From positions 1 through 45,250 of IMG/VR virus record IMGVR_UViG_3300020478_001444: a DNA stretch of 45,250 bases; one strand, 5' to 3'. This DNA is from a virus. The stretch's first letter is position 1; every line of letters begins with the position of its first letter. Below, one piece after another: positions 1 to 45,250 of this stretch. The position numbers and the translations under genes were made by a program. The notes under the pieces were generated by a model, which worked only from the letters and a program-made list of their open reading frames with translations, did no database searches and was not told the DNA's origin.

Positions 1-349
1 CTAAAAAACCATCAGTCATTTCTGCGCCTAAATTATCAGTATAATCAATTACGATTGGACCTTCACAGGGGCCTACAGCTGACGCAGGAAAAGTAAAATT
101 TTCAGTCGTTACTCTTAGTTTTGTTTCTGCATTTTTTCGTAATCCATATATGATTGCATGTAAAGCACTTGTTCCGCTAGATGTTGCTATTACAGCCTTA
201 TCATCAGATATTTTGAGCATTTCTCTTGCTCTCTTTTCTAATTCTTGTACAGCCCATCCATAGTTAGCCCATTGATTTGCTTTTTCTGCATTAGTTAAAT
301 ATGTAGCAAATTGTTGATAATCAAATGATTTAGCTTGAATAAAACTCAT
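1..349 (-). CDS. DegT/DnrJ/EryC1/StrS aminotransferase, N-terminal part (runs off window)
   Basis: Only the first 116 residues are inside the window; the gene continues past base 1. The motif SSGTSALHA (residues 57-65) followed by a TTENFTFPAS stretch is the phosphate-binding and early active-site region of PLP-dependent sugar aminotransferases of the DegT/AHBA-synthase family, which put an amino group on nucleotide-linked keto-sugars. The catalytic lysine would lie outside the window, so activity cannot be judged. The ATG overlaps the TGA of the upstream gene (ATGA), consistent with translational coupling at the end of the leftward sugar operon. A second DegT homologue lies at 5694-6746. Confidence 0.85.
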   Translation of the reverse strand, partial: MSFIQAKSFDYQQFATYLTNAEKANQWANYGWAVQELEKRAREMLKISDDKAVIATSSGTSALHAIIYGLRKNAETKLRVTTENFTFPASAVGPCEGPIVIDYTDNLGAEMTDGFL

Positions 350-984
350 TTACTAACTTTCTCTATAAGTTCTAAAATATGTTCAGCAGTATCTTTTACT
401 AATACTGTAAGACCATGACACTCATTTACACAATGTAATATAACCCACTCTTTATTTTCTTCTAAAAATTCATTAATAGCAGGAACTAATTCAGCACCAT
501 ATTTCATTGTATCATGAAAAACTAAATATTTTCGTGCTTTATTCCCATGAAGTTTTAATTCTTGTGATAATTGGTCATAAGTATGATCTGTATCAAAAAA
601 TATTGAATCACATGATGGTAATTCTGTTTTTAAAGTATCCTCTTGTACAAATTTCCAATCTATTAAATTTTCAGATGCTATTTCTGTTACTTCATCAATA
701 TCTGCGCCATAATCACTTGGATGATTTATATCAAAAGACCACATACATTTAGCGCATTGTGTAATTAATTTTTTTCTATCTTCACTAACTTCTACTAATC
801 TTTCTTTAGTACCTGCTAAACCATATAAAAATGCCCAAGTTGATACAATACCTCTTGTACCTAATTCCATTATTACATTAGAATCTTGACCTATACCATT
901 AAGAATATCATAATGAAACCACATATCGTTTCGTTTATCTGTTTTATGATAGTTAAATTTTTCTTCAAGTCTTTCAGATATCAT
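346..984 (-). CDS. Class I SAM-dependent methyltransferase-like protein
   Basis: 212 residues. The segment IMELGTRG (about 38-45) looks like the glycine-rich SAM-binding motif I, and DSIFFDTDHTYDQL (about 126-139) resembles the acidic strand and following helix of the Methyltransf_24/cephalosporin-hydroxylase-type fold. A conserved-looking FHDT follows. The substrate cannot be read from sequence; its neighbours (glycosyltransferase-like, NeuD-like, DegT) suggest a sugar or glycolipid. It overlaps the upstream gene by 11 nt and the downstream DegT gene by 4 nt, so it is part of one polycistron. It could be a catalytically diverged member, since motif I is short of glycines. Confidence 0.65.
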   Translation of the reverse strand: MISERLEEKFNYHKTDKRNDMWFHYDILNGIGQDSNVIMELGTRGIVSTWAFLYGLAGTKERLVEVSEDRKKLITQCAKCMWSFDINHPSDYGADIDEVTEIASENLIDWKFVQEDTLKTELPSCDSIFFDTDHTYDQLSQELKLHGNKARKYLVFHDTMKYGAELVPAINEFLEENKEWVILHCVNECHGLTVLVKDTAEHILELIEKVSK

Positions 985-1774
985 TTACATTAGCCCATCT
1001 AACTACTTCTTCCCAATCAATATACGGAGAAACATATCCTTCTTGAAAATGACAAGTCCAACCTGGAATAGGACAAAAAGCATTTACTTGTTTAAAAGCT
1101 CTCCAAGTCCAACCATCATCACAAAATACTGATGCTCTAATAACTTCCATTTTATAGTTCATCCATGTAACTTTATCTGCTACTAATGTAAATGTTGCAC
1201 TGGGTACAGAACGAAGATGGGAATTAGGTCCAAGTATTACTTTACAATTTCTACTCTTATCAAGTGTATATCTATCAGGGTAATCATATGGTACAAAAAA
1301 TCCTTTATATCCAGAGTTATAAAGATTTTTTATAAGCGCAATAGCATTTGGTCTATGCAAATAATCATCTTCGCATAAATAAAATATATCATCATCTTCT
1401 CCTTGCTCTATTTCTTCATAAAGAAGTTCAAAAAGAGCTTTAGAGCAATTGATTCTTACTGGATGTAAATCTGGGAAGGGATGAGTATCAAAACCTGGAC
1501 AATAATCTAATGGAGGAACTTCTTTAAATTCAAAATCTTTTGTTTTTATAGTATTTTGCATCCATGATTGTGTCTTAGCACTTACTGCATCACAGAAAAT
1601 TCTTATACGATCATTATCATCTATACCTGAATTATTTACAGATAACCAAGTAGCTTTAAGAATATCTTTTTTTGTATAGTTACCTATCCTATATGATTCT
1701 TTTGTTATATCTTCATTAGTACTACCCGCACTTTTAGCTGATTCATTTGCTCTAAAATATACATTTAACTTCAT
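974..1774 (-). CDS. Putative GT-A type glycosyltransferase
   Basis: 266 residues without a signal peptide or membrane segment. The core holds YLCEDDYLH (CEDD at 134-137), which resembles the DXD metal/nucleotide-sugar site of GT-A glycosyltransferases, preceded by a Rossmann-like first half with IRIFCDAVS. The C-terminal half is rich in Trp/Phe and has the segment CDDGWTWRAF, which could be the acceptor side. The ATG overlaps the stop of the NeuD-like gene upstream (ATGA). I infer transfer of a sugar onto the same glycan that the flanking acyltransferase, methyltransferase and DegT enzymes modify. The exact GT family is not certain. Confidence 0.6.
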   Translation of the reverse strand: MKLNVYFRANESAKSAGSTNEDITKESYRIGNYTKKDILKATWLSVNNSGIDDNDRIRIFCDAVSAKTQSWMQNTIKTKDFEFKEVPPLDYCPGFDTHPFPDLHPVRINCSKALFELLYEEIEQGEDDDIFYLCEDDYLHRPNAIALIKNLYNSGYKGFFVPYDYPDRYTLDKSRNCKVILGPNSHLRSVPSATFTLVADKVTWMNYKMEVIRASVFCDDGWTWRAFKQVNAFCPIPGWTCHFQEGYVSPYIDWEEVVRWANVNDI

Positions 1775-2406
1775 GGTTTATCCGTTATTATTCCACTTTG
1801 AAAAAATTTTCTATCTGATATATTATCAAATACTACTTCGCCTGCACTTACTGTATTATCATTACCCATTGAGATTTTTGTAACTACAACAGAACTAGAC
1901 GCTAATACATTATTGTCACCCATAGATGAGTCTCCTAATATTTGTGACTGAGGTAATAATACATTATTAAAACCTAATTTTACATTGTGATGAACAATAG
2001 ATGCAGCGTTCATAAGATTAAAATTTCCTATTTCTGCATTAGCCCTTACAAGTGTACCCCATAAAAATACATTACCTATTCCGTATGATGCTAATGGTGA
2101 TATATTTGTAGATTCAGACATAACATTCGGAAAATGTTTATCATTTACTTGATACTTTTTAGAAAAAATTTCGATGAATTTTTGTCGCCACTTTTTAACA
2201 CCTGTAGCTAGTATAAATGCGGCATCTTTAGGATAATTAAATCCTTTTTCATTTCCCTCAGTATCAATTAATATAGGGTTATCAAGCTTGGATATGTATA
2301 TATATCCTTCAAATAATCCATATTCAGAAGCATTTCCTTGTAAAAAAACTTCTGAATATACTTCTTCTGCAAAGTTACCTGCGCCTAAAATATAAATTGG
2401 ATTCAT
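1771..2406 (-). CDS. NeuD/PglD-like sugar O- or N-acyltransferase
   Basis: 211 residues with the two-domain layout of the NeuD family: an N-terminal nucleotide-sugar-binding Rossmann-like part starting IYILGAGNFAEEV, then imperfect hexapeptide repeats from about residue 100 (GIGNVFLWG, ANAEIGNFN, ASIVHHNVKLG, ILGDSSMGDN, VVTKISMGNDN) that form a left-handed beta-helix. The pair HH in SIVHHNVKLG corresponds to the catalytic His region of PglD/NeuD. The family acetylates bacillosamine or sialic acids with acetyl-CoA. Its place next to DegT and glycosyltransferase-like genes is typical of surface-sugar loci, so an amino-sugar acyl transfer is likely. Confidence 0.8.
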   Translation of the reverse strand: MNPIYILGAGNFAEEVYSEVFLQGNASEYGLFEGYIYISKLDNPILIDTEGNEKGFNYPKDAAFILATGVKKWRQKFIEIFSKKYQVNDKHFPNVMSESTNISPLASYGIGNVFLWGTLVRANAEIGNFNLMNAASIVHHNVKLGFNNVLLPQSQILGDSSMGDNNVLASSSVVVTKISMGNDNTVSAGEVVFDNISDRKFFQSGIITDKP

Positions 2407-2726
2407 CTAATTGACCTAAATAATTTTTCATAGTGCAAACCAGTTAATTTTAATACTAACTTAATATTAATTTGTTTTTTATTCTTTATTTTTTCCTTAC
2501 TGAAGATTATACAGGGTATTTTAGTATAATTTTTTGTCTTTAGCAACTTCAAAATAAAATATCTAGTTCCTCCTAATCTTATAATATTTTTATTATTTAC
2601 TAGAAGATGATTTTTAATACCATTATTTTTAATATCATTGTACCATCTATTAACTGAATGAAATTCAAATTTAGAATTTTCAGTTTTTAATTTACATAAT
2701 TCAATATCTTCCTTATAAAAGTACAT
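2403..2726 (-). CDS. Small ParB/sulfiredoxin-fold-like protein
   Basis: 107 residues from the ATG that overlaps the preceding stop codon (TAATG); an in-frame TTG two codons upstream is less likely. The middle part, with IKNHLLVNNKNIIRLGGTRYF and a following IPCIIF strand, has the pattern of ParB-like nuclease (Srx-fold) domains: a strand, a G-x-R turn and a helix. Such small ParB-like proteins also occur in surface-polysaccharide loci, with unclear roles. The end is very basic (KEKIKNKKQINIK). It is coupled to the NeuD-like gene downstream by a 4-nt overlap. Family assignment rests on pattern only. Confidence 0.45.
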   Translation of the reverse strand: MYFYKEDIELCKLKTENSKFEFHSVNRWYNDIKNNGIKNHLLVNNKNIIRLGGTRYFILKLLKTKNYTKIPCIIFSKEKIKNKKQINIKLVLKLTGLHYEKLFRSIR

Positions 2727-3220
2727 TACCAATACTTTTTAAAATAATTAATAGTAACTCTAGTTGATTTATCCCAGTGTCCGTAAGTATGCCAAGTTAC
2801 ATTATTCTGCCCACAAAAAGTAAATGCTCTATTTGGTTTCCATGTAATAACTTTTTCTATTTGTTTTTGCTTATTATACAAAATAGTTCCAGTTGCATAG
2901 CGAGGTGCTAAGTATACTACCGTTGAAAGTATCTTATAAGGTGCTTCATCATGAATTGGAAATATAAAACCATTTGTACAAATATTTACTTCAGCTAAAC
3001 TTTCTAAAGTTTTATAAGGTCTATGATTTGGGAAATTTTTTGTAAGATATTCTTCAGTAAACACACTATCAAAATAATCTTTAAGTTTTTTATCTTTTAT
3101 TACTGTATGATTATTCTGTGTTTTTTTAATAGACTCAAGGTACTCTATGCAATACCAAAAAGTATTTTCATCAAAAAAATTATCTATTATATGGTGTTTC
3201 CAAGGTTCTGTATAAAACAT
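2726..3220 (-). CDS. 2OG-Fe(II) oxygenase-like protein
   Basis: 164 residues. The segment FPIHDEAPYKILSTVVYLAP contains the proximal iron ligands (H90 and E92 or D91) in the style of prolyl-4-hydroxylase-like oxygenases, and WHTYGHWDKSTRVTINYF carries the distal His (H144) and the 2-oxoglutarate-binding Arg (R154). The fold is the double-stranded beta-helix. The substrate is unknown; the sugar genes directly downstream make a glycan or lipid possible. The gene starts 14 nt after the 3' end of the tmRNA coding piece, with GGTGG as a possible ribosome-binding site. It is one of nine such oxygenases in the window. Confidence 0.75.
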   Translation of the reverse strand: MFYTEPWKHHIIDNFFDENTFWYCIEYLESIKKTQNNHTVIKDKKLKDYFDSVFTEEYLTKNFPNHRPYKTLESLAEVNICTNGFIFPIHDEAPYKILSTVVYLAPRYATGTILYNKQKQIEKVITWKPNRAFTFCGQNNVTWHTYGHWDKSTRVTINYFKKYW

Positions 3221-3234
3221 AATAAAAATACCAC

Positions 3235-3550
3235 CAATTCTGTTGCTAGGCCGGTGGCCCGCCCCGAGAAATTAAGCGGCTAGCGCATAATCCTCATATG
3301 CAAAGTTATCGTTTGCGTTTATTTAATTCGACCTATTAGGCGGTCATCCCTGTCTCTCCAGTTACTTTTACTACACCTGTCGATCCTAGTTCGCCCCCAT
3401 AATAAGCACACCAACCAGGCCTAGTTGAATAAGAGTTACGTTTTTACTTGCGCTACCAAGCAGGAGGCCTTGACTCTCTGTGCTTATGGTGGAGGCGTCG
3501 GGTACTGCCCCCGAGTCCAGTATGTCTATTTTGTTTCCTTCTTCGAGACA
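3235..3550 (-). ncRNA. ssrA: Circularly permuted two-piece tmRNA, alphaproteobacterial type
   Basis: Read on the minus strand, the acceptor piece comes first (about 3550-3487) and ends CGCCTCC-A-CCA; an 88-nt intervening segment follows (3486-3399); the coding piece then starts GGGGGCGAACTAGGATCGAC (from 3398). GGGGGCG pairs with CGCCTCC over seven pairs, including the G3-U70 wobble that marks alanyl-tRNA synthetase substrates. The tag frame at 3272-3316 encodes ANDNFAYEDYALAA and a TAA stop. The intervening segment has an 8-9 bp inverted repeat at its ends (ATAAGCACA at 3402-3410, TGTGCTTAT at 3479-3487) and a paired AGGCCT inside, fitting a precursor loop that is excised. The T-loop (GGCAGTA within a TCGGG/CCCGA stem) is not the usual TTCGANT. 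The region is visibly GC-richer than its neighbours. The mature outer ends (near 3235 and 3550) are estimates. It is probably co-transcribed with the WYL_2-like gene from the promoter at 3829-3857. Confidence 0.93.
3272..3316 (-). other. tmRNA proteolysis-tag reading frame
   Basis: Fifteen codons starting at the resume codon GCA and ending in TAA. They encode A-N-D-N-F-A-Y-E-D-Y-A-L-A-A. The ANDN start and ALAA end match what is known of alphaproteobacterial tags, and the C-terminal ALAA is the ClpXP recognition end in other bacteria. The segment just upstream (AATAAACGCAAACGAT) resembles the usual context of tmRNA resume codons. Because the frame encodes a complete canonical tag, the gene looks functional rather than decayed. 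Confidence 0.92.
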
Positions 3551-3802
3551 CTATTCAATAAATAAATCTTCTTCTATGTCAAACATCTTTGGCATACCTT
3601 CACAAGTGCGCCAATTAAATACACGAAAATCATCAGATTCAAGATCCCAGACAAGTTCCATACCATCTGGATATTTTTGTTCTTGACCTGCTCCTATTAT
3701 TTTAGAAGCTACAAAAGAACTTGGCAAATCATCAATTCTTGAAAACACCATAGTTCTATCTTCGCCATTCTTCTTTTTAAAAACGCCTTTGTATGCTTTC
3801 AT
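3551..3802 (-). CDS. WYL_2/DUF2693-like small SH3-barrel protein
   Basis: 83 residues from the ATG at 3802, chosen because GGAG lies 6 nt upstream; an ATG four codons earlier is also in frame. The pattern FKKKNGEDRTMVFSRID followed by MELVWDLESDDFRVFNW matches the small Sm-like/SH3 beta-barrel phage family known as WYL_2 (DUF2693), whose role is unknown but which may bind nucleic acid. It is the first gene behind a consensus-like promoter, and its stop codon abuts the acceptor piece of the tmRNA, so the tmRNA precursor is probably cut from this transcript. Confidence 0.6.
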   Translation of the reverse strand: MKAYKGVFKKKNGEDRTMVFSRIDDLPSSFVASKIIGAGQEQKYPDGMELVWDLESDDFRVFNWRTCEGMPKMFDIEEDLFIE

Positions 3803-3828
3803 ATTAATCTCCATAATTGATTATTTTA

Positions 3829-3857
3829 ATTATAGGGAAAAAATAAGTTAAAAGCAA
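3829..3857 (-). promoter_or_regulatory. Sigma70-type promoter for the WYL_2-like gene and tmRNA
   Basis: On the minus strand, TTGCTT (3857-3852), a 17-nt spacer and TATAAT (3834-3829) lie 26 nt before the start at 3802. This is an internal promoter inside the leftward operon and would give separate control of the WYL_2-like gene, the tmRNA and the downstream sugar genes. The TTGC form of the -35 box recurs at 33463, 36266 and 41686. Confidence 0.7.
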
Positions 3858-3863
3858 TTTTTA

Positions 3864-4562
3864 TTAGAATTTGAATAGATTATTTGGAGACGCATTAGCA
3901 ATTATTTTTCTAGTATGATCTGATTTTAAACCTGTTATTTGAATTGCTGGTCTTGGATGGCTACTTGCATTTGCGGTTGCATGTGGAACATTTGGCCAAT
4001 CGAATATATGTGCTTCACCAGCTTTCCAACGATCATATGTAAAATTGCCATACATATAGAATTGACCAGGTTCCCAATCATCTAAAAAAATTGTAATACG
4101 ACATACTCGTTCTGGATCTTCAGGGCAACGGTCCCATAACTTATCAATGTGATAGTTAAACATTTGCCCCATCATTTGTACATGACAACGAATTTTAAAC
4201 TCATTATCATTTCCTATAATTCCAAAATAATCAATCATGGATTTAAGAACAGGATAATCATCAATTTCGTCTTTCATATTAGTTAGCATAAGTTTTTTAG
4301 GATCACCACCACCTTGTATAATATCATATTCTTCTTGTTTTAACATTGGTGATTCTTTTGGAGAATTTCCAAAAAATTTTCTTGTTTGCCAATTAATAGA
4401 TTTTGTTGATTCTTTGACTAACTTATCTCTTTCTTCTTTCCATCTACTAGGATTTTCAAAACATCCTAATACCGTAAACCAATCTCCTTTTTTGTCTATA
4501 ATATTATTATCAAAATGATAATTACTTCTAGCTTTTGTCCATTCCCAACTACTTATAGACAT
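3864..4562 (-). CDS. 2OG-Fe(II) oxygenase (aspartyl/asparaginyl beta-hydroxylase-like)
   Basis: 232 residues. FNYHIDK supplies the H-x-D pair (H138, D140); VPHATANASSHPRPAIQITG supplies the distal His (H194) and the Arg that binds 2-oxoglutarate (R204). The intervening RVCRITIFLDDW segment is a core strand of the double-stranded beta-helix. Together these point to a cupin-like Fe(II)/2OG hydroxylase; the substrate is unknown. Its ATG overlaps the stop of the bS21 gene by one base, so it follows bS21 in the same transcript. A ribosomal-protein or peptide substrate is possible from that linkage, but this is inference only. Confidence 0.75.
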   Translation of the reverse strand: MSISSWEWTKARSNYHFDNNIIDKKGDWFTVLGCFENPSRWKEERDKLVKESTKSINWQTRKFFGNSPKESPMLKQEEYDIIQGGGDPKKLMLTNMKDEIDDYPVLKSMIDYFGIIGNDNEFKIRCHVQMMGQMFNYHIDKLWDRCPEDPERVCRITIFLDDWEPGQFYMYGNFTYDRWKAGEAHIFDWPNVPHATANASSHPRPAIQITGLKSDHTRKIIANASPNNLFKF

Positions 4563-4837
4563 TATTTTTCTTTTTTAGGGGGATATTTTTTACGATTAGT
4601 ATTAGGTTTCTTTTTTCTAAACTGATTTCGTTCTTCTCGAATAAATTTTTGTTCTAGTTGTTGTCGTTTTTTCAACCATCTAGCACGTCCAGCTCTCTTT
4701 GCTTCACGACGTTTTTCACTTTTAGTTTTATATGCAGCTTTTTCTCTTATATCTTTAAAAAACCCTTCTTCATGTAGTTTTTTATGCAGTAAGCGATATG
4801 CTTTGTTTACGTCATTATTACGAACAAAAATCTTCAT
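4562..4837 (-). CDS. rpsU: Phage-encoded ribosomal protein bS21
   Basis: 91 residues from the ATG at 4837, which overlaps the stop codon of the radical SAM gene (ATGA); this start also gives the canonical bS21 N-terminus MKIFVRNNDVNKAYRLL. The core (1-60) has the family hallmarks: an alternating basic helix with EKAAYKTKSEKRREAKRAG followed by RARWLKKR. The tail (61-91) is an extra, very basic extension; the usual protein is about 65-70 residues. bS21 binds the 30S platform near the anti-Shine-Dalgarno region and helps initiation. Viral bS21 genes are known, and it is thought they replace or bias the host copy. Its partner here may be the tmRNA about 1 kb downstream. Confidence 0.93.
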   Translation of the reverse strand: MKIFVRNNDVNKAYRLLHKKLHEEGFFKDIREKAAYKTKSEKRREAKRAGRARWLKKRQQLEQKFIREERNQFRKKKPNTNRKKYPPKKEK

Positions 4838-5697
4838 AAGACAGTTTTTTCTGTTAATGTCTCTGGTTTTGTCGGGCACATCGCGCAAATCCAATCTTCT
4901 TTCTTGTACAAAAATTCCTCTAATTTTTTATCAGTAATATTCGCTGAGACACCTTCATATTCTAGATAAGGTTCCCAATCTAAATCATTATTTAAGTTAA
5001 ATTTTTTTAAAACATCTTGAAGGTAAGCAATAGGAGGACATTTCCAAAGGTTATACTTATAAAGTTGTAAACTATTTTTTACTATACATTGTTTCCAACT
5101 TTGTTTTGGATTATTATCAGTAAAAGGTTTCATAAACTCACCTTTATTTTTATAGGTAATAGTCCAATGTGCTTCATCAGTTTCTGGATTTATATCATTA
5201 ACTGATCTAACTTCCATGTAAATATTATTAACTCTATATATAGATTTTAGCCATGTCTTTTCGACTAGCTTAAATTTAAAACTATTATTAAGATGATACA
5301 TTTGTTCTTTAAATTTGTAAAGATATTTTTCATCTTTTTTACTATGCAAGGATACAATTAATCTAATTTGATTTTCATTTAAACAATCGTATAACCAATC
5401 AATATTTTTTTCTAAAAGTAATCCATTAGTAAATAATAATAACTCTGTATTAGGAAATAGTTTACGATAACTATAACATATATTCTTTAACTCTTTATTT
5501 AAAAATGGTTCTCCACCTACAAGTTGTATTTTACCAAAAGCTACACGATCTACCCATGGTTCTGCCCATTTTACTAATGTATCTTCTGTAAAATGTTCAT
5601 GAATACCGTAGTTAGAATAGTGATTACATCCTGTACATTTTAATTGGCACGAATGTGTAACATGAATATCTAAGCGTTTATGTGGTGCCTGTATCAT
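4834..5697 (-). CDS. Radical SAM protein
   Basis: 287 residues. THSCQLKCTGCNHY carries the CX3CX2C cluster-binding motif (C17, C21, C24), and LVGGEPFLNKEL is the GGE motif that contacts SAM. The C-terminal third has additional cysteines (WKCPPIAYL and WICAMCPTKP), which could hold an auxiliary iron-sulfur cluster as in SPASM/twitch proteins. The gene lies between a DegT aminotransferase and bS21 with 4-nt overlaps on both sides. The substrate cannot be read from sequence; small-molecule or peptide modification are both possible. Confidence 0.88.
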   Translation of the reverse strand: MIQAPHKRLDIHVTHSCQLKCTGCNHYSNYGIHEHFTEDTLVKWAEPWVDRVAFGKIQLVGGEPFLNKELKNICYSYRKLFPNTELLLFTNGLLLEKNIDWLYDCLNENQIRLIVSLHSKKDEKYLYKFKEQMYHLNNSFKFKLVEKTWLKSIYRVNNIYMEVRSVNDINPETDEAHWTITYKNKGEFMKPFTDNNPKQSWKQCIVKNSLQLYKYNLWKCPPIAYLQDVLKKFNLNNDLDWEPYLEYEGVSANITDKKLEEFLYKKEDWICAMCPTKPETLTEKTVL

Positions 5698-6746
5698 ACA
5701 ATTTTTTTAATCCTAGATTTTAAATCATCTATATCCATAAACGCATGGCAAGGAAGCTCAATTGCCCTTTCATAGAACTCCAAAGCTCGTGGAGAATTTA
5801 AACAGTTTGATTCATATACGCCTTTTGCTAGAATTTTCTGTGACTTTAATTTATTAATTAGATTTTGTTTTTCATCTTTTTCTGGTAAAATTATAAAACG
5901 ATGGAATATGTAATTTTCTCCAAGCAATGTTTTATAGGGAAGATTGTTAAGATAGAAAGTAGCAATTTCTACTTTTTTCTTTCTGTAGGAGTGTTGCTCA
6001 ATTAATTGCATATCTTTACTTACTACCGCTGCTGCCACAGTATCTAAATATGATTTTGTACCTACGATATTACTTACAGTTCTATGAGAACATACCTTTT
6101 TTAATCTTTGATATATTTCAGAATTATTCGTTGCAATTGCGCCGCCAGCCCCTAAACTAGCAGGGGACTTAGTAAAATCAAATGAAAAACATACTATATC
6201 TGAATATGAGCCTAATTTATATTTATATGGTTCATTCATTGTAAAAGAAGGAGCTGCATCTTCTATTATAGATATTCCTTTATCTTTACAAATACCAGAG
6301 ATTTTTGAAACATCTACTATATTTCCAAACCCATGTACTATAAGAATAGCTCTAGGTTTATACTTTAGTATCATTTCAAATAAAAGTTCTAAATTTACAT
6401 TACCTGTTTCATCTATATCACAAAACTGTATATTACAACCTACAAATTTAGGAGCATTAGCAATAGCTCTCCAACCGTATGCAGGAACTATTATTGTATC
6501 ACCGATATCACAAAGAGTTTGAAATGCTATTTGTAAAGAATCTGTACAACAATTAGTAAATAACCAATTATTAATACCTGTATACTTTATACATTGTTCT
6601 TCTAATTTTTGATGTATTGGGGAAGGATCTCTACCATCTTCTGATTGAAAAGGGTAATCCATAGCCTTGTTAATAGCTTTTAAATATTCTATTCTATGCG
6701 CGGTTAATCGTTCGTTATGGGGTATACAAGCTATTGATTTAGGCAT
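5694..6746 (-). CDS. DegT/DnrJ/EryC1/StrS family aminotransferase
   Basis: 350 residues, close to family length. FTNCCTDSLQIAF (about 63-75) is the phosphate-binding region; IIEDAAPSF (about 160-168) provides the PLP-pyridine Asp; and SFDFTKSPASLGAGGAI gives the Schiff-base Lys (K193). The family transfers an amino group to a keto-sugar nucleotide, often in surface-glycan synthesis. The start overlaps the thioredoxin-like gene by 8 nt. It probably works with the sugar genes at 1-2406, although radical SAM, bS21 and tmRNA genes lie between. Confidence 0.88.
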   Translation of the reverse strand: MPKSIACIPHNERLTAHRIEYLKAINKAMDYPFQSEDGRDPSPIHQKLEEQCIKYTGINNWLFTNCCTDSLQIAFQTLCDIGDTIIVPAYGWRAIANAPKFVGCNIQFCDIDETGNVNLELLFEMILKYKPRAILIVHGFGNIVDVSKISGICKDKGISIIEDAAPSFTMNEPYKYKLGSYSDIVCFSFDFTKSPASLGAGGAIATNNSEIYQRLKKVCSHRTVSNIVGTKSYLDTVAAAVVSKDMQLIEQHSYRKKKVEIATFYLNNLPYKTLLGENYIFHRFIILPEKDEKQNLINKLKSQKILAKGVYESNCLNSPRALEFYERAIELPCHAFMDIDDLKSRIKKIV

Positions 6747-7026
6747 TGAGACCTGGAAGAGATTGTATCCAAGTGATTATCTCTTCCGTGGAATATTTAC
6801 CTACACGATGAGTTTTAAAAAAATTATCTTTGAATACCATAAAAATAGGTAATCTATACCCTCCAGGTTTTTGAGGAATATGTCTATGTAGACGAGAATC
6901 ACTTTCATCAGCTAGTTCAATTTCTACTGATGGAATAGCTTTTTTTATTGCATCAAGCTGCATATTTATATATACTGAATTATCGGAATCGGCAAAAGCA
7001 ACTCCGACAATTTTATGTGTCGCCAT
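6739..7026 (-). CDS. Thioredoxin-fold-like protein without CXXC
   Basis: 95 residues. The order of strands and the segment GGYRLPIFMVFKDNFFKTHRVGKYSTEEIITWI look like the second half of a thioredoxin fold, with LP at the usual cis-proline position and a terminal amphipathic helix. The first part (HKIVGVAFADSDN...AIKKAIPSVEIELADE) would be the first beta-alpha-beta unit. No CXXC or any cysteine is present, so it cannot act as a dithiol redox protein; a binding role is more likely. Overlaps both neighbours. Confidence 0.45.
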   Translation of the reverse strand: MATHKIVGVAFADSDNSVYINMQLDAIKKAIPSVEIELADESDSRLHRHIPQKPGGYRLPIFMVFKDNFFKTHRVGKYSTEEIITWIQSLPGLNA

Positions 7027-7210
7027 TGTGCGCCCTCACTTCATTAACAACTTCTTCTAAATTAGTTTCTAGGGCTGTTAATCTCTCGTGTATATCATGT
7101 ATTTGTTGAGATAGGTAACGAATGTCTCCTCCAAGATCATTTGCTAATTCTCGGAGTGCTTCTTTTTGTTCTTTAGCTTCGAAACGTACATATTTTTCAG
7201 TTGCATACAT
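7013..7210 (-). CDS. Small coiled-coil protein, unknown function
   Basis: 65 residues, almost wholly helical with heptad-like spacing (LRELANDLGGDIRYLSQQIHDIHERLTALETNLEEVVNEV), so a short parallel coiled coil is likely. It is the first gene of the leftward operon, directly behind a strong promoter. The ATG falls at the predicted transcription start, so the message would be leaderless; no Shine-Dalgarno sequence is seen. I do not recognise a family. Confidence 0.6.
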   Translation of the reverse strand: MYATEKYVRFEAKEQKEALRELANDLGGDIRYLSQQIHDIHERLTALETNLEEVVNEVRAHNGDT

Positions 7211-7216
7211 ATTACT

Positions 7217-7245
7217 AATATATAGAAAAGTTACAATGAAGTCAA
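7217..7245 (-). promoter_or_regulatory. Strong sigma70-type promoter of the leftward operon
   Basis: On the minus strand, TTGACT (7245-7240), a 17-nt spacer and TATATT (7222-7217). Only 6 nt separate the -10 box from the ATG at 7210, so transcription would start at or within a base or two of the start codon, giving a leaderless mRNA. It heads the whole 7210-to-1 operon. Confidence 0.75.
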
Positions 7246-7307
7246 CAAAAAAGTCGCATCAAACTAAAAATGATGTTGCATAATAATATAAAAAAGGATA
7301 AAATATA

Positions 7308-7511
7308 ATGAATCGACCAAGATTACCCTTTGTAAAACAGTATTTTATTGATTTAACAAACCAAGGTAACGAACAAGCAGAAGAATTAATAATAGAATAT
7401 AACGATATTAAAGATACAAACGGAGAGTTTTTAGCTGGTCGTTTTTTAATTGAAGTATATATTGAAACCCAAAAGACTTTAGAGGAAAGCTTTAATGCGA
7501 GGACCGTTTGA
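7308..7511 (+). CDS. Small acidic protein, unknown function
   Basis: 67 residues, acidic, likely helical (TNQGNEQAEELIIEYNDIKD and IETQKTLEESFNA). AAAGGA about 9 nt before the ATG is a good ribosome-binding site. It opens the rightward gene set; the 97-bp gap to the leftward operon is very AT-rich and holds promoter-like sequences for both directions (TTGCAT and AATATAAAA upstream of this gene). The 3' end overlaps the next small gene. No family recognised. Confidence 0.55.
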   Translation: MNRPRLPFVKQYFIDLTNQGNEQAEELIIEYNDIKDTNGEFLAGRFLIEVYIETQKTLEESFNARTV

Positions 7512-7662
7512 ATACGCAGTAGATGCAGAAGATCAAGAAGATATAATAAGAAAAGAATTCACAGTTTATCGTCGTGTTGGAGATAAGATTTATATTACTA
7601 CAACTACAAGACGATATTCAGAAAACGACTATATAGATTCACACGAAACTATTGTATTATAG
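7495..7662 (+). CDS. Small protein, unknown function (55 residues)
   Basis: An ATG at 7495 opens 55 codons ending in TAG, starting MRGPFEYAVDAEDQED and rich in beta-prone residues (EFTVYRRVGDKIYITTTTRRY). It overlaps the preceding gene by 17 nt, with GAGGAAAGC just upstream as a possible ribosome-binding site. The next gene begins 8 nt after its stop behind AGGAG. The tight spacing, sensible composition and lack of any competing frame support a real gene, although no family is recognised. Confidence 0.6.
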   Translation: MRGPFEYAVDAEDQEDIIRKEFTVYRRVGDKIYITTTTRRYSENDYIDSHETIVL

Positions 7663-7670
7663 GAGTTAAA

Positions 7671-8003
7671 ATGCCAAAGAAAGCTGTACAGGTAAATTTA
7701 ATTAAGGGTTATTCCCCTTGGGCAAAAAGATATACTATTAATCAAGCTAAAAATGTAGCTCGTTGGAATCCTTGGTTAGCTCATGAGTGGATGGAAGAAG
7801 CTGCTAGAGGTTTATCAATAGACCATTTTGATTTAATTGAGTATTATGATAAAGTGGCTGATGAAATTAATTTAAATTGGAAAAGGAGAACCCGTTATCG
7901 TTTCTATAATCAAAAAGAATTTTGGAATGGTCTTCCTCCAAAAATGATTAGAAAAATTATTCCAGATGATGACTACGACATTACTTCAAATGAAGAAGAG
8001 TAA
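7671..8003 (+). CDS. Small protein, unknown function
   Basis: 110 residues, rich in Trp and charged residues (GYSPWAKRYTINQAKNVARWNPWLAHEWMEEAARGL), with an acidic C-terminal end. AGGAG sits 5 nt before the ATG. It looks like a compact helical protein; no motif is recognised. A 60-bp gap with a promoter follows. Confidence 0.6.
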   Translation: MPKKAVQVNLIKGYSPWAKRYTINQAKNVARWNPWLAHEWMEEAARGLSIDHFDLIEYYDKVADEINLNWKRRTRYRFYNQKEFWNGLPPKMIRKIIPDDDYDITSNEEE

Positions 8004-8020
8004 ATCAATTAATTTTCAAC

Positions 8021-8049
8021 TTGCGCAAACTCAAAATCTGTGCTACTTT
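8021..8049 (+). promoter_or_regulatory. Possible sigma70-type promoter
   Basis: TTGCGC (8021-8026), a 17-nt spacer and TACTTT (8044-8049), 14 nt before the ATG at 8064. The -10 box is weak, but the spacing is exact and the site sits in one of the few intergenic gaps. Confidence 0.45.
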
Positions 8050-8063
8050 ATAGGTGTTAAAAC

Positions 8064-8447
8064 ATGCGTTTTAAGATGACGTCAAAGAATCCGTTTCGTA
8101 ACTTCGCTAGAAATTTAAGGCGAATTACAATTGCAGATATAACTGCTGAAGAAAAAGATACTTTGTATCATGATCTTTGGTGTGAAATATCACCAAAACT
8201 TTCAGAAACAGAAAGATATCTTAATTCTTCGCCAGCTTATTCTTCACGTTGTGATCACTGGAATCAAATTAATTCAACGCTTGATTCTATTGTTCCAGTA
8301 TCAAATATAAAAAATCCTTATCTTAGACTCAAACAAGAGTTTCGAGATGCAATGGCTAAAACATCAAATGAACTCTTCGTCAGAAGTGTGTCTAAATCAC
8401 TAATGTGGTTCCAAGTCACTCCTCATAAGGACGACTGGGTCACGTAG
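8064..8447 (+). CDS. Protein of unknown function
   Basis: 127 residues beginning MRFKMTSKNPFRN; a second ATG four codons in is an alternative start. Basic N-terminus, then a mostly helical body (DITAEEKDTLYHDLW, PYLRLKQEFRDAMAKTSNELF). No membrane segment or recognisable motif. First gene after the promoter at 8021-8049; the stop overlaps a GTG of the next frame. Confidence 0.55.
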   Translation: MRFKMTSKNPFRNFARNLRRITIADITAEEKDTLYHDLWCEISPKLSETERYLNSSPAYSSRCDHWNQINSTLDSIVPVSNIKNPYLRLKQEFRDAMAKTSNELFVRSVSKSLMWFQVTPHKDDWVT

Positions 8448-8464
8448 TGACAAAGGAGAATAAC

Positions 8465-8848
8465 GTGCATATAACAAAAAATAAAGCGAAAAAATTAGTT
8501 TGGAAAGTTATATCGTCAATGCCTATTGATGTATTTGATGATGAAGAAGGTTCTATATGGGAAGTTGGCTCTTATGAACTTAGAAACCCTCGACCGGAGG
8601 GAGACTACGAGGGGTCACGCGAAATTGGCGCGGCTAACCTTGTAAGCGCGTTTAATCTTTTACATCAAAAAATGTTAATTGCAGAATTATCAAGTGACGA
8701 TGGTTTTAGTGACTGTGGCGAAGAGGCACTTGATATGTTTAAGGATGTTATGGACGATTTTGAAAAAGAAAAATTAATTAGAAAACGACCAGAACATATT
8801 CGTGAAAACTTTAGAGTAATAGAAGGATCAAATGCAGCCGCAAACTAA
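8465..8848 (+). CDS. Protein of unknown function
   Basis: 127 residues from GTG at 8465, chosen because AGGAG lies 6 nt upstream; an in-frame GTG at 8447 overlaps the previous stop but has no ribosome-binding site. The protein is acidic (VFDDEEGSIWEVGSYEL, SSDDGFSDCGEEALDMFKDVMDDFEKEK) and looks alpha/beta. No family recognised. Its end overlaps the next gene by 17 nt. Confidence 0.55.
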   Translation: MHITKNKAKKLVWKVISSMPIDVFDDEEGSIWEVGSYELRNPRPEGDYEGSREIGAANLVSAFNLLHQKMLIAELSSDDGFSDCGEEALDMFKDVMDDFEKEKLIRKRPEHIRENFRVIEGSNAAAN

Positions 8849-9068
8849 TAGTGAATTAAAACAAGAATTTGAAAAAGTAGTAGATTTACTTATTCAGATT
8901 GAATCTGCTCGCGAAGCAATATCGTCCCGTCTTAAAGATATAAAATCTGAATACGGTATAGAAATTCCCGTTGCACGTCGTGTTGCTAATGTTATGAGAA
9001 AGAACTCCCGCGCTGAAGAAGAAGAAAAATGGAATGAGTTTAATGAGCTTTTAGATAGTGTTACATAA
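8832..9068 (+). CDS. Small helical protein, possibly DNA-binding
   Basis: 78 residues. A long first helix (SELKQEFEKVVDLLIQIESAREAISSRLKDIKSEYGI) followed by IPVARRVANVMRKN and an acidic tail. The size and layout recall small dsDNA-binding transcription helpers of T4-like phages (DsbA type), but this is only a resemblance. It could equally be a short coiled-coil protein. It overlaps the next hydrophobic ORF. Confidence 0.45.
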   Translation: MQPQTNSELKQEFEKVVDLLIQIESAREAISSRLKDIKSEYGIEIPVARRVANVMRKNSRAEEEEKWNEFNELLDSVT

Positions 9069-9201
9069 GCTACTCATATTCTTACTCATATTATTAGTTA
9101 TTGAAATAATGATAGCATTATGGCCTTACGCTCTCGAAGCATTTTTTATAATGTATCTTGACGGAATAATGCCTATATGCACAGGACTTGGATTATTATA
9201 A
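9058..9201 (+). CDS. Possible 47-residue membrane peptide
   Basis: A GTG at 9058 opens 47 codons ending exactly one base before the ATG of the next gene. The product is one long hydrophobic stretch (HKLLIFLLILLVIEIMIALWPYALEAFF) followed by a short C-terminal part with a single Cys. It would insert as one or two membrane helices. The start has no clear ribosome-binding site, so translation would depend on coupling to the preceding gene, which it overlaps by 11 nt. It fills an otherwise empty gap. Confidence 0.4.
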   Translation: MLHKLLIFLLILLVIEIMIALWPYALEAFFIMYLDGIMPICTGLGLL

Positions 9202-9606
9202 ATGCAAACTTTTCTTCCTTATGATGATTTTGTTTTATCCTTAGATTGTCTTGACTATAGACGTTTAGGTAAACAAAGAGTTGAATCTATGCAATTACTT
9301 AATGCTATGAAAACAACAGCTGGCTGGTATAATCATCCTGCTACTAAAATGTGGCGTGGATACGAAAAAGCACTTACAGAATATATGAATCTTTCTATTA
9401 TATTATGGAAAGATCGCGGATATAAAAATACAATGAAAATTATAGATGTAGGTGATCTAGATGAAGATGATTATCCACCCTGGTTTGGTGATGAAAAAGT
9501 TCATGCTAGTCATAGATCAAATCTACTAAGAAAAGATCCTGAATTTTATGGAAAATATGGTTGGAAAGAATCTTCAGATTTGCCTTATTTCTGGCCTGTT
9601 AAATAA
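9202..9606 (+). CDS. Pyr_excise/MSMEG_6728-like protein (putative DNA glycosylase family)
   Basis: 134 residues with the conserved set LPYDDFVLSLDCLDYRRLGKQRVESMQLL, then NHPATKMWRGYEKAL and HASHRSNLLRKDPEFYGKYGW. This combination (RLGKQRVE, HPATKMWRGYE, SHRSNLLRKDP) is typical of a phage and bacterial family annotated as pyrimidine-dimer DNA glycosylase-related, after T4 endonuclease V; catalytic activity of this branch is not established. A role in DNA repair is a reasonable guess. Its last 33 bases overlap, tail to tail, the minus-strand SGNH gene. Confidence 0.65.
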   Translation: MQTFLPYDDFVLSLDCLDYRRLGKQRVESMQLLNAMKTTAGWYNHPATKMWRGYEKALTEYMNLSIILWKDRGYKNTMKIIDVGDLDEDDYPPWFGDEKVHASHRSNLLRKDPEFYGKYGWKESSDLPYFWPVK

Positions 9607-10236
9607 CATTTGTGCAGCCCTTAAATGAGAAGTTGGTCCCGCGTGAGAACTATCATTAGCAGGATCTTTATGTTTTTCTAAATCAAAATGAATTGGTATA
9701 TGATTATCTGTTAATTCTTTTAAATTAGGATATAGATGAGGGAAACAACATACATGACTATGTTTTATATTATTACGTTCACATAATAATATTTGTTTAG
9801 CTACTGCTCCTTCCCATAAATTTTGTACTATTTTTTCATCAGAGAAGTATAACATTCCTGCTGCGTGCCATGCTGCTTGATGTTTGTCTGTATTTTTTCT
9901 TTGGCTATTTAAAAGTTGTTGAGATAATATCCAGTTACGATAATATTTTTTATTTTCTAAAACGTGATTAGCTACTATAAACCCTTGCCAGTGGCTACTT
10001 CTATAGTTCCAAGTTTGCCATCTATATTCACTTGTATGCCCGATTAGTATCAAGTCAGGTTTTAACTTGACAGCCTCCTCAACCTGTGATAATATTAAGT
10101 ACTCTGATGCACCACTTTGAGAGAGGTTTTTAATTTTTGCATTTAGTTTTTTAGCTAATATATGAGCATATATTTGGTCTTGATTATCAAGTCCTTCACC
10201 ACGAGTAAAGGAATCTCCACACGCTATTATGAACAT
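9574..10236 (-). CDS. SGNH/GDSL-type hydrolase
   Basis: 220 residues. Block I is ACGDSFTRGEG (Ser9 nucleophile, near the start), an oxyanion Gly/Asn pair is plausible in SQSGASEYL, and the C-terminal NDSSHAGPTSH supplies the Asp-x-x-His pair. No signal peptide is seen, so it would act in the cytoplasm or on the virion. SGNH enzymes hydrolyse or transfer acyl groups on sugars and lipids. It is the only minus-strand gene within the rightward region: it overlaps the preceding gene tail to tail and the next gene head to head by 8 bp, so its promoter must lie inside the next gene. Confidence 0.8.
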   Translation of the reverse strand: MFIIACGDSFTRGEGLDNQDQIYAHILAKKLNAKIKNLSQSGASEYLILSQVEEAVKLKPDLILIGHTSEYRWQTWNYRSSHWQGFIVANHVLENKKYYRNWILSQQLLNSQRKNTDKHQAAWHAAGMLYFSDEKIVQNLWEGAVAKQILLCERNNIKHSHVCCFPHLYPNLKELTDNHIPIHFDLEKHKDPANDSSHAGPTSHLRAAQMLFNRPEIRQI

Positions 10237-10822
10237 TGAAGATAGTATTTTTGTTGTTGGAAATTCTTGGTCAATACCAAGTTATGAAGCATCAAAGTCT
10301 GCATTTGATTTACTAAACCTTACTAATCGTTGGGAACATCCTGGAATCACATTAGATGCTCAATCTGAGTATATCATATCAAAAAGACTTGTCAAGGCTT
10401 TTAAAGTTATTTGGTTAATTGGGCATCATCACCGTGCAGATCCTAAAGGAGATGGAAGTTATCTAGTTCCATACGATTGGGGAGAAGGTAATATCTGGGG
10501 TAAAATGACAAGAGATATTTGGTTTAAAAAATTTACTAAAATGCCTTGGTACTGGAGAACTAATGCATTATTTATTAAAGCTGCTATAGAAGGATGTAAA
10601 CCCGATAACTTATTATTAATTCCAATTTATCGTCCTAATATATTAGAACATGATTTTTTAAAAGATAATCCTTGTATTTGGTGGGAGTATTTTGGTGATT
10701 ATAGAAAAGACTATCCTGATGGCAGAGGACATACTAATCAGATAGGTCATACTATTTTTGCAATGAAATTAAAAGAAGAGATTCAGAATAGATGGAAGAT
10801 TACATTAACGGAGACTGGCTAA
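10229..10822 (+). CDS. SGNH-hydrolase-like protein with altered block I
   Basis: 197 residues. VVGNSWSIPSYE resembles SGNH block I with Asn in place of Asp (GNSW for GDSx), and DYPDGRGHTNQIGH gives the C-terminal Asp/His pair. The central WLIGHHHRADPKGDG and LLLIPIYRPN strands fit the flavodoxin-like SGNH fold. It lies head to head with the minus-strand SGNH gene; their start codons overlap within 8 bp. Its 3' end overlaps the following oxygenase gene by 31 nt. It probably acts on the same class of acylated substrate as the other three SGNH proteins here. Confidence 0.65.
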   Translation: MNIEDSIFVVGNSWSIPSYEASKSAFDLLNLTNRWEHPGITLDAQSEYIISKRLVKAFKVIWLIGHHHRADPKGDGSYLVPYDWGEGNIWGKMTRDIWFKKFTKMPWYWRTNALFIKAAIEGCKPDNLLLIPIYRPNILEHDFLKDNPCIWWEYFGDYRKDYPDGRGHTNQIGHTIFAMKLKEEIQNRWKITLTETG

Positions 10823-11343
10823 ACTCAATCTCAATTAATTTTAATAAAACAATTGCAAAAAATGCAGAAAAGATTATTAAAAAGTGTGAACCTAAAATTC
10901 GTAATTTCGGCCATCAATGGTATGCTAATTTTGCTGGTTATAAAGTTATTTTATTAAAACCGGGTGAAGGTTATGAATGGCACTTCGATAATATGAATTA
11001 TATTAATGGAGAACTTTCTTGTCCTAGACCTGAACGATATTGGTCTGAAATTATATATTTATCAGATGGACAACCTTTTCAAGTAGGTAATTGGAATCCT
11101 AATGGGGAAAGAGTAGAACAAACAGAGTTTAGCGCACCAGAACCAACTGAGATATTAGCTACTATATATCCAGAACCTGGAAAGGTTGTTATAACTCCTT
11201 GTTTTATGGTACATAGAATTAAACCAATGATAACTAAAAACCGTTGGGCAATAGTTACTTTTATTGATAACCCTTATTATAAAGATAAAACTAAAAAAGA
11301 TTTAGAGAATACATATAAAAGATATTTTAATGTGGATATATAA
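10792..11343 (+). CDS. 2OG-Fe(II) oxygenase
   Basis: 183 residues. GYEWHFDN gives the H-x-D pair (H64, D66), and CFMVHRIKPMITKNRWAIVTF the distal His (H141) and 2OG-binding Arg (R151). Strand order fits a small double-stranded beta-helix hydroxylase. The substrate is unknown. It overlaps both neighbours (31 nt and 14 nt), so it belongs to the same transcript as the SGNH-like protein. Confidence 0.78.
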   Translation: MEDYINGDWLNSISINFNKTIAKNAEKIIKKCEPKIRNFGHQWYANFAGYKVILLKPGEGYEWHFDNMNYINGELSCPRPERYWSEIIYLSDGQPFQVGNWNPNGERVEQTEFSAPEPTEILATIYPEPGKVVITPCFMVHRIKPMITKNRWAIVTFIDNPYYKDKTKKDLENTYKRYFNVDI

Positions 11344-11662
11344 TAGAATTGAAAAGTTAGGAGCACGCTATAATAAGTCTTTACAAAACTGTATGCATGC
11401 GTCTTTTTTAGTTGCAAGTGAATTATTAATACCAGCACAACATAATATTTTATTATGCACTTTTCAATACGAAACTAAATCACATATGGTTGCTGCAAGA
11501 AATAAACTTTATTTTGATCTTTGGGTTGGAGTTATTATTAATTTAGATTATAAAATACAACATAAATTTTCTTTTTTCGATGAAGAAAAATTTAATAGAT
11601 TTTATGTAAAAGATAGACCTAGAAATATAAAATTAATTACTATAGAGTATTTAAATGGATAA
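11330..11662 (+). CDS. Protein of unknown function
   Basis: 110 residues, alpha/beta, with several Cys and His (NCMHASFLVASELLIPAQHNILLCTFQYETKSH). No motif is recognised. It lies between an oxygenase and the carbamoyltransferase with 14-nt overlap upstream, so it is probably part of the same modification operon. Confidence 0.5.
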   Translation: MWIYNRIEKLGARYNKSLQNCMHASFLVASELLIPAQHNILLCTFQYETKSHMVAARNKLYFDLWVGVIINLDYKIQHKFSFFDEEKFNRFYVKDRPRNIKLITIEYLNG

Positions 11663-11671
11663 GGATTTACT

Positions 11672-13045
11672 ATGAATATAATAGGAATTAGTGCTTATCA
11701 TCATGATTCAGCTGCTGCTCATATACAAAATCATCTTATTAAAGCAGCTTCTCATGAAGAAAGATTTAGCAGAAAAAAGTATGATAGTAATTTTCCTGTT
11801 AAAACTTTAAGATGGATTAGAAAACAACAAGAACAAGTTGATGCTGTAGTTTTTTATGAGAAAAAAGGTTTTAAAGAACGACAAGCTATTAAAAGAGATA
11901 TTAAAGCAGCTATACCTGGAAAATATCCAATAGAATTTATGGAGCATCATGAATGTCATGCTATGAGTGCTGTACTTACTACAGACTGGGAAGATTGTGC
12001 TGTTATGGTTGTTGATTCTGTTGGAGGAAGATATGCTACTAGTTTAGGAGTATATGAAAATAATAATATTACTTGGATTAAAAGATTTGAATATCCTAAT
12101 AGTTTAGGGCTATTTTATTCGACAATTACTAGATTTTTAGGATTTACTCCCCTAATGGATGAAGAAAAAATTATGTCTGCGGCAGCATATGGGGAACCTA
12201 AATGGACAGAGTATGCTAAAGAAAAAATTATTACAACAGAAATAGGAGATTATACATTACTTCAAGATTTACGAAGAGGAATTGGAGTAGGTGCTCTAGA
12301 TTGGGATGTTGCAGCTTCTGCTCAAGAAATACTACAAGAATGTTTACTTAATCTAGCTGGTTGGCTACATAAAGAAACAGGAAAATTTAAATTAGCATAT
12401 GCAGGAGGAGTAGCATTAAATTGTGTTGCTAATACACAGTTAATACGTTATACTAATTTTAATGATATTGCTATACAACCAGCTGCAGGAGATGCAGGAA
12501 CATCTCTGGGTGCTGCTGCACTAATAGAAAGACCCTTATGGGAAGGGCCATTTTTAGGCTATAATGATTCTCTTAATCAAAATCCAGAAGATATTGCTTT
12601 TAAGCTACTACAAGGTGAAGTAGTTCCCGTAATTAATGGTAGAGCAGAATTTGGCCCGCGTGCTTTAGGAAATAGAAGTCTTTTATGTTTACCTACTGAT
12701 GTTAATATTACAAAATTAAATAATATTAAGAAAAGAGTTAATGACAATTGGCGTCCGTATGCTCCAATTTGTTTAGATTATATAGCAGAAGATCTATTTG
12801 ATATATATCAACCTTCCTATGATATGCTTTTTATAGCCTATACAGGAACAGATAAATTTAAAACACATGATGATACTGCAAGATTACAATTAGTAAATAA
12901 TAAAAGTAATGCTTTTTTAAATAAAATTTTAGAAATTACTACTAGTAAAGGTGCGCCTATTCTTATAAATACTAGTTTAAATGCGAAAGGAAAACCCATT
13001 GTTAATAGTGTAGAAGATTTTAAGAATGAGGTAAATCTTTTCTAA
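11672..13045 (+). CDS. NodU/CmcH-type O-carbamoyltransferase
   Basis: 457 residues; family members are usually about 550-600. The N-terminal TsaD/Kae1-like domain starts IIGISAYHHDSAAAH and contains EHHECHAMSA (carbamoyl-adenylate/iron His motif) and MVVDSVGGR; GGVALNCVAN and QPAAGDAGTSLGAA follow. The C-terminal domain has EFGPRALGNRSLL and ends ILINTSLNAKGKPIV, where carbamoyladenylate synthesis takes place. The reaction uses carbamoyl phosphate and ATP to carbamoylate a hydroxyl, as on Nod factors or cephalosporins. The shorter length comes from a compact middle and an early C-terminal end. AAGGA precedes the ATG. Carbamoylation of a glycan or lipid by the phage is the likely role. Confidence 0.9.
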   Translation: MNIIGISAYHHDSAAAHIQNHLIKAASHEERFSRKKYDSNFPVKTLRWIRKQQEQVDAVVFYEKKGFKERQAIKRDIKAAIPGKYPIEFMEHHECHAMSAVLTTDWEDCAVMVVDSVGGRYATSLGVYENNNITWIKRFEYPNSLGLFYSTITRFLGFTPLMDEEKIMSAAAYGEPKWTEYAKEKIITTEIGDYTLLQDLRRGIGVGALDWDVAASAQEILQECLLNLAGWLHKETGKFKLAYAGGVALNCVANTQLIRYTNFNDIAIQPAAGDAGTSLGAAALIERPLWEGPFLGYNDSLNQNPEDIAFKLLQGEVVPVINGRAEFGPRALGNRSLLCLPTDVNITKLNNIKKRVNDNWRPYAPICLDYIAEDLFDIYQPSYDMLFIAYTGTDKFKTHDDTARLQLVNNKSNAFLNKILEITTSKGAPILINTSLNAKGKPIVNSVEDFKNEVNLF

Positions 13046-13722
13046 TGATTAATATGGATATTCCTCATAATAAAAAATATAAGTATACTTATGATATGAA
13101 GGTTGATACTCTTCCTACAGGTAGAACATACTTTACTCCTGATGGTGATTACCCATCTATTACAACAGTGCTTGGTAAAACAGCAAATAATCCTTGGTTG
13201 CAGGCTTGGAAAGATAGAGTTGGAGAGGAAGAAGCTGCTAGAATTTCTAAAGAAGCAACTGATCGTGGAACTTTAGTACATGAATATGCAGAAAGATATT
13301 TTAATGGAGAAGATATACATCGAGATTTAGTACAACAAAATTATGATGTAGTTCAAATGTCTAAGGATTTAATTAAAATAGCAGAGACAGGGGTAGAGGA
13401 GATTTGGGGACAAGAACAAATTTTATGGAGTAATAAGTATAAATATGCTGGTAGGTGTGATATGGTAGGTATTTGGAAAGGAAAACCTACAATAATTGAT
13501 TTTAAAACTTCTAAAAAAACAAAGTATATTAAACAAATAAAAGATTATTTTATTCAATGTTGCGCTTATGCTGTTGCACATAATGAAATGTTTGGTACAG
13601 GAATTAGAGATGTTGTTATATTAATTACAGTTGAAGGAAAAGATCCACAATGTTTTGAAACTAGTGCTGTTCCTTTTTTATCTGATTTAAAATTAAGAAG
13701 AAATCAATATGAAAAATGTTAA
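13045..13722 (+). CDS. PD-(D/E)XK nuclease, RecB/Cas4-like exonuclease
   Basis: 225 residues. The N-terminal YPSITTVLGKT and ATDRGTLVHEYAERYF (motif with the early His/Glu) precede the catalytic core YAGRCDMVGIWKGKPTIIDFKTSKK, which has the Asp, the D-x-K (DFK) and the following Lys; QCCAYAVAH is motif IV. This is the layout of phage and RecB-like single-domain nucleases that process DNA ends. The ATG overlaps the preceding stop (TAATG). The role is probably recombination or host-DNA degradation. Confidence 0.85.
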   Translation: MINMDIPHNKKYKYTYDMKVDTLPTGRTYFTPDGDYPSITTVLGKTANNPWLQAWKDRVGEEEAARISKEATDRGTLVHEYAERYFNGEDIHRDLVQQNYDVVQMSKDLIKIAETGVEEIWGQEQILWSNKYKYAGRCDMVGIWKGKPTIIDFKTSKKTKYIKQIKDYFIQCCAYAVAHNEMFGTGIRDVVILITVEGKDPQCFETSAVPFLSDLKLRRNQYEKC

Positions 13723-14215
13723 ACAAATTCCCCTACCTATTTTAGAGACAGACATAGATAAAATTAAATTTTTATATACTAATGGAAAAAATTCTTTATT
13801 TAAACAAAGATATGATAAGAGTCCAGGATGGAAAAGTTTTGATATAATAAAAAATTATAGTTCTTCACCTTTATTAAAAAAATTACCTTGTATTAGTAAT
13901 TGGATTAAAATTCTTAAAGAACATACGAACATACGAGTGGTTAAACATTCTTATATCTCTGTTTTAGAAGTAAAAAGCTCTATTGATTGGCATACAGATT
14001 CTGATAATAAAGATTTTAATAAATCTATTATAACCGCAATAAGTACTAAAGATAGTTTTATAGAATTTAAAGATAAAAGATATTTTTATAAAGATGGTTA
14101 TAGTTATATTATAAGATCAGGAAACGAACATAGAGTATTAAATTTAAATAATGATATAAGAATAACATTATGCACTACACCAGAGGAGGATTACGATGTT
14201 AACGTGGCTGCATGA
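13709..14215 (+). CDS. 2OG-Fe(II) oxygenase-like protein (AspH-like)
   Basis: 168 residues. SIDWHTDSDN holds the H-x-D pair (H95, D97) and GNEHRVLNLNNDIRITLC the distal His (H141) with a following Arg (R151). It is clearly related in layout to the protein at 27360-27890 (WHKDSDN ... RHRVINNSKQIRV). The substrate is unknown; AspH-like enzymes hydroxylate Asp/Asn side chains in peptides. It overlaps the nuclease gene by 14 nt. Confidence 0.72.
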   Translation: MKNVKQIPLPILETDIDKIKFLYTNGKNSLFKQRYDKSPGWKSFDIIKNYSSSPLLKKLPCISNWIKILKEHTNIRVVKHSYISVLEVKSSIDWHTDSDNKDFNKSIITAISTKDSFIEFKDKRYFYKDGYSYIIRSGNEHRVLNLNNDIRITLCTTPEEDYDVNVAA

Positions 14216-14312
14216 AATAATTTTTGAAATAAAATTTTGGCTTAAAAAACGTAAGTTATCTAAACTTGATCCTTATATTTATGAAATGCCAAAAGATGAC
14301 GAAAAGAATTAA
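14196..14312 (+). CDS. 38-residue amphipathic peptide
   Basis: An ATG at 14196 behind a strong GAGGAGGA ribosome-binding site opens 38 codons. The product starts with a hydrophobic/amphipathic helix rich in Trp and Phe (LTWLHEIIFEIKFWLKK), then a charged tail (PKDDEKN). It may lie on the inner membrane. It overlaps the preceding gene by 20 nt and the next by 17 nt. The strong ribosome-binding site is the main support. Confidence 0.6.
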   Translation: MLTWLHEIIFEIKFWLKKRKLSKLDPYIYEMPKDDEKN

Positions 14313-14487
14313 TAGTAAACTTAAACGGTTTTTCGATGAAAAACCATTGACTGACTGGGAAAAGAATTTTATAATGGGTTGTATTAGATTTCAAAATAAT
14401 TCTAATTATTCTCAAGTTACTTCAAGACAGTGGAATAAAATTATGGAATTAAAAAAGAAATATGGAGATTCCAATGCCAGCACGTAA
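14296..14487 (+). CDS. Small basic protein, unknown function
   Basis: 63 residues from the ATG at 14296, preferred over one ten codons upstream because it sits just inside the preceding peptide gene as elsewhere in this genome. Basic N-terminus (TKRINSKLKRFF) then LTDWEKNFIMGCIRFQ and a basic end. A nucleic-acid-binding role is possible, but no family is recognised. It overlaps the oxygenase homologue downstream by 14 nt. Confidence 0.5.
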   Translation: MTKRINSKLKRFFDEKPLTDWEKNFIMGCIRFQNNSNYSQVTSRQWNKIMELKKKYGDSNAST

Positions 14488-15562
14488 ACACACTCAATGG
14501 TTAAAAAAACCCACTATTGATTATATTGATAGTCGTATATATAGTGACTGGGACATCTATCATGAAGAAATAGAAAAGATTTTTAAGAAGGTTTACATAC
14601 CAATTTGTCATGAATCAGAAATACCAGAAATAAACGATTATCGAACATCATCTATTGCAGAACAACCTGTTATTATGATTAATTTAAAAGAGGGTGTCCG
14701 CGCATATGAAAATCCTTATAATTTATCTGTAGCTGGAAATTTAGATGATACTACATGGTTGGAAAATTGTACAGAATTACATTGTGAAGTTAAATATGGT
14801 GGTATGGTGTGGGTAACACTTGACCCTAATCCTACTATGGATGTAGAACAATGGGCTGCTGGTGCATTTGATTGTATTCAATCTGCACTTGATACTGAAC
14901 CGCTTGAAGTATTTCATTATCATAAGGGTATTATAGGAAGTAATTATAAATTATGGCATGATACTAATAGTGAGTTCTATCATGATTATATGCACTATTT
15001 TAATCGAATCACAGGTTTCAACGAAGAATATTTTGCTCGTAAAAATACAGGATTTCCAAACGGTCATGTAAATGTAGGAAGTTTTGAAGTACAATATGAT
15101 AAGTTTGATGGTGCGGATAGAGGAGCATTAAGTTTTCCAACATTACCACCAAATCAGTGGTATATGGTAGATTTATTTCCTGGTATGAATGTTAATTTAC
15201 GTGGAAGTGCTTTGCGCACAGATATTGTTACACCATTAGCTCCAAATAAAGTAATGATTGAATTTAGAGGATTTGGTTTAAAAAAAGATACACCAGAAGA
15301 AAGAGCACAACGTATACAACATCATAATACAATTTGGGGGCCATTTGGCCGTAATTTACATGAAGATTTGATTGGAATAGCTGGTCAAGGTGTTGCAATG
15401 GCTCCTGGAACAGAATATCGTCATGTTTTACATGGTAGAAAAGAAGGTGATACTATTCATGATGAAGTGGGTATGCGTCACTATTATGCAGAATGGGGTA
15501 CTTGGATGGGTAGAGATCCTGCTAATCCGATGAGAGAAAATGCAGTATGGGAAAATAGATAA
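14474..15562 (+). CDS. Rieske-type ring-hydroxylating oxygenase homologue lacking the Rieske cluster site
   Basis: 362 residues from the ATG at 14474, preceded by GGAG. The order of landmarks follows the alpha subunit of Rieske non-heme iron oxygenases: YIPICHESEIPEINDYRTS, then ELHCEVKYGGMVWVTLDPNP, then the catalytic domain with SEFYHDYMHYFNR (H170, H174) and a late acidic residue in NLHEDLIGIAG (E297/D298). Between residues 78 and 103, where CxH and CxxH should bind the 2Fe-2S cluster, only a short stretch (YENPYNLSVAGNLDDTTW) remains with no such motifs. The mononuclear iron site seems kept. It may have become a different oxygenase, a hydrolase-like protein or a binding protein. Its relatives act on aromatic or quaternary-amine substrates. 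Confidence 0.75.
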   Translation: MPARKHTQWLKKPTIDYIDSRIYSDWDIYHEEIEKIFKKVYIPICHESEIPEINDYRTSSIAEQPVIMINLKEGVRAYENPYNLSVAGNLDDTTWLENCTELHCEVKYGGMVWVTLDPNPTMDVEQWAAGAFDCIQSALDTEPLEVFHYHKGIIGSNYKLWHDTNSEFYHDYMHYFNRITGFNEEYFARKNTGFPNGHVNVGSFEVQYDKFDGADRGALSFPTLPPNQWYMVDLFPGMNVNLRGSALRTDIVTPLAPNKVMIEFRGFGLKKDTPEERAQRIQHHNTIWGPFGRNLHEDLIGIAGQGVAMAPGTEYRHVLHGRKEGDTIHDEVGMRHYYAEWGTWMGRDPANPMRENAVWENR

Positions 15563-15991
15563 ATGTATGAATACAAAAGTAGAATTATTAAAGTGGTTGA
15601 TGGTGATACCATTGATGTTGATATTGATCTTGGCTTCGATATTCTTTTATCTAATCAACGTATTAGATTGGCTGGGATTGATACGCCCGAGTCCCGCACA
15701 CGGGATTTGGAAGAAAAGAAATTCGGACTTCTCGCAAAAGAAATGGTCGAAAGTTATTGTCCGGTTGGATCGACTGTCACCTTGCGAACGAGTAAAGATG
15801 AACGAGGAAAATTCGGTCGCATCTTAGGTGATTTTGTTATTTATGAGGCTGAAACAGACTCTTGGACTACTCTTTGTAAGGTTCTAGTTAATAAACATTA
15901 TGCAGTAGCCTACGAAGGACAATCTAAAGAAGAAATTAAGGAAGCTCATTTTTTTAATAGGGAGAAGCTTAGAGGCTTACTTAATGAATGA
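15563..15991 (+). CDS. Thermonuclease (staphylococcal nuclease-like)
   Basis: 142 residues, the SNase OB-fold. VVDGDTIDVDIDLGF gives the metal-binding Asp residues, IRLAGIDTPESR the catalytic Arg and Asp of the family signature, and DERGKFGRILGDF the second Arg and turn. No signal peptide, so it would act inside the host on DNA or RNA. It starts right after the preceding stop (TAAATG). The GC-rich centre (about 15675-15830) differs from its AT-rich neighbours, perhaps reflecting transfer from another source. Confidence 0.9.
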   Translation: MYEYKSRIIKVVDGDTIDVDIDLGFDILLSNQRIRLAGIDTPESRTRDLEEKKFGLLAKEMVESYCPVGSTVTLRTSKDERGKFGRILGDFVIYEAETDSWTTLCKVLVNKHYAVAYEGQSKEEIKEAHFFNREKLRGLLNE

Positions 15992-16785
15992 TAGGAATTC
16001 AAAGAGAACTATTATCATCTATTGAAATAATGAATCTACGAGAAGATGTTGAAAAAGCTCTTGTTGATTTACCTAAAAAAGATAAGATTGTTGTAGTTAC
16101 TGGAGATTCTTGGTCAGCCGGTGAATGGGATGAGTCAAAAGAAGATCCTTTTCAATGGCGTTCAGAACATTCTATAGGTGGTTATTTAGAGTATTATACA
16201 GATTTTACAATAATTTCTTTACCTAATCCTGGTTGGGATGACCTAGAAAGTTGTGTAGTAGTTAAACAATTTTATGATCTTGCTGATTATATAATATTTT
16301 TTAAAACTTGTGGATTACGTTCTTTTCAACTTGAAGATCATCCAACTAGACCAAATAAATATGGATTCTCACAAGAAAATTTTAAAGAATATGATCTATT
16401 TTCTCAAGGACTTATAGCAAATGAATTTACTTATGATCTTTTAGAAGTATGGCAATCAAAACTTATTTTAATAGGAGGATTAGTTAAGATTGGTGGTAAA
16501 GGTTTAGCATTAAAAACTATTTTTACACTTCCTAGTGTTGCAGAGTTTTTTGATTCTAGTTATGTAGATACACAAGTTTTTGGATGGGAAAGTATGTGGG
16601 AGTATTACAAAGATTTTGTAAAAGGAGATAAAGCAAAAAGAAATTCTTTATTAAAACAAATGGATATATTTGCTAATAAGAAAAAATACATGAGATCAAG
16701 ACCTGATTTATATTGGCCGGACGGTAAGCATCCTAATGCTACGGCACATAAAAAACTAGCAGAATACATAGCAGGAAAAATATGA
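15988..16785 (+). CDS. SGNH/GDSL-type hydrolase
   Basis: 265 residues. VVVTGDSWSAGEW is block I with the nucleophile Ser; PNPGWDDLES may be block II; WPDGKHPNATAHKKLAEYI gives the Asp-x-x-His of block V (DGKHPN). No signal peptide. SGNH enzymes include sugar O-acetylesterases and O-acyltransferases, so a role in glycan acyl editing is likely given the many sugar genes. It overlaps the thermonuclease gene by 4 nt and the next oxygenase by 4 nt. Confidence 0.82.
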   Translation: MIGIQRELLSSIEIMNLREDVEKALVDLPKKDKIVVVTGDSWSAGEWDESKEDPFQWRSEHSIGGYLEYYTDFTIISLPNPGWDDLESCVVVKQFYDLADYIIFFKTCGLRSFQLEDHPTRPNKYGFSQENFKEYDLFSQGLIANEFTYDLLEVWQSKLILIGGLVKIGGKGLALKTIFTLPSVAEFFDSSYVDTQVFGWESMWEYYKDFVKGDKAKRNSLLKQMDIFANKKKYMRSRPDLYWPDGKHPNATAHKKLAEYIAGKI

Positions 16786-17429
16786 AACAAAAAATTGACT
16801 GGATTACGCCTTTTGATGTGGCTATTCTTAAAACTAAATGTCCTAAAGAATACATTGAGATGTTACTTGAGACAAGTGATTCGATTTTTAAAGATGATGA
16901 ACTATGTGTCAGACTAGATGCATCTAAAGGTTTAGTAGGTAATGTTACAAATGAAGTTCATGTTCCACAACTTCCAGCTATAAAGAAAATTAATTACTGG
17001 ATTGAAGGTTTAGCAATTAAATATGCTAAAAAAGATTTTATTAAAAAACAAAAACTTTATAACGATATACAGAAAGAACATTTTGCTAAAGAACCAAATG
17101 CACAAATAGTATCTGAATGGATTGTAAGAATGAATCCTGGAGATTTTAATCCTGCTCATTTTCATACAGATTGTCATCTTTCTGGATTACTTTATTTAAA
17201 AATTCCTGATGGTATGGAAAGGGATTCAGGAGGTAACTTACATTTTCTACACGGTAGTCCTACTATTTTTTATACAAATCAATACCAAATTGCACCAAAA
17301 GTAGGAGATACTTATTTATGGCCTTCATGGTTACAACATTTTGTTTATCCATATAAGTGTGAAGGGGAAAGATGGGTTATGCCATTTAATCTTGTTGTTG
17401 CATATGGTAATGAAGCAACTATAGTATAA
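16782..17429 (+). CDS. Putative 2OG-Fe(II) oxygenase (2OG-FeII_Oxy_5 type)
   Basis: 215 residues. SEWIVRMNPGDFNPAHFHTDCHLSG contains the H-x-D pair (H128, D130) in the setting typical of the phage-rich 2OG-FeII_Oxy_5 group; GLLYLKIPDGM follows, and WLQHFVYPYKCEGERWVMPFNL gives the distal His (H186) and Arg (R197). This family is common in marine phages, with unknown substrate. Coupled by 4 nt to the SGNH gene upstream. Confidence 0.85.
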   Translation: MKQKIDWITPFDVAILKTKCPKEYIEMLLETSDSIFKDDELCVRLDASKGLVGNVTNEVHVPQLPAIKKINYWIEGLAIKYAKKDFIKKQKLYNDIQKEHFAKEPNAQIVSEWIVRMNPGDFNPAHFHTDCHLSGLLYLKIPDGMERDSGGNLHFLHGSPTIFYTNQYQIAPKVGDTYLWPSWLQHFVYPYKCEGERWVMPFNLVVAYGNEATIV

Positions 17430-17432
17430 CAG

Positions 17433-17981
17433 ATGGAAGCAATAATATTTGGTAGTGGTCCAACAAGAAAGCTAATTAAGGAAGTACCTGATAATATATT
17501 TACAGTATCTTGTAATTTATCTTTTCCAAATTCCCATTTAATATTTGCACAAGATGAACCTATAATAGATAAGATTGTTAAAGAACATACAGAAGGATTT
17601 AATACTCAAATAATATTTACCCCTATTAGAGCTTATGAAAGATACGCTGATAGTGGAAGACTTTTATTAATAGATGAAGATAAATTATTTCCCCGTACTC
17701 AGGGATTATCTACCGGAATTTTAGCTATTGGAACACTTTTAAAACTTGGATTTACAAAATTATACTTATGTGGTTTTTCATTTGATAAAGTTGGAGGAAC
17801 TATTGAAAAACTTACAACTGTATTTACAAGTCTTGAAGGTGAGATTAATAAAATATATTTTACTAAATTGTACTGTATAGTAGAAAAACCTTTATTACTA
17901 GAACCTCCAACACCTAATTTTATTACAAAGGAAGCATTTTATAATGGACATACAAAAATTAAGAGAGCAACTGGAGATTGA
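17433..17981 (+). CDS. MptE/DUF115-like or GT42-like Rossmann protein
   Basis: 182 residues. AIIFGSGPTRKLI at the N-terminus, VSCNLSFPNSHLIFAQDE and GLSTGILAIGTLLKLGFTKLYLCGFSFD near residue 90-117 are the marks of the MptE-like/DUF115 and sialyltransferase (GT42)-like group, which bind a nucleotide-activated substrate and are often tied to surface-glycan synthesis. The two families cannot be told apart by eye. The 3' end overlaps the lysozyme gene by 38 nt. Confidence 0.5.
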   Translation: MEAIIFGSGPTRKLIKEVPDNIFTVSCNLSFPNSHLIFAQDEPIIDKIVKEHTEGFNTQIIFTPIRAYERYADSGRLLLIDEDKLFPRTQGLSTGILAIGTLLKLGFTKLYLCGFSFDKVGGTIEKLTTVFTSLEGEINKIYFTKLYCIVEKPLLLEPPTPNFITKEAFYNGHTKIKRATGD

Positions 17982-18384
17982 TGAAGGAGTTGTTCATGAA
18001 ATATATCTTGATCACCTTGGGTATCCTACTTTTGGTATCGGTCACTTGGTCAGAGAAACAGATCCCGAAGCCGGTTGGGACGTGGGAACAGCAGTTGATG
18101 AAGCTAGATGTATTAAAGCCTTCGAATCAGATATCGAAAGCGTCTTGTCAGACTGCGACAAACTTTACGAAAACTTTAGCGATTTGCCAGAAGAAGCTCA
18201 ACAAATAATTGCAAATATGATGTTTAATCTTGGTTATCCTAGACTTTCTAAGTTTAAGGGTATGAAAGCTGGCGTTGATTCTGAAGATTGGAATCGTGCT
18301 GCTGACGAGATGGTTGATTCTCGTTGGTATCGACAAGTAGGTGCTCGAGCTGAGAGACTTGTTGATAGGATGAGAAATATTTAG
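17944..18384 (+). CDS. T4-type lysozyme (endolysin)
   Basis: 146 residues. E14, D23 and T29 in LEIDEGVVHEIYLDHLGYPTFGIGHL have the same spacing as the catalytic E11-D20-T26 of T4 lysozyme, and ADEMVDSRWYRQVGARAERLVDRM matches its C-terminal substrate-binding helices. It cleaves the MurNAc-GlcNAc bond of peptidoglycan at the end of infection. No signal peptide, so release needs a holin; candidate small membrane proteins lie downstream (26278, 27887). AAGGAAGC is upstream of the ATG. Confidence 0.93.
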   Translation: MDIQKLREQLEIDEGVVHEIYLDHLGYPTFGIGHLVRETDPEAGWDVGTAVDEARCIKAFESDIESVLSDCDKLYENFSDLPEEAQQIIANMMFNLGYPRLSKFKGMKAGVDSEDWNRAADEMVDSRWYRQVGARAERLVDRMRNI

Positions 18385-21056
18385 TGCTGCGGCGCTTACT
18401 GAAAAGAATAACATATGGATTATGGTTAGTTTTTGTTTCTAAAGAGTTATATGCTCAAGAAGCAGATGCTATTGGTCGTGTTGATACTGTAGAAGGTACA
18501 GTATATATACTGCGTAATGGTGAAAAAATTATACTTAGTATAAATGATTCTATTATGCAGGGTGATACGATTATTACAGGTGCTGATGGTTCGATAGGTA
18601 TTACTTTTATTGATGATACTGTATTTTCTCTTGGTGAAGATGGAGAAATGACTATTGATGAAATGGTTTATAATGCAGACAGTCAAGAAGGTAAATTTGC
18701 AGCTAATATGGTTCAAGGTGTTTTTTCTTTTATCTCTGGTGAGATTGCAAAAACTGACCCAGAAGGAATGTCAGTTGGTACACCTGTAGGCGTAATTGGA
18801 ATACGAGGTACTAAAGTTGCAGGTGTTGCTGCAAAAGAAGGTGCTGAGAATAGTATATCATTGTTACCAGAAATGGGTACAGATGGCAAGCCAATAATTG
18901 GCGAATTAGTAATGACTAATGCAAGTGGCTCAGTTGTACTAAATAAAGTAGGTGCGACAGTAGAATTAACTAGTTCTACACAAGCACCTCCCCCTCCAAA
19001 AATATTATCTACTCAACAAATACAAAAAAGCTACGGTAAAACCTTAACAACTCTATCTACTACAGTAGTTGCAAAAGCTACTAATGACGCAAAAGCTGCG
19101 GAAGCTGAAGTTCAAGAAAAACAACAAGAAGCAGAACAGGCTAAGGCAGAAGCAGAGGAAGCAAAAGAAGCAGCTAAGGAAGCAAAAGCTGCTGCAGAAG
19201 AATCTGGAGATCAAGAAGCTATTGAAGAAGCACAAAAGTTAGAACAAATTGCAGAAGAAAAAGCTCAAGTTGTAGAAGAAGTTAAACAAGAAATCCAAGA
19301 AGCTAAAGAAATAGTTGAAAAAGCTATTGAGAAAGTTGAGGTTGCTAATGAAGAACTCAAAGTCCAAGAACAACAATTCGAACAGTTTGGTGCTGGACCC
19401 CCAGTGGAGGATAAAGGGAATGGAAAACCTGACGCTGACGCAAAACCAGATGGAGCAGATAAGCAAGAGAATGAGCCTGCTGAAGGGGATAATAAAGCCG
19501 GAGGTGGAGAAGAAGCTCCCCCTGAGGGCGAACCCATTATTGAAGAAAAACCCTTATTAGAAGAAGCCCCTCTTGAAGAAGCGCCAATAGAGGAGGGGCC
19601 AGTAGAAGAAGGCCCAAAAGAAGAAGCAGTAAAAGAACCACAAATAATGGAGGAAAAACCTGTAATTGTTGAAGCAGCTCCTATAGAAGCTCCTCAAGTT
19701 ATTGCAGAACCCCCAAAACCTATTATGATGGCTCCTCCTCCTATTGCATTTGTTGCTCCAATAGTAGCAGAACCTATAATAGTTATTCAAGATATAGTTG
19801 AACATTATAAAGAACCTGAACCTATAATAGAATATTTTGTTCCTGAAGTTGTAGAAGCACCAAAATTTATGGCTATGGCTAGAGCTATGGCAGCACCTAT
19901 ATTAGTTATAGAACAGGTAGAAGAAGAAGTAGAAGTAGAAGAAGAAACTTCATCTGAACCGCAACCAAATTTATTAGGAGTTGGAAGTACAGGTGATACT
20001 ATAAATGCAGCTATGAATATAGGTTATTACTCGATGAGTAATGGGCAAGGACTTTCTAAACAAGTAGCACCTATAGAAGATGCTGGACATACTGCGGTAA
20101 AAATGACTACTCTTTCGGAGACAGAACTTGCAAATGTAGACATACTTTGGGCAATTAATCCATCTAATAGCTCTCATGGTAATGAATATAAAAATGCAAT
20201 AGATCGTATTAAGGAACGTGTTGATGAGGGTATGATATTAGTAATACATGACCGTCAAGTAGGAAATGCAGAGAATATTTTATTCGGGGAAGAACCAGCT
20301 GAAATAGAAAGAAAGTTTACAAATAGTCGAAAGATAGATATAATAGACGAAACTACAGTATTGGGTGAGGGGCCAGGAGGCTTTCTTACAGATACTTCAA
20401 TAGATGGAGGTAATAGTTCTAATCATGGATACACTAAAAAAGATACATTACCTGATGATTCTATTGCATTATTAGATACTAGTGACAGAGATGAGATAGT
20501 TGATTTTGCTTATAAGTATGGAGAAGGTGCTGTAATTTATTCATCCATTCCACTTGATTTCTATCTTAATGGATACAAACCTAATTTTAAAGACATTTAT
20601 GCACCTAATATACTACAATTTGCAGCATCTTTAATTACAGATGGATTTAATATAATACAAGGTACTGAATCTAATGATATTGTAGCAGGAACAGCGAATA
20701 ATGATACACTTAAAGGTTTAGAAGGTAATGATACTATTTTTGGATTATATGGGGACGATAACCTCATAGGAGGATCTGGAGCAGATACTCTTAGTGGGGG
20801 TAGTGGTTCTGATAAATTTATTTATAATTCTACATCTGATTCGCCCTCTAATTCGGGTGATACTATTACTGATTTTACTTCATATGACAAACTTGATTTA
20901 AGTTCATTTTCTTCTTCTCCATCTGTGACAGCATTTAATTCAAGCACTAAACTTTTACAAATAGACTCTGATCAAGATTCCATAGCTGATATGGAAATTA
21001 CATTAACAAACTACTCTTCTGTAGTAGACGATGCCATTTTTGAGGGAACTACATGA
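18384..21056 (+). CDS. Large secreted FecR-domain / RTX-repeat protein
   Basis: 890 residues from GTG overlapping the lysozyme stop. Order of parts: signal peptide (about 1-25, ending LYAQ); FecR-like domain (about 30-150, with VEGTVYILRNGEKI, GDTIITGADGSIGITFIDDT and a final VGTPVGVIGIRGTKV); linker; Ala/Glu/Lys coiled coil (about 230-335); Pro/Glu-rich low-complexity stretch (about 340-535); an alpha/beta domain resembling class I amidotransferase/ThuA-like folds (about 545-765, with WAINPSNSSHGN, DGGNSSNHGY); RTX calcium-binding repeats (about 770-815, GNDTLKGLEGNDTIF, GGSGADTLSGGSGSDKF); and a beta-rich C-terminal end with DSDQDSIADM. This layout is that of type I-secreted bacterial surface proteins. 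In a phage it may coat the host or virion surface; the role is not known. Confidence 0.82.
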   Translation: MLRRLLKRITYGLWLVFVSKELYAQEADAIGRVDTVEGTVYILRNGEKIILSINDSIMQGDTIITGADGSIGITFIDDTVFSLGEDGEMTIDEMVYNADSQEGKFAANMVQGVFSFISGEIAKTDPEGMSVGTPVGVIGIRGTKVAGVAAKEGAENSISLLPEMGTDGKPIIGELVMTNASGSVVLNKVGATVELTSSTQAPPPPKILSTQQIQKSYGKTLTTLSTTVVAKATNDAKAAEAEVQEKQQEAEQAKAEAEEAKEAAKEAKAAAEESGDQEAIEEAQKLEQIAEEKAQVVEEVKQEIQEAKEIVEKAIEKVEVANEELKVQEQQFEQFGAGPPVEDKGNGKPDADAKPDGADKQENEPAEGDNKAGGGEEAPPEGEPIIEEKPLLEEAPLEEAPIEEGPVEEGPKEEAVKEPQIMEEKPVIVEAAPIEAPQVIAEPPKPIMMAPPPIAFVAPIVAEPIIVIQDIVEHYKEPEPIIEYFVPEVVEAPKFMAMARAMAAPILVIEQVEEEVEVEEETSSEPQPNLLGVGSTGDTINAAMNIGYYSMSNGQGLSKQVAPIEDAGHTAVKMTTLSETELANVDILWAINPSNSSHGNEYKNAIDRIKERVDEGMILVIHDRQVGNAENILFGEEPAEIERKFTNSRKIDIIDETTVLGEGPGGFLTDTSIDGGNSSNHGYTKKDTLPDDSIALLDTSDRDEIVDFAYKYGEGAVIYSSIPLDFYLNGYKPNFKDIYAPNILQFAASLITDGFNIIQGTESNDIVAGTANNDTLKGLEGNDTIFGLYGDDNLIGGSGADTLSGGSGSDKFIYNSTSDSPSNSGDTITDFTSYDKLDLSSFSSSPSVTAFNSSTKLLQIDSDQDSIADMEITLTNYSSVVDDAIFEGTT

Positions 21057-21523
21057 ATAAACAATTAATAAAGAAGGTATGTAAAATGGAATTAGGAAAT
21101 CCCGTAATTACCGCCTTAGTCGGATTGGTGGTTTTTTATATTGGACTAAAAATGTTCTCTGGAGGAATGAAGGCTATGGGAAATATGGATCATCTATCTT
21201 TCTTCATTCATAATCCTTATTGGATGTTTATTGGAGGTATTGTTATGACGCTATTATGGCAATCTTCCTCACTATCAACTACAGCAATTATTGCACTTGT
21301 TGCATCTGGAGCTGTACCTCTACCTGCTGCAATAGCGTGTGTATTAGGTGCAAATATCGGTACTACCGGAACTATATGGTTAGCTGGATTTTTTGTATCA
21401 GATGGTATACCGAAAGGAGATACATTGCGTATAGCTATGGCACATACAGGTGTTAATATGTTTATGGCATTAACTCTATTGCCTTTTGTTCACCCAATAG
21501 CAAGATTACTCGGAAGATTTTAA
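21053..21523 (+). CDS. Half-length Na+/Pi cotransporter (NptA/PF02690-like)
   Basis: 156 residues with about four membrane segments. The family signature WQSSSLSTTAIIALV (Q70-S73) and ANIGTTGTIWLAG (100-112) are both present once. Type II Na/Pi cotransporters normally carry two inverted copies of this unit in a chain of 300 or more residues, so this is a single-repeat form that would have to dimerise to form a transport path. It could raise phosphate uptake during infection, an idea known for phage pstS but not, to my knowledge, for this family. The ATG overlaps the preceding stop, with GAGGG upstream. Confidence 0.82.
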   Translation: MNKQLIKKVCKMELGNPVITALVGLVVFYIGLKMFSGGMKAMGNMDHLSFFIHNPYWMFIGGIVMTLLWQSSSLSTTAIIALVASGAVPLPAAIACVLGANIGTTGTIWLAGFFVSDGIPKGDTLRIAMAHTGVNMFMALTLLPFVHPIARLLGRF

Positions 21524-21526
21524 CTT

Positions 21527-21766
21527 ATGAATAAATTTGAACAACTAATGGTTCTCACAATGGAAGAATGTGGAGAACTTACCCAAGCATGCTCTAAACA
21601 ATTACGAGGTAGTTCTAGTGCACAAAAATTATTATTAGAAGAAGTTGGTGATGTTCAATGTATGATTGATTTAATAATTAAAAATGGACTGCTTTCAAAA
21701 AAACAAGTAAAAGAAAGAGTTAAGTTTAAACTTGATAAATTAAGTAAGTGGAGCGATATGACTTGA
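21527..21766 (+). CDS. mazG: MazG-like nucleotide pyrophosphohydrolase
   Basis: 79 residues, shorter than most MazG domains. It keeps the E-x-x-E pair in MEECGELTQACSK (E14, E17) and the E-x-x-D in LLEEVGDVQCMIDLI (E39, D42), the metal-binding residues of the all-alpha NTP pyrophosphohydrolase superfamily. These enzymes hydrolyse NTPs to NMP and PPi; phage versions may act on nucleotides or lower (p)ppGpp. It starts 3 nt after the transporter stop. Confidence 0.82.
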   Translation: MNKFEQLMVLTMEECGELTQACSKQLRGSSSAQKLLLEEVGDVQCMIDLIIKNGLLSKKQVKERVKFKLDKLSKWSDMT

Positions 21767-22299
21767 AAGTTTTTATGACAGCGATGATGCTGTGGATATC
21801 TCAACATACTGGATATACGATTCCAGAATTACCAGCAGTATCATATCTTAGTCCTCTTGAAATTAAAAAATTTGCATATGGTTGTGATAACGATCCTGTT
21901 CCAACAATCAATGAAGATATTTGTTCTGTACAACGGTTTTGGGATTTAGATGAAATGGAACGAGAAGCTATTCCTTTAGGATTATATAATCATGAAAATA
22001 ATGAGATTATAGTACGCAAAGGTTTTGACATTGAAACAATACATGATCAATCTGTATTATTTCATGAACTTGTACATCATATGCAATTTCATAATGGAGA
22101 ATATGAAAAAGTACATTGCACAGGACAATTAGAAAAATTAGCATATAAACTACAAGATAAATGGTTGCAAGAAAAATATAAAGTTAGTGTTAATGCGGTA
22201 ATTGGTGTTAATGAATTATTTCTTATGTTAGTAACTGGTTGTCCTGATCCTTTACACGGTGTTACAATACCTGACCCCGAATACCAAAATCAAAATTAA
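21763..22299 (+). CDS. Zincin-like putative metallopeptidase (DUF6647-like)
   Basis: 178 residues from TTG at 21763, which overlaps the preceding TGA by 4 nt and has GGAG upstream; an ATG at 21775 is the alternative. LFHELVHHMQFH contains the HExxH zinc motif and its extra His, and a Glu in the next helix (GQLEKLAYKLQ) could be the third ligand. The N-terminal stretch is hydrophobic and may be a weak membrane anchor. The small HELVHHxQ family occurs in bacteria and phages with unknown substrate; trimming of a host envelope protein or peptide is possible. Confidence 0.65.
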   Translation: MKVFMTAMMLWISQHTGYTIPELPAVSYLSPLEIKKFAYGCDNDPVPTINEDICSVQRFWDLDEMEREAIPLGLYNHENNEIIVRKGFDIETIHDQSVLFHELVHHMQFHNGEYEKVHCTGQLEKLAYKLQDKWLQEKYKVSVNAVIGVNELFLMLVTGCPDPLHGVTIPDPEYQNQN

Positions 22300-22302
22300 A
22301 AT

Positions 22303-22331
22303 TTGACAGTGCTATCTAATGCCTGTAAAAT
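22303..22331 (+). promoter_or_regulatory. Strong sigma70-type promoter of the spanin/envelope block
   Basis: TTGACA (22303-22308), exactly 17 nt, then TAAAAT (22326-22331); the ATG follows after 6 nt, again predicting a leaderless mRNA. No Shine-Dalgarno sequence precedes the ATG. Confidence 0.72.
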
Positions 22332-22337
22332 TGCTAT

Positions 22338-22742
22338 ATGGGAATGAAATTGGCTGGTGTCCTCCTTATTGTTATAATGGTAATGGCGGGAGGCTTTTAT
22401 TTATATTATAAAGATAGTCAAAAGAAGATTGCGATCTTAACCGAGAACGCGGCTAAAGCTGAACTCGCTGTTGAAACGCAAAAAGCTACTATCTCAGCTA
22501 TGGAAGAAAATATGAATAAGCAAGCTGCATTAGTTGGTGATCTTACAGCTAAGTTATCAGATGCGGAATCTGGATATAAAAAACTTGCTTCAAAACTCAG
22601 AAGGCATGATTTAGAAGAATTAAGTAGGGCTAAACCGAAAGATATGGAAAGAAGAATAAATAGAGGTACTAAAAGATTAATTATAGAATTGGAGGAAATA
22701 AGTGGTCATAAAAACCCTAAGCAGCTTACTCCTACTAAGTAG
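22338..22742 (+). CDS. i-spanin-like inner-membrane protein (Rz-like)
   Basis: 134 residues: a short N-terminus, one membrane helix (LAGVLLIVIMVMAGGFYLYY) and a long periplasmic coiled coil (KKIAILTENAAKAELAVETQKATISAMEE... DAESGYKKLASKL) with a basic end. This is the layout of the inner-membrane spanin. The following gene, overlapping by 41 nt, encodes a lipoprotein, the usual partner. Spanins bridge and fuse inner and outer membranes in the last lysis step. Sequence alone does not prove it. Confidence 0.6.
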   Translation: MGMKLAGVLLIVIMVMAGGFYLYYKDSQKKIAILTENAAKAELAVETQKATISAMEENMNKQAALVGDLTAKLSDAESGYKKLASKLRRHDLEELSRAKPKDMERRINRGTKRLIIELEEISGHKNPKQLTPTK

Positions 22743-23091
22743 TTTTTTAGTGCTTTCCGGCTGTGATAGCGTTAAGAGACTAGATGTATTCTCAAAACCA
22801 GTAGAGACCAGGATTATCGCCCCCTCCGATCCCAAACCTCTACTACTTGATAATTTACATTTTGATGTTGTAAATAAAGATAATCTACAGGAGTATTTGA
22901 CAGGATTAAGAAAAGAACAAAATACAGAAGAATATGTTTTTTATGCAATCACGCCAAAAACCTATGAACTACTTGCATTAAATATGCAGGAAATAAAACG
23001 ATTTATTCTACAACAAAAAGAGATAATTATCTTTTATAAAAAGGCAACAGGACCAAACAAAGAGGAGGGGAGTAAAGAAAAGAAGGAGTAA
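22702..23091 (+). CDS. o-spanin-like outer-membrane lipoprotein (Rz1-like)
   Basis: 129 residues from GTG at 22702 with GGAGG six bases upstream. The N-terminal signal ends in the lipobox VLSGC (Cys21). The mature part has a proline-containing stretch (PSDPKPLLLDNL) and a helical tail (ITPKTYELLALNMQEIKRFILQQ). It is longer than the classical Rz1, but the partial overlap with the i-spanin-like gene fits an overlapped spanin pair. Confidence 0.6.
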   Translation: MVIKTLSSLLLLSSFLVLSGCDSVKRLDVFSKPVETRIIAPSDPKPLLLDNLHFDVVNKDNLQEYLTGLRKEQNTEEYVFYAITPKTYELLALNMQEIKRFILQQKEIIIFYKKATGPNKEEGSKEKKE

Positions 23092-23095
23092 TTAG

Positions 23096-23608
23096 TTGAA
23101 AAAATCAATACTGTCAATTTTGCTCGTTAGTGCTTTCATTTTTGGAGGCACTTTTGCATATGCAGCTGATACAGTTACTTCTACAACTTCCACTGTTACT
23201 GTAGATAAAACACCTCCTACAGCAGCAGCCCCTAGTATAGTAATTAACAATAGTGATGTTTGTAAATCCGCTTTTAGTGCAGGTGTTCAAACTCAAATTT
23301 TAGGTATAGCTTCTGGTATGACCATCACAGATGAAAATTGTGAGAGGCTTAAACTTGCTCGTTCTCTATTTGGAATGGGTATGAAAGTAGCAGCAGTTTC
23401 TACTTTATGTCAGGATGCTCGTGTTTTCGATGCAATGATTATGGCAGGTACTCCTTGTCCTTATAAAGGTAAAATTGGTACAGATGCTATGACAGCATGG
23501 AAAGATAATGCAGGAGATATTCCTTCTGGTTCACAGCTTATGAACTCAAAAAAAAAGTTAAACGAGGAACGGACGAACGACGACTGGACTCAGGAAAACG
23601 AGAACTAG
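23096..23608 (+). CDS. Periplasmic phage protein, unknown function
   Basis: 170 residues from TTG at 23096 behind GAAGGAG. A clear signal peptide (ILSILLVSAFIFGGTFAYAA) is followed by a Thr/Pro-rich linker and a domain with four Cys (SDVCKSAFSAGVQ, NCERLKLARSLFGMGMKVAAV, LCQDARVFDAMIMAGTPCPY), probably two disulfides. The tail is charged. It resembles, from memory, a conserved periplasmic protein of marine T4-like phages. Function unknown; perhaps exclusion or lysis control. Confidence 0.55.
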   Translation: MKKSILSILLVSAFIFGGTFAYAADTVTSTTSTVTVDKTPPTAAAPSIVINNSDVCKSAFSAGVQTQILGIASGMTITDENCERLKLARSLFGMGMKVAAVSTLCQDARVFDAMIMAGTPCPYKGKIGTDAMTAWKDNAGDIPSGSQLMNSKKKLNEERTNDDWTQENEN

Positions 23609-24964
23609 ATGACTACTCTGATGATGAAGATATGGAACATGATTATACAATACCTTTCGCGGTATTGGGTGCCGGTATTTTGGGGGTTAGTTGTTTTGTT
23701 GGTAATCCTCTTTGCCTTCCCCTCCTTTTCTAATGCAGATGATGGACATGATACACAAACATCTGGACAGTTATTAAATAATAGAGGTTTTGAATCTAAT
23801 ACAAATAGTACCTCACCAACTAATTGGACTAAAAATGGTGATGTTTATGTTTGCAATACTTGTGGCCCCGCAGGAGGTAATGCTTTAAAAACAGGAAATG
23901 ATAGATCAGATCCAAAAGGTGGAATAGTTAGTCAAACAGTAGATTTATTTAATGAGATGACACAAGATCAAATTAATCATGGATTTGATCTTAATTATGA
24001 AGCTGATGTATATAGTCACAGTAGTAATGCTACTGTTCCAGCTTGTGCGGCAACTGAAGGAGATTGCAGAGATACTTTTGAGATTAATATAACTATTACA
24101 GATAGTGTAGGTACTGTACTTAATACATTTTCTCAAAGATATGAGGAAATTACTTGGTCAGGGTGGGATAGAAATACTTATACATTTACTAGTACTGTAC
24201 CAGAAAATGAATATACTAGTGCACTTGCTACATTTTCTTTATTTGGTGTAGATAGTGGTATCACAACGAATAATCAATATGGTGGTCCAAGATTTGATAA
24301 TGCATCTTTAACAGCTACATATGCTACAACAGCAGCTTTAGAAGCTATGGAAGCAGCTCTTAATACTGTATTAGATTCTATAGATGTTACTAATGATACA
24401 GGGGTATTAGAGGTAGTAGTTACTGATCCTGTAGGTAATGAAGTTGTTACAGAATCAGTAGGAATGGCGGAGCTTGTACCTGTAGTACCTGCAACACCTA
24501 CTATGGAAAGTAATATAGAACCACCTACTTTAGATACAGGTATAGAATCTTCTGAACCTGCTGCTGAAGTTGAAACACAAATGGCAGAGGTAGAAGCAGA
24601 AGTTGAGGCAGAAGTAGCTGCGGAAGTTAAAGAAACATCTGGTGATTCTTCAGAAGATAGCAAATCCTCTGATAAATCATCAAAATCTAAAAGTGAGAAG
24701 AAAAAGAAAATAGCTACTAGAATTGTTGCTAAAATTATTCAGAAAATGGATCAGAGTGCTGCGTCACAAGCTGTTCAGTTAGCTTTAATGAACTCTATAG
24801 GTGCTAATATAAATACAGGAGCCCCTCTATTACAAGATGCAAGTACATGGTATGCAAGTACTGATATATATAATACTACTCAATTAATTGATCCTTATTC
24901 TGCTATTTTAGATTTACAACAAGGAGCTTTAATGAATTCTCTAATTGAAAGTCAGTATAGATAA
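23609..24964 (+). CDS. Membrane-anchored or secreted protein with carbohydrate-binding-like domain
   Basis: 451 residues. N-terminal membrane segment (YWVPVFWGLVVLLVILFAFPSF) then a beta-sandwich-like domain (about 50-230) starting LLNNRGFESNTNSTSPTNW, as in carbohydrate-binding modules, with three Cys that may form disulfides. A linker rich in Val/Glu (about 260-345), a Ser/Lys low-complexity part and a helical C-terminal end (KIIQKMDQSAASQAVQLALMN) follow. Starts right after the preceding stop. A surface or periplasmic role is likely; the sequence does not tell more. Confidence 0.5.
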   Translation: MTTLMMKIWNMIIQYLSRYWVPVFWGLVVLLVILFAFPSFSNADDGHDTQTSGQLLNNRGFESNTNSTSPTNWTKNGDVYVCNTCGPAGGNALKTGNDRSDPKGGIVSQTVDLFNEMTQDQINHGFDLNYEADVYSHSSNATVPACAATEGDCRDTFEINITITDSVGTVLNTFSQRYEEITWSGWDRNTYTFTSTVPENEYTSALATFSLFGVDSGITTNNQYGGPRFDNASLTATYATTAALEAMEAALNTVLDSIDVTNDTGVLEVVVTDPVGNEVVTESVGMAELVPVVPATPTMESNIEPPTLDTGIESSEPAAEVETQMAEVEAEVEAEVAAEVKETSGDSSEDSKSSDKSSKSKSEKKKKIATRIVAKIIQKMDQSAASQAVQLALMNSIGANINTGAPLLQDASTWYASTDIYNTTQLIDPYSAILDLQQGALMNSLIESQYR

Positions 24965-25521
24965 TGGTTGCAGAAATATTAGTAGGAATTTCCTTAGCCA
25001 AATCAGCTGTATCTGGTATTAAATCTGCTATTGATACTGCTAAAGATGTAAATGATATTGCTCATCATTTAGATGATTTATTTAAGGGATACGATCAATC
25101 ACGCCGTGCCGCAAATCAACAAAAAGAAAAACAAAAAGGTAATAAAGAATGGAGAAATTATCTAGGTAAAAAATTACATGATGAAGATGAGGATGTATCT
25201 CTATCAGCTATTACTGCTGAAGTAATTGAGCAGAAACAGATTGAAGAACAGATTGCAGCAACTAAAAGGATGCTTAATAGACGTTTTGGTCCTGATACTT
25301 GGGATGAAATTATTGCTTTAAGAAAAAAACGAATAGAAGAATTTAAAAAACAACAAGCGCGACAAAAAGAGATGGACAAAATACATGCTAAAGAAAGTCA
25401 TGATATGTGGGCATCTGTTTGGAAATGGACTTGGCAAATAACTGTTGTAGCATTATCTTTTATGGCTCTATGGGGATGGCTATCTTATGCAAGTAAAGGC
25501 AAAATTCCTTGGATTTTCTAG
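24964..25521 (+). CDS. Helical protein with C-terminal membrane segment
   Basis: 185 residues. Amphipathic Ala/Ser-rich start (EILVGISLAKSAVSGIKSAIDTAKD), a charged middle with RMLNRRFGPDTWDEI and one C-terminal membrane helix (WKWTWQITVVALSFMALWGWLSY). The topology suggests a tail-anchored inner-membrane protein of the envelope block. I recall similar proteins in marine T4-like phages, without known function. Directly follows the preceding stop. Confidence 0.5.
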   Translation: MVAEILVGISLAKSAVSGIKSAIDTAKDVNDIAHHLDDLFKGYDQSRRAANQQKEKQKGNKEWRNYLGKKLHDEDEDVSLSAITAEVIEQKQIEEQIAATKRMLNRRFGPDTWDEIIALRKKRIEEFKKQQARQKEMDKIHAKESHDMWASVWKWTWQITVVALSFMALWGWLSYASKGKIPWIF

Positions 25522-25700
25522 TGATTAGAGCAGGTAGTGTTTGGTATCCAGATACAGAAAAAGGTAGAGAACAAGCAAGAGAAGCACGTAATATGATATA
25601 TCGGGCGTGGATTTCCGAGAGAGGAAAACAAAAGAATAGATATAAATCTACAGGGAAACCCCCACTTGTGAAAATAAAATTTCCTGATAAAGATAAATAA
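25521..25700 (+). CDS. Small basic protein, unknown function
   Basis: 59 residues from GTG at 25521 overlapping the preceding TAG; an in-frame TTG four codons upstream is less likely. SVWYPDTEKGREQAREARNMIYRAWISERGKQKNR suggests one amphipathic helix followed by a very basic tail. No family recognised. Confidence 0.45.
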   Translation: MIRAGSVWYPDTEKGREQAREARNMIYRAWISERGKQKNRYKSTGKPPLVKIKFPDKDK

Positions 25701-25712
25701 AAGGAGAAAAAA

Positions 25713-26267
25713 ATGGCCGAAGTAGAAGTTGGAGGTGTAAAATTTAAAGGTGGTAAAATAGTAATTTTATTCACGTTACTCTCTACATTAGGTGGTGGGT
25801 TGTGGGCAGGTTTTGAATTTTATAAAGATTATATGGATATGAGAGAACAAATCGAGTCCTATACCGCACCAGATTTATCTGGTTTTGAGAAAAAATTAGC
25901 TGTTTTACATAAAGAAATGGTTGTTTTAAGACAATCTACTGATGATGCTAGAGATTATACTAAAGACATAAAACGTGATTTAAAGGATGAAATGCATCAT
26001 ATGTCAAAACAAATTGATGACATTGAAAAACGTGGAAAAGACGCATTTCGTTTAGTCCGTAATAGTATTGAAACTAACGATAAAAAGGTTAGGAAAATGG
26101 TTACGGACAATTCAGATCGTTTTGACAAACGAAGAGAACAATTACGAAACGATATGGATAATCTTGACCAACGTATAAAGGCTGAAATGAAAGAGCTAAA
26201 AAATTCTGTAAATGAAAGAGTTAAAAAAGCTCTTGAAAATCCACTAGCTAATATGCGTAAAAATTAA
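25713..26267 (+). CDS. Membrane-anchored long coiled-coil protein
   Basis: 184 residues behind AAAGGAG. N-terminal membrane helix (IVILFTLLSTLGGGLWAGFEFY), then about 120 residues of charged coiled coil (SKQIDDIEKRGKDAFRLVRN... RREQLRNDMDNLDQRIKAEMKEL). It would stand in the periplasm or cytoplasm as an extended rod, and could link to the neighbouring lipoproteins. A conserved-looking member of the envelope block; function unknown. Confidence 0.55.
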   Translation: MAEVEVGGVKFKGGKIVILFTLLSTLGGGLWAGFEFYKDYMDMREQIESYTAPDLSGFEKKLAVLHKEMVVLRQSTDDARDYTKDIKRDLKDEMHHMSKQIDDIEKRGKDAFRLVRNSIETNDKKVRKMVTDNSDRFDKRREQLRNDMDNLDQRIKAEMKELKNSVNERVKKALENPLANMRKN

Positions 26268-26277
26268 GGAGATTATT

Positions 26278-26439
26278 ATGAGTTGGATTACAGATAGATT
26301 TAAGGAACGGTCAAGTTGGAATGGACTAATTATTGGTGTTCCAGCAGTACTTGTTATACTTGGAATCATGCCTCTTATGAAAGTAGTAGTTTGGGGCGCC
26401 CTCGCATGGGGTATTTATAATATTTGGAAGTCAGAATAG
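26278..26439 (+). CDS. 53-residue membrane protein, holin candidate
   Basis: An ATG at 26278 behind AAGGAG opens 53 codons. A charged N-terminus (SWITDRFKERSSW) is followed by two close hydrophobic segments (LIIGVPAVLVILGI and VVVWGALAWGIYNIW). Small size, two membrane passes and location in the lysis/envelope block suit a holin or antiholin-like protein, but nothing in the sequence is decisive. A promoter follows immediately. Confidence 0.55.
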   Translation: MSWITDRFKERSSWNGLIIGVPAVLVILGIMPLMKVVVWGALAWGIYNIWKSE

Positions 26440-26441
26440 AT

Positions 26442-26468
26442 TTGCTTTTTGGTTAGTTTTGGTATAAT
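26442..26468 (+). promoter_or_regulatory. Extended -10 promoter
   Basis: TGGTATAAT (26460-26468) is a perfect extended -10 element; a TTGCTT at 26442-26447 is 15 nt away, so the -35 is weak or off-spaced. The ATG at 26476 follows after 7 nt, so the mRNA would start at or next to the start codon. Confidence 0.68.
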
Positions 26469-26475
26469 ATAAATT

Positions 26476-26682
26476 ATGATAAGTGAAAAAGAATTTATTG
26501 GAAAATATCAGGATATAATCGCCTCTGAGATGATGTTGATTAGGTCAGCTCAGAATGATCTTCTGCAACATCGTCCAGAGGAAAGATTAAGAAATGAATT
26601 TGACAAGTTAGAAATTGTCTATAATTATTTGCGGGACAGACTTATAAGCGTTAATTTGCACAACGAAAAGAGATTACATTAA
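26476..26682 (+). CDS. Small helical protein, unknown function
   Basis: 68 residues, all-helical by composition (ISEKEFIGKYQDIIASEMMLIRSAQND, ERLRNEFDKLEIVYNYLRDRL), with a basic end. It lies directly behind the extended -10 promoter and lacks a Shine-Dalgarno sequence. Its stop shares a base with the next start. Confidence 0.5.
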   Translation: MISEKEFIGKYQDIIASEMMLIRSAQNDLLQHRPEERLRNEFDKLEIVYNYLRDRLISVNLHNEKRLH

Positions 26683-26984
26683 TGTGGTTTTGGATGGTTA
26701 GTTCGATAGCAGGTAGTATATTAGGCTCTGCTACAGATGCTTGGTTTAGAGATACTAAGTTAGGTATTTGGTTTTATAATAAAATAGATTCATTATATAC
26801 TTGGGCTTCTAAAAGATATGGAATAAAAATTTTAACAGACGAACAAGAACGTATGAAAAAATTCCCACAGTTAGAGCAGAGATTGTGTGATATTGAGAAA
26901 AAATTAGAGGAGTTATCGAAAGATGAAAAAATATACAACTATACTGCTGACGATGCTCGTCTTAGTGGGATGTCAAACAACTGA
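26682..26984 (+). CDS. Small membrane-associated protein, unknown function
   Basis: 100 residues. N-terminal hydrophobic glycine-rich segment (WFWMVSSIAGSILGSATDAWF) then LYTWASKRYGI and a short coiled coil (EQRLCDIEKKLEELSK). Its last 62 bases overlap the start of the following lipoprotein gene in another frame. The C-terminal part therefore encodes two proteins at once. Function unknown. Confidence 0.5.
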   Translation: MWFWMVSSIAGSILGSATDAWFRDTKLGIWFYNKIDSLYTWASKRYGIKILTDEQERMKKFPQLEQRLCDIEKKLEELSKDEKIYNYTADDARLSGMSNN

Positions 26985-27366
26985 ATCAGCTGAGATAGGC
27001 ACAGAACCGCAGACAGAATTACAAAAAATACAGAAAGAAGATCCCTTTGGCAATCCTTTTAGTGGAAGGGACATACCATTAAATCAAGTTATTCATAGTA
27101 CTAAACCAGTAATTTGCGGAAGAATGGATACTATACTTGCTAGAATGGAAAAGAAATTTGGAGAAATACCTATTTTAGTAGGTAAAGTATCTGCTATAAC
27201 ACCAGGAAAAGGTGAAACACAGGTTATGGCTACTTTAACATATAATTCTAAAACTCGTAGTTATACTTTTTTAGAACAGATGCCTGCTGAAAATAGATTA
27301 ATGTGCATCTTATCATCTGGTCATGGTATGATAAATAAAGATTTGGTGAAAGGAACAGCATTATAA
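26923..27366 (+). CDS. Lipoprotein, unknown function
   Basis: 147 residues. Signal MKKYTTILLTMLVLVGC with lipobox Cys17, then a Glu/Thr-rich linker and a beta-rich domain (TKPVICGRMDTILARMEKKFGEIPILVGKVSAITPGKGETQVMATLTYN) with three Cys in the mature part. A ribosome-binding site AGAGGAG is inside the preceding gene. Likely an outer- or inner-membrane lipoprotein; I do not recognise the domain. Confidence 0.6.
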   Translation: MKKYTTILLTMLVLVGCQTTESAEIGTEPQTELQKIQKEDPFGNPFSGRDIPLNQVIHSTKPVICGRMDTILARMEKKFGEIPILVGKVSAITPGKGETQVMATLTYNSKTRSYTFLEQMPAENRLMCILSSGHGMINKDLVKGTAL

Positions 27367-27890
27367 AATATCTTAAGAAATTAGAACTTCCTCAAGCTCC
27401 TTATAAAGATATTTTTAAAGAAGTTTTACCTTACTTAAAATATTCAAGTTTAAAACACGATTTAGCTCCAGACTGGAAAAACCTAACACTTATTGAAGGT
27501 CAAAGACCTACTGAAATTGGTTTAAATTGTAAAAATTTTATGAAATGGATGGTTTCTAATATTGATTGGATTCCTGAACATGTCTTTATTCATTCATTAA
27601 TGCCAAAGTCTATAATACCTTGGCATAAAGATAGTGATAATCCAAATGAATTTTCTCGTGGTATTATGTTGCCTATAGTAATACCTAAAAAAAGTTACGT
27701 TGAATTTGAAGATGGATCAAAAGATACTTATGATATGGGTTACTGTTATAATACAAAATTTGGAGTAAGACATAGAGTAATTAATAATTCAAAACAAATA
27801 AGAGTTATGTGTATGATAACTCCTCCTCCTTTTGTTACTTTCTATAAAAACCATAATAGAAAGAATGAACTCAATACAATGTGGGGATGA
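27360..27890 (+). CDS. 2OG-Fe(II) oxygenase-like protein with a non-AUG start
   Basis: About 176 residues. The first ATG in frame (27540) would remove the front part, but the frame is open and protein-like back to 27339 and contains no ATG, GTG or TTG there. AAAGGA at 27349-27354 sits 5 nt before ATT (27360) and 8 nt before ATA (27363), so one of these is the likely start. The upstream stretch (KYLKKLELPQAPYKDIF...) lines up with the N-terminus of the related oxygenase at 13709. Iron ligands: H89 and D91 in IPWHKDSDN, H138 in GVRHRVIN. AUU starts are known (infC) and can give autoregulation. Confidence 0.68.
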   Translation: MIKYLKKLELPQAPYKDIFKEVLPYLKYSSLKHDLAPDWKNLTLIEGQRPTEIGLNCKNFMKWMVSNIDWIPEHVFIHSLMPKSIIPWHKDSDNPNEFSRGIMLPIVIPKKSYVEFEDGSKDTYDMGYCYNTKFGVRHRVINNSKQIRVMCMITPPPFVTFYKNHNRKNELNTMWG

Positions 27891-28258
27891 AAGAGAGAAT
27901 AGCCGTGGCAGCCCAAAAGAAACTAGAACCCGGTAGTGAATATGAAAAATACGATCTTGATGGAGATGGTATAGTAACAGATGAAGAGTTTGAGATGGAT
28001 CAAAAATTAATGAGAATGGAAAACGAAGATAAGAAAGAAGATGCACAACGGTATATGGCATGGTTTGCCCTTTTTGGTATGCTATTATATCCTTCTCTTG
28101 TTGTTATCTCCGTATTTATGAATATAGATAAAGCTGCTTCTGTATTAGGAGATATGGCACCAACATATTTTGTATCAGTAGCAGCTATTGTTGCAGCATT
28201 TTTTGGTAAGGAAGCTTATGTTAAAAGTAAAGATTCTAGCGTAAGTGTAAAAAAATAA
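27887..28258 (+). CDS. EF-hand membrane protein
   Basis: 123 residues from the ATG overlapping the preceding stop (ATGA). EKYDLDGDGIVTDEEFEMD contains a complete EF-hand loop (DLDGDGIVTDEE, with Asp at 1, 3 and 5 and Glu at 12), which binds calcium. Two membrane segments follow (YMAWFALFGMLLYPSLVVISVF and PTYFVSVAAIVAAFF). A calcium-sensitive membrane protein in the lysis block may be a regulated holin-like protein, but that is inference. Confidence 0.6.
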   Translation: MKERIAVAAQKKLEPGSEYEKYDLDGDGIVTDEEFEMDQKLMRMENEDKKEDAQRYMAWFALFGMLLYPSLVVISVFMNIDKAASVLGDMAPTYFVSVAAIVAAFFGKEAYVKSKDSSVSVKK

Positions 28259-28585
28259 ATGAAAAAATTACTTATTGTTATAGGAATGTCTTTTCTAGTT
28301 TCTGGATGTGCTTTTTGGCCTTTTAGTCTTTTTCCAAGCTGGGGTTGGTTAGCTGCTGATGGAGCAAGTTATATTACTACAGGTAAATCAACTACAGATC
28401 ATGCTATTTCTGTTGTAGCAGATAAAGACTGTGCCTTATTTAGAGTTATAAACGGTGAAAATATTTGTGTTAAATCTAATGATGAGATTGCGGATATTAT
28501 GTATGACTTAGATTGCCATACATATTCATTTAACGAGTACAGTGATCCTTTTTGTAGAAATGAGAAAAGTAGAAAATATAACTAA
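28259..28585 (+). CDS. Lipoprotein, unknown function
   Basis: 108 residues. Signal and lipobox MKKLLIVIGMSFLVSGC (Cys17), then AFWPFSLFPSWGWLAADGASYITTGKSTTDHAIS and a small domain with four Cys (DKDCALFRVINGENICVK, DLDCHTYSF, DPFCRNE). Likely anchored to the outer membrane facing the periplasm. It is the last gene of the envelope block and overlaps the first radical SAM gene by 44 nt. Confidence 0.58.
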   Translation: MKKLLIVIGMSFLVSGCAFWPFSLFPSWGWLAADGASYITTGKSTTDHAISVVADKDCALFRVINGENICVKSNDEIADIMYDLDCHTYSFNEYSDPFCRNEKSRKYN

Positions 28586-29447
28586 CTCTGTTCATATTTC
28601 TTGGACTATTACTAATTATTGTAATTTTTCATGTAGATATTGTCCTCCAGAATTTCATGTTAAAGACGGTGAGATTCCTGATTTAGCACAGCTTAAAAAA
28701 ATATACTACAAATTAAGTTCTCATTTAAATAAAAATGAGAATGTTATTATGTGGTTTGTTGGTGGCGAACCCTCAAGAGTTCCTGATCTAATTGACTTTT
28801 GTAAATTTTTATCACAACAAAATGATAAATATTTTAAAATTGGACTTAATACAAATGGGTCTGCATCTTATGATTATTATGATAATTTATTAAAATATGT
28901 TCATGAGATAGGATTCTCTATGCATTTTGCATTTATAAAACATAAACCATATTTAAAAAAATTAGTTAAACTAACAAAGAAACATAGAAACAAAGTACAT
29001 TTTTGTGTAATGTATGATACTAAATATGAAGAAGAAGTTAAATATTCTATTGATATATTAAGAAAACATAAAATACGTTCTAATCTTTTAATTTTAACTG
29101 GTGGTGAAGACTGGGGAACTTATACAGAAGAACAATTTAGTTATATGAATAAATTTTCTACTAATGACCCTTTTAAAACTATATCATTAGATGGAATATT
29201 ATACTCAGACTTTGAGTTTAAAAACCTTCTTGAAGGTAATAAAAATAGATTTAAAAATTGGAAATGTTTTGTTCCTTCCGAACATTTATTTATTAGAAAT
29301 AATAAATTATATGCAGGAGTTTGTAGAAAAGAATTTTTAGGTGATTTATTATCAGATAAAGATACTATTAAAAAAAGTTTTACCATATGTGATGGTAGAC
29401 CTTGTAATTGTACAGCAGATCTACGATCTTCAAAATATGCACCATGA
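28542..29447 (+). CDS. Radical SAM protein with C-terminal five-Cys module
   Basis: 301 residues from GTG at 28542; an ATG six codons in (28560) is the alternative. TNYCNFSCRYC gives the CX3CX2C motif (C27, C31, C34) and WFVGGEPS the GGE. After the core comes a five-Cys module (C242, C261, C283, C288, C290), ending ICDGRPCNC, that probably binds an auxiliary iron-sulfur cluster. The same module is found at the N-terminus of the next protein. The substrate may be a peptide or small molecule; the 73-residue repeat peptide at 30445 is a candidate. Confidence 0.85.
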   Translation: MILFVEMRKVENITNSVHISWTITNYCNFSCRYCPPEFHVKDGEIPDLAQLKKIYYKLSSHLNKNENVIMWFVGGEPSRVPDLIDFCKFLSQQNDKYFKIGLNTNGSASYDYYDNLLKYVHEIGFSMHFAFIKHKPYLKKLVKLTKKHRNKVHFCVMYDTKYEEEVKYSIDILRKHKIRSNLLILTGGEDWGTYTEEQFSYMNKFSTNDPFKTISLDGILYSDFEFKNLLEGNKNRFKNWKCFVPSEHLFIRNNKLYAGVCRKEFLGDLLSDKDTIKKSFTICDGRPCNCTADLRSSKYAP

Positions 29448-30415
29448 AATCAGTATTAGTAATTGATAAAAATAATAAATATTCAGAGTATGATGAAATA
29501 TTTTTGATGAACTCTGGATTAACTAATTGGTACGGTTGGTTATGTAGTATAGGTCAAACTAATTTAGAAATTGAAAAAGATGGCGAAATACATGGTGGTA
29601 ATTGTAAGCAAAAGATACATTACGGTAACTTACATGAAGATAATTTTACTTTTACACCTATAAAAAATTTAACTATCTGTAATCAAAATGTATGTAAATG
29701 TTTTCATGATATTTCTATATATAAAATTAAAGATTCTTCCTATACAAATATAGAACCTATAACTCAATCTAATATTAAAAAATTTGTAAAAGTTTTACCT
29801 GTAGATAATCAATATGATTTTAATATAACTTGGGTACTACATACTAAATGTAATTTTAGTTGTTCTTATTGTCCACCTCATTTACATTCTGAAAAAATTA
29901 TTGATAAAAATAAAATAGATACTGGATTTATTAATTTTATTAATACTTTTTCTAATAAAAAAATAATGCTCAATTTTTTAGGGGGCGAACCGACTCTTTA
30001 TGACGAGTTACCTAATAAAGTAAAAGAAATAAAAAAATTAAATTCAGATAATAGAATATTAATTACTACTAATGGTTCAAGAAGTTTTAAATATTTAAGA
30101 GAACTTGCAAAATATGCTGAAATATCTTTCAGTGTTCATTTACACCAACTATCTTTAGATAGACTTGCTGATAAAATAAATAATCTTTCTGTTTTTAATG
30201 ATATACAACCTTTTCAAGTTCATATAATATATCCTTCTGATTCTGATAGTAAACTTAAACAGTTTTTAGGTAAATTAACATCTAAAAATTATTATATACG
30301 AGTTATAAAAATTAGAAAGCAATATGAAGATCAAAGAAAAGACTATTATGACTATTCTTTGAAACAGGAAAATTTAATTAATAATATTAATAAGTATTTT
30401 GAAAATCTTAATTGA
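29444..30415 (+). CDS. Radical SAM protein with N-terminal five-Cys module
   Basis: 323 residues from the ATG overlapping the preceding TGA. Residues 34-86 form a module with Cys at 34, 54, 79, 84 and 86 (ending ICNQNVCKC), spaced almost as in the C-terminus of the preceding protein. The radical SAM core follows, with HTKCNFSCSYC (C136, C140, C143) and NFLGGEPTL. No Cys module follows the core. The two proteins thus share both parts in opposite order, which suggests duplication with loss of one core. They probably act together on one substrate. Confidence 0.85.
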   Translation: MKSVLVIDKNNKYSEYDEIFLMNSGLTNWYGWLCSIGQTNLEIEKDGEIHGGNCKQKIHYGNLHEDNFTFTPIKNLTICNQNVCKCFHDISIYKIKDSSYTNIEPITQSNIKKFVKVLPVDNQYDFNITWVLHTKCNFSCSYCPPHLHSEKIIDKNKIDTGFINFINTFSNKKIMLNFLGGEPTLYDELPNKVKEIKKLNSDNRILITTNGSRSFKYLRELAKYAEISFSVHLHQLSLDRLADKINNLSVFNDIQPFQVHIIYPSDSDSKLKQFLGKLTSKNYYIRVIKIRKQYEDQRKDYYDYSLKQENLINNINKYFENLN

Positions 30416-30439
30416 CATCCCACTTGTATGAGGTATAAT
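30412..30439 (+). promoter_or_regulatory. Perfect-consensus sigma70 promoter
   Basis: TTGACA (30412-30417), 16 nt, TATAAT (30434-30439); the ATG at 30445 follows after 5 nt. Both boxes match the consensus exactly, making it the strongest-looking promoter in the window, and the mRNA would be leaderless. It would drive the repeat peptide, both dioxygenases and both Cys-rich peptides. Confidence 0.82.
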
Positions 30440-30444
30440 ATCGT

Positions 30445-30666
30445 ATGGCTGTAAGAAAATATACTAAATCATCAAACGGATTAAAAATGTGGAAGTCGAT
30501 GAGTTCGTCTGTAAAACGCCGTCCTCAACAGGAATGGTGTGCTTTTTATACTCCAGCGGGTCGTATGGTATCTAAACCTGCGGGTAAACGACCTCGCAAT
30601 ATGCATCCAGAAGATTGGTGCGCTGCTAAAACACCTTTCAAGGGGAGAGTCATAAGAAGCTATTAA
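30445..30666 (+). CDS. 73-residue basic peptide with two internal WCAxxTP repeats
   Basis: No family recognised. The basic first third (VRKYTKSSNGLKMWKSM) is followed by two related units: EWCAFYTPAGRMVSK (30-44) and DWCAAKTPFKGRVIRS (57-72). Each has an acidic residue-W-C-A, then TP, then GR and a hydrophobic pair. A third, truncated copy of the last unit lies at 31624-31668. Net charge is strongly positive, so DNA/RNA binding is one option. Its place between two radical SAM genes and two PhyH-type dioxygenases behind a strong promoter also fits a substrate peptide; this is speculation. Confidence 0.6.
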   Translation: MAVRKYTKSSNGLKMWKSMSSSVKRRPQQEWCAFYTPAGRMVSKPAGKRPRNMHPEDWCAAKTPFKGRVIRSY

Positions 30667-30673
30667 GGTAATG
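30625..30673 (+). repeat. Direct repeat, upstream copy of tandem duplication
   Basis: The stretch beginning GCTAAAACACCTTTCAAGGG and running to the ATG of the first dioxygenase is repeated at 31627-31678 with few changes. It marks the left edge of a roughly 1-kb tandem duplication comprising the tail of the repeat-peptide gene, a PhyH-type dioxygenase and a Cys-rich peptide. Confidence 0.85.
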
Positions 30674-31543
30674 TTAAGTCAAGAAAATATTTTAGAATTA
30701 AATACTACAGGTTATTTACTTATTAAAAATTTTTTAGATGAAGAAACATTACAAAAATTTAAAAGTATTTACAAGTTTCTAGAAAAAGATGTAGTAGAAC
30801 AGCATTATAAAAGTATTAAATTATCTGACTTTAAATCAATATATACATGGGCAGAAACAGATTTATTAAGAAATAAGAATAAACGTTATTTACATAAACT
30901 TAGACAAGTATTATGGCATACAGATTTTGGAAAAAAATTTATTATGGATTTAACAAAATCTATGCAATTAATAAATCCTAATTATTATTTTTGGAAAGAT
31001 AAGTATATGGTTCAACCTCCTGGAGCTAATGGTTATCTTCCTCACCAGGATAATGATGCAGATTTGAGTGGATTAGTTCGTAAAGCAGGTTGTACTTTAT
31101 CTATTGCTTTTACACCTACAACAGAAGAAACTGGGTGTCTTTGGATAGAAAACGGTCCAAAAAGATATAAAAATCTTGAATTATGCTCCGCTAATGGGTG
31201 CGGGATTGGAAGTAGATTAAAAAAAGATAAAAATCAACGATGTTTTTGTCATAAAACTGTTATAAAATCTTCTGCTATGAAAAGTTATAATGGATACGAA
31301 ATGAAACCAATACCTATGAATCCAGGAGATTGTTTATTTTTTGATGGGTGGCAATTACATGGAACTGCGTTAAATACAGGAAAGAATCTTAGAAAAAGTT
31401 TACTTTTTATTTTTTTAGAACCTAAATCTGAATACTTAAAAGATTGGTCTTATGAGTATCATAGAAAAAAATGGGGAACTTATAGTTTAAATATTAAGAA
31501 AATACAGGAGATAGGGAATGAAATGTACCAATCCAGAATGTAA
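30671..31543 (+). CDS. PhyH-like Fe(II)/2OG dioxygenase, copy 1
   Basis: 290 residues. PPGANGYLPHQDND gives H125 and D127; FFDGWQLHGTALNTGKNLRKSL gives H230 and R241; the strand CTLSIAFTPTTEETGCLWIENGPKR is typical of phytanoyl-CoA dioxygenase-family proteins. An insert before the distal part has Cys at 172, 177, 191 and 193 (ELCSANGC ... RCFCH), a possible zinc or Fe-S site not usual for the family. Copy 2 at 31676 keeps it. PhyH-like phage enzymes may hydroxylate lipids, sugars or amino acids. The C-terminus overlaps the Cys-rich peptide gene. Confidence 0.85.
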   Translation: MLSQENILELNTTGYLLIKNFLDEETLQKFKSIYKFLEKDVVEQHYKSIKLSDFKSIYTWAETDLLRNKNKRYLHKLRQVLWHTDFGKKFIMDLTKSMQLINPNYYFWKDKYMVQPPGANGYLPHQDNDADLSGLVRKAGCTLSIAFTPTTEETGCLWIENGPKRYKNLELCSANGCGIGSRLKKDKNQRCFCHKTVIKSSAMKSYNGYEMKPIPMNPGDCLFFDGWQLHGTALNTGKNLRKSLLFIFLEPKSEYLKDWSYEYHRKKWGTYSLNIKKIQEIGNEMYQSRM

Positions 31544-31631
31544 TAATCCAGAATGTACTTGTGATCCTTGTGAATGTACACTTGAAGAACAATGTATTTG
31601 TTGCAGAGATGAGGAGATAGAATATGGCTAA
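31518..31631 (+). CDS. Metallothionein-like Cys-rich peptide, copy 1
   Basis: An ATG at 31518 behind AGGAG opens 37 codons with nine Cys (C3, C8, C13, C15, C18, C20, C26, C28, C29), starting MKCTNPECNNPECTCDPCEC. The CxC, CxxC and CC spacing is that of metal-thiolate cluster proteins; it is acidic and has no His. It lies across the end of the dioxygenase gene in another frame. Copy 2 (32388) is clearly homologous, and the reading frame and Cys pattern have been kept while the sequence changed, which supports a real gene. Binding of Zn, Cu(I) or Fe, perhaps serving the nearby iron enzymes, is inferred. Confidence 0.75.
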   Translation: MKCTNPECNNPECTCDPCECTLEEQCICCRDEEIEYG

Positions 31632-31668
31632 AACACCTTTCAAGGGTAGAGTCATAAGAAGTTATTGA
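31624..31668 (+). pseudogene. Remnant of the repeat-peptide gene tail (14 codons)
   Basis: ATG plus 13 codons reading AKTPFKGRVIRSY, identical to the last 13 residues of the 30445 gene, then TGA. It is the left end of the duplicated unit and shows where the duplication broke in. It has an ATG and sits behind GAGGAG, so a 14-residue peptide could still be made. Confidence 0.75.
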
Positions 31669-31675
31669 GGTAGTA

Positions 31676-32401
31676 ATGTTAACGCAAGAAAATATTCATG
31701 AACTTAATACTAATGGTTATAAACTTGTTAATAACTTTGTATCTATAGAAGAAGTTGATGAATTTCTTAAACTTTTTGATTTTTTAGAAAAGGAAGTATT
31801 AGAAAATCATTCTCAAACATATAATAAATTTACAAATAGTAAAATTAATGTAACTAAAGATAATTTACATAAAGTTTATAATTATTTAGGATATACAAAA
31901 TTTGGAAAAGAATTTATTGATAAAATATTAGAATCAATAAAATTAATAAATTCAAATCTATCATTTTGGCAAGATAAATATATGGCGCAAGCTCCTGGAG
32001 TACCAGGATATTCTCCACATCAAGATAACTATGCAGGTGATCAAAAAAAATATAACTTTTTAAATTTTTATACTGTAATTATAGCTCTTACTTCTGCTTG
32101 TGAAAATACAGGATGTTTATGGGTAGAAAATGGTCCAAAAAGAACTAGTGATGTAGCATTTTGTTCTAGTAATGGATGTAGTAATTATTCCAATCGAGTT
32201 TGCCATTGTATACATGGAATAACTCCAGAACTAATAAAAAATTATAAAGGAGTTTCTATGAAACCAATAAAAGTAAAGTCTAGAGACACTATATTTATGG
32301 ATGGTAATTGCGTACATGGAACTGCTATAAATCTAGGAAATAATACTAGACGAAGTTTAATTTTACAATTTAAGGAGTATAATAAAAATGAAATGCACTA
32401 A
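31676..32401 (+). CDS. PhyH-like Fe(II)/2OG dioxygenase, copy 2
   Basis: 241 residues, paralogue of the protein at 30671. It keeps H115 and D117 (YSPHQDN), H214 (CVHGTAINLG) with following Arg, the strand GCLWVENGPKR and the four-Cys insert (C163, C168, C176, C178: FCSSNGC ... VCHC). It is shorter at the C-terminus by about 35 residues and has a shortened segment around residue 50-60. All catalytic residues are kept, so both copies may be active, perhaps on different substrates. Confidence 0.85.
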   Translation: MLTQENIHELNTNGYKLVNNFVSIEEVDEFLKLFDFLEKEVLENHSQTYNKFTNSKINVTKDNLHKVYNYLGYTKFGKEFIDKILESIKLINSNLSFWQDKYMAQAPGVPGYSPHQDNYAGDQKKYNFLNFYTVIIALTSACENTGCLWVENGPKRTSDVAFCSSNGCSNYSNRVCHCIHGITPELIKNYKGVSMKPIKVKSRDTIFMDGNCVHGTAINLGNNTRRSLILQFKEYNKNEMH

Positions 32402-32483
32402 TCCAGAGTGTACTTGTGATCCTTGTGAATGTACACTTGAAGAACAATGTATTTGTTGTATAGGGGAAATAGAAGATGAATAA
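32388..32483 (+). CDS. Metallothionein-like Cys-rich peptide, copy 2
   Basis: An ATG at 32388 (AAGGAG upstream) opens 31 codons with eight Cys (C3, C8, C10, C13, C15, C21, C23, C24). It starts MKCTNPECTCDPCECTLEE and ends in an acidic tail. Compared with copy 1 it lacks one NNPEC unit, as if copy 1 had a small internal duplication. It overlaps the stop of the dioxygenase upstream and, by 8 nt, the next lipoprotein gene. Confidence 0.75.
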   Translation: MKCTNPECTCDPCECTLEEQCICCIGEIEDE

Positions 32484-32727
32484 GTCTTTAGAATTAGAAA
32501 TTAGAAGTTATATTATTATTTTTGGTTTAGCTTTTATGGTTGCCTTTCTTAGTGGCTGTCAAATGAGTAGTCGAAATGTTGGTGCTGCTATAGGCGGTGT
32601 TGCAGGAGGACTTATAGGTGCTACTGTAGGAGGAGGCAAAGGTCAAATAATGGCTACTGGAGCAGGTGCTGCAATCGGAGCGGTTGTAGGTAGTAAAATT
32701 GGCGATAGTATGGATGAGAAAAAATAA
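32476..32727 (+). CDS. Glycine-zipper lipoprotein
   Basis: 83 residues. Signal with lipobox FLSGC (Cys28) followed by a glycine-zipper repeat (VGAAIGGVAGGLIGATVGGGKGQ ... GAGAAIGAVVGSKIGDSMDE), as in SlyB/Rickettsia 17-kDa antigen-like outer-membrane lipoproteins. It probably inserts in or disturbs the outer membrane. An outer-membrane role in lysis or exclusion is possible. It starts 8 nt before the end of the Cys-rich peptide gene. Confidence 0.75.
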   Translation: MNKSLELEIRSYIIIFGLAFMVAFLSGCQMSSRNVGAAIGGVAGGLIGATVGGGKGQIMATGAGAAIGAVVGSKIGDSMDEKK

Positions 32728-33224
32728 TGGCTGGATTTAATGGATTATTAGATGCGACTTTTTTACCTCCAAGAAATTGGACATTAGATAAAGATTTAAC
32801 ATTTACATCAGATACTATTAAAAATTACGAGATTACAATGTTGCGTAATTGTAATATTTTAATATCTGATGAAGGAACTATTACTGTTCCAGCAGGTTAT
32901 ATTACAGATTTAGCAAGTGTTCCTAGACCTATTTGGGCAGTTATTTCTCCTTTTGATGTTGCAAGAGCTGCTGTTATTCATGATTTACTTTATGAATATA
33001 TCAATACTCAATATAAAGTAGTTAATAATTCTGCTGCTGCTGAAGATGGACCAGTTACTAAAAAAGAAAGAGAATATTATAGAGAAATAGCTGATAATAT
33101 ATTTAGAGAAGCTATGCGAAATTCAGAGCCTTCAGTACCAGGCTGGAAAATCTGGTCAGCATATACAGCTGTTAGGTTATTTGGGCGTTGGGCTATTAAT
33201 AGTTCAGCACCTAGAAAAAAATAA
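32727..33224 (+). CDS. DUF1353 phage protein
   Basis: 165 residues. VPAGYITDLASVPRPIWAVISP (about 54-75) and AAVIHDLLYEYI (about 81-92) are the signature of DUF1353, a phage family usually near tail or lysis genes with unknown activity; the TDxASxPR and HDxLY motifs look like a catalytic site. One base overlap with the preceding gene. Confidence 0.85.
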   Translation: MAGFNGLLDATFLPPRNWTLDKDLTFTSDTIKNYEITMLRNCNILISDEGTITVPAGYITDLASVPRPIWAVISPFDVARAAVIHDLLYEYINTQYKVVNNSAAAEDGPVTKKEREYYREIADNIFREAMRNSEPSVPGWKIWSAYTAVRLFGRWAINSSAPRKK

Positions 33225-33245
33225 AAAGGAAAAAATTAACTACTA

Positions 33246-33455
33246 ATGAAGCAATATTATACAGCGTATAGGGCACGAACTATGTGTCCTGTATGCGGTG
33301 ATGAAGATGAAGTTTTTATAACTAATAACGGAGTTTTTCCTACCTCTACAAAAACTTGCACTACTTGTTCCCATAGTTTTTCCGCTGATGAATTTATTTG
33401 TTCATTTATGGAAAAAACTGGTAATTCTACAGTTTCTTCTATATCTTCCATTTAA
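33246..33455 (+). CDS. Zinc-ribbon protein
   Basis: 69 residues. Two Cys pairs, MCPVCGDEDEVF and KTCTTCSHSF, spaced about 30 residues apart, form a zinc ribbon. A Ser/Thr-rich tail follows. Small zinc-ribbon proteins in phages often bind nucleic acid or RNA polymerase, but no closer family is seen. AAAGG is about 15 nt upstream of the ATG. Confidence 0.6.
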   Translation: MKQYYTAYRARTMCPVCGDEDEVFITNNGVFPTSTKTCTTCSHSFSADEFICSFMEKTGNSTVSSISSI

Positions 33456-33462
33456 TTTACAC

Positions 33463-33491
33463 TTGCATAATGCCCTATTCTTTCGTATAAT
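33463..33491 (+). promoter_or_regulatory. Sigma70-type promoter
   Basis: TTGCAT (33463-33468), 17 nt, TATAAT (33486-33491). The next start at 33517 has a GGGAG ribosome-binding site, so here the leader is about 20 nt, in contrast to the leaderless promoters elsewhere in the window. Confidence 0.75.
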
Positions 33492-33516
33492 ACATAATCA
33501 TTAACGGGAGAATACT

Positions 33517-33759
33517 ATGCCTAAACGCAAATCATCCAGTAAAGGTTACACTTCTAAAGGACAACGTCCTAATGTTCGCAAAGATATTAGGAAAGCACAA
33601 CGTCGTGACTATGTAGGTTCAATTGACCAAATAGCAAATAAGCTTGAAGCTCATCTTCAAGGTAAGAGAGTTATGGTTACTATTCCTAATCCAGATAAAA
33701 ATAATACTAGAGAAAGGTTCATTCGTGTTCCTTATCGTGTTGCTATGCAAGTTAAATGA
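33517..33759 (+). CDS. Small basic protein, unknown function
   Basis: 80 residues, strongly basic at the N-terminus (PKRKSSSKGYTSKGQRPNVRKDIRKAQRRDY), then a helical part and a C-terminal strand (KRVMVTIPNPDKNNTRERFIRVPYRVAMQV). It is probably a nucleic-acid-binding protein. Good GGGAG ribosome-binding site and own promoter. Overlaps purN by 4 nt. Confidence 0.6.
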   Translation: MPKRKSSSKGYTSKGQRPNVRKDIRKAQRRDYVGSIDQIANKLEAHLQGKRVMVTIPNPDKNNTRERFIRVPYRVAMQVK

Positions 33760-34259
33760 TAGTTTGTATGGCAAGCGGTAACGGTAGTAATTTTAAAGCT
33801 ATCGTAGAATTTGGTATACCTATTGATATAGTAATAACTAATAATATAAAAGCAGGAGTTATTACTAAGGCATTAGATGCAAATATACAATGTATTATAA
33901 GTGAAGATAGGTATGAGGATTGTGTTCCTGATAATACAAAACTAGTTATACTTGCTGGTTTTATGAGGTTATTAAGTAAAGATTTTGTTGAACGATTTCG
34001 TACTATAAATATTCATCCTAGTTTATTACCTAGCTTTAAAGGTGTAAATGCTGTAAAACAAGCATTAGATGCCAAAGTAAATTGGAGCGGTTGTACCGTA
34101 CATTGGGTTGATGAAGGAATAGATACAGGAAAAATAATTACACAAATTACTTGTCCTGTTTACGAAGATGATACAGAACAAATTTTACATAATAGAATAC
34201 ATGACTTAGAACATAAAATATATCCAGACACCATACAGGCAATATTGAGGAAAGTATGA
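33756..34259 (+). CDS. purN: Phosphoribosylglycinamide formyltransferase
   Basis: 167 residues, a little shorter than the bacterial enzyme (about 210). CMASGNGSNFKAI is the glycine loop that binds GAR phosphate; TINIHPSLLPSFKG supplies catalytic N85 and H87; HWVDEGIDTGKII supplies D123 with the usual seven-residue spacing from H116. It transfers formyl from 10-formyl-THF to GAR in purine synthesis. Phage purN is known in cyanophages, where it is thought to boost nucleotide supply. Confidence 0.93.
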   Translation: MIVCMASGNGSNFKAIVEFGIPIDIVITNNIKAGVITKALDANIQCIISEDRYEDCVPDNTKLVILAGFMRLLSKDFVERFRTINIHPSLLPSFKGVNAVKQALDAKVNWSGCTVHWVDEGIDTGKIITQITCPVYEDDTEQILHNRIHDLEHKIYPDTIQAILRKV

Positions 34260-34618
34260 AAACAATTATATGTGATATTGATGGTACTATTTTTAATTAT
34301 TCACCAGAAGGTACTGCTCAAATAGTACAGGAAGGCCCTACTTTACTTCCTGGTGTAGTAGAGAAATTTAATGAATGGGAAATGAAAGGTTGTAGGATTA
34401 TACTTATTACTGGGCGTAGAGAGTCATTACGAGAGTATACAGAATCTGAATTAACTGATCATGGTATACCTTTTGATATATTACTAATGGGCTATGCTGA
34501 TACTGGTAGAGTTCTTATTAATGATATTGGTGGAAAAGGTAATATAAAAGGACACTGTGTAAATCTTAAAAGAGATAAAGGTTTTTTAGATGCACCATGG
34601 GAAGATGTTGGATTATAA
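34256..34618 (+). CDS. HAD-like phosphatase (deoxynucleotidase/PNKP-type)
   Basis: 120 residues. IICDIDGTIFN gives the nucleophile D7 and the general acid D9; IILITGRRESLREYTE is motif II with the Thr/Gly turn; VLINDIGGKGN resembles the acidic motif IV. No cap domain, so it could act on larger substrates such as nucleic-acid ends or a sugar phosphate. Overlap of 4 nt with purN. Substrate not known. Confidence 0.75.
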   Translation: MKTIICDIDGTIFNYSPEGTAQIVQEGPTLLPGVVEKFNEWEMKGCRIILITGRRESLREYTESELTDHGIPFDILLMGYADTGRVLINDIGGKGNIKGHCVNLKRDKGFLDAPWEDVGL

Positions 34619-34787
34619 TATATATCTTGATTCTCTAAAACCAGAATCAAAATTAGTACAGGTTGATTATACCGGTGCTATTATAGATAAATTTAACTTG
34701 TCTGAAGATGAAGCAAAACAGATTGTGCATGATTGGGTATGCCAAAAAATGATTGATATACCATTTGGAACAAAAGGATGTATATAA
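34605..34787 (+). CDS. Small protein, unknown function
   Basis: 60 residues from the ATG at 34605, preferred to an ATG five codons earlier. LDYNIYLDSLKPESKLVQVDYTGAIIDKFNLSEDEAKQIVHDWV suggests a small alpha/beta fold. Overlaps the HAD gene by 14 nt; its TAA overlaps the next ATG (TAATG). No family recognised. Confidence 0.45.
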   Translation: MLDYNIYLDSLKPESKLVQVDYTGAIIDKFNLSEDEAKQIVHDWVCQKMIDIPFGTKGCI

Positions 34788-35134
34788 TGCCATTACTACC
34801 TGTTTATTATACTACTAATGGATATGCAAATAATACTAGAATAAAAAAGAAAAAATCTAATAAACAATTACAGGCAGAAAAAGCCCATAAAGAGTTTATA
34901 GATATTTATACTTCTGGCGGTGGTAGAACTGGATATACAGCGGATTGCAAATCCGTGCATGAGGGTTCGAGTCCCTCCCGTCAGTCCAACCTACCTCCTT
35001 GTTCAGATGTAATTCCTACAGGTATTGCGTATAAGAAAAAATATACTAATCATAATTTTACTATTGCACCTGCATATAATAAAGGTTCGTATCAAGTCAT
35101 TAGTAGAAAGGATGTAAAGGATATTGGCAGATAA
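34787..35134 (+). CDS. Small phage protein whose frame runs through a tRNA gene
   Basis: 115 residues from ATG at 34787 with AAAGGA upstream. The N-terminal part (PLLPVYYTTNGYANNTRIKKKKSNKQLQAEKAHKEF) and the C-terminal part (PPCSDVIPTGIAYKKK... SYQVISRKDVKDIGR) look like a normal phage protein, and from memory resemble the two ends of a conserved marine-phage protein. Between them, about 25 codons (34914-34988) are exactly the tRNA-Cys gene in frame. Either the tRNA replaced a middle segment without breaking the frame, or the two genes evolved to overlap. RNase P cutting of the transcript would destroy the mRNA, so expression must be a choice. Confidence 0.55.
   Translation: MPLLPVYYTTNGYANNTRIKKKKSNKQLQAEKAHKEFIDIYTSGGGRTGYTADCKSVHEGSSPSRQSNLPPCSDVIPTGIAYKKKYTNHNFTIAPAYNKGSYQVISRKDVKDIGR
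34914..34988 (+). tRNA. tRNA-Cys (GCA)
   Basis: 75 nt. Acceptor stem CTGGCGG / CCGTCAG (seven pairs, one G-T), D arm GTA/TAC, anticodon stem GCGGA/TCCGT with loop TTGCAAA (anticodon GCA), T arm GAGGG-TTCGAGT-CCCTC, discriminator T73 (the known Cys identity base) and an encoded CCA end. It is complete and should be functional. The length, 75 nt, is a multiple of three, and the surrounding ORF reads through it. Extra tRNA-Cys would suit the very Cys-rich proteins encoded at 28542-32483. Confidence 0.93.
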
Positions 35135-36257
35135 TTTTTGTCATCGACCTTGGACAGAAATGCACATTGAGGAGAATGGAAATATTACTCCTTGTTGTGT
35201 TATGCCTTCTAATATTCATTTTGTAGCAAATGGTATTGATAATTATTTTAAGAGTGAAACACTTGCAGAAATAAAACAATATTTTAAGGAAAATAAACAA
35301 CATCCTCATTGTCAATTTTGTTGGGATGCTGAACGTAATGGTGTAAGAACTCAACGAAGCAGTAGTAAACTTGATCTTTCTAAGTTACAAAAAATTCATT
35401 TACGATTTAATAATATATGTAATTTTAAATGTAGAATGTGTAATCCTAAATTTAGTTCTACATGGGCTGAAGAAAATAAAATACATAATTATTTTAAACA
35501 TACTTATACTTTAGATAAAGATATATTTAAATCAACAGATGATTTATATAAATTAATATTAGATAATCGAAATACTATAAAACAAATAAATATTAGTGGC
35601 GGTGAGCCATTAATTACTAAGATAAATTATCGTTTTTTAAAGTTTTTAATTGTTAATAAACTAACACATATCGCATTAGCGTATAGTACAAACCTTTCAC
35701 GAATTGACTATGATGGTATTAATTTATTACCTTTATTTGATAAATTTAAACGCGTCACATTAAGTGTATCAGTAGATGGTTACGGAAAAGATGTTGAATA
35801 TAGTCGTCATGGTTTTAAATGGGATACTTTTATAAAAAATTTAAATCAAGTTAAACACTTAGTTAATAGTTTAGTTTGTGTAGTAAATATATACTCTGTA
35901 TATTCTATTCCACAGTTACAACAGTTTGCTGAAAAAAATAATAAGTCAATTAGCTATCAACCATGTCTTTATCCTAAATTTTTATCTATACAATCACTTC
36001 CTTATAATGAAAAAACTAAAATTATTAAATTTTATGATAGTGTTAAGCAAACTAATAAAATTAAAAAATTTAATACTCTTAAAATTAATATTTTAGATTA
36101 TATGATGAAAGATCAAATAGATTCTTATATACTTGAAAATGAGTTCTATAACTGTAGTAAAGAATTTAAATATTTTAATTCTCTATTAGATTCTCATAGA
36201 AATCAAAATTTTGTAACTACGTTTCCTCAATTTAAAGAATGGTATGATACAATTTAA
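35124..36257 (+). CDS. Radical SAM protein with N-terminal twitch-like Cys motifs
   Basis: 377 residues from TTG at 35124 with AAAGG upstream, overlapping the end of the preceding ORF. NFCHRPWTEMHIEENGNITPCC (C6, C24, C25) and HCQFCWDAERNG (C63, C66) form the N-terminal auxiliary motifs of twitch-type radical SAM proteins; NNICNFKCRMC (C99, C103, C106) is the CX3CX2C motif; NISGGEPLI is the GGE. Members of this group often sit in surface-glycan or peptide-modification loci. It heads the right-hand glycan region. Confidence 0.86.
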   Translation: MADNFCHRPWTEMHIEENGNITPCCVMPSNIHFVANGIDNYFKSETLAEIKQYFKENKQHPHCQFCWDAERNGVRTQRSSSKLDLSKLQKIHLRFNNICNFKCRMCNPKFSSTWAEENKIHNYFKHTYTLDKDIFKSTDDLYKLILDNRNTIKQINISGGEPLITKINYRFLKFLIVNKLTHIALAYSTNLSRIDYDGINLLPLFDKFKRVTLSVSVDGYGKDVEYSRHGFKWDTFIKNLNQVKHLVNSLVCVVNIYSVYSIPQLQQFAEKNNKSISYQPCLYPKFLSIQSLPYNEKTKIIKFYDSVKQTNKIKKFNTLKINILDYMMKDQIDSYILENEFYNCSKEFKYFNSLLDSHRNQNFVTTFPQFKEWYDTI

Positions 36258-36265
36258 ATCAGAAA

Positions 36266-36294
36266 TTGCTTATCAAAAAATTTTATGATAATAT
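36266..36294 (+). promoter_or_regulatory. Sigma70-type promoter of the right-hand glycan region
   Basis: TTGCTT (36266-36271), 17 nt, TAATAT (36289-36294); the ATG at 36300 follows after 5 nt with no Shine-Dalgarno sequence, so a leaderless mRNA is predicted. Confidence 0.65.
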
Positions 36295-36299
36295 AGAAA

Positions 36300-37403
36300 A
36301 TGTATAGAACAAAAATTAGTTTAAATACTAAGTATTCTTTTATAATTAAAAATTTAAATTTAAAATTTACAGTTCCTACTTATTGGATTAAAGGAGGTTC
36401 AGAGTTTCTTAATGATCCTTCTTTTAAAAATTTATTAAATAATATTGGAGAGAAAGAATTAATATTAGTTGATATATCAGAAGATCCTCTTAATTTTTCT
36501 ATACAGAATACCCTAATAAAAGATAAAAGAATTATAATTATTGCTGCTAATCCTTTATATTCCTATGAGTTCGCAGCTCAAAATAGCTCATTAAAAAAAA
36601 TCTGTCCTTATAAAACAATTTTTTTTAATATTCTTTTTAATAAAGCAAAAGAAAGTTACAAAGTAGACACGTTTTTATCAATAACGCCGCATGATAAAGC
36701 ACCAAAAAGAAATTTAGAATTAAGATATTTTTTATTATCTGCCAGAAGGGATACTTTTTATAGACAATTATGTAATTATTTTTTACATAAAGCTAACTTA
36801 TTTGACAAGGGTTATATCGCTCATAATAGAATATTTGAAGGTAGTGTAGATCCTTTATACTTAGAGATACATAAAAATAATTTACCAGGTTATGATATAA
36901 ATAACCGATATGCTTTGCGAAAACATTTTTTAGATGATGAACCACGCGGATTGTGGAATAAAGGTTTCGCGGCTACTGATTTTGGTTTTTATAAATCATA
37001 TCTTGATTATTTTCAATTTGAGGTTGTACCAGAAACTGTGTTATACAGTTCTTGCTTATTTCTTAGTGAGAAAGTTTTTAAACCTATACTTTTTAAAAAA
37101 CCTTTTCTTGTTTTAAGTTCTATACACACACTATCGTATTTACGAAAATTAGGATTTAAAACTTTTGAACCAGTAATTGATGAAAGCTATGATTTTGAAA
37201 CTGATAATGTAATTAGAACTTTAAAGGTTTTGCAAGAAGTTAAGAAATTATGTAGTATGTCTCATGTAATGTTGAGAAAAAAATTAGATCAACTTGACGA
37301 GATTTTAGAATATAATCACAACCACTTTATGTCAACAGACTGGCATTTTAACATTCAAACTGAGGTTCAGAAATATATTAATGAAAATATTACTAACAGG
37401 TAG
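36300..37403 (+). CDS. Putative GT10-like glycosyltransferase
   Basis: 367 residues. The C-terminal half has FLSEKVFKPILFKKPFLVLSS followed by LSYLRKLGFKTFEPVIDESYD, the pattern (SEK-x-F/x-KP-x(6)-PF ... L-GF-x-TF ... DESYD) seen in a group of phage and bacterial fucosyltransferase-like (GT10/GT-B) proteins, where it lines the nucleotide-sugar site. The N-terminal half is alpha/beta without a clear motif. The protein at 39725 shares the same C-terminal pattern. The donor sugar is not known. Confidence 0.6.
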   Translation: MYRTKISLNTKYSFIIKNLNLKFTVPTYWIKGGSEFLNDPSFKNLLNNIGEKELILVDISEDPLNFSIQNTLIKDKRIIIIAANPLYSYEFAAQNSSLKKICPYKTIFFNILFNKAKESYKVDTFLSITPHDKAPKRNLELRYFLLSARRDTFYRQLCNYFLHKANLFDKGYIAHNRIFEGSVDPLYLEIHKNNLPGYDINNRYALRKHFLDDEPRGLWNKGFAATDFGFYKSYLDYFQFEVVPETVLYSSCLFLSEKVFKPILFKKPFLVLSSIHTLSYLRKLGFKTFEPVIDESYDFETDNVIRTLKVLQEVKKLCSMSHVMLRKKLDQLDEILEYNHNHFMSTDWHFNIQTEVQKYINENITNR

Positions 37404-38292
37404 CAAAGGATTTATAGGTCAAGAATTATTACAAAGACCTAACTTTTTAGGTGAAATATTTGAACTTACATCTGATCTAAGAGACCATAAATCTGTTAGA
37501 CAAGAAGTTTTAGCTGTTAATCCTCATATAATTATTCATCTTGCTGCAAGAACAGAAGTTGAAGCATCTTTTTATGAGCAAATTACTTTTTCTGAAATTA
37601 ACTATGTTGGATCAGTTAATTTAATTGAATGTGCTAAAGAATGTTCAGATCTAAAGTTACTATTAGTTGCTTCTACAATGGAAACATATGGTTGGCAACC
37701 TGTATCTACAGAGGTACGTACTTCTCAAAAATTAATTGATCCTAAATCATATGCATTTGATGAGTCAACCCCCTTAAACCCTAATGCCCCGTATGCAGTT
37801 GCAAAAGTTGGAGTAGAAAAGTATTTAGAATACGCTAATAGATGTTATGGTTTAAAATATATTTCTCTTAGGCAAACTAATACATATGGTAGAACTAAAT
37901 CTAATTTTTTTGTAACAGAATCTATTATTTCTCAAATGGTAAATTCTAATAATATTAGTCTTGGTTATAAATTACCTTATAGAAATTTTATCTATATAGA
38001 TGATTTACTTGAACTATATGAGATAGTAATAAAAGAATATAAAAATATTCCTAGTGGTCATTATTGTATTGGACCAAATAACCCCATTCAGATACAAGAT
38101 TATGCAGAATTAATAGCTAAAAAAATAAAATGGAATGGAGCGATAAACTGGGAAACTCGTCCTGAAAGAGTTGGGGAAATTTATTATTTATCATCTAAGA
38201 ACGATTTAATTTCTAATTATACGGGTTGGTGTCCAAAAACTACTTTAGAGGAAGGTCTTGAAAGGACTATCAAAGTATGGAAAAATATGTAA
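37381..38292 (+). CDS. NAD-dependent epimerase/dehydratase (extended SDR)
   Basis: 303 residues. ILLTGSKGFIGQEL is the NAD(P)-binding GxxGxxG motif; IIHLAARTEVEAS and VASTMETYG are core strands with the catalytic Ser/Thr; APYAVAKVGVEKY has the YxxxK pair. It would convert a nucleotide sugar (for example UDP-glucose or dTDP-sugar epimers). Overlaps the glycosyltransferase gene by 23 nt, and its product is probably the donor used by the neighbours. Confidence 0.9.
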   Translation: MKILLTGSKGFIGQELLQRPNFLGEIFELTSDLRDHKSVRQEVLAVNPHIIIHLAARTEVEASFYEQITFSEINYVGSVNLIECAKECSDLKLLLVASTMETYGWQPVSTEVRTSQKLIDPKSYAFDESTPLNPNAPYAVAKVGVEKYLEYANRCYGLKYISLRQTNTYGRTKSNFFVTESIISQMVNSNNISLGYKLPYRNFIYIDDLLELYEIVIKEYKNIPSGHYCIGPNNPIQIQDYAELIAKKIKWNGAINWETRPERVGEIYYLSSKNDLISNYTGWCPKTTLEEGLERTIKVWKNM

Positions 38293-39398
38293 ATTTTAAT
38301 CAAGATATACTTTCATATGATTTACATAGATTTAATTTTCAAAAATGGACTTATGAAATTATTCATGAGTTACATCCTAATATCATAACTCTTGAGAATA
38401 TACATAATGAATTGTCTGTTTTAGAAATAGCAGCATTACAAAAATATGTTCAAAATGCCTGTGGTAGAGATTCTTTTAAAAACTTAATTAATTCATTCTT
38501 AAAAGAATATATATTACCTTTAGTAGATAAACCTATTTTAATACAGAGATATCCGACATTAAGAGCAGTTATACCTAATCAAGCAAATCATGGTAGGAAA
38601 TTAAGTTATCATCAAGGAATATTTGTAGGTAATGGTGTTGGTTTACGAACAATTTGGTTACCTGTTACTAATGCATATGAATCTAATACTATGTGGATGG
38701 TAAATTATAAAGATAGTAAACAACTAACTAGTGATATTTTAAAGTATGAATGGGATGCAGTTACTTTTGAAGAAAAATGTATTAAAAAAAGTACTCCCGC
38801 TAATTTAGTTCCTGGAGAAGTATTATTATTTAATCAAGAGTTAATACATGGAAATATTAATAATGAAACTGATATAACTAGATTTTCTTTTGATATGAGA
38901 ATTTTATTACAAGGTGAAAACTTCGGAAGAAAATATCCAGGTCAGTATTTTAGAACAATAGAAGATGATTTTAAAAACGCATCTCCAATAAATGGGACAT
39001 ATATAACATATGCTGGATGGAATTCTGAATATACTAGACATTTACCATTATTATTACAAAGATATGCTATAGATGACTATTGTATTAAAAATGATATTAC
39101 CTATACAGAATATTCTTTTGAAAATGAATATCTTGATTATACACCTTACTTAGTAGATTTAATTACAAGTTATAATATAGATGCTATTGTCTTATCATCT
39201 ATTTTTGCTTTAAGTATTTCTCCTGATGTAAGAAAAAATATTTATAATTTAGCAGCAAAAAATAATGTTCAATTACATTTTGCACAAGAAGATTTAGTGT
39301 TGACAGATAATGATAATAGAGATATAATTGAGTTGTATCTTACTTTTGGTGAGTCTTATAGAAAATTTAATCTATTTAAGGAGATGTATAATGAGTAA
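38277..39398 (+). CDS. Fusion of 2OG-Fe oxygenase-like and LIC12192-like 'sporadic carbohydrate cluster' domains
   Basis: 373 residues. The N-terminal domain (about 1-230) resembles 2OG-Fe(II) oxygenases of sporadic carbohydrate clusters: LIQRYPTLRAVIP, GRKLSYHQGIF, LRTIWLPVTNAYESNTMWMVN, LFNQELIHGNINNETDITRFSFDMRI. The distal His (H191) and Arg (R202) are present, but the Asp of H-x-D is replaced by Gly (H112-Q113-G114). The C-terminal domain (about 238-373: TYITYAGWNSEYTRHLPLLLQRYAIDD ... AIVLSSIFALSIS ... QLHFAQEDLVL) matches the LIC12192-like family, which usually is a separate gene in the same clusters. The fusion implies the two act together on one sugar. Confidence 0.7.
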   Translation: MEKYVNFNQDILSYDLHRFNFQKWTYEIIHELHPNIITLENIHNELSVLEIAALQKYVQNACGRDSFKNLINSFLKEYILPLVDKPILIQRYPTLRAVIPNQANHGRKLSYHQGIFVGNGVGLRTIWLPVTNAYESNTMWMVNYKDSKQLTSDILKYEWDAVTFEEKCIKKSTPANLVPGEVLLFNQELIHGNINNETDITRFSFDMRILLQGENFGRKYPGQYFRTIEDDFKNASPINGTYITYAGWNSEYTRHLPLLLQRYAIDDYCIKNDITYTEYSFENEYLDYTPYLVDLITSYNIDAIVLSSIFALSISPDVRKNIYNLAAKNNVQLHFAQEDLVLTDNDNRDIIELYLTFGESYRKFNLFKEMYNE

Positions 39399-39681
39399 TG
39401 TATTTTCAAATTCAGACTTTACTGTGGTCGGAATTATGAAAACTAAAAATGCGAGTGATGCATATGCTGGTGCTACTGTTTTTTATCAGAAAAGTGGAGC
39501 ATCAGCTATTACATATTTATCTAATGCTGATCTTGCTGCTGCTGATGTTGATCACCAGGCAAGATTTGAAGCTAATGTAGTTCCACATATTGCTGCAGCT
39601 ATTACACAGTTTTCTAATTTTACAACTACTAATTCAGCAATAAGTGTAGATTCTTATAGTGTACAAGGTGTTAAATCATAA
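39391..39681 (+). CDS. Small protein, unknown function
   Basis: 96 residues from the ATG at 39391 behind AAGGAG. The composition (Ala, Ser, Thr and Asn-rich, no Cys; NVFSNSDFTVVGIMKTKNASDAYAGATVFYQ) is that of a small beta-rich or structural protein, unlike the enzymes around it. Overlaps the fusion gene by 8 nt. No family recognised. Confidence 0.5.
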   Translation: MSNVFSNSDFTVVGIMKTKNASDAYAGATVFYQKSGASAITYLSNADLAAADVDHQARFEANVVPHIAAAITQFSNFTTTNSAISVDSYSVQGVKS

Positions 39682-39724
39682 AATAAATGATAAGTTATAT
39701 ACTAATCAAATAAAAGAGTGCCAA

Positions 39725-40627
39725 ATGTACATTCTGACAAAAGAATGTGCAGAATATATTTCAAGCAAATTAAATTGTTCTCATATAATAATTGATTTTA
39801 CATGGTTTAATCAAGATATTGTTAATAAAGATTTTGTTATAGATGAAGATATAGATTTAATCGTAGTTTTGGATGTTGCTGATCCTATCTGGTTTAGATC
39901 AGAAAAAATTTATTGGATTAAAAAACAAACAAAACCTGTTATATTTATTGGCACTCCAAATAATTTTATATATAATACTGTTCCTCTTCTTTCTTGGTTA
40001 CGTTTTAGGGTTCAACAATCTCATGCAAAAACTAACTACGATAATTTTTTTCTAAGTATTAATGGAAAAACTCATTCACATAGAAAAATATTACAAAATC
40101 TTTATTTAAATGATTCTTTATTATCTAAAAAAGGTATTTTTAGTTTTGATAAAGATGCACCGTTAAGGAAGCATAGTTTTCTTCCTGATCCTCAGATAGA
40201 CATAGTAGGATATCAACAAAAAGCCCAGATAATTGATGATTATCAATTATTTTCTATGTTTGAAATAGTTTGTGAAACTCAAGGATCAGATGATGAGATA
40301 TTTTTGAGTGAAAAAACTGTAAAAGCTTTATCAACGGAATCTCCATTATTTTTAGCAGGTTGCAGAGGCTCTCTGTATATGTTAAAAAATATTTATGGTT
40401 TTAAAGATTTTACTCAAGATGATTCTTATGATTTAAATAAAAATTATAGTGTAAGAGCTAATAAATTAATAAATCTTGCTAGAGATTTTTATGAACATCC
40501 AAGAGAGAAAGTATTCAATAATGCAAAATATAATACAGAACATCTATATACTAAGTTTGATGAAATTCATGATAAAGTTTTTGAAACTAGCTTAGAAAGA
40601 ATATTAGATAAAGTAGATTTAACATGA
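39725..40627 (+). CDS. Putative glycosyltransferase related to the 36300 protein
   Basis: 300 residues from the ATG at 39725; a GTG 22 codons upstream is in frame but lies inside the previous gene. The C-terminal part has EIFLSEKTVKALSTESPLFLAGCRGSLYMLKNIYGFKDFTQDDSYDL, the same SEK ... GF-x-x-F ... DDSYD pattern as the protein at 36300. N-terminal half is alpha/beta (LIVVLDVADPIWF). The two may add successive sugars. Overlaps the next SGNH gene by 4 nt. Confidence 0.55.
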   Translation: MYILTKECAEYISSKLNCSHIIIDFTWFNQDIVNKDFVIDEDIDLIVVLDVADPIWFRSEKIYWIKKQTKPVIFIGTPNNFIYNTVPLLSWLRFRVQQSHAKTNYDNFFLSINGKTHSHRKILQNLYLNDSLLSKKGIFSFDKDAPLRKHSFLPDPQIDIVGYQQKAQIIDDYQLFSMFEIVCETQGSDDEIFLSEKTVKALSTESPLFLAGCRGSLYMLKNIYGFKDFTQDDSYDLNKNYSVRANKLINLARDFYEHPREKVFNNAKYNTEHLYTKFDEIHDKVFETSLERILDKVDLT

Positions 40628-41340
40628 TATTATTAGCTAATGGGTGTTCTCACACATCTGGAGGTGAAATAGAATACTATAAACAAGATTCTTGCTACGA
40701 AAAAGCTTGGCCTCAACATTTAGCTAATAAATTAAATTTTGATTGTAAAAATATAGCAATATCAGGAGCATCAAATAAACGTGTATTAAGAACTACTATA
40801 ACTTCTTTAGGTGAACTCTTTTTACAAAAAGTAGCTCCAAAAGATATTTTTGTTGTTATATTATGGCCAGGCTCATACAGAACTGAAGTTTATCAAGATA
40901 AGTTTAAAGATATTAAACCTTGGTATGGTTGGATTCCATTATGTATAGGGAATGATACTCAATATAAAGATCAACTTCCTAGAAATCTATTTGCTTATTA
41001 TAGGAATTGGGTAACTACAACTTTAGATCCAAAAGCGGTTAATATAGATTATTATACATCTGTAATATTATTACAAGGATATTTAAAATCCTTTAAAATA
41101 AAGTATTTATTTTGGAGAGCTTCTGCTACTACTTTAAACAAAGAAAATTTCCCTTTAGCTGTACAAATAGATAGAAAATATTTTCCTTGTGCTCACAATG
41201 ATACTCGTGATTATCTATCTATTTTAAAAAAATCTGGGTTTAAATTTTCTTTTGATGATTCAACTCATTTTGGAGAAGATGCCCATATCTTCTTTGCTAA
41301 TATTTTACACAAGAAAATAGGAAAATTATATGGTTATTAG
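40624..41340 (+). CDS. SGNH-hydrolase-like protein with Cys in block I
   Basis: 238 residues. LLANGCSHTSGGE resembles block I with GCS in place of GDS; NIAISGASNKRV resembles block II; FSFDDSTHFGEDAH gives the Asp-x-x-His of block V. No signal peptide. The Asp-to-Cys change next to the nucleophile Ser is common in one group of phage SGNH proteins. Likely acyl transfer or removal on the glycan made by its neighbours. Confidence 0.7.
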   Translation: MILLANGCSHTSGGEIEYYKQDSCYEKAWPQHLANKLNFDCKNIAISGASNKRVLRTTITSLGELFLQKVAPKDIFVVILWPGSYRTEVYQDKFKDIKPWYGWIPLCIGNDTQYKDQLPRNLFAYYRNWVTTTLDPKAVNIDYYTSVILLQGYLKSFKIKYLFWRASATTLNKENFPLAVQIDRKYFPCAHNDTRDYLSILKKSGFKFSFDDSTHFGEDAHIFFANILHKKIGKLYGY

Positions 41341-41683
41341 AGAATGGGGACATTATATAGTCTTGCATGAAGGTGATGGATTTACTGTAAAAGAGCTTGT
41401 TATAAATCCTCATAGTAAATTAAGTATGCAGAGACATAGGCATCGTAGTGAAACTTGGAATATTGTAAAAGGAAAAGCTTATATTATTACTAATCATAGC
41501 ATGACGGGCGATCCTTTTGACGGAGCATATATTCATCATTTACATAAAGAAAATCCTTTTACAATTCCTGCACTAACTTGGCACTCAGGTCGTAATGATA
41601 GCGATAATCCTGCACATATAATTGAGATATGGAAAGGTAATTCAAAAGATTTAAGTGAAGATGACATTGAGCGTTGGGATTAA
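41330..41683 (+). CDS. Mannose-6-phosphate isomerase type II cupin
   Basis: 117 residues. REWGHYIVLHEGDGFTVKEL, then KLSMQRHRHRSETWNIVKGKAYI and IPALTWHSGRNDSDNPAHIIEI are the cupin motifs of the type II phosphomannose isomerase domain (metal His pair in QRHRHR and Glu in SETW). Usually fused to a mannose-1-P guanylyltransferase; here it stands alone. It would interconvert mannose-6-P and fructose-6-P for GDP-sugar supply. Overlaps the SGNH-like gene by 11 nt. Confidence 0.85.
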   Translation: MVIREWGHYIVLHEGDGFTVKELVINPHSKLSMQRHRHRSETWNIVKGKAYIITNHSMTGDPFDGAYIHHLHKENPFTIPALTWHSGRNDSDNPAHIIEIWKGNSKDLSEDDIERWD

Positions 41684-41685
41684 AT

Positions 41686-41714
41686 TTGCTAAAAGATAAA
41701 AATTGTTATATACT
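41686..41714 (+). promoter_or_regulatory. Sigma70-type promoter
   Basis: TTGCTA (41686-41691), 17 nt, TATACT (41709-41714), with GGAGG and ATG at 41735 following. The leader is about 15 nt and has a good ribosome-binding site. Confidence 0.6.
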
Positions 41715-41734
41715 TCTTATAATGGAGGAATATT

Positions 41735-41956
41735 ATGATTATTGAAGCATTACGAAAGAAATATGAGGCTGATATAGCTCATGCAAAAGCAAACATAGAA
41801 GTATATTTGAAACATCCAGTAGGAATCGGTGAACATCCTGATCTAGTTGCTTCTGTAGATGAACAAATCGACAATATGGCTCATGCTGAGGATAAACTTG
41901 AAGTACTTAATAGATATTATGGTGACATAACAGATTGGACAGGAGGATCTAATTAA
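41735..41956 (+). CDS. Small helical protein, unknown function
   Basis: 73 residues behind GGAGG. Two helices: EALRKKYEADIAHAKANIEVYLKH and ASVDEQIDNMAHAEDKLEVLNRYY joined by PVGIGEHPDL. The helix-PVGIGEHP-helix pattern is, from memory, widespread in marine T4-like phages, without known function. One-base overlap with the next gene. Confidence 0.6.
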   Translation: MIIEALRKKYEADIAHAKANIEVYLKHPVGIGEHPDLVASVDEQIDNMAHAEDKLEVLNRYYGDITDWTGGSN

Positions 41957-42165
41957 TGATTGATGCATTTATTATGGGTTTTATAGGATTATTTGTAGTT
42001 GATAACTACGAATTTATTAAAACTGCTAAAGAACAGATGAAACAGGGTTACGAATGGAAATATGTAGGTTATAAAGAGTGGGATGGTGAGTCTCCTGCTT
42101 TACTAATTAACAGGGATACTAATCCTCATGTATATTGGAAACTCGTTAAGCCGGAGTCAAAATGA
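41956..42165 (+). CDS. Small membrane-associated protein, unknown function
   Basis: 69 residues. A hydrophobic start (IDAFIMGFIGLFVVDNYEFI) is followed by EQMKQGYEWKYVGYKEWDGESPALLI. Could be membrane-anchored with a small cytoplasmic domain. Overlaps both neighbours by 1-4 nt. Confidence 0.5.
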   Translation: MIDAFIMGFIGLFVVDNYEFIKTAKEQMKQGYEWKYVGYKEWDGESPALLINRDTNPHVYWKLVKPESK

Positions 42166-42332
42166 AAGAGTATTTAAAAATTAGTATTGACAGGGAAGTT
42201 TTATGGCCTGACAAGGATAGCCCAAAGATTGGAACACCTGTTTGGTCGATACGAATTCCAATTCCAAAACTTGGAGGGGATGCCTACTCCCGTAATTTAA
42301 CAAAATTACTCAAAAAAAGAGGAGCAAGATAA
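42162..42332 (+). CDS. Small basic protein, unknown function (56 residues)
   Basis: An ATG at 42162 with CGGAGT upstream opens 56 codons that begin KEYLKISIDREVLWPDKDS and end with a basic tail (SRNLTKLLKKRGAR). Overlaps the preceding stop by 4 nt. Beta-rich, no known motif. Confidence 0.55.
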   Translation: MKEYLKISIDREVLWPDKDSPKIGTPVWSIRIPIPKLGGDAYSRNLTKLLKKRGAR

Positions 42333-42371
42333 AGAAATAAAGCTTGCTCGGTTACCTAATATATGTAATAA
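42322..42371 (+). promoter_or_regulatory. Inverted repeat overlapping a possible promoter
   Basis: GAGCAAG (42322-42328) and CTTGCTC (42343-42349) form a 7-bp stem with a 14-nt AT loop. The right arm contains TTGCTC, which with TAATAA (42366-42371, 16-nt spacing) may be a promoter for the gene at 42380. The repeat could be an operator or a weak terminator of the gene upstream; there is no T-run. Confidence 0.4.
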
Positions 42372-42379
42372 TTACTATT

Positions 42380-42643
42380 ATGGCTGAAATAATCCCCTTC
42401 CCTAAAAAGAAGGTTGCAAGACTTGAATTTGAAGATGTTGTAGAAACAGCGTTAGCAGTAACTGCGGTCAATCTATATGGAAATATGTATAATAATCCAG
42501 TTGCCGGACCTAATGACATACATACTCTAGATCTAACCTATGTTAAGGATTGTATTGATAGAGCTTCTCGTTCTAATGTATTTTCTATGCCTGCTCGTGA
42601 AAAGTTTGCCGGTATTTCATCTATGATTAAATCTAAAATGTAA
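42380..42643 (+). CDS. Small protein, unknown function
   Basis: 87 residues from the ATG at 42380 (AEIIPFPKKKVARLEFEDVVETALAV), chosen over a TTG 12 codons upstream that lies in the inverted repeat and promoter region. Mostly helical; no known motif. Its stop overlaps the next ATG (TAATG). Confidence 0.5.
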   Translation: MAEIIPFPKKKVARLEFEDVVETALAVTAVNLYGNMYNNPVAGPNDIHTLDLTYVKDCIDRASRSNVFSMPAREKFAGISSMIKSKM

Positions 42644-44064
42644 TGTTTCATTTCTGTATTACTAATACTCTTTCCTTAATTAAAAATCAATATAAAAATA
42701 AGTTTACTTGTAGAGATTATCATATATCTTATGATGATCACGTTTGGTTATATGAATCTACCAAGTACTTTACACTATTTTGTGGAGTGCTATGGGAAGG
42801 TACTATTGAGGAAGTTATAGAACAATCTGTAATTCCAAATGGGCAATTTTATTCTGTTAGTATAGATAAACATACTGGTGATATAATAGGGTCAACAGAC
42901 TTTTTAGAAGATTTTTCTGTTTACTACTATCAAAAAGATAATGCTTTAGTACTTACTACTGATATAATTAATATTAAATCTACTATTAGCCGTGGGTGGG
43001 TACAAAGATATAAGTTAAGCAAGATTTGTGATTCATATTTTAATCCATTGCCTAAATATAATCCTATTGTAAATACAAGAAAAACTATATTAGATAATGT
43101 TTTTAGAATTGGAGCAGCAGTTTATTTTAAATTTACTACAAATACTTATGAATTTACACCCTATTTAGATTATACTTATTTTACAGATTGTTTTGAACCT
43201 AAATATTCTTTTGATGATTTGTGTGAGATTAGCGACACAATAGTAAAAGAAAATATAAAAAAGGTTGCAGAAAAATATGATAAACTTGTAGTAATGAGTG
43301 GGTCTGGTGTAGATAGTATGCAGATTGTATCTAATCTATGTTGTATGCCTTATGAATTTGACGTTGTATCATATAAAGGAGACTGGTGGGAAAAAGAAAT
43401 TGTCCCAAGATATTTAGATAAACAAAGGATATTTAGATTTTCAAGAGATAATTACTTAGCATTATCTAAAAAATCAGCTAAATATTGGGTTGCACCTTGG
43501 CAAGCGTATGATTATTCAGCAGAAATAAATATCTATAGAGAAAATATAGATGAAGATGCTGTTGTTTTAAATGGTACTTATGGTGATGAAATATATTGGC
43601 ATGAACCTTGGGAAGCTCTTGCATTATGTATATACTATTATCAATATTCTTTTGAAGAAACAATAGATTTTTTAAAAGATAAATATTTAGGAAATGAAAG
43701 ACTACTAACAGAATCGTTATATAATCAGGTTAAAGAATGTGGATCTTTTAAATTTGCAATAATAGATAGATTATACTATAGACCTTCTTATCTTAAAGGG
43801 TTAAAAGTTGTTGCAAATAGATTAGTATTATCTCCATTTATAGATTTAAGATTAAAAACACTTTTAAATAGATGTGATAGAGATGCACAAGAACGATCAT
43901 GTTTTGATGTAGAAGTGCAGAAAAAACTTATCACACCATCTTTATTAGAATATGTAAATCCTATAAAAGCAGGTACAGAAGAAGGTAGTGATGAGTATTG
44001 GATTTCAGATGAACATCCAAATATTAATATGTTAAAATATTTTATTAGGAATTATAATGTATAA
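42643..44064 (+). CDS. Asparagine-synthetase-like protein without glutaminase Cys
   Basis: 473 residues. The C-terminal domain has the ATP-pyrophosphatase loop VVMSGSGVDSMQ (about 216-226) in place of SGGxDS, and LNGTYGDEIYWHEP, matching the GxxGDE segment of AsnB. The N-terminal ~180 residues resemble the class II amidotransferase fold (QFYSVSIDKHTGDIIGSTDFLEDFSVYYY) but residue 2 is Phe, not the catalytic Cys. It would use ammonia or another amine, or only adenylate a carboxylate. It may amidate a sugar acid or peptide. Confidence 0.78.
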   Translation: MFHFCITNTLSLIKNQYKNKFTCRDYHISYDDHVWLYESTKYFTLFCGVLWEGTIEEVIEQSVIPNGQFYSVSIDKHTGDIIGSTDFLEDFSVYYYQKDNALVLTTDIINIKSTISRGWVQRYKLSKICDSYFNPLPKYNPIVNTRKTILDNVFRIGAAVYFKFTTNTYEFTPYLDYTYFTDCFEPKYSFDDLCEISDTIVKENIKKVAEKYDKLVVMSGSGVDSMQIVSNLCCMPYEFDVVSYKGDWWEKEIVPRYLDKQRIFRFSRDNYLALSKKSAKYWVAPWQAYDYSAEINIYRENIDEDAVVLNGTYGDEIYWHEPWEALALCIYYYQYSFEETIDFLKDKYLGNERLLTESLYNQVKECGSFKFAIIDRLYYRPSYLKGLKVVANRLVLSPFIDLRLKTLLNRCDRDAQERSCFDVEVQKKLITPSLLEYVNPIKAGTEEGSDEYWISDEHPNINMLKYFIRNYNV

Positions 44065-44650
44065 CCCAGAACAGAAATATTATCAAGCTATTTATGATGC
44101 AGGTATTGAGATTTATGGAGGTTCTCCTATTCCTATTGCAAACCTTACTGTAAAAGCTGACTCAAATTCTTTTTTATTTGATTCTTTTATACTTTATTTA
44201 ATAGATAATAAAACTAAATTTAACAGTATTTTAGATGTAGGATGTGGAAATAATCATTTTGTTAATAGTTTACGAGAAACTACAAAAATACACGCTTGGG
44301 GCGTTGATTTTGCATGTCCTAACGCAGATCAGATTGCGGATATACTTGATTTACCTTTTGAAAATAAACAGTGGGATTTAATAACTGCTTGGGATGTTAT
44401 GGAACATTTAAGACCAGAACAAGTAGATGTAGGGTTAAAGGAAATGAGCAGAGTTAGTAATACTTTTGCTTTTGTTGTTTCTCGTTATCCCGCAGTTCGT
44501 AGATTACCTGTTAAACATCATGAGCTACATCCTACTATTTGGAGTAAAGAACAATGGGTAGAACATATAGAAAAGTTTGGTAAAATTGAAGAAATTACAC
44601 CTCATGAAACAAAAAAGAAAGAATTATTTGTAGGTAGGTGGAATGAATAA
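44057..44650 (+). CDS. Class I SAM-dependent methyltransferase, copy 1
   Basis: 197 residues. FNSILDVGCGNNHFV (motif I, about 56-69), WGVDFACPNADQ (motif II), WDLITAWDVMEHLRPEQV (motifs IV/V) are the Methyltransf_11 landmarks. Start overlaps the preceding gene by 8 nt. It is followed by a close paralogue; the shared MxNPEQKYYQAIY start and identical end (RWNE) show a tandem duplication. Methylation of a sugar or polar lipid is likely from the setting. Confidence 0.85.
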   Translation: MYNPEQKYYQAIYDAGIEIYGGSPIPIANLTVKADSNSFLFDSFILYLIDNKTKFNSILDVGCGNNHFVNSLRETTKIHAWGVDFACPNADQIADILDLPFENKQWDLITAWDVMEHLRPEQVDVGLKEMSRVSNTFAFVVSRYPAVRRLPVKHHELHPTIWSKEQWVEHIEKFGKIEEITPHETKKKELFVGRWNE

Positions 44651-45191
44651 TCCAGAACAGAAATATTATCAAGCTATTTATGCTGCAAAAGATAAGTACG
44701 GGGGCTCTCCTATAAATTTAAATACTCAATCACTTTTATCTTTACAGACTCAATTTTTACTTGTAATTAAAAAAAAACAAGTTAAAAGTATTTTAGATGT
44801 AGGATGTGGAAATAATTATTTTGTTGATTATTTACGAAAAACTACAAAAATACATGCTTGGGGTATCGATTTTGCATCTCCTAAAGCAGATCAAATTGCA
44901 GATATATTAAAGTTACCTTTTAAAAATAAAGAGTGGGATTGGATAACGATTTGGAGTGCGTTAGAACATTTAAGACCAGAGCAAATAGATATAGGATTAA
45001 AAGAGATGAGTAGAGTTAGTAATAATTTTGCAATTGAAACTGTTCGTGAGCCTGGTACAAGAAACTTAAAACGCACACTTTGGGGTAGAGAACTTTGGGT
45101 AGAGCATATAAATAAATTTGGTAAAATAATAAAGACTATACCTCATAAAGTAAAAAAGAAAGAACTATATATTGGTAGGTGGAATGAATAA
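44643..45191 (+). CDS. Class I SAM-dependent methyltransferase, copy 2
   Basis: 182 residues, paralogue of the preceding gene. VKSILDVGCGNNYFV (about 48-61), WGIDFASPKADQ and WDWITIWSALEHLRPEQI are kept; it is 15 residues shorter, missing a piece of the N-terminal part, and WDVMEH is changed to WSALEH, removing an Asp next to motif IV. The acceptor part (NFAIETVREPGTRNLKRTLW) differs, so the substrate may differ. Overlap 8 nt with copy 1. Confidence 0.85.
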   Translation: MNNPEQKYYQAIYAAKDKYGGSPINLNTQSLLSLQTQFLLVIKKKQVKSILDVGCGNNYFVDYLRKTTKIHAWGIDFASPKADQIADILKLPFKNKEWDWITIWSALEHLRPEQIDIGLKEMSRVSNNFAIETVREPGTRNLKRTLWGRELWVEHINKFGKIIKTIPHKVKKKELYIGRWNE

Positions 45192-45250
45192 ATCAAATTT
45201 CTTAAAAATAGAAAATAAAAAAGTTATACTTACAAAACCTTTATTTTATA
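45184..45250 (+). CDS. Start of a further gene (runs off window)
   Basis: An ATG at 45184, overlapping the preceding stop by 8 nt in the same GGTGGAATGAATAA context as between the two methyltransferases, opens 22 codons to the window end (starting NKSNFLKIENKKVILTKP). The product is too short to identify and does not resemble the methyltransferase N-terminus. Confidence 0.45.
   Translation, partial: MNKSNFLKIENKKVILTKPLFY

Follow-up and report, generated by a model that had tools for sequence, protein, structure and literature searches.

A two-piece, alphaproteobacterial-type tmRNA gene, probably functional, in an uncultured marine tailed phage

The stretch of DNA analysed here (the window) covers all 45,250 bases of an IMG/VR virus record (IMGVR_UViG_3300020478_001444). 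On its minus strand, positions 3549–3272 hold a circularly permuted (two-piece) tmRNA gene of alphaproteobacterial type, as called with Rfam models and ARAGORN. The elements of this gene and two genes upstream of it are arranged as follows.

3487–3549 (−): acceptor piece; the RF04321 alignment starts at 3549, and the strand CGCCTCC (3497–3491) is followed by the ACCA end (3490–3487)
3498–3514 (−): T arm, with stem UCGGG/CCCGA and loop GGCAGUA (RF01849 alignment)
3399–3486 (−): intervening loop of 88 nt, presumably excised, that separates the ACCA end from the 5′ acceptor strand
3272–3398 (−): coding piece, beginning with the 5′ acceptor strand GGGGGCG and running as far as the stop codon of the tag (RF04321, RF01849 and 7/7 pairing with the acceptor piece)
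3272–3316 (−): tag frame ANDNFAYEDYALAA (3316–3275) and stop codon UAA (3274–3272), from ARAGORN
3227–3271 (−): remainder of the coding piece on the 3′ side, which includes the conserved GCAACAGAA element (RF01849 alignment, model end 355 at 3227)
3551–3814 (−): ORF of 87 aa immediately upstream of the tmRNA on the same strand; two relatives have it at 94% and 87% identity
4562–4894 (−): bS21-like ribosomal protein gene (Pfam PF01165, 33.3 bits against a cut-off of 27), also present in two other viral contigs, G001 and G007

The covariance search and ARAGORN run that had been set beforehand as a check, in a preliminary description of this DNA, both call a permuted tmRNA. RF01849 (alpha_tmRNA; gathering score 50) aligns over its full length, model positions 1–355, to 3609–3227 (−) with 131 bits (E = 1.2e-35), RF04321 (tmRNA_permuted; gathering score 47) aligns in full to 3549–3272 (−) with 123 bits, and ARAGORN reports a permuted tmRNA with the tag ANDNFAYEDYALAA. 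The acceptor piece comes first, as had been described, and leads through the ACCA end and the 88-nt loop (3486–3399) to the coding piece, which begins at 3398. The seven-pair acceptor stem of that description was found in full (GGGGGCG/CGCCTCC, 7/7 pairs, G3-U70 among them), as was its intact tag frame, with GCA (Ala) as the resume codon, an ALAA end and the stop codon UAA. By score, piece order, stem and tag frame, the membership of the window tmRNA in the alphaproteobacterial permuted family RF01849 is confirmed at the level of sequence. By contrast, we rejected the claim that the T-loop is non-canonical: GGCAGUA lies one base from the Rfam alphaproteobacterial consensus, GGCgGUA, and is therefore normal for the class. 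The intervening loop is closed by a long stem in the predicted fold, and relative to shuffled sequences the energy predicted for acceptor piece plus loop does not stand out (z = −1.68).

The contig that carries this gene is viral and belongs to a marine tailed phage, with genes for a lysozyme, two Rz-like spanins and a tail-fibre-like protein. No terminal repeat was found in the 45,250-base record, which is probably a fragment. The viral contig G001 (34,496 bases), found by the tag pattern and, independently, via a neighbouring gene, is colinear with much of window positions 43–18380 at ~69–87% nucleotide identity, with gaps. The viral contig G007 has in common with the window the bS21-like gene, the 87-aa ORF, the ORF that comes after the tmRNA, and the tmRNA itself, whose tag is identical. 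The lysozyme and spanin genes, the colinear viral contigs and the RF01849 match together bear out the earlier statement that the gene is phage-borne and of alphaproteobacterial type.

The bS21-like gene had been placed next to the tmRNA; it is indeed nearby, ~1 kb upstream, but two genes off rather than adjoining. A bS21 gene is present in 7 of 27 tmRNA-bearing viral records, and we do not claim the two as a linked pair. The 87-aa ORF adjoins the tmRNA on the upstream side in both relatives too; neither Pfam nor a tblastn search of the phages collection gave a match for it, and its match to PHROG 1086, of unknown function, is weak. No terminator-like site was found. Nor is a promoter claimed, the number of sites in the promoter scan being equal to that in shuffles; a weak promoter-like site lies at 3851–3823, where the window and G001 are largely identical.

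Elsewhere in the window, a tRNA-Cys gene (34914–34988, +) overlaps an ORF (34778–35134), and there are many radical SAM proteins and 2-oxoglutarate or PhyH-type oxygenases (4834–5697, 10792–11343, 16782–17429, 28542–30415, 30671–32401 and 35124–36257). A PD-(D/E)XK nuclease-like ORF (13045–13722, +) lies 10 kb from the tmRNA; in the phage Melnitz and several further viral contigs with a tmRNA, the distance between its homologue and that gene is ~0.5–9 kb. The protein encoded at 14462–15562 (+) shares 64% identity with the alpha subunit of the methanesulfonate monooxygenase of the SAR116 phage HMO-2011 (Puniceispirillum phage), and 65% with such a subunit on a viral locus (L096) that itself carries a permuted tmRNA. 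HMO-2011 was discarded as a tmRNA-bearing relative, as ARAGORN finds no tmRNA in bases 1–49000 of its 55,282.

When compared with G001, the window tmRNA proved 99% identical over 278 bases, with four differences, one being a synonymous change to a tag codon (TAT to TAC). In 50-base bins, identity to G001 is 0.96–1.00 inside the tmRNA, whereas in the flanking genes it is mostly 0.5–0.9. This difference, 99% as against mostly 50–90%, fits purifying selection, which appears to be the simpler reading, while recent recombination could account for part of the high identity. The intervening loop is 15 bases long in G007, against 88 in G001 and the window, a difference that is as expected if the loop is cut out. 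Like the window copy, each of the 18 phage and bacterial copies set beside it has a fully paired (7/7) acceptor stem with G3-U70, and the changes of this stem in distant copies are compensated (GGGGGCG/CGCCTCC, GGGGCCG/CGGCTCC and GGGGGTG/CACCTCC). That several contigs have an identical tag was not taken to show selection on it, because these contigs were found by the tag pattern itself.

Related genes are widespread among viruses, contrary to the rarity that the preliminary description implied. A search of viral contigs with an acceptor-piece DNA pattern gave at least 120 matches; some of these contigs, being short, could be misclassified bacterial DNA. According to ARAGORN, many of the viral loci fetched contain a permuted tmRNA, and the tags vary. 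In four of these loci (L045, L052, L074 and L085) the predicted tag is unusually long, at 29 residues (ANDNALSNVTFVDFSAPVTAVNEDFALAA). The window's own tag pattern matched seven viral stretches, with no match in a scan of bacterial genome contigs (genome_contigs) and, in relaxed form, none in 385 sampled alphaproteobacterial genomes. Identification of the host by its tag was therefore rejected; a literature search for SAR11 and SAR116 tags gave nothing direct. Among the same 385 genomes, the best DNA match scored 63.5 bits and was confined to a short, conserved part of the acceptor piece. A tree built quickly from 111 tmRNA sequences groups the window copy with those of G001 and G007 and then with other phage copies, the closest bacterial sequence being much further off; deep support in this tree is poor. 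Permuted tmRNAs are also found in the cultured phages Melnitz, RcXuper, DSS3P8, RcRudolph and vB_EliS-L02.

The gene had also been taken to point to the class of the host. The RNA is of alphaproteobacterial type, but it is a weak host pointer: Melnitz, whose tmRNA is of this type, infects a gammaproteobacterium (PMC9004378), so the type of tmRNA is no proof that the host is an alphaproteobacterium. A mild further hint comes from the 64% match to the HMO-2011 methanesulfonate monooxygenase.

A search for SmpB (PF01668), which was positive in 10 of 14 control genomes, gave no match in the window or in 26 other tmRNA-bearing viral records; the host must therefore supply SmpB. The gene could still lie elsewhere in the phage genome, the record being probably partial. 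Thus, the suggestion that the phage runs its own trans-translation holds as far as the RNA is concerned, which is intact and conserved, but no SmpB was found encoded with the tmRNA, as a self-sufficient system would have it, in this possibly partial record, and the host's is needed.

Taken together, these data make it highly probable that the locus is a working two-piece, alphaproteobacterial-type tmRNA gene of a marine tailed phage, situated near bS21. The sequence, structural elements, phage context and conservation were observed directly, and from known tmRNA biology we infer the steps that would follow. Host tRNA-processing enzymes would cleave the precursor at its CCA end and where the coding piece begins (5′ end), leaving two pieces held together by acceptor-stem pairing, and this RNA would be charged by host AlaRS via G3-U70. 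Host SmpB and EF-Tu would deliver it to ribosomes stalled on broken mRNA, where translation would resume on GCA, add the tag ANDNFAYEDYALAA and end at UAA, and the ALAA end of the tag would direct the product to host ClpXP-type proteases. The phage tmRNA could presumably work only with host SmpB, ribosomes, AlaRS and proteases. The likely benefit would be that ribosomes are kept free and amino acids recycled while host mRNA breaks down during infection; during takeover, the phage copy would keep up or increase the amount of tmRNA available rather than supplant the system.

The gene might instead be a host ssrA copy that the phage happened to acquire, perhaps when a temperate ancestor integrated at that gene, and has retained although it does nothing. 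ssrA is a frequent phage integration site, and prophages are known to contain pieces of it (see the discussion in PMC9004378). However, the window gene is intact with its tag frame and is unusually conserved relative to its flanks, the same neighbours accompany it in three viral contigs, and the acceptor stem and tag frame are already intact in three members. Since the tree also puts it among phage copies, with bacterial ones distant, and no bacterial match exceeds about 64 bits, we regard carriage by chance as quite improbable. Assembly of bacterial DNA into a phage contig, raised in the preliminary description as something that would overturn its reading, might be suspected of a gene that is normally bacterial and chromosomal, but the block around the tmRNA is colinear with viral G001 and partly with G007. 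This common gene order therefore marks a phage-lineage gene and already refutes a chimera, the chance of which we put at close to nil.

It has also to be considered that the phage tag replaces the host tag, a swap raised in the preliminary description, and so redirects, slows or favours the proteolysis of particular proteins, or that the RNA competes for host SmpB. The lack of a phage SmpB and the confinement of the tag to viral stretches, with no match in the bacterial scans, would suit such a role; against this, the tag ends in ALAA like ordinary phage and bacterial degradation tags, and bacterial tags are diverse too. This makes a takeover RNA very improbable. We likewise treat as speculative, and improbable, the proposals that a lineage-specific tag reprograms host proteolysis or that the tmRNA joins bS21 and the 87-aa protein as a translation-takeover module.

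As a probably working phage tmRNA gene, the window copy is not new in kind, phage-encoded two-piece tmRNA of alphaproteobacterial type having already been published, and it leaves existing knowledge of tmRNA unchanged. It adds one more uncultured marine phage lineage with such an RNA, bearing a tag unseen in the bacterial genomes scanned and showing signs of strong conservation, and backs the view that these RNAs are selected in marine phages and reliant on host SmpB. Buchholz and colleagues described a two-piece alphaproteobacterial-type tmRNA in the Methylophilales phage Melnitz, counted two-piece forms as 53 of 133 unique phage tmRNA structures (50 of the 53 being marine or aquatic), and proposed roles in the upkeep of hijacked machinery or in tagging host proteins for degradation (PMC9004378). 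Huge phages with tmRNA, SmpB and bS21 have also been reported (PMC7162821). Like the window gene, the Melnitz ssrA is phage-borne, permuted and of alphaproteobacterial type, with the same acceptor stem, and the window gene likewise lies in a phage genome, among lysozyme and spanin genes and with colinear viral contigs, rather than in flanking host DNA. The two share 76% DNA identity over about half the query, the Melnitz tag ANDNYVPVDYALAA is similar to, yet different from, ANDNFAYEDYALAA, and Melnitz has relatives of the window's nuclease ORF and of the start of its tail-fibre-like protein. The neighbours differ, the window having the 87-aa ORF and bS21; the glutamine riboswitch linked in Melnitz and Mosig, which is not a defining feature, had no Rfam match at the gathering score in the window. 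ARAGORN finds a permuted tmRNA in each of the Rhodobacter phages RcXuper and RcRudolph, the Roseobacter phage DSS3P8 and the Erythrobacter phage vB_EliS-L02, with other tags and only short DNA similarity to the window; in the regions viewed, these four genes are unannotated. Chromosomal alphaproteobacterial two-piece tmRNAs (RF01849) share with the window copy the full-length covariance match and the class-typical T-loop, but differ from it in that their best DNA match is short and limited to the acceptor piece (63.5 bits) and that the relaxed tag occurs in 0 of 385 genomes.
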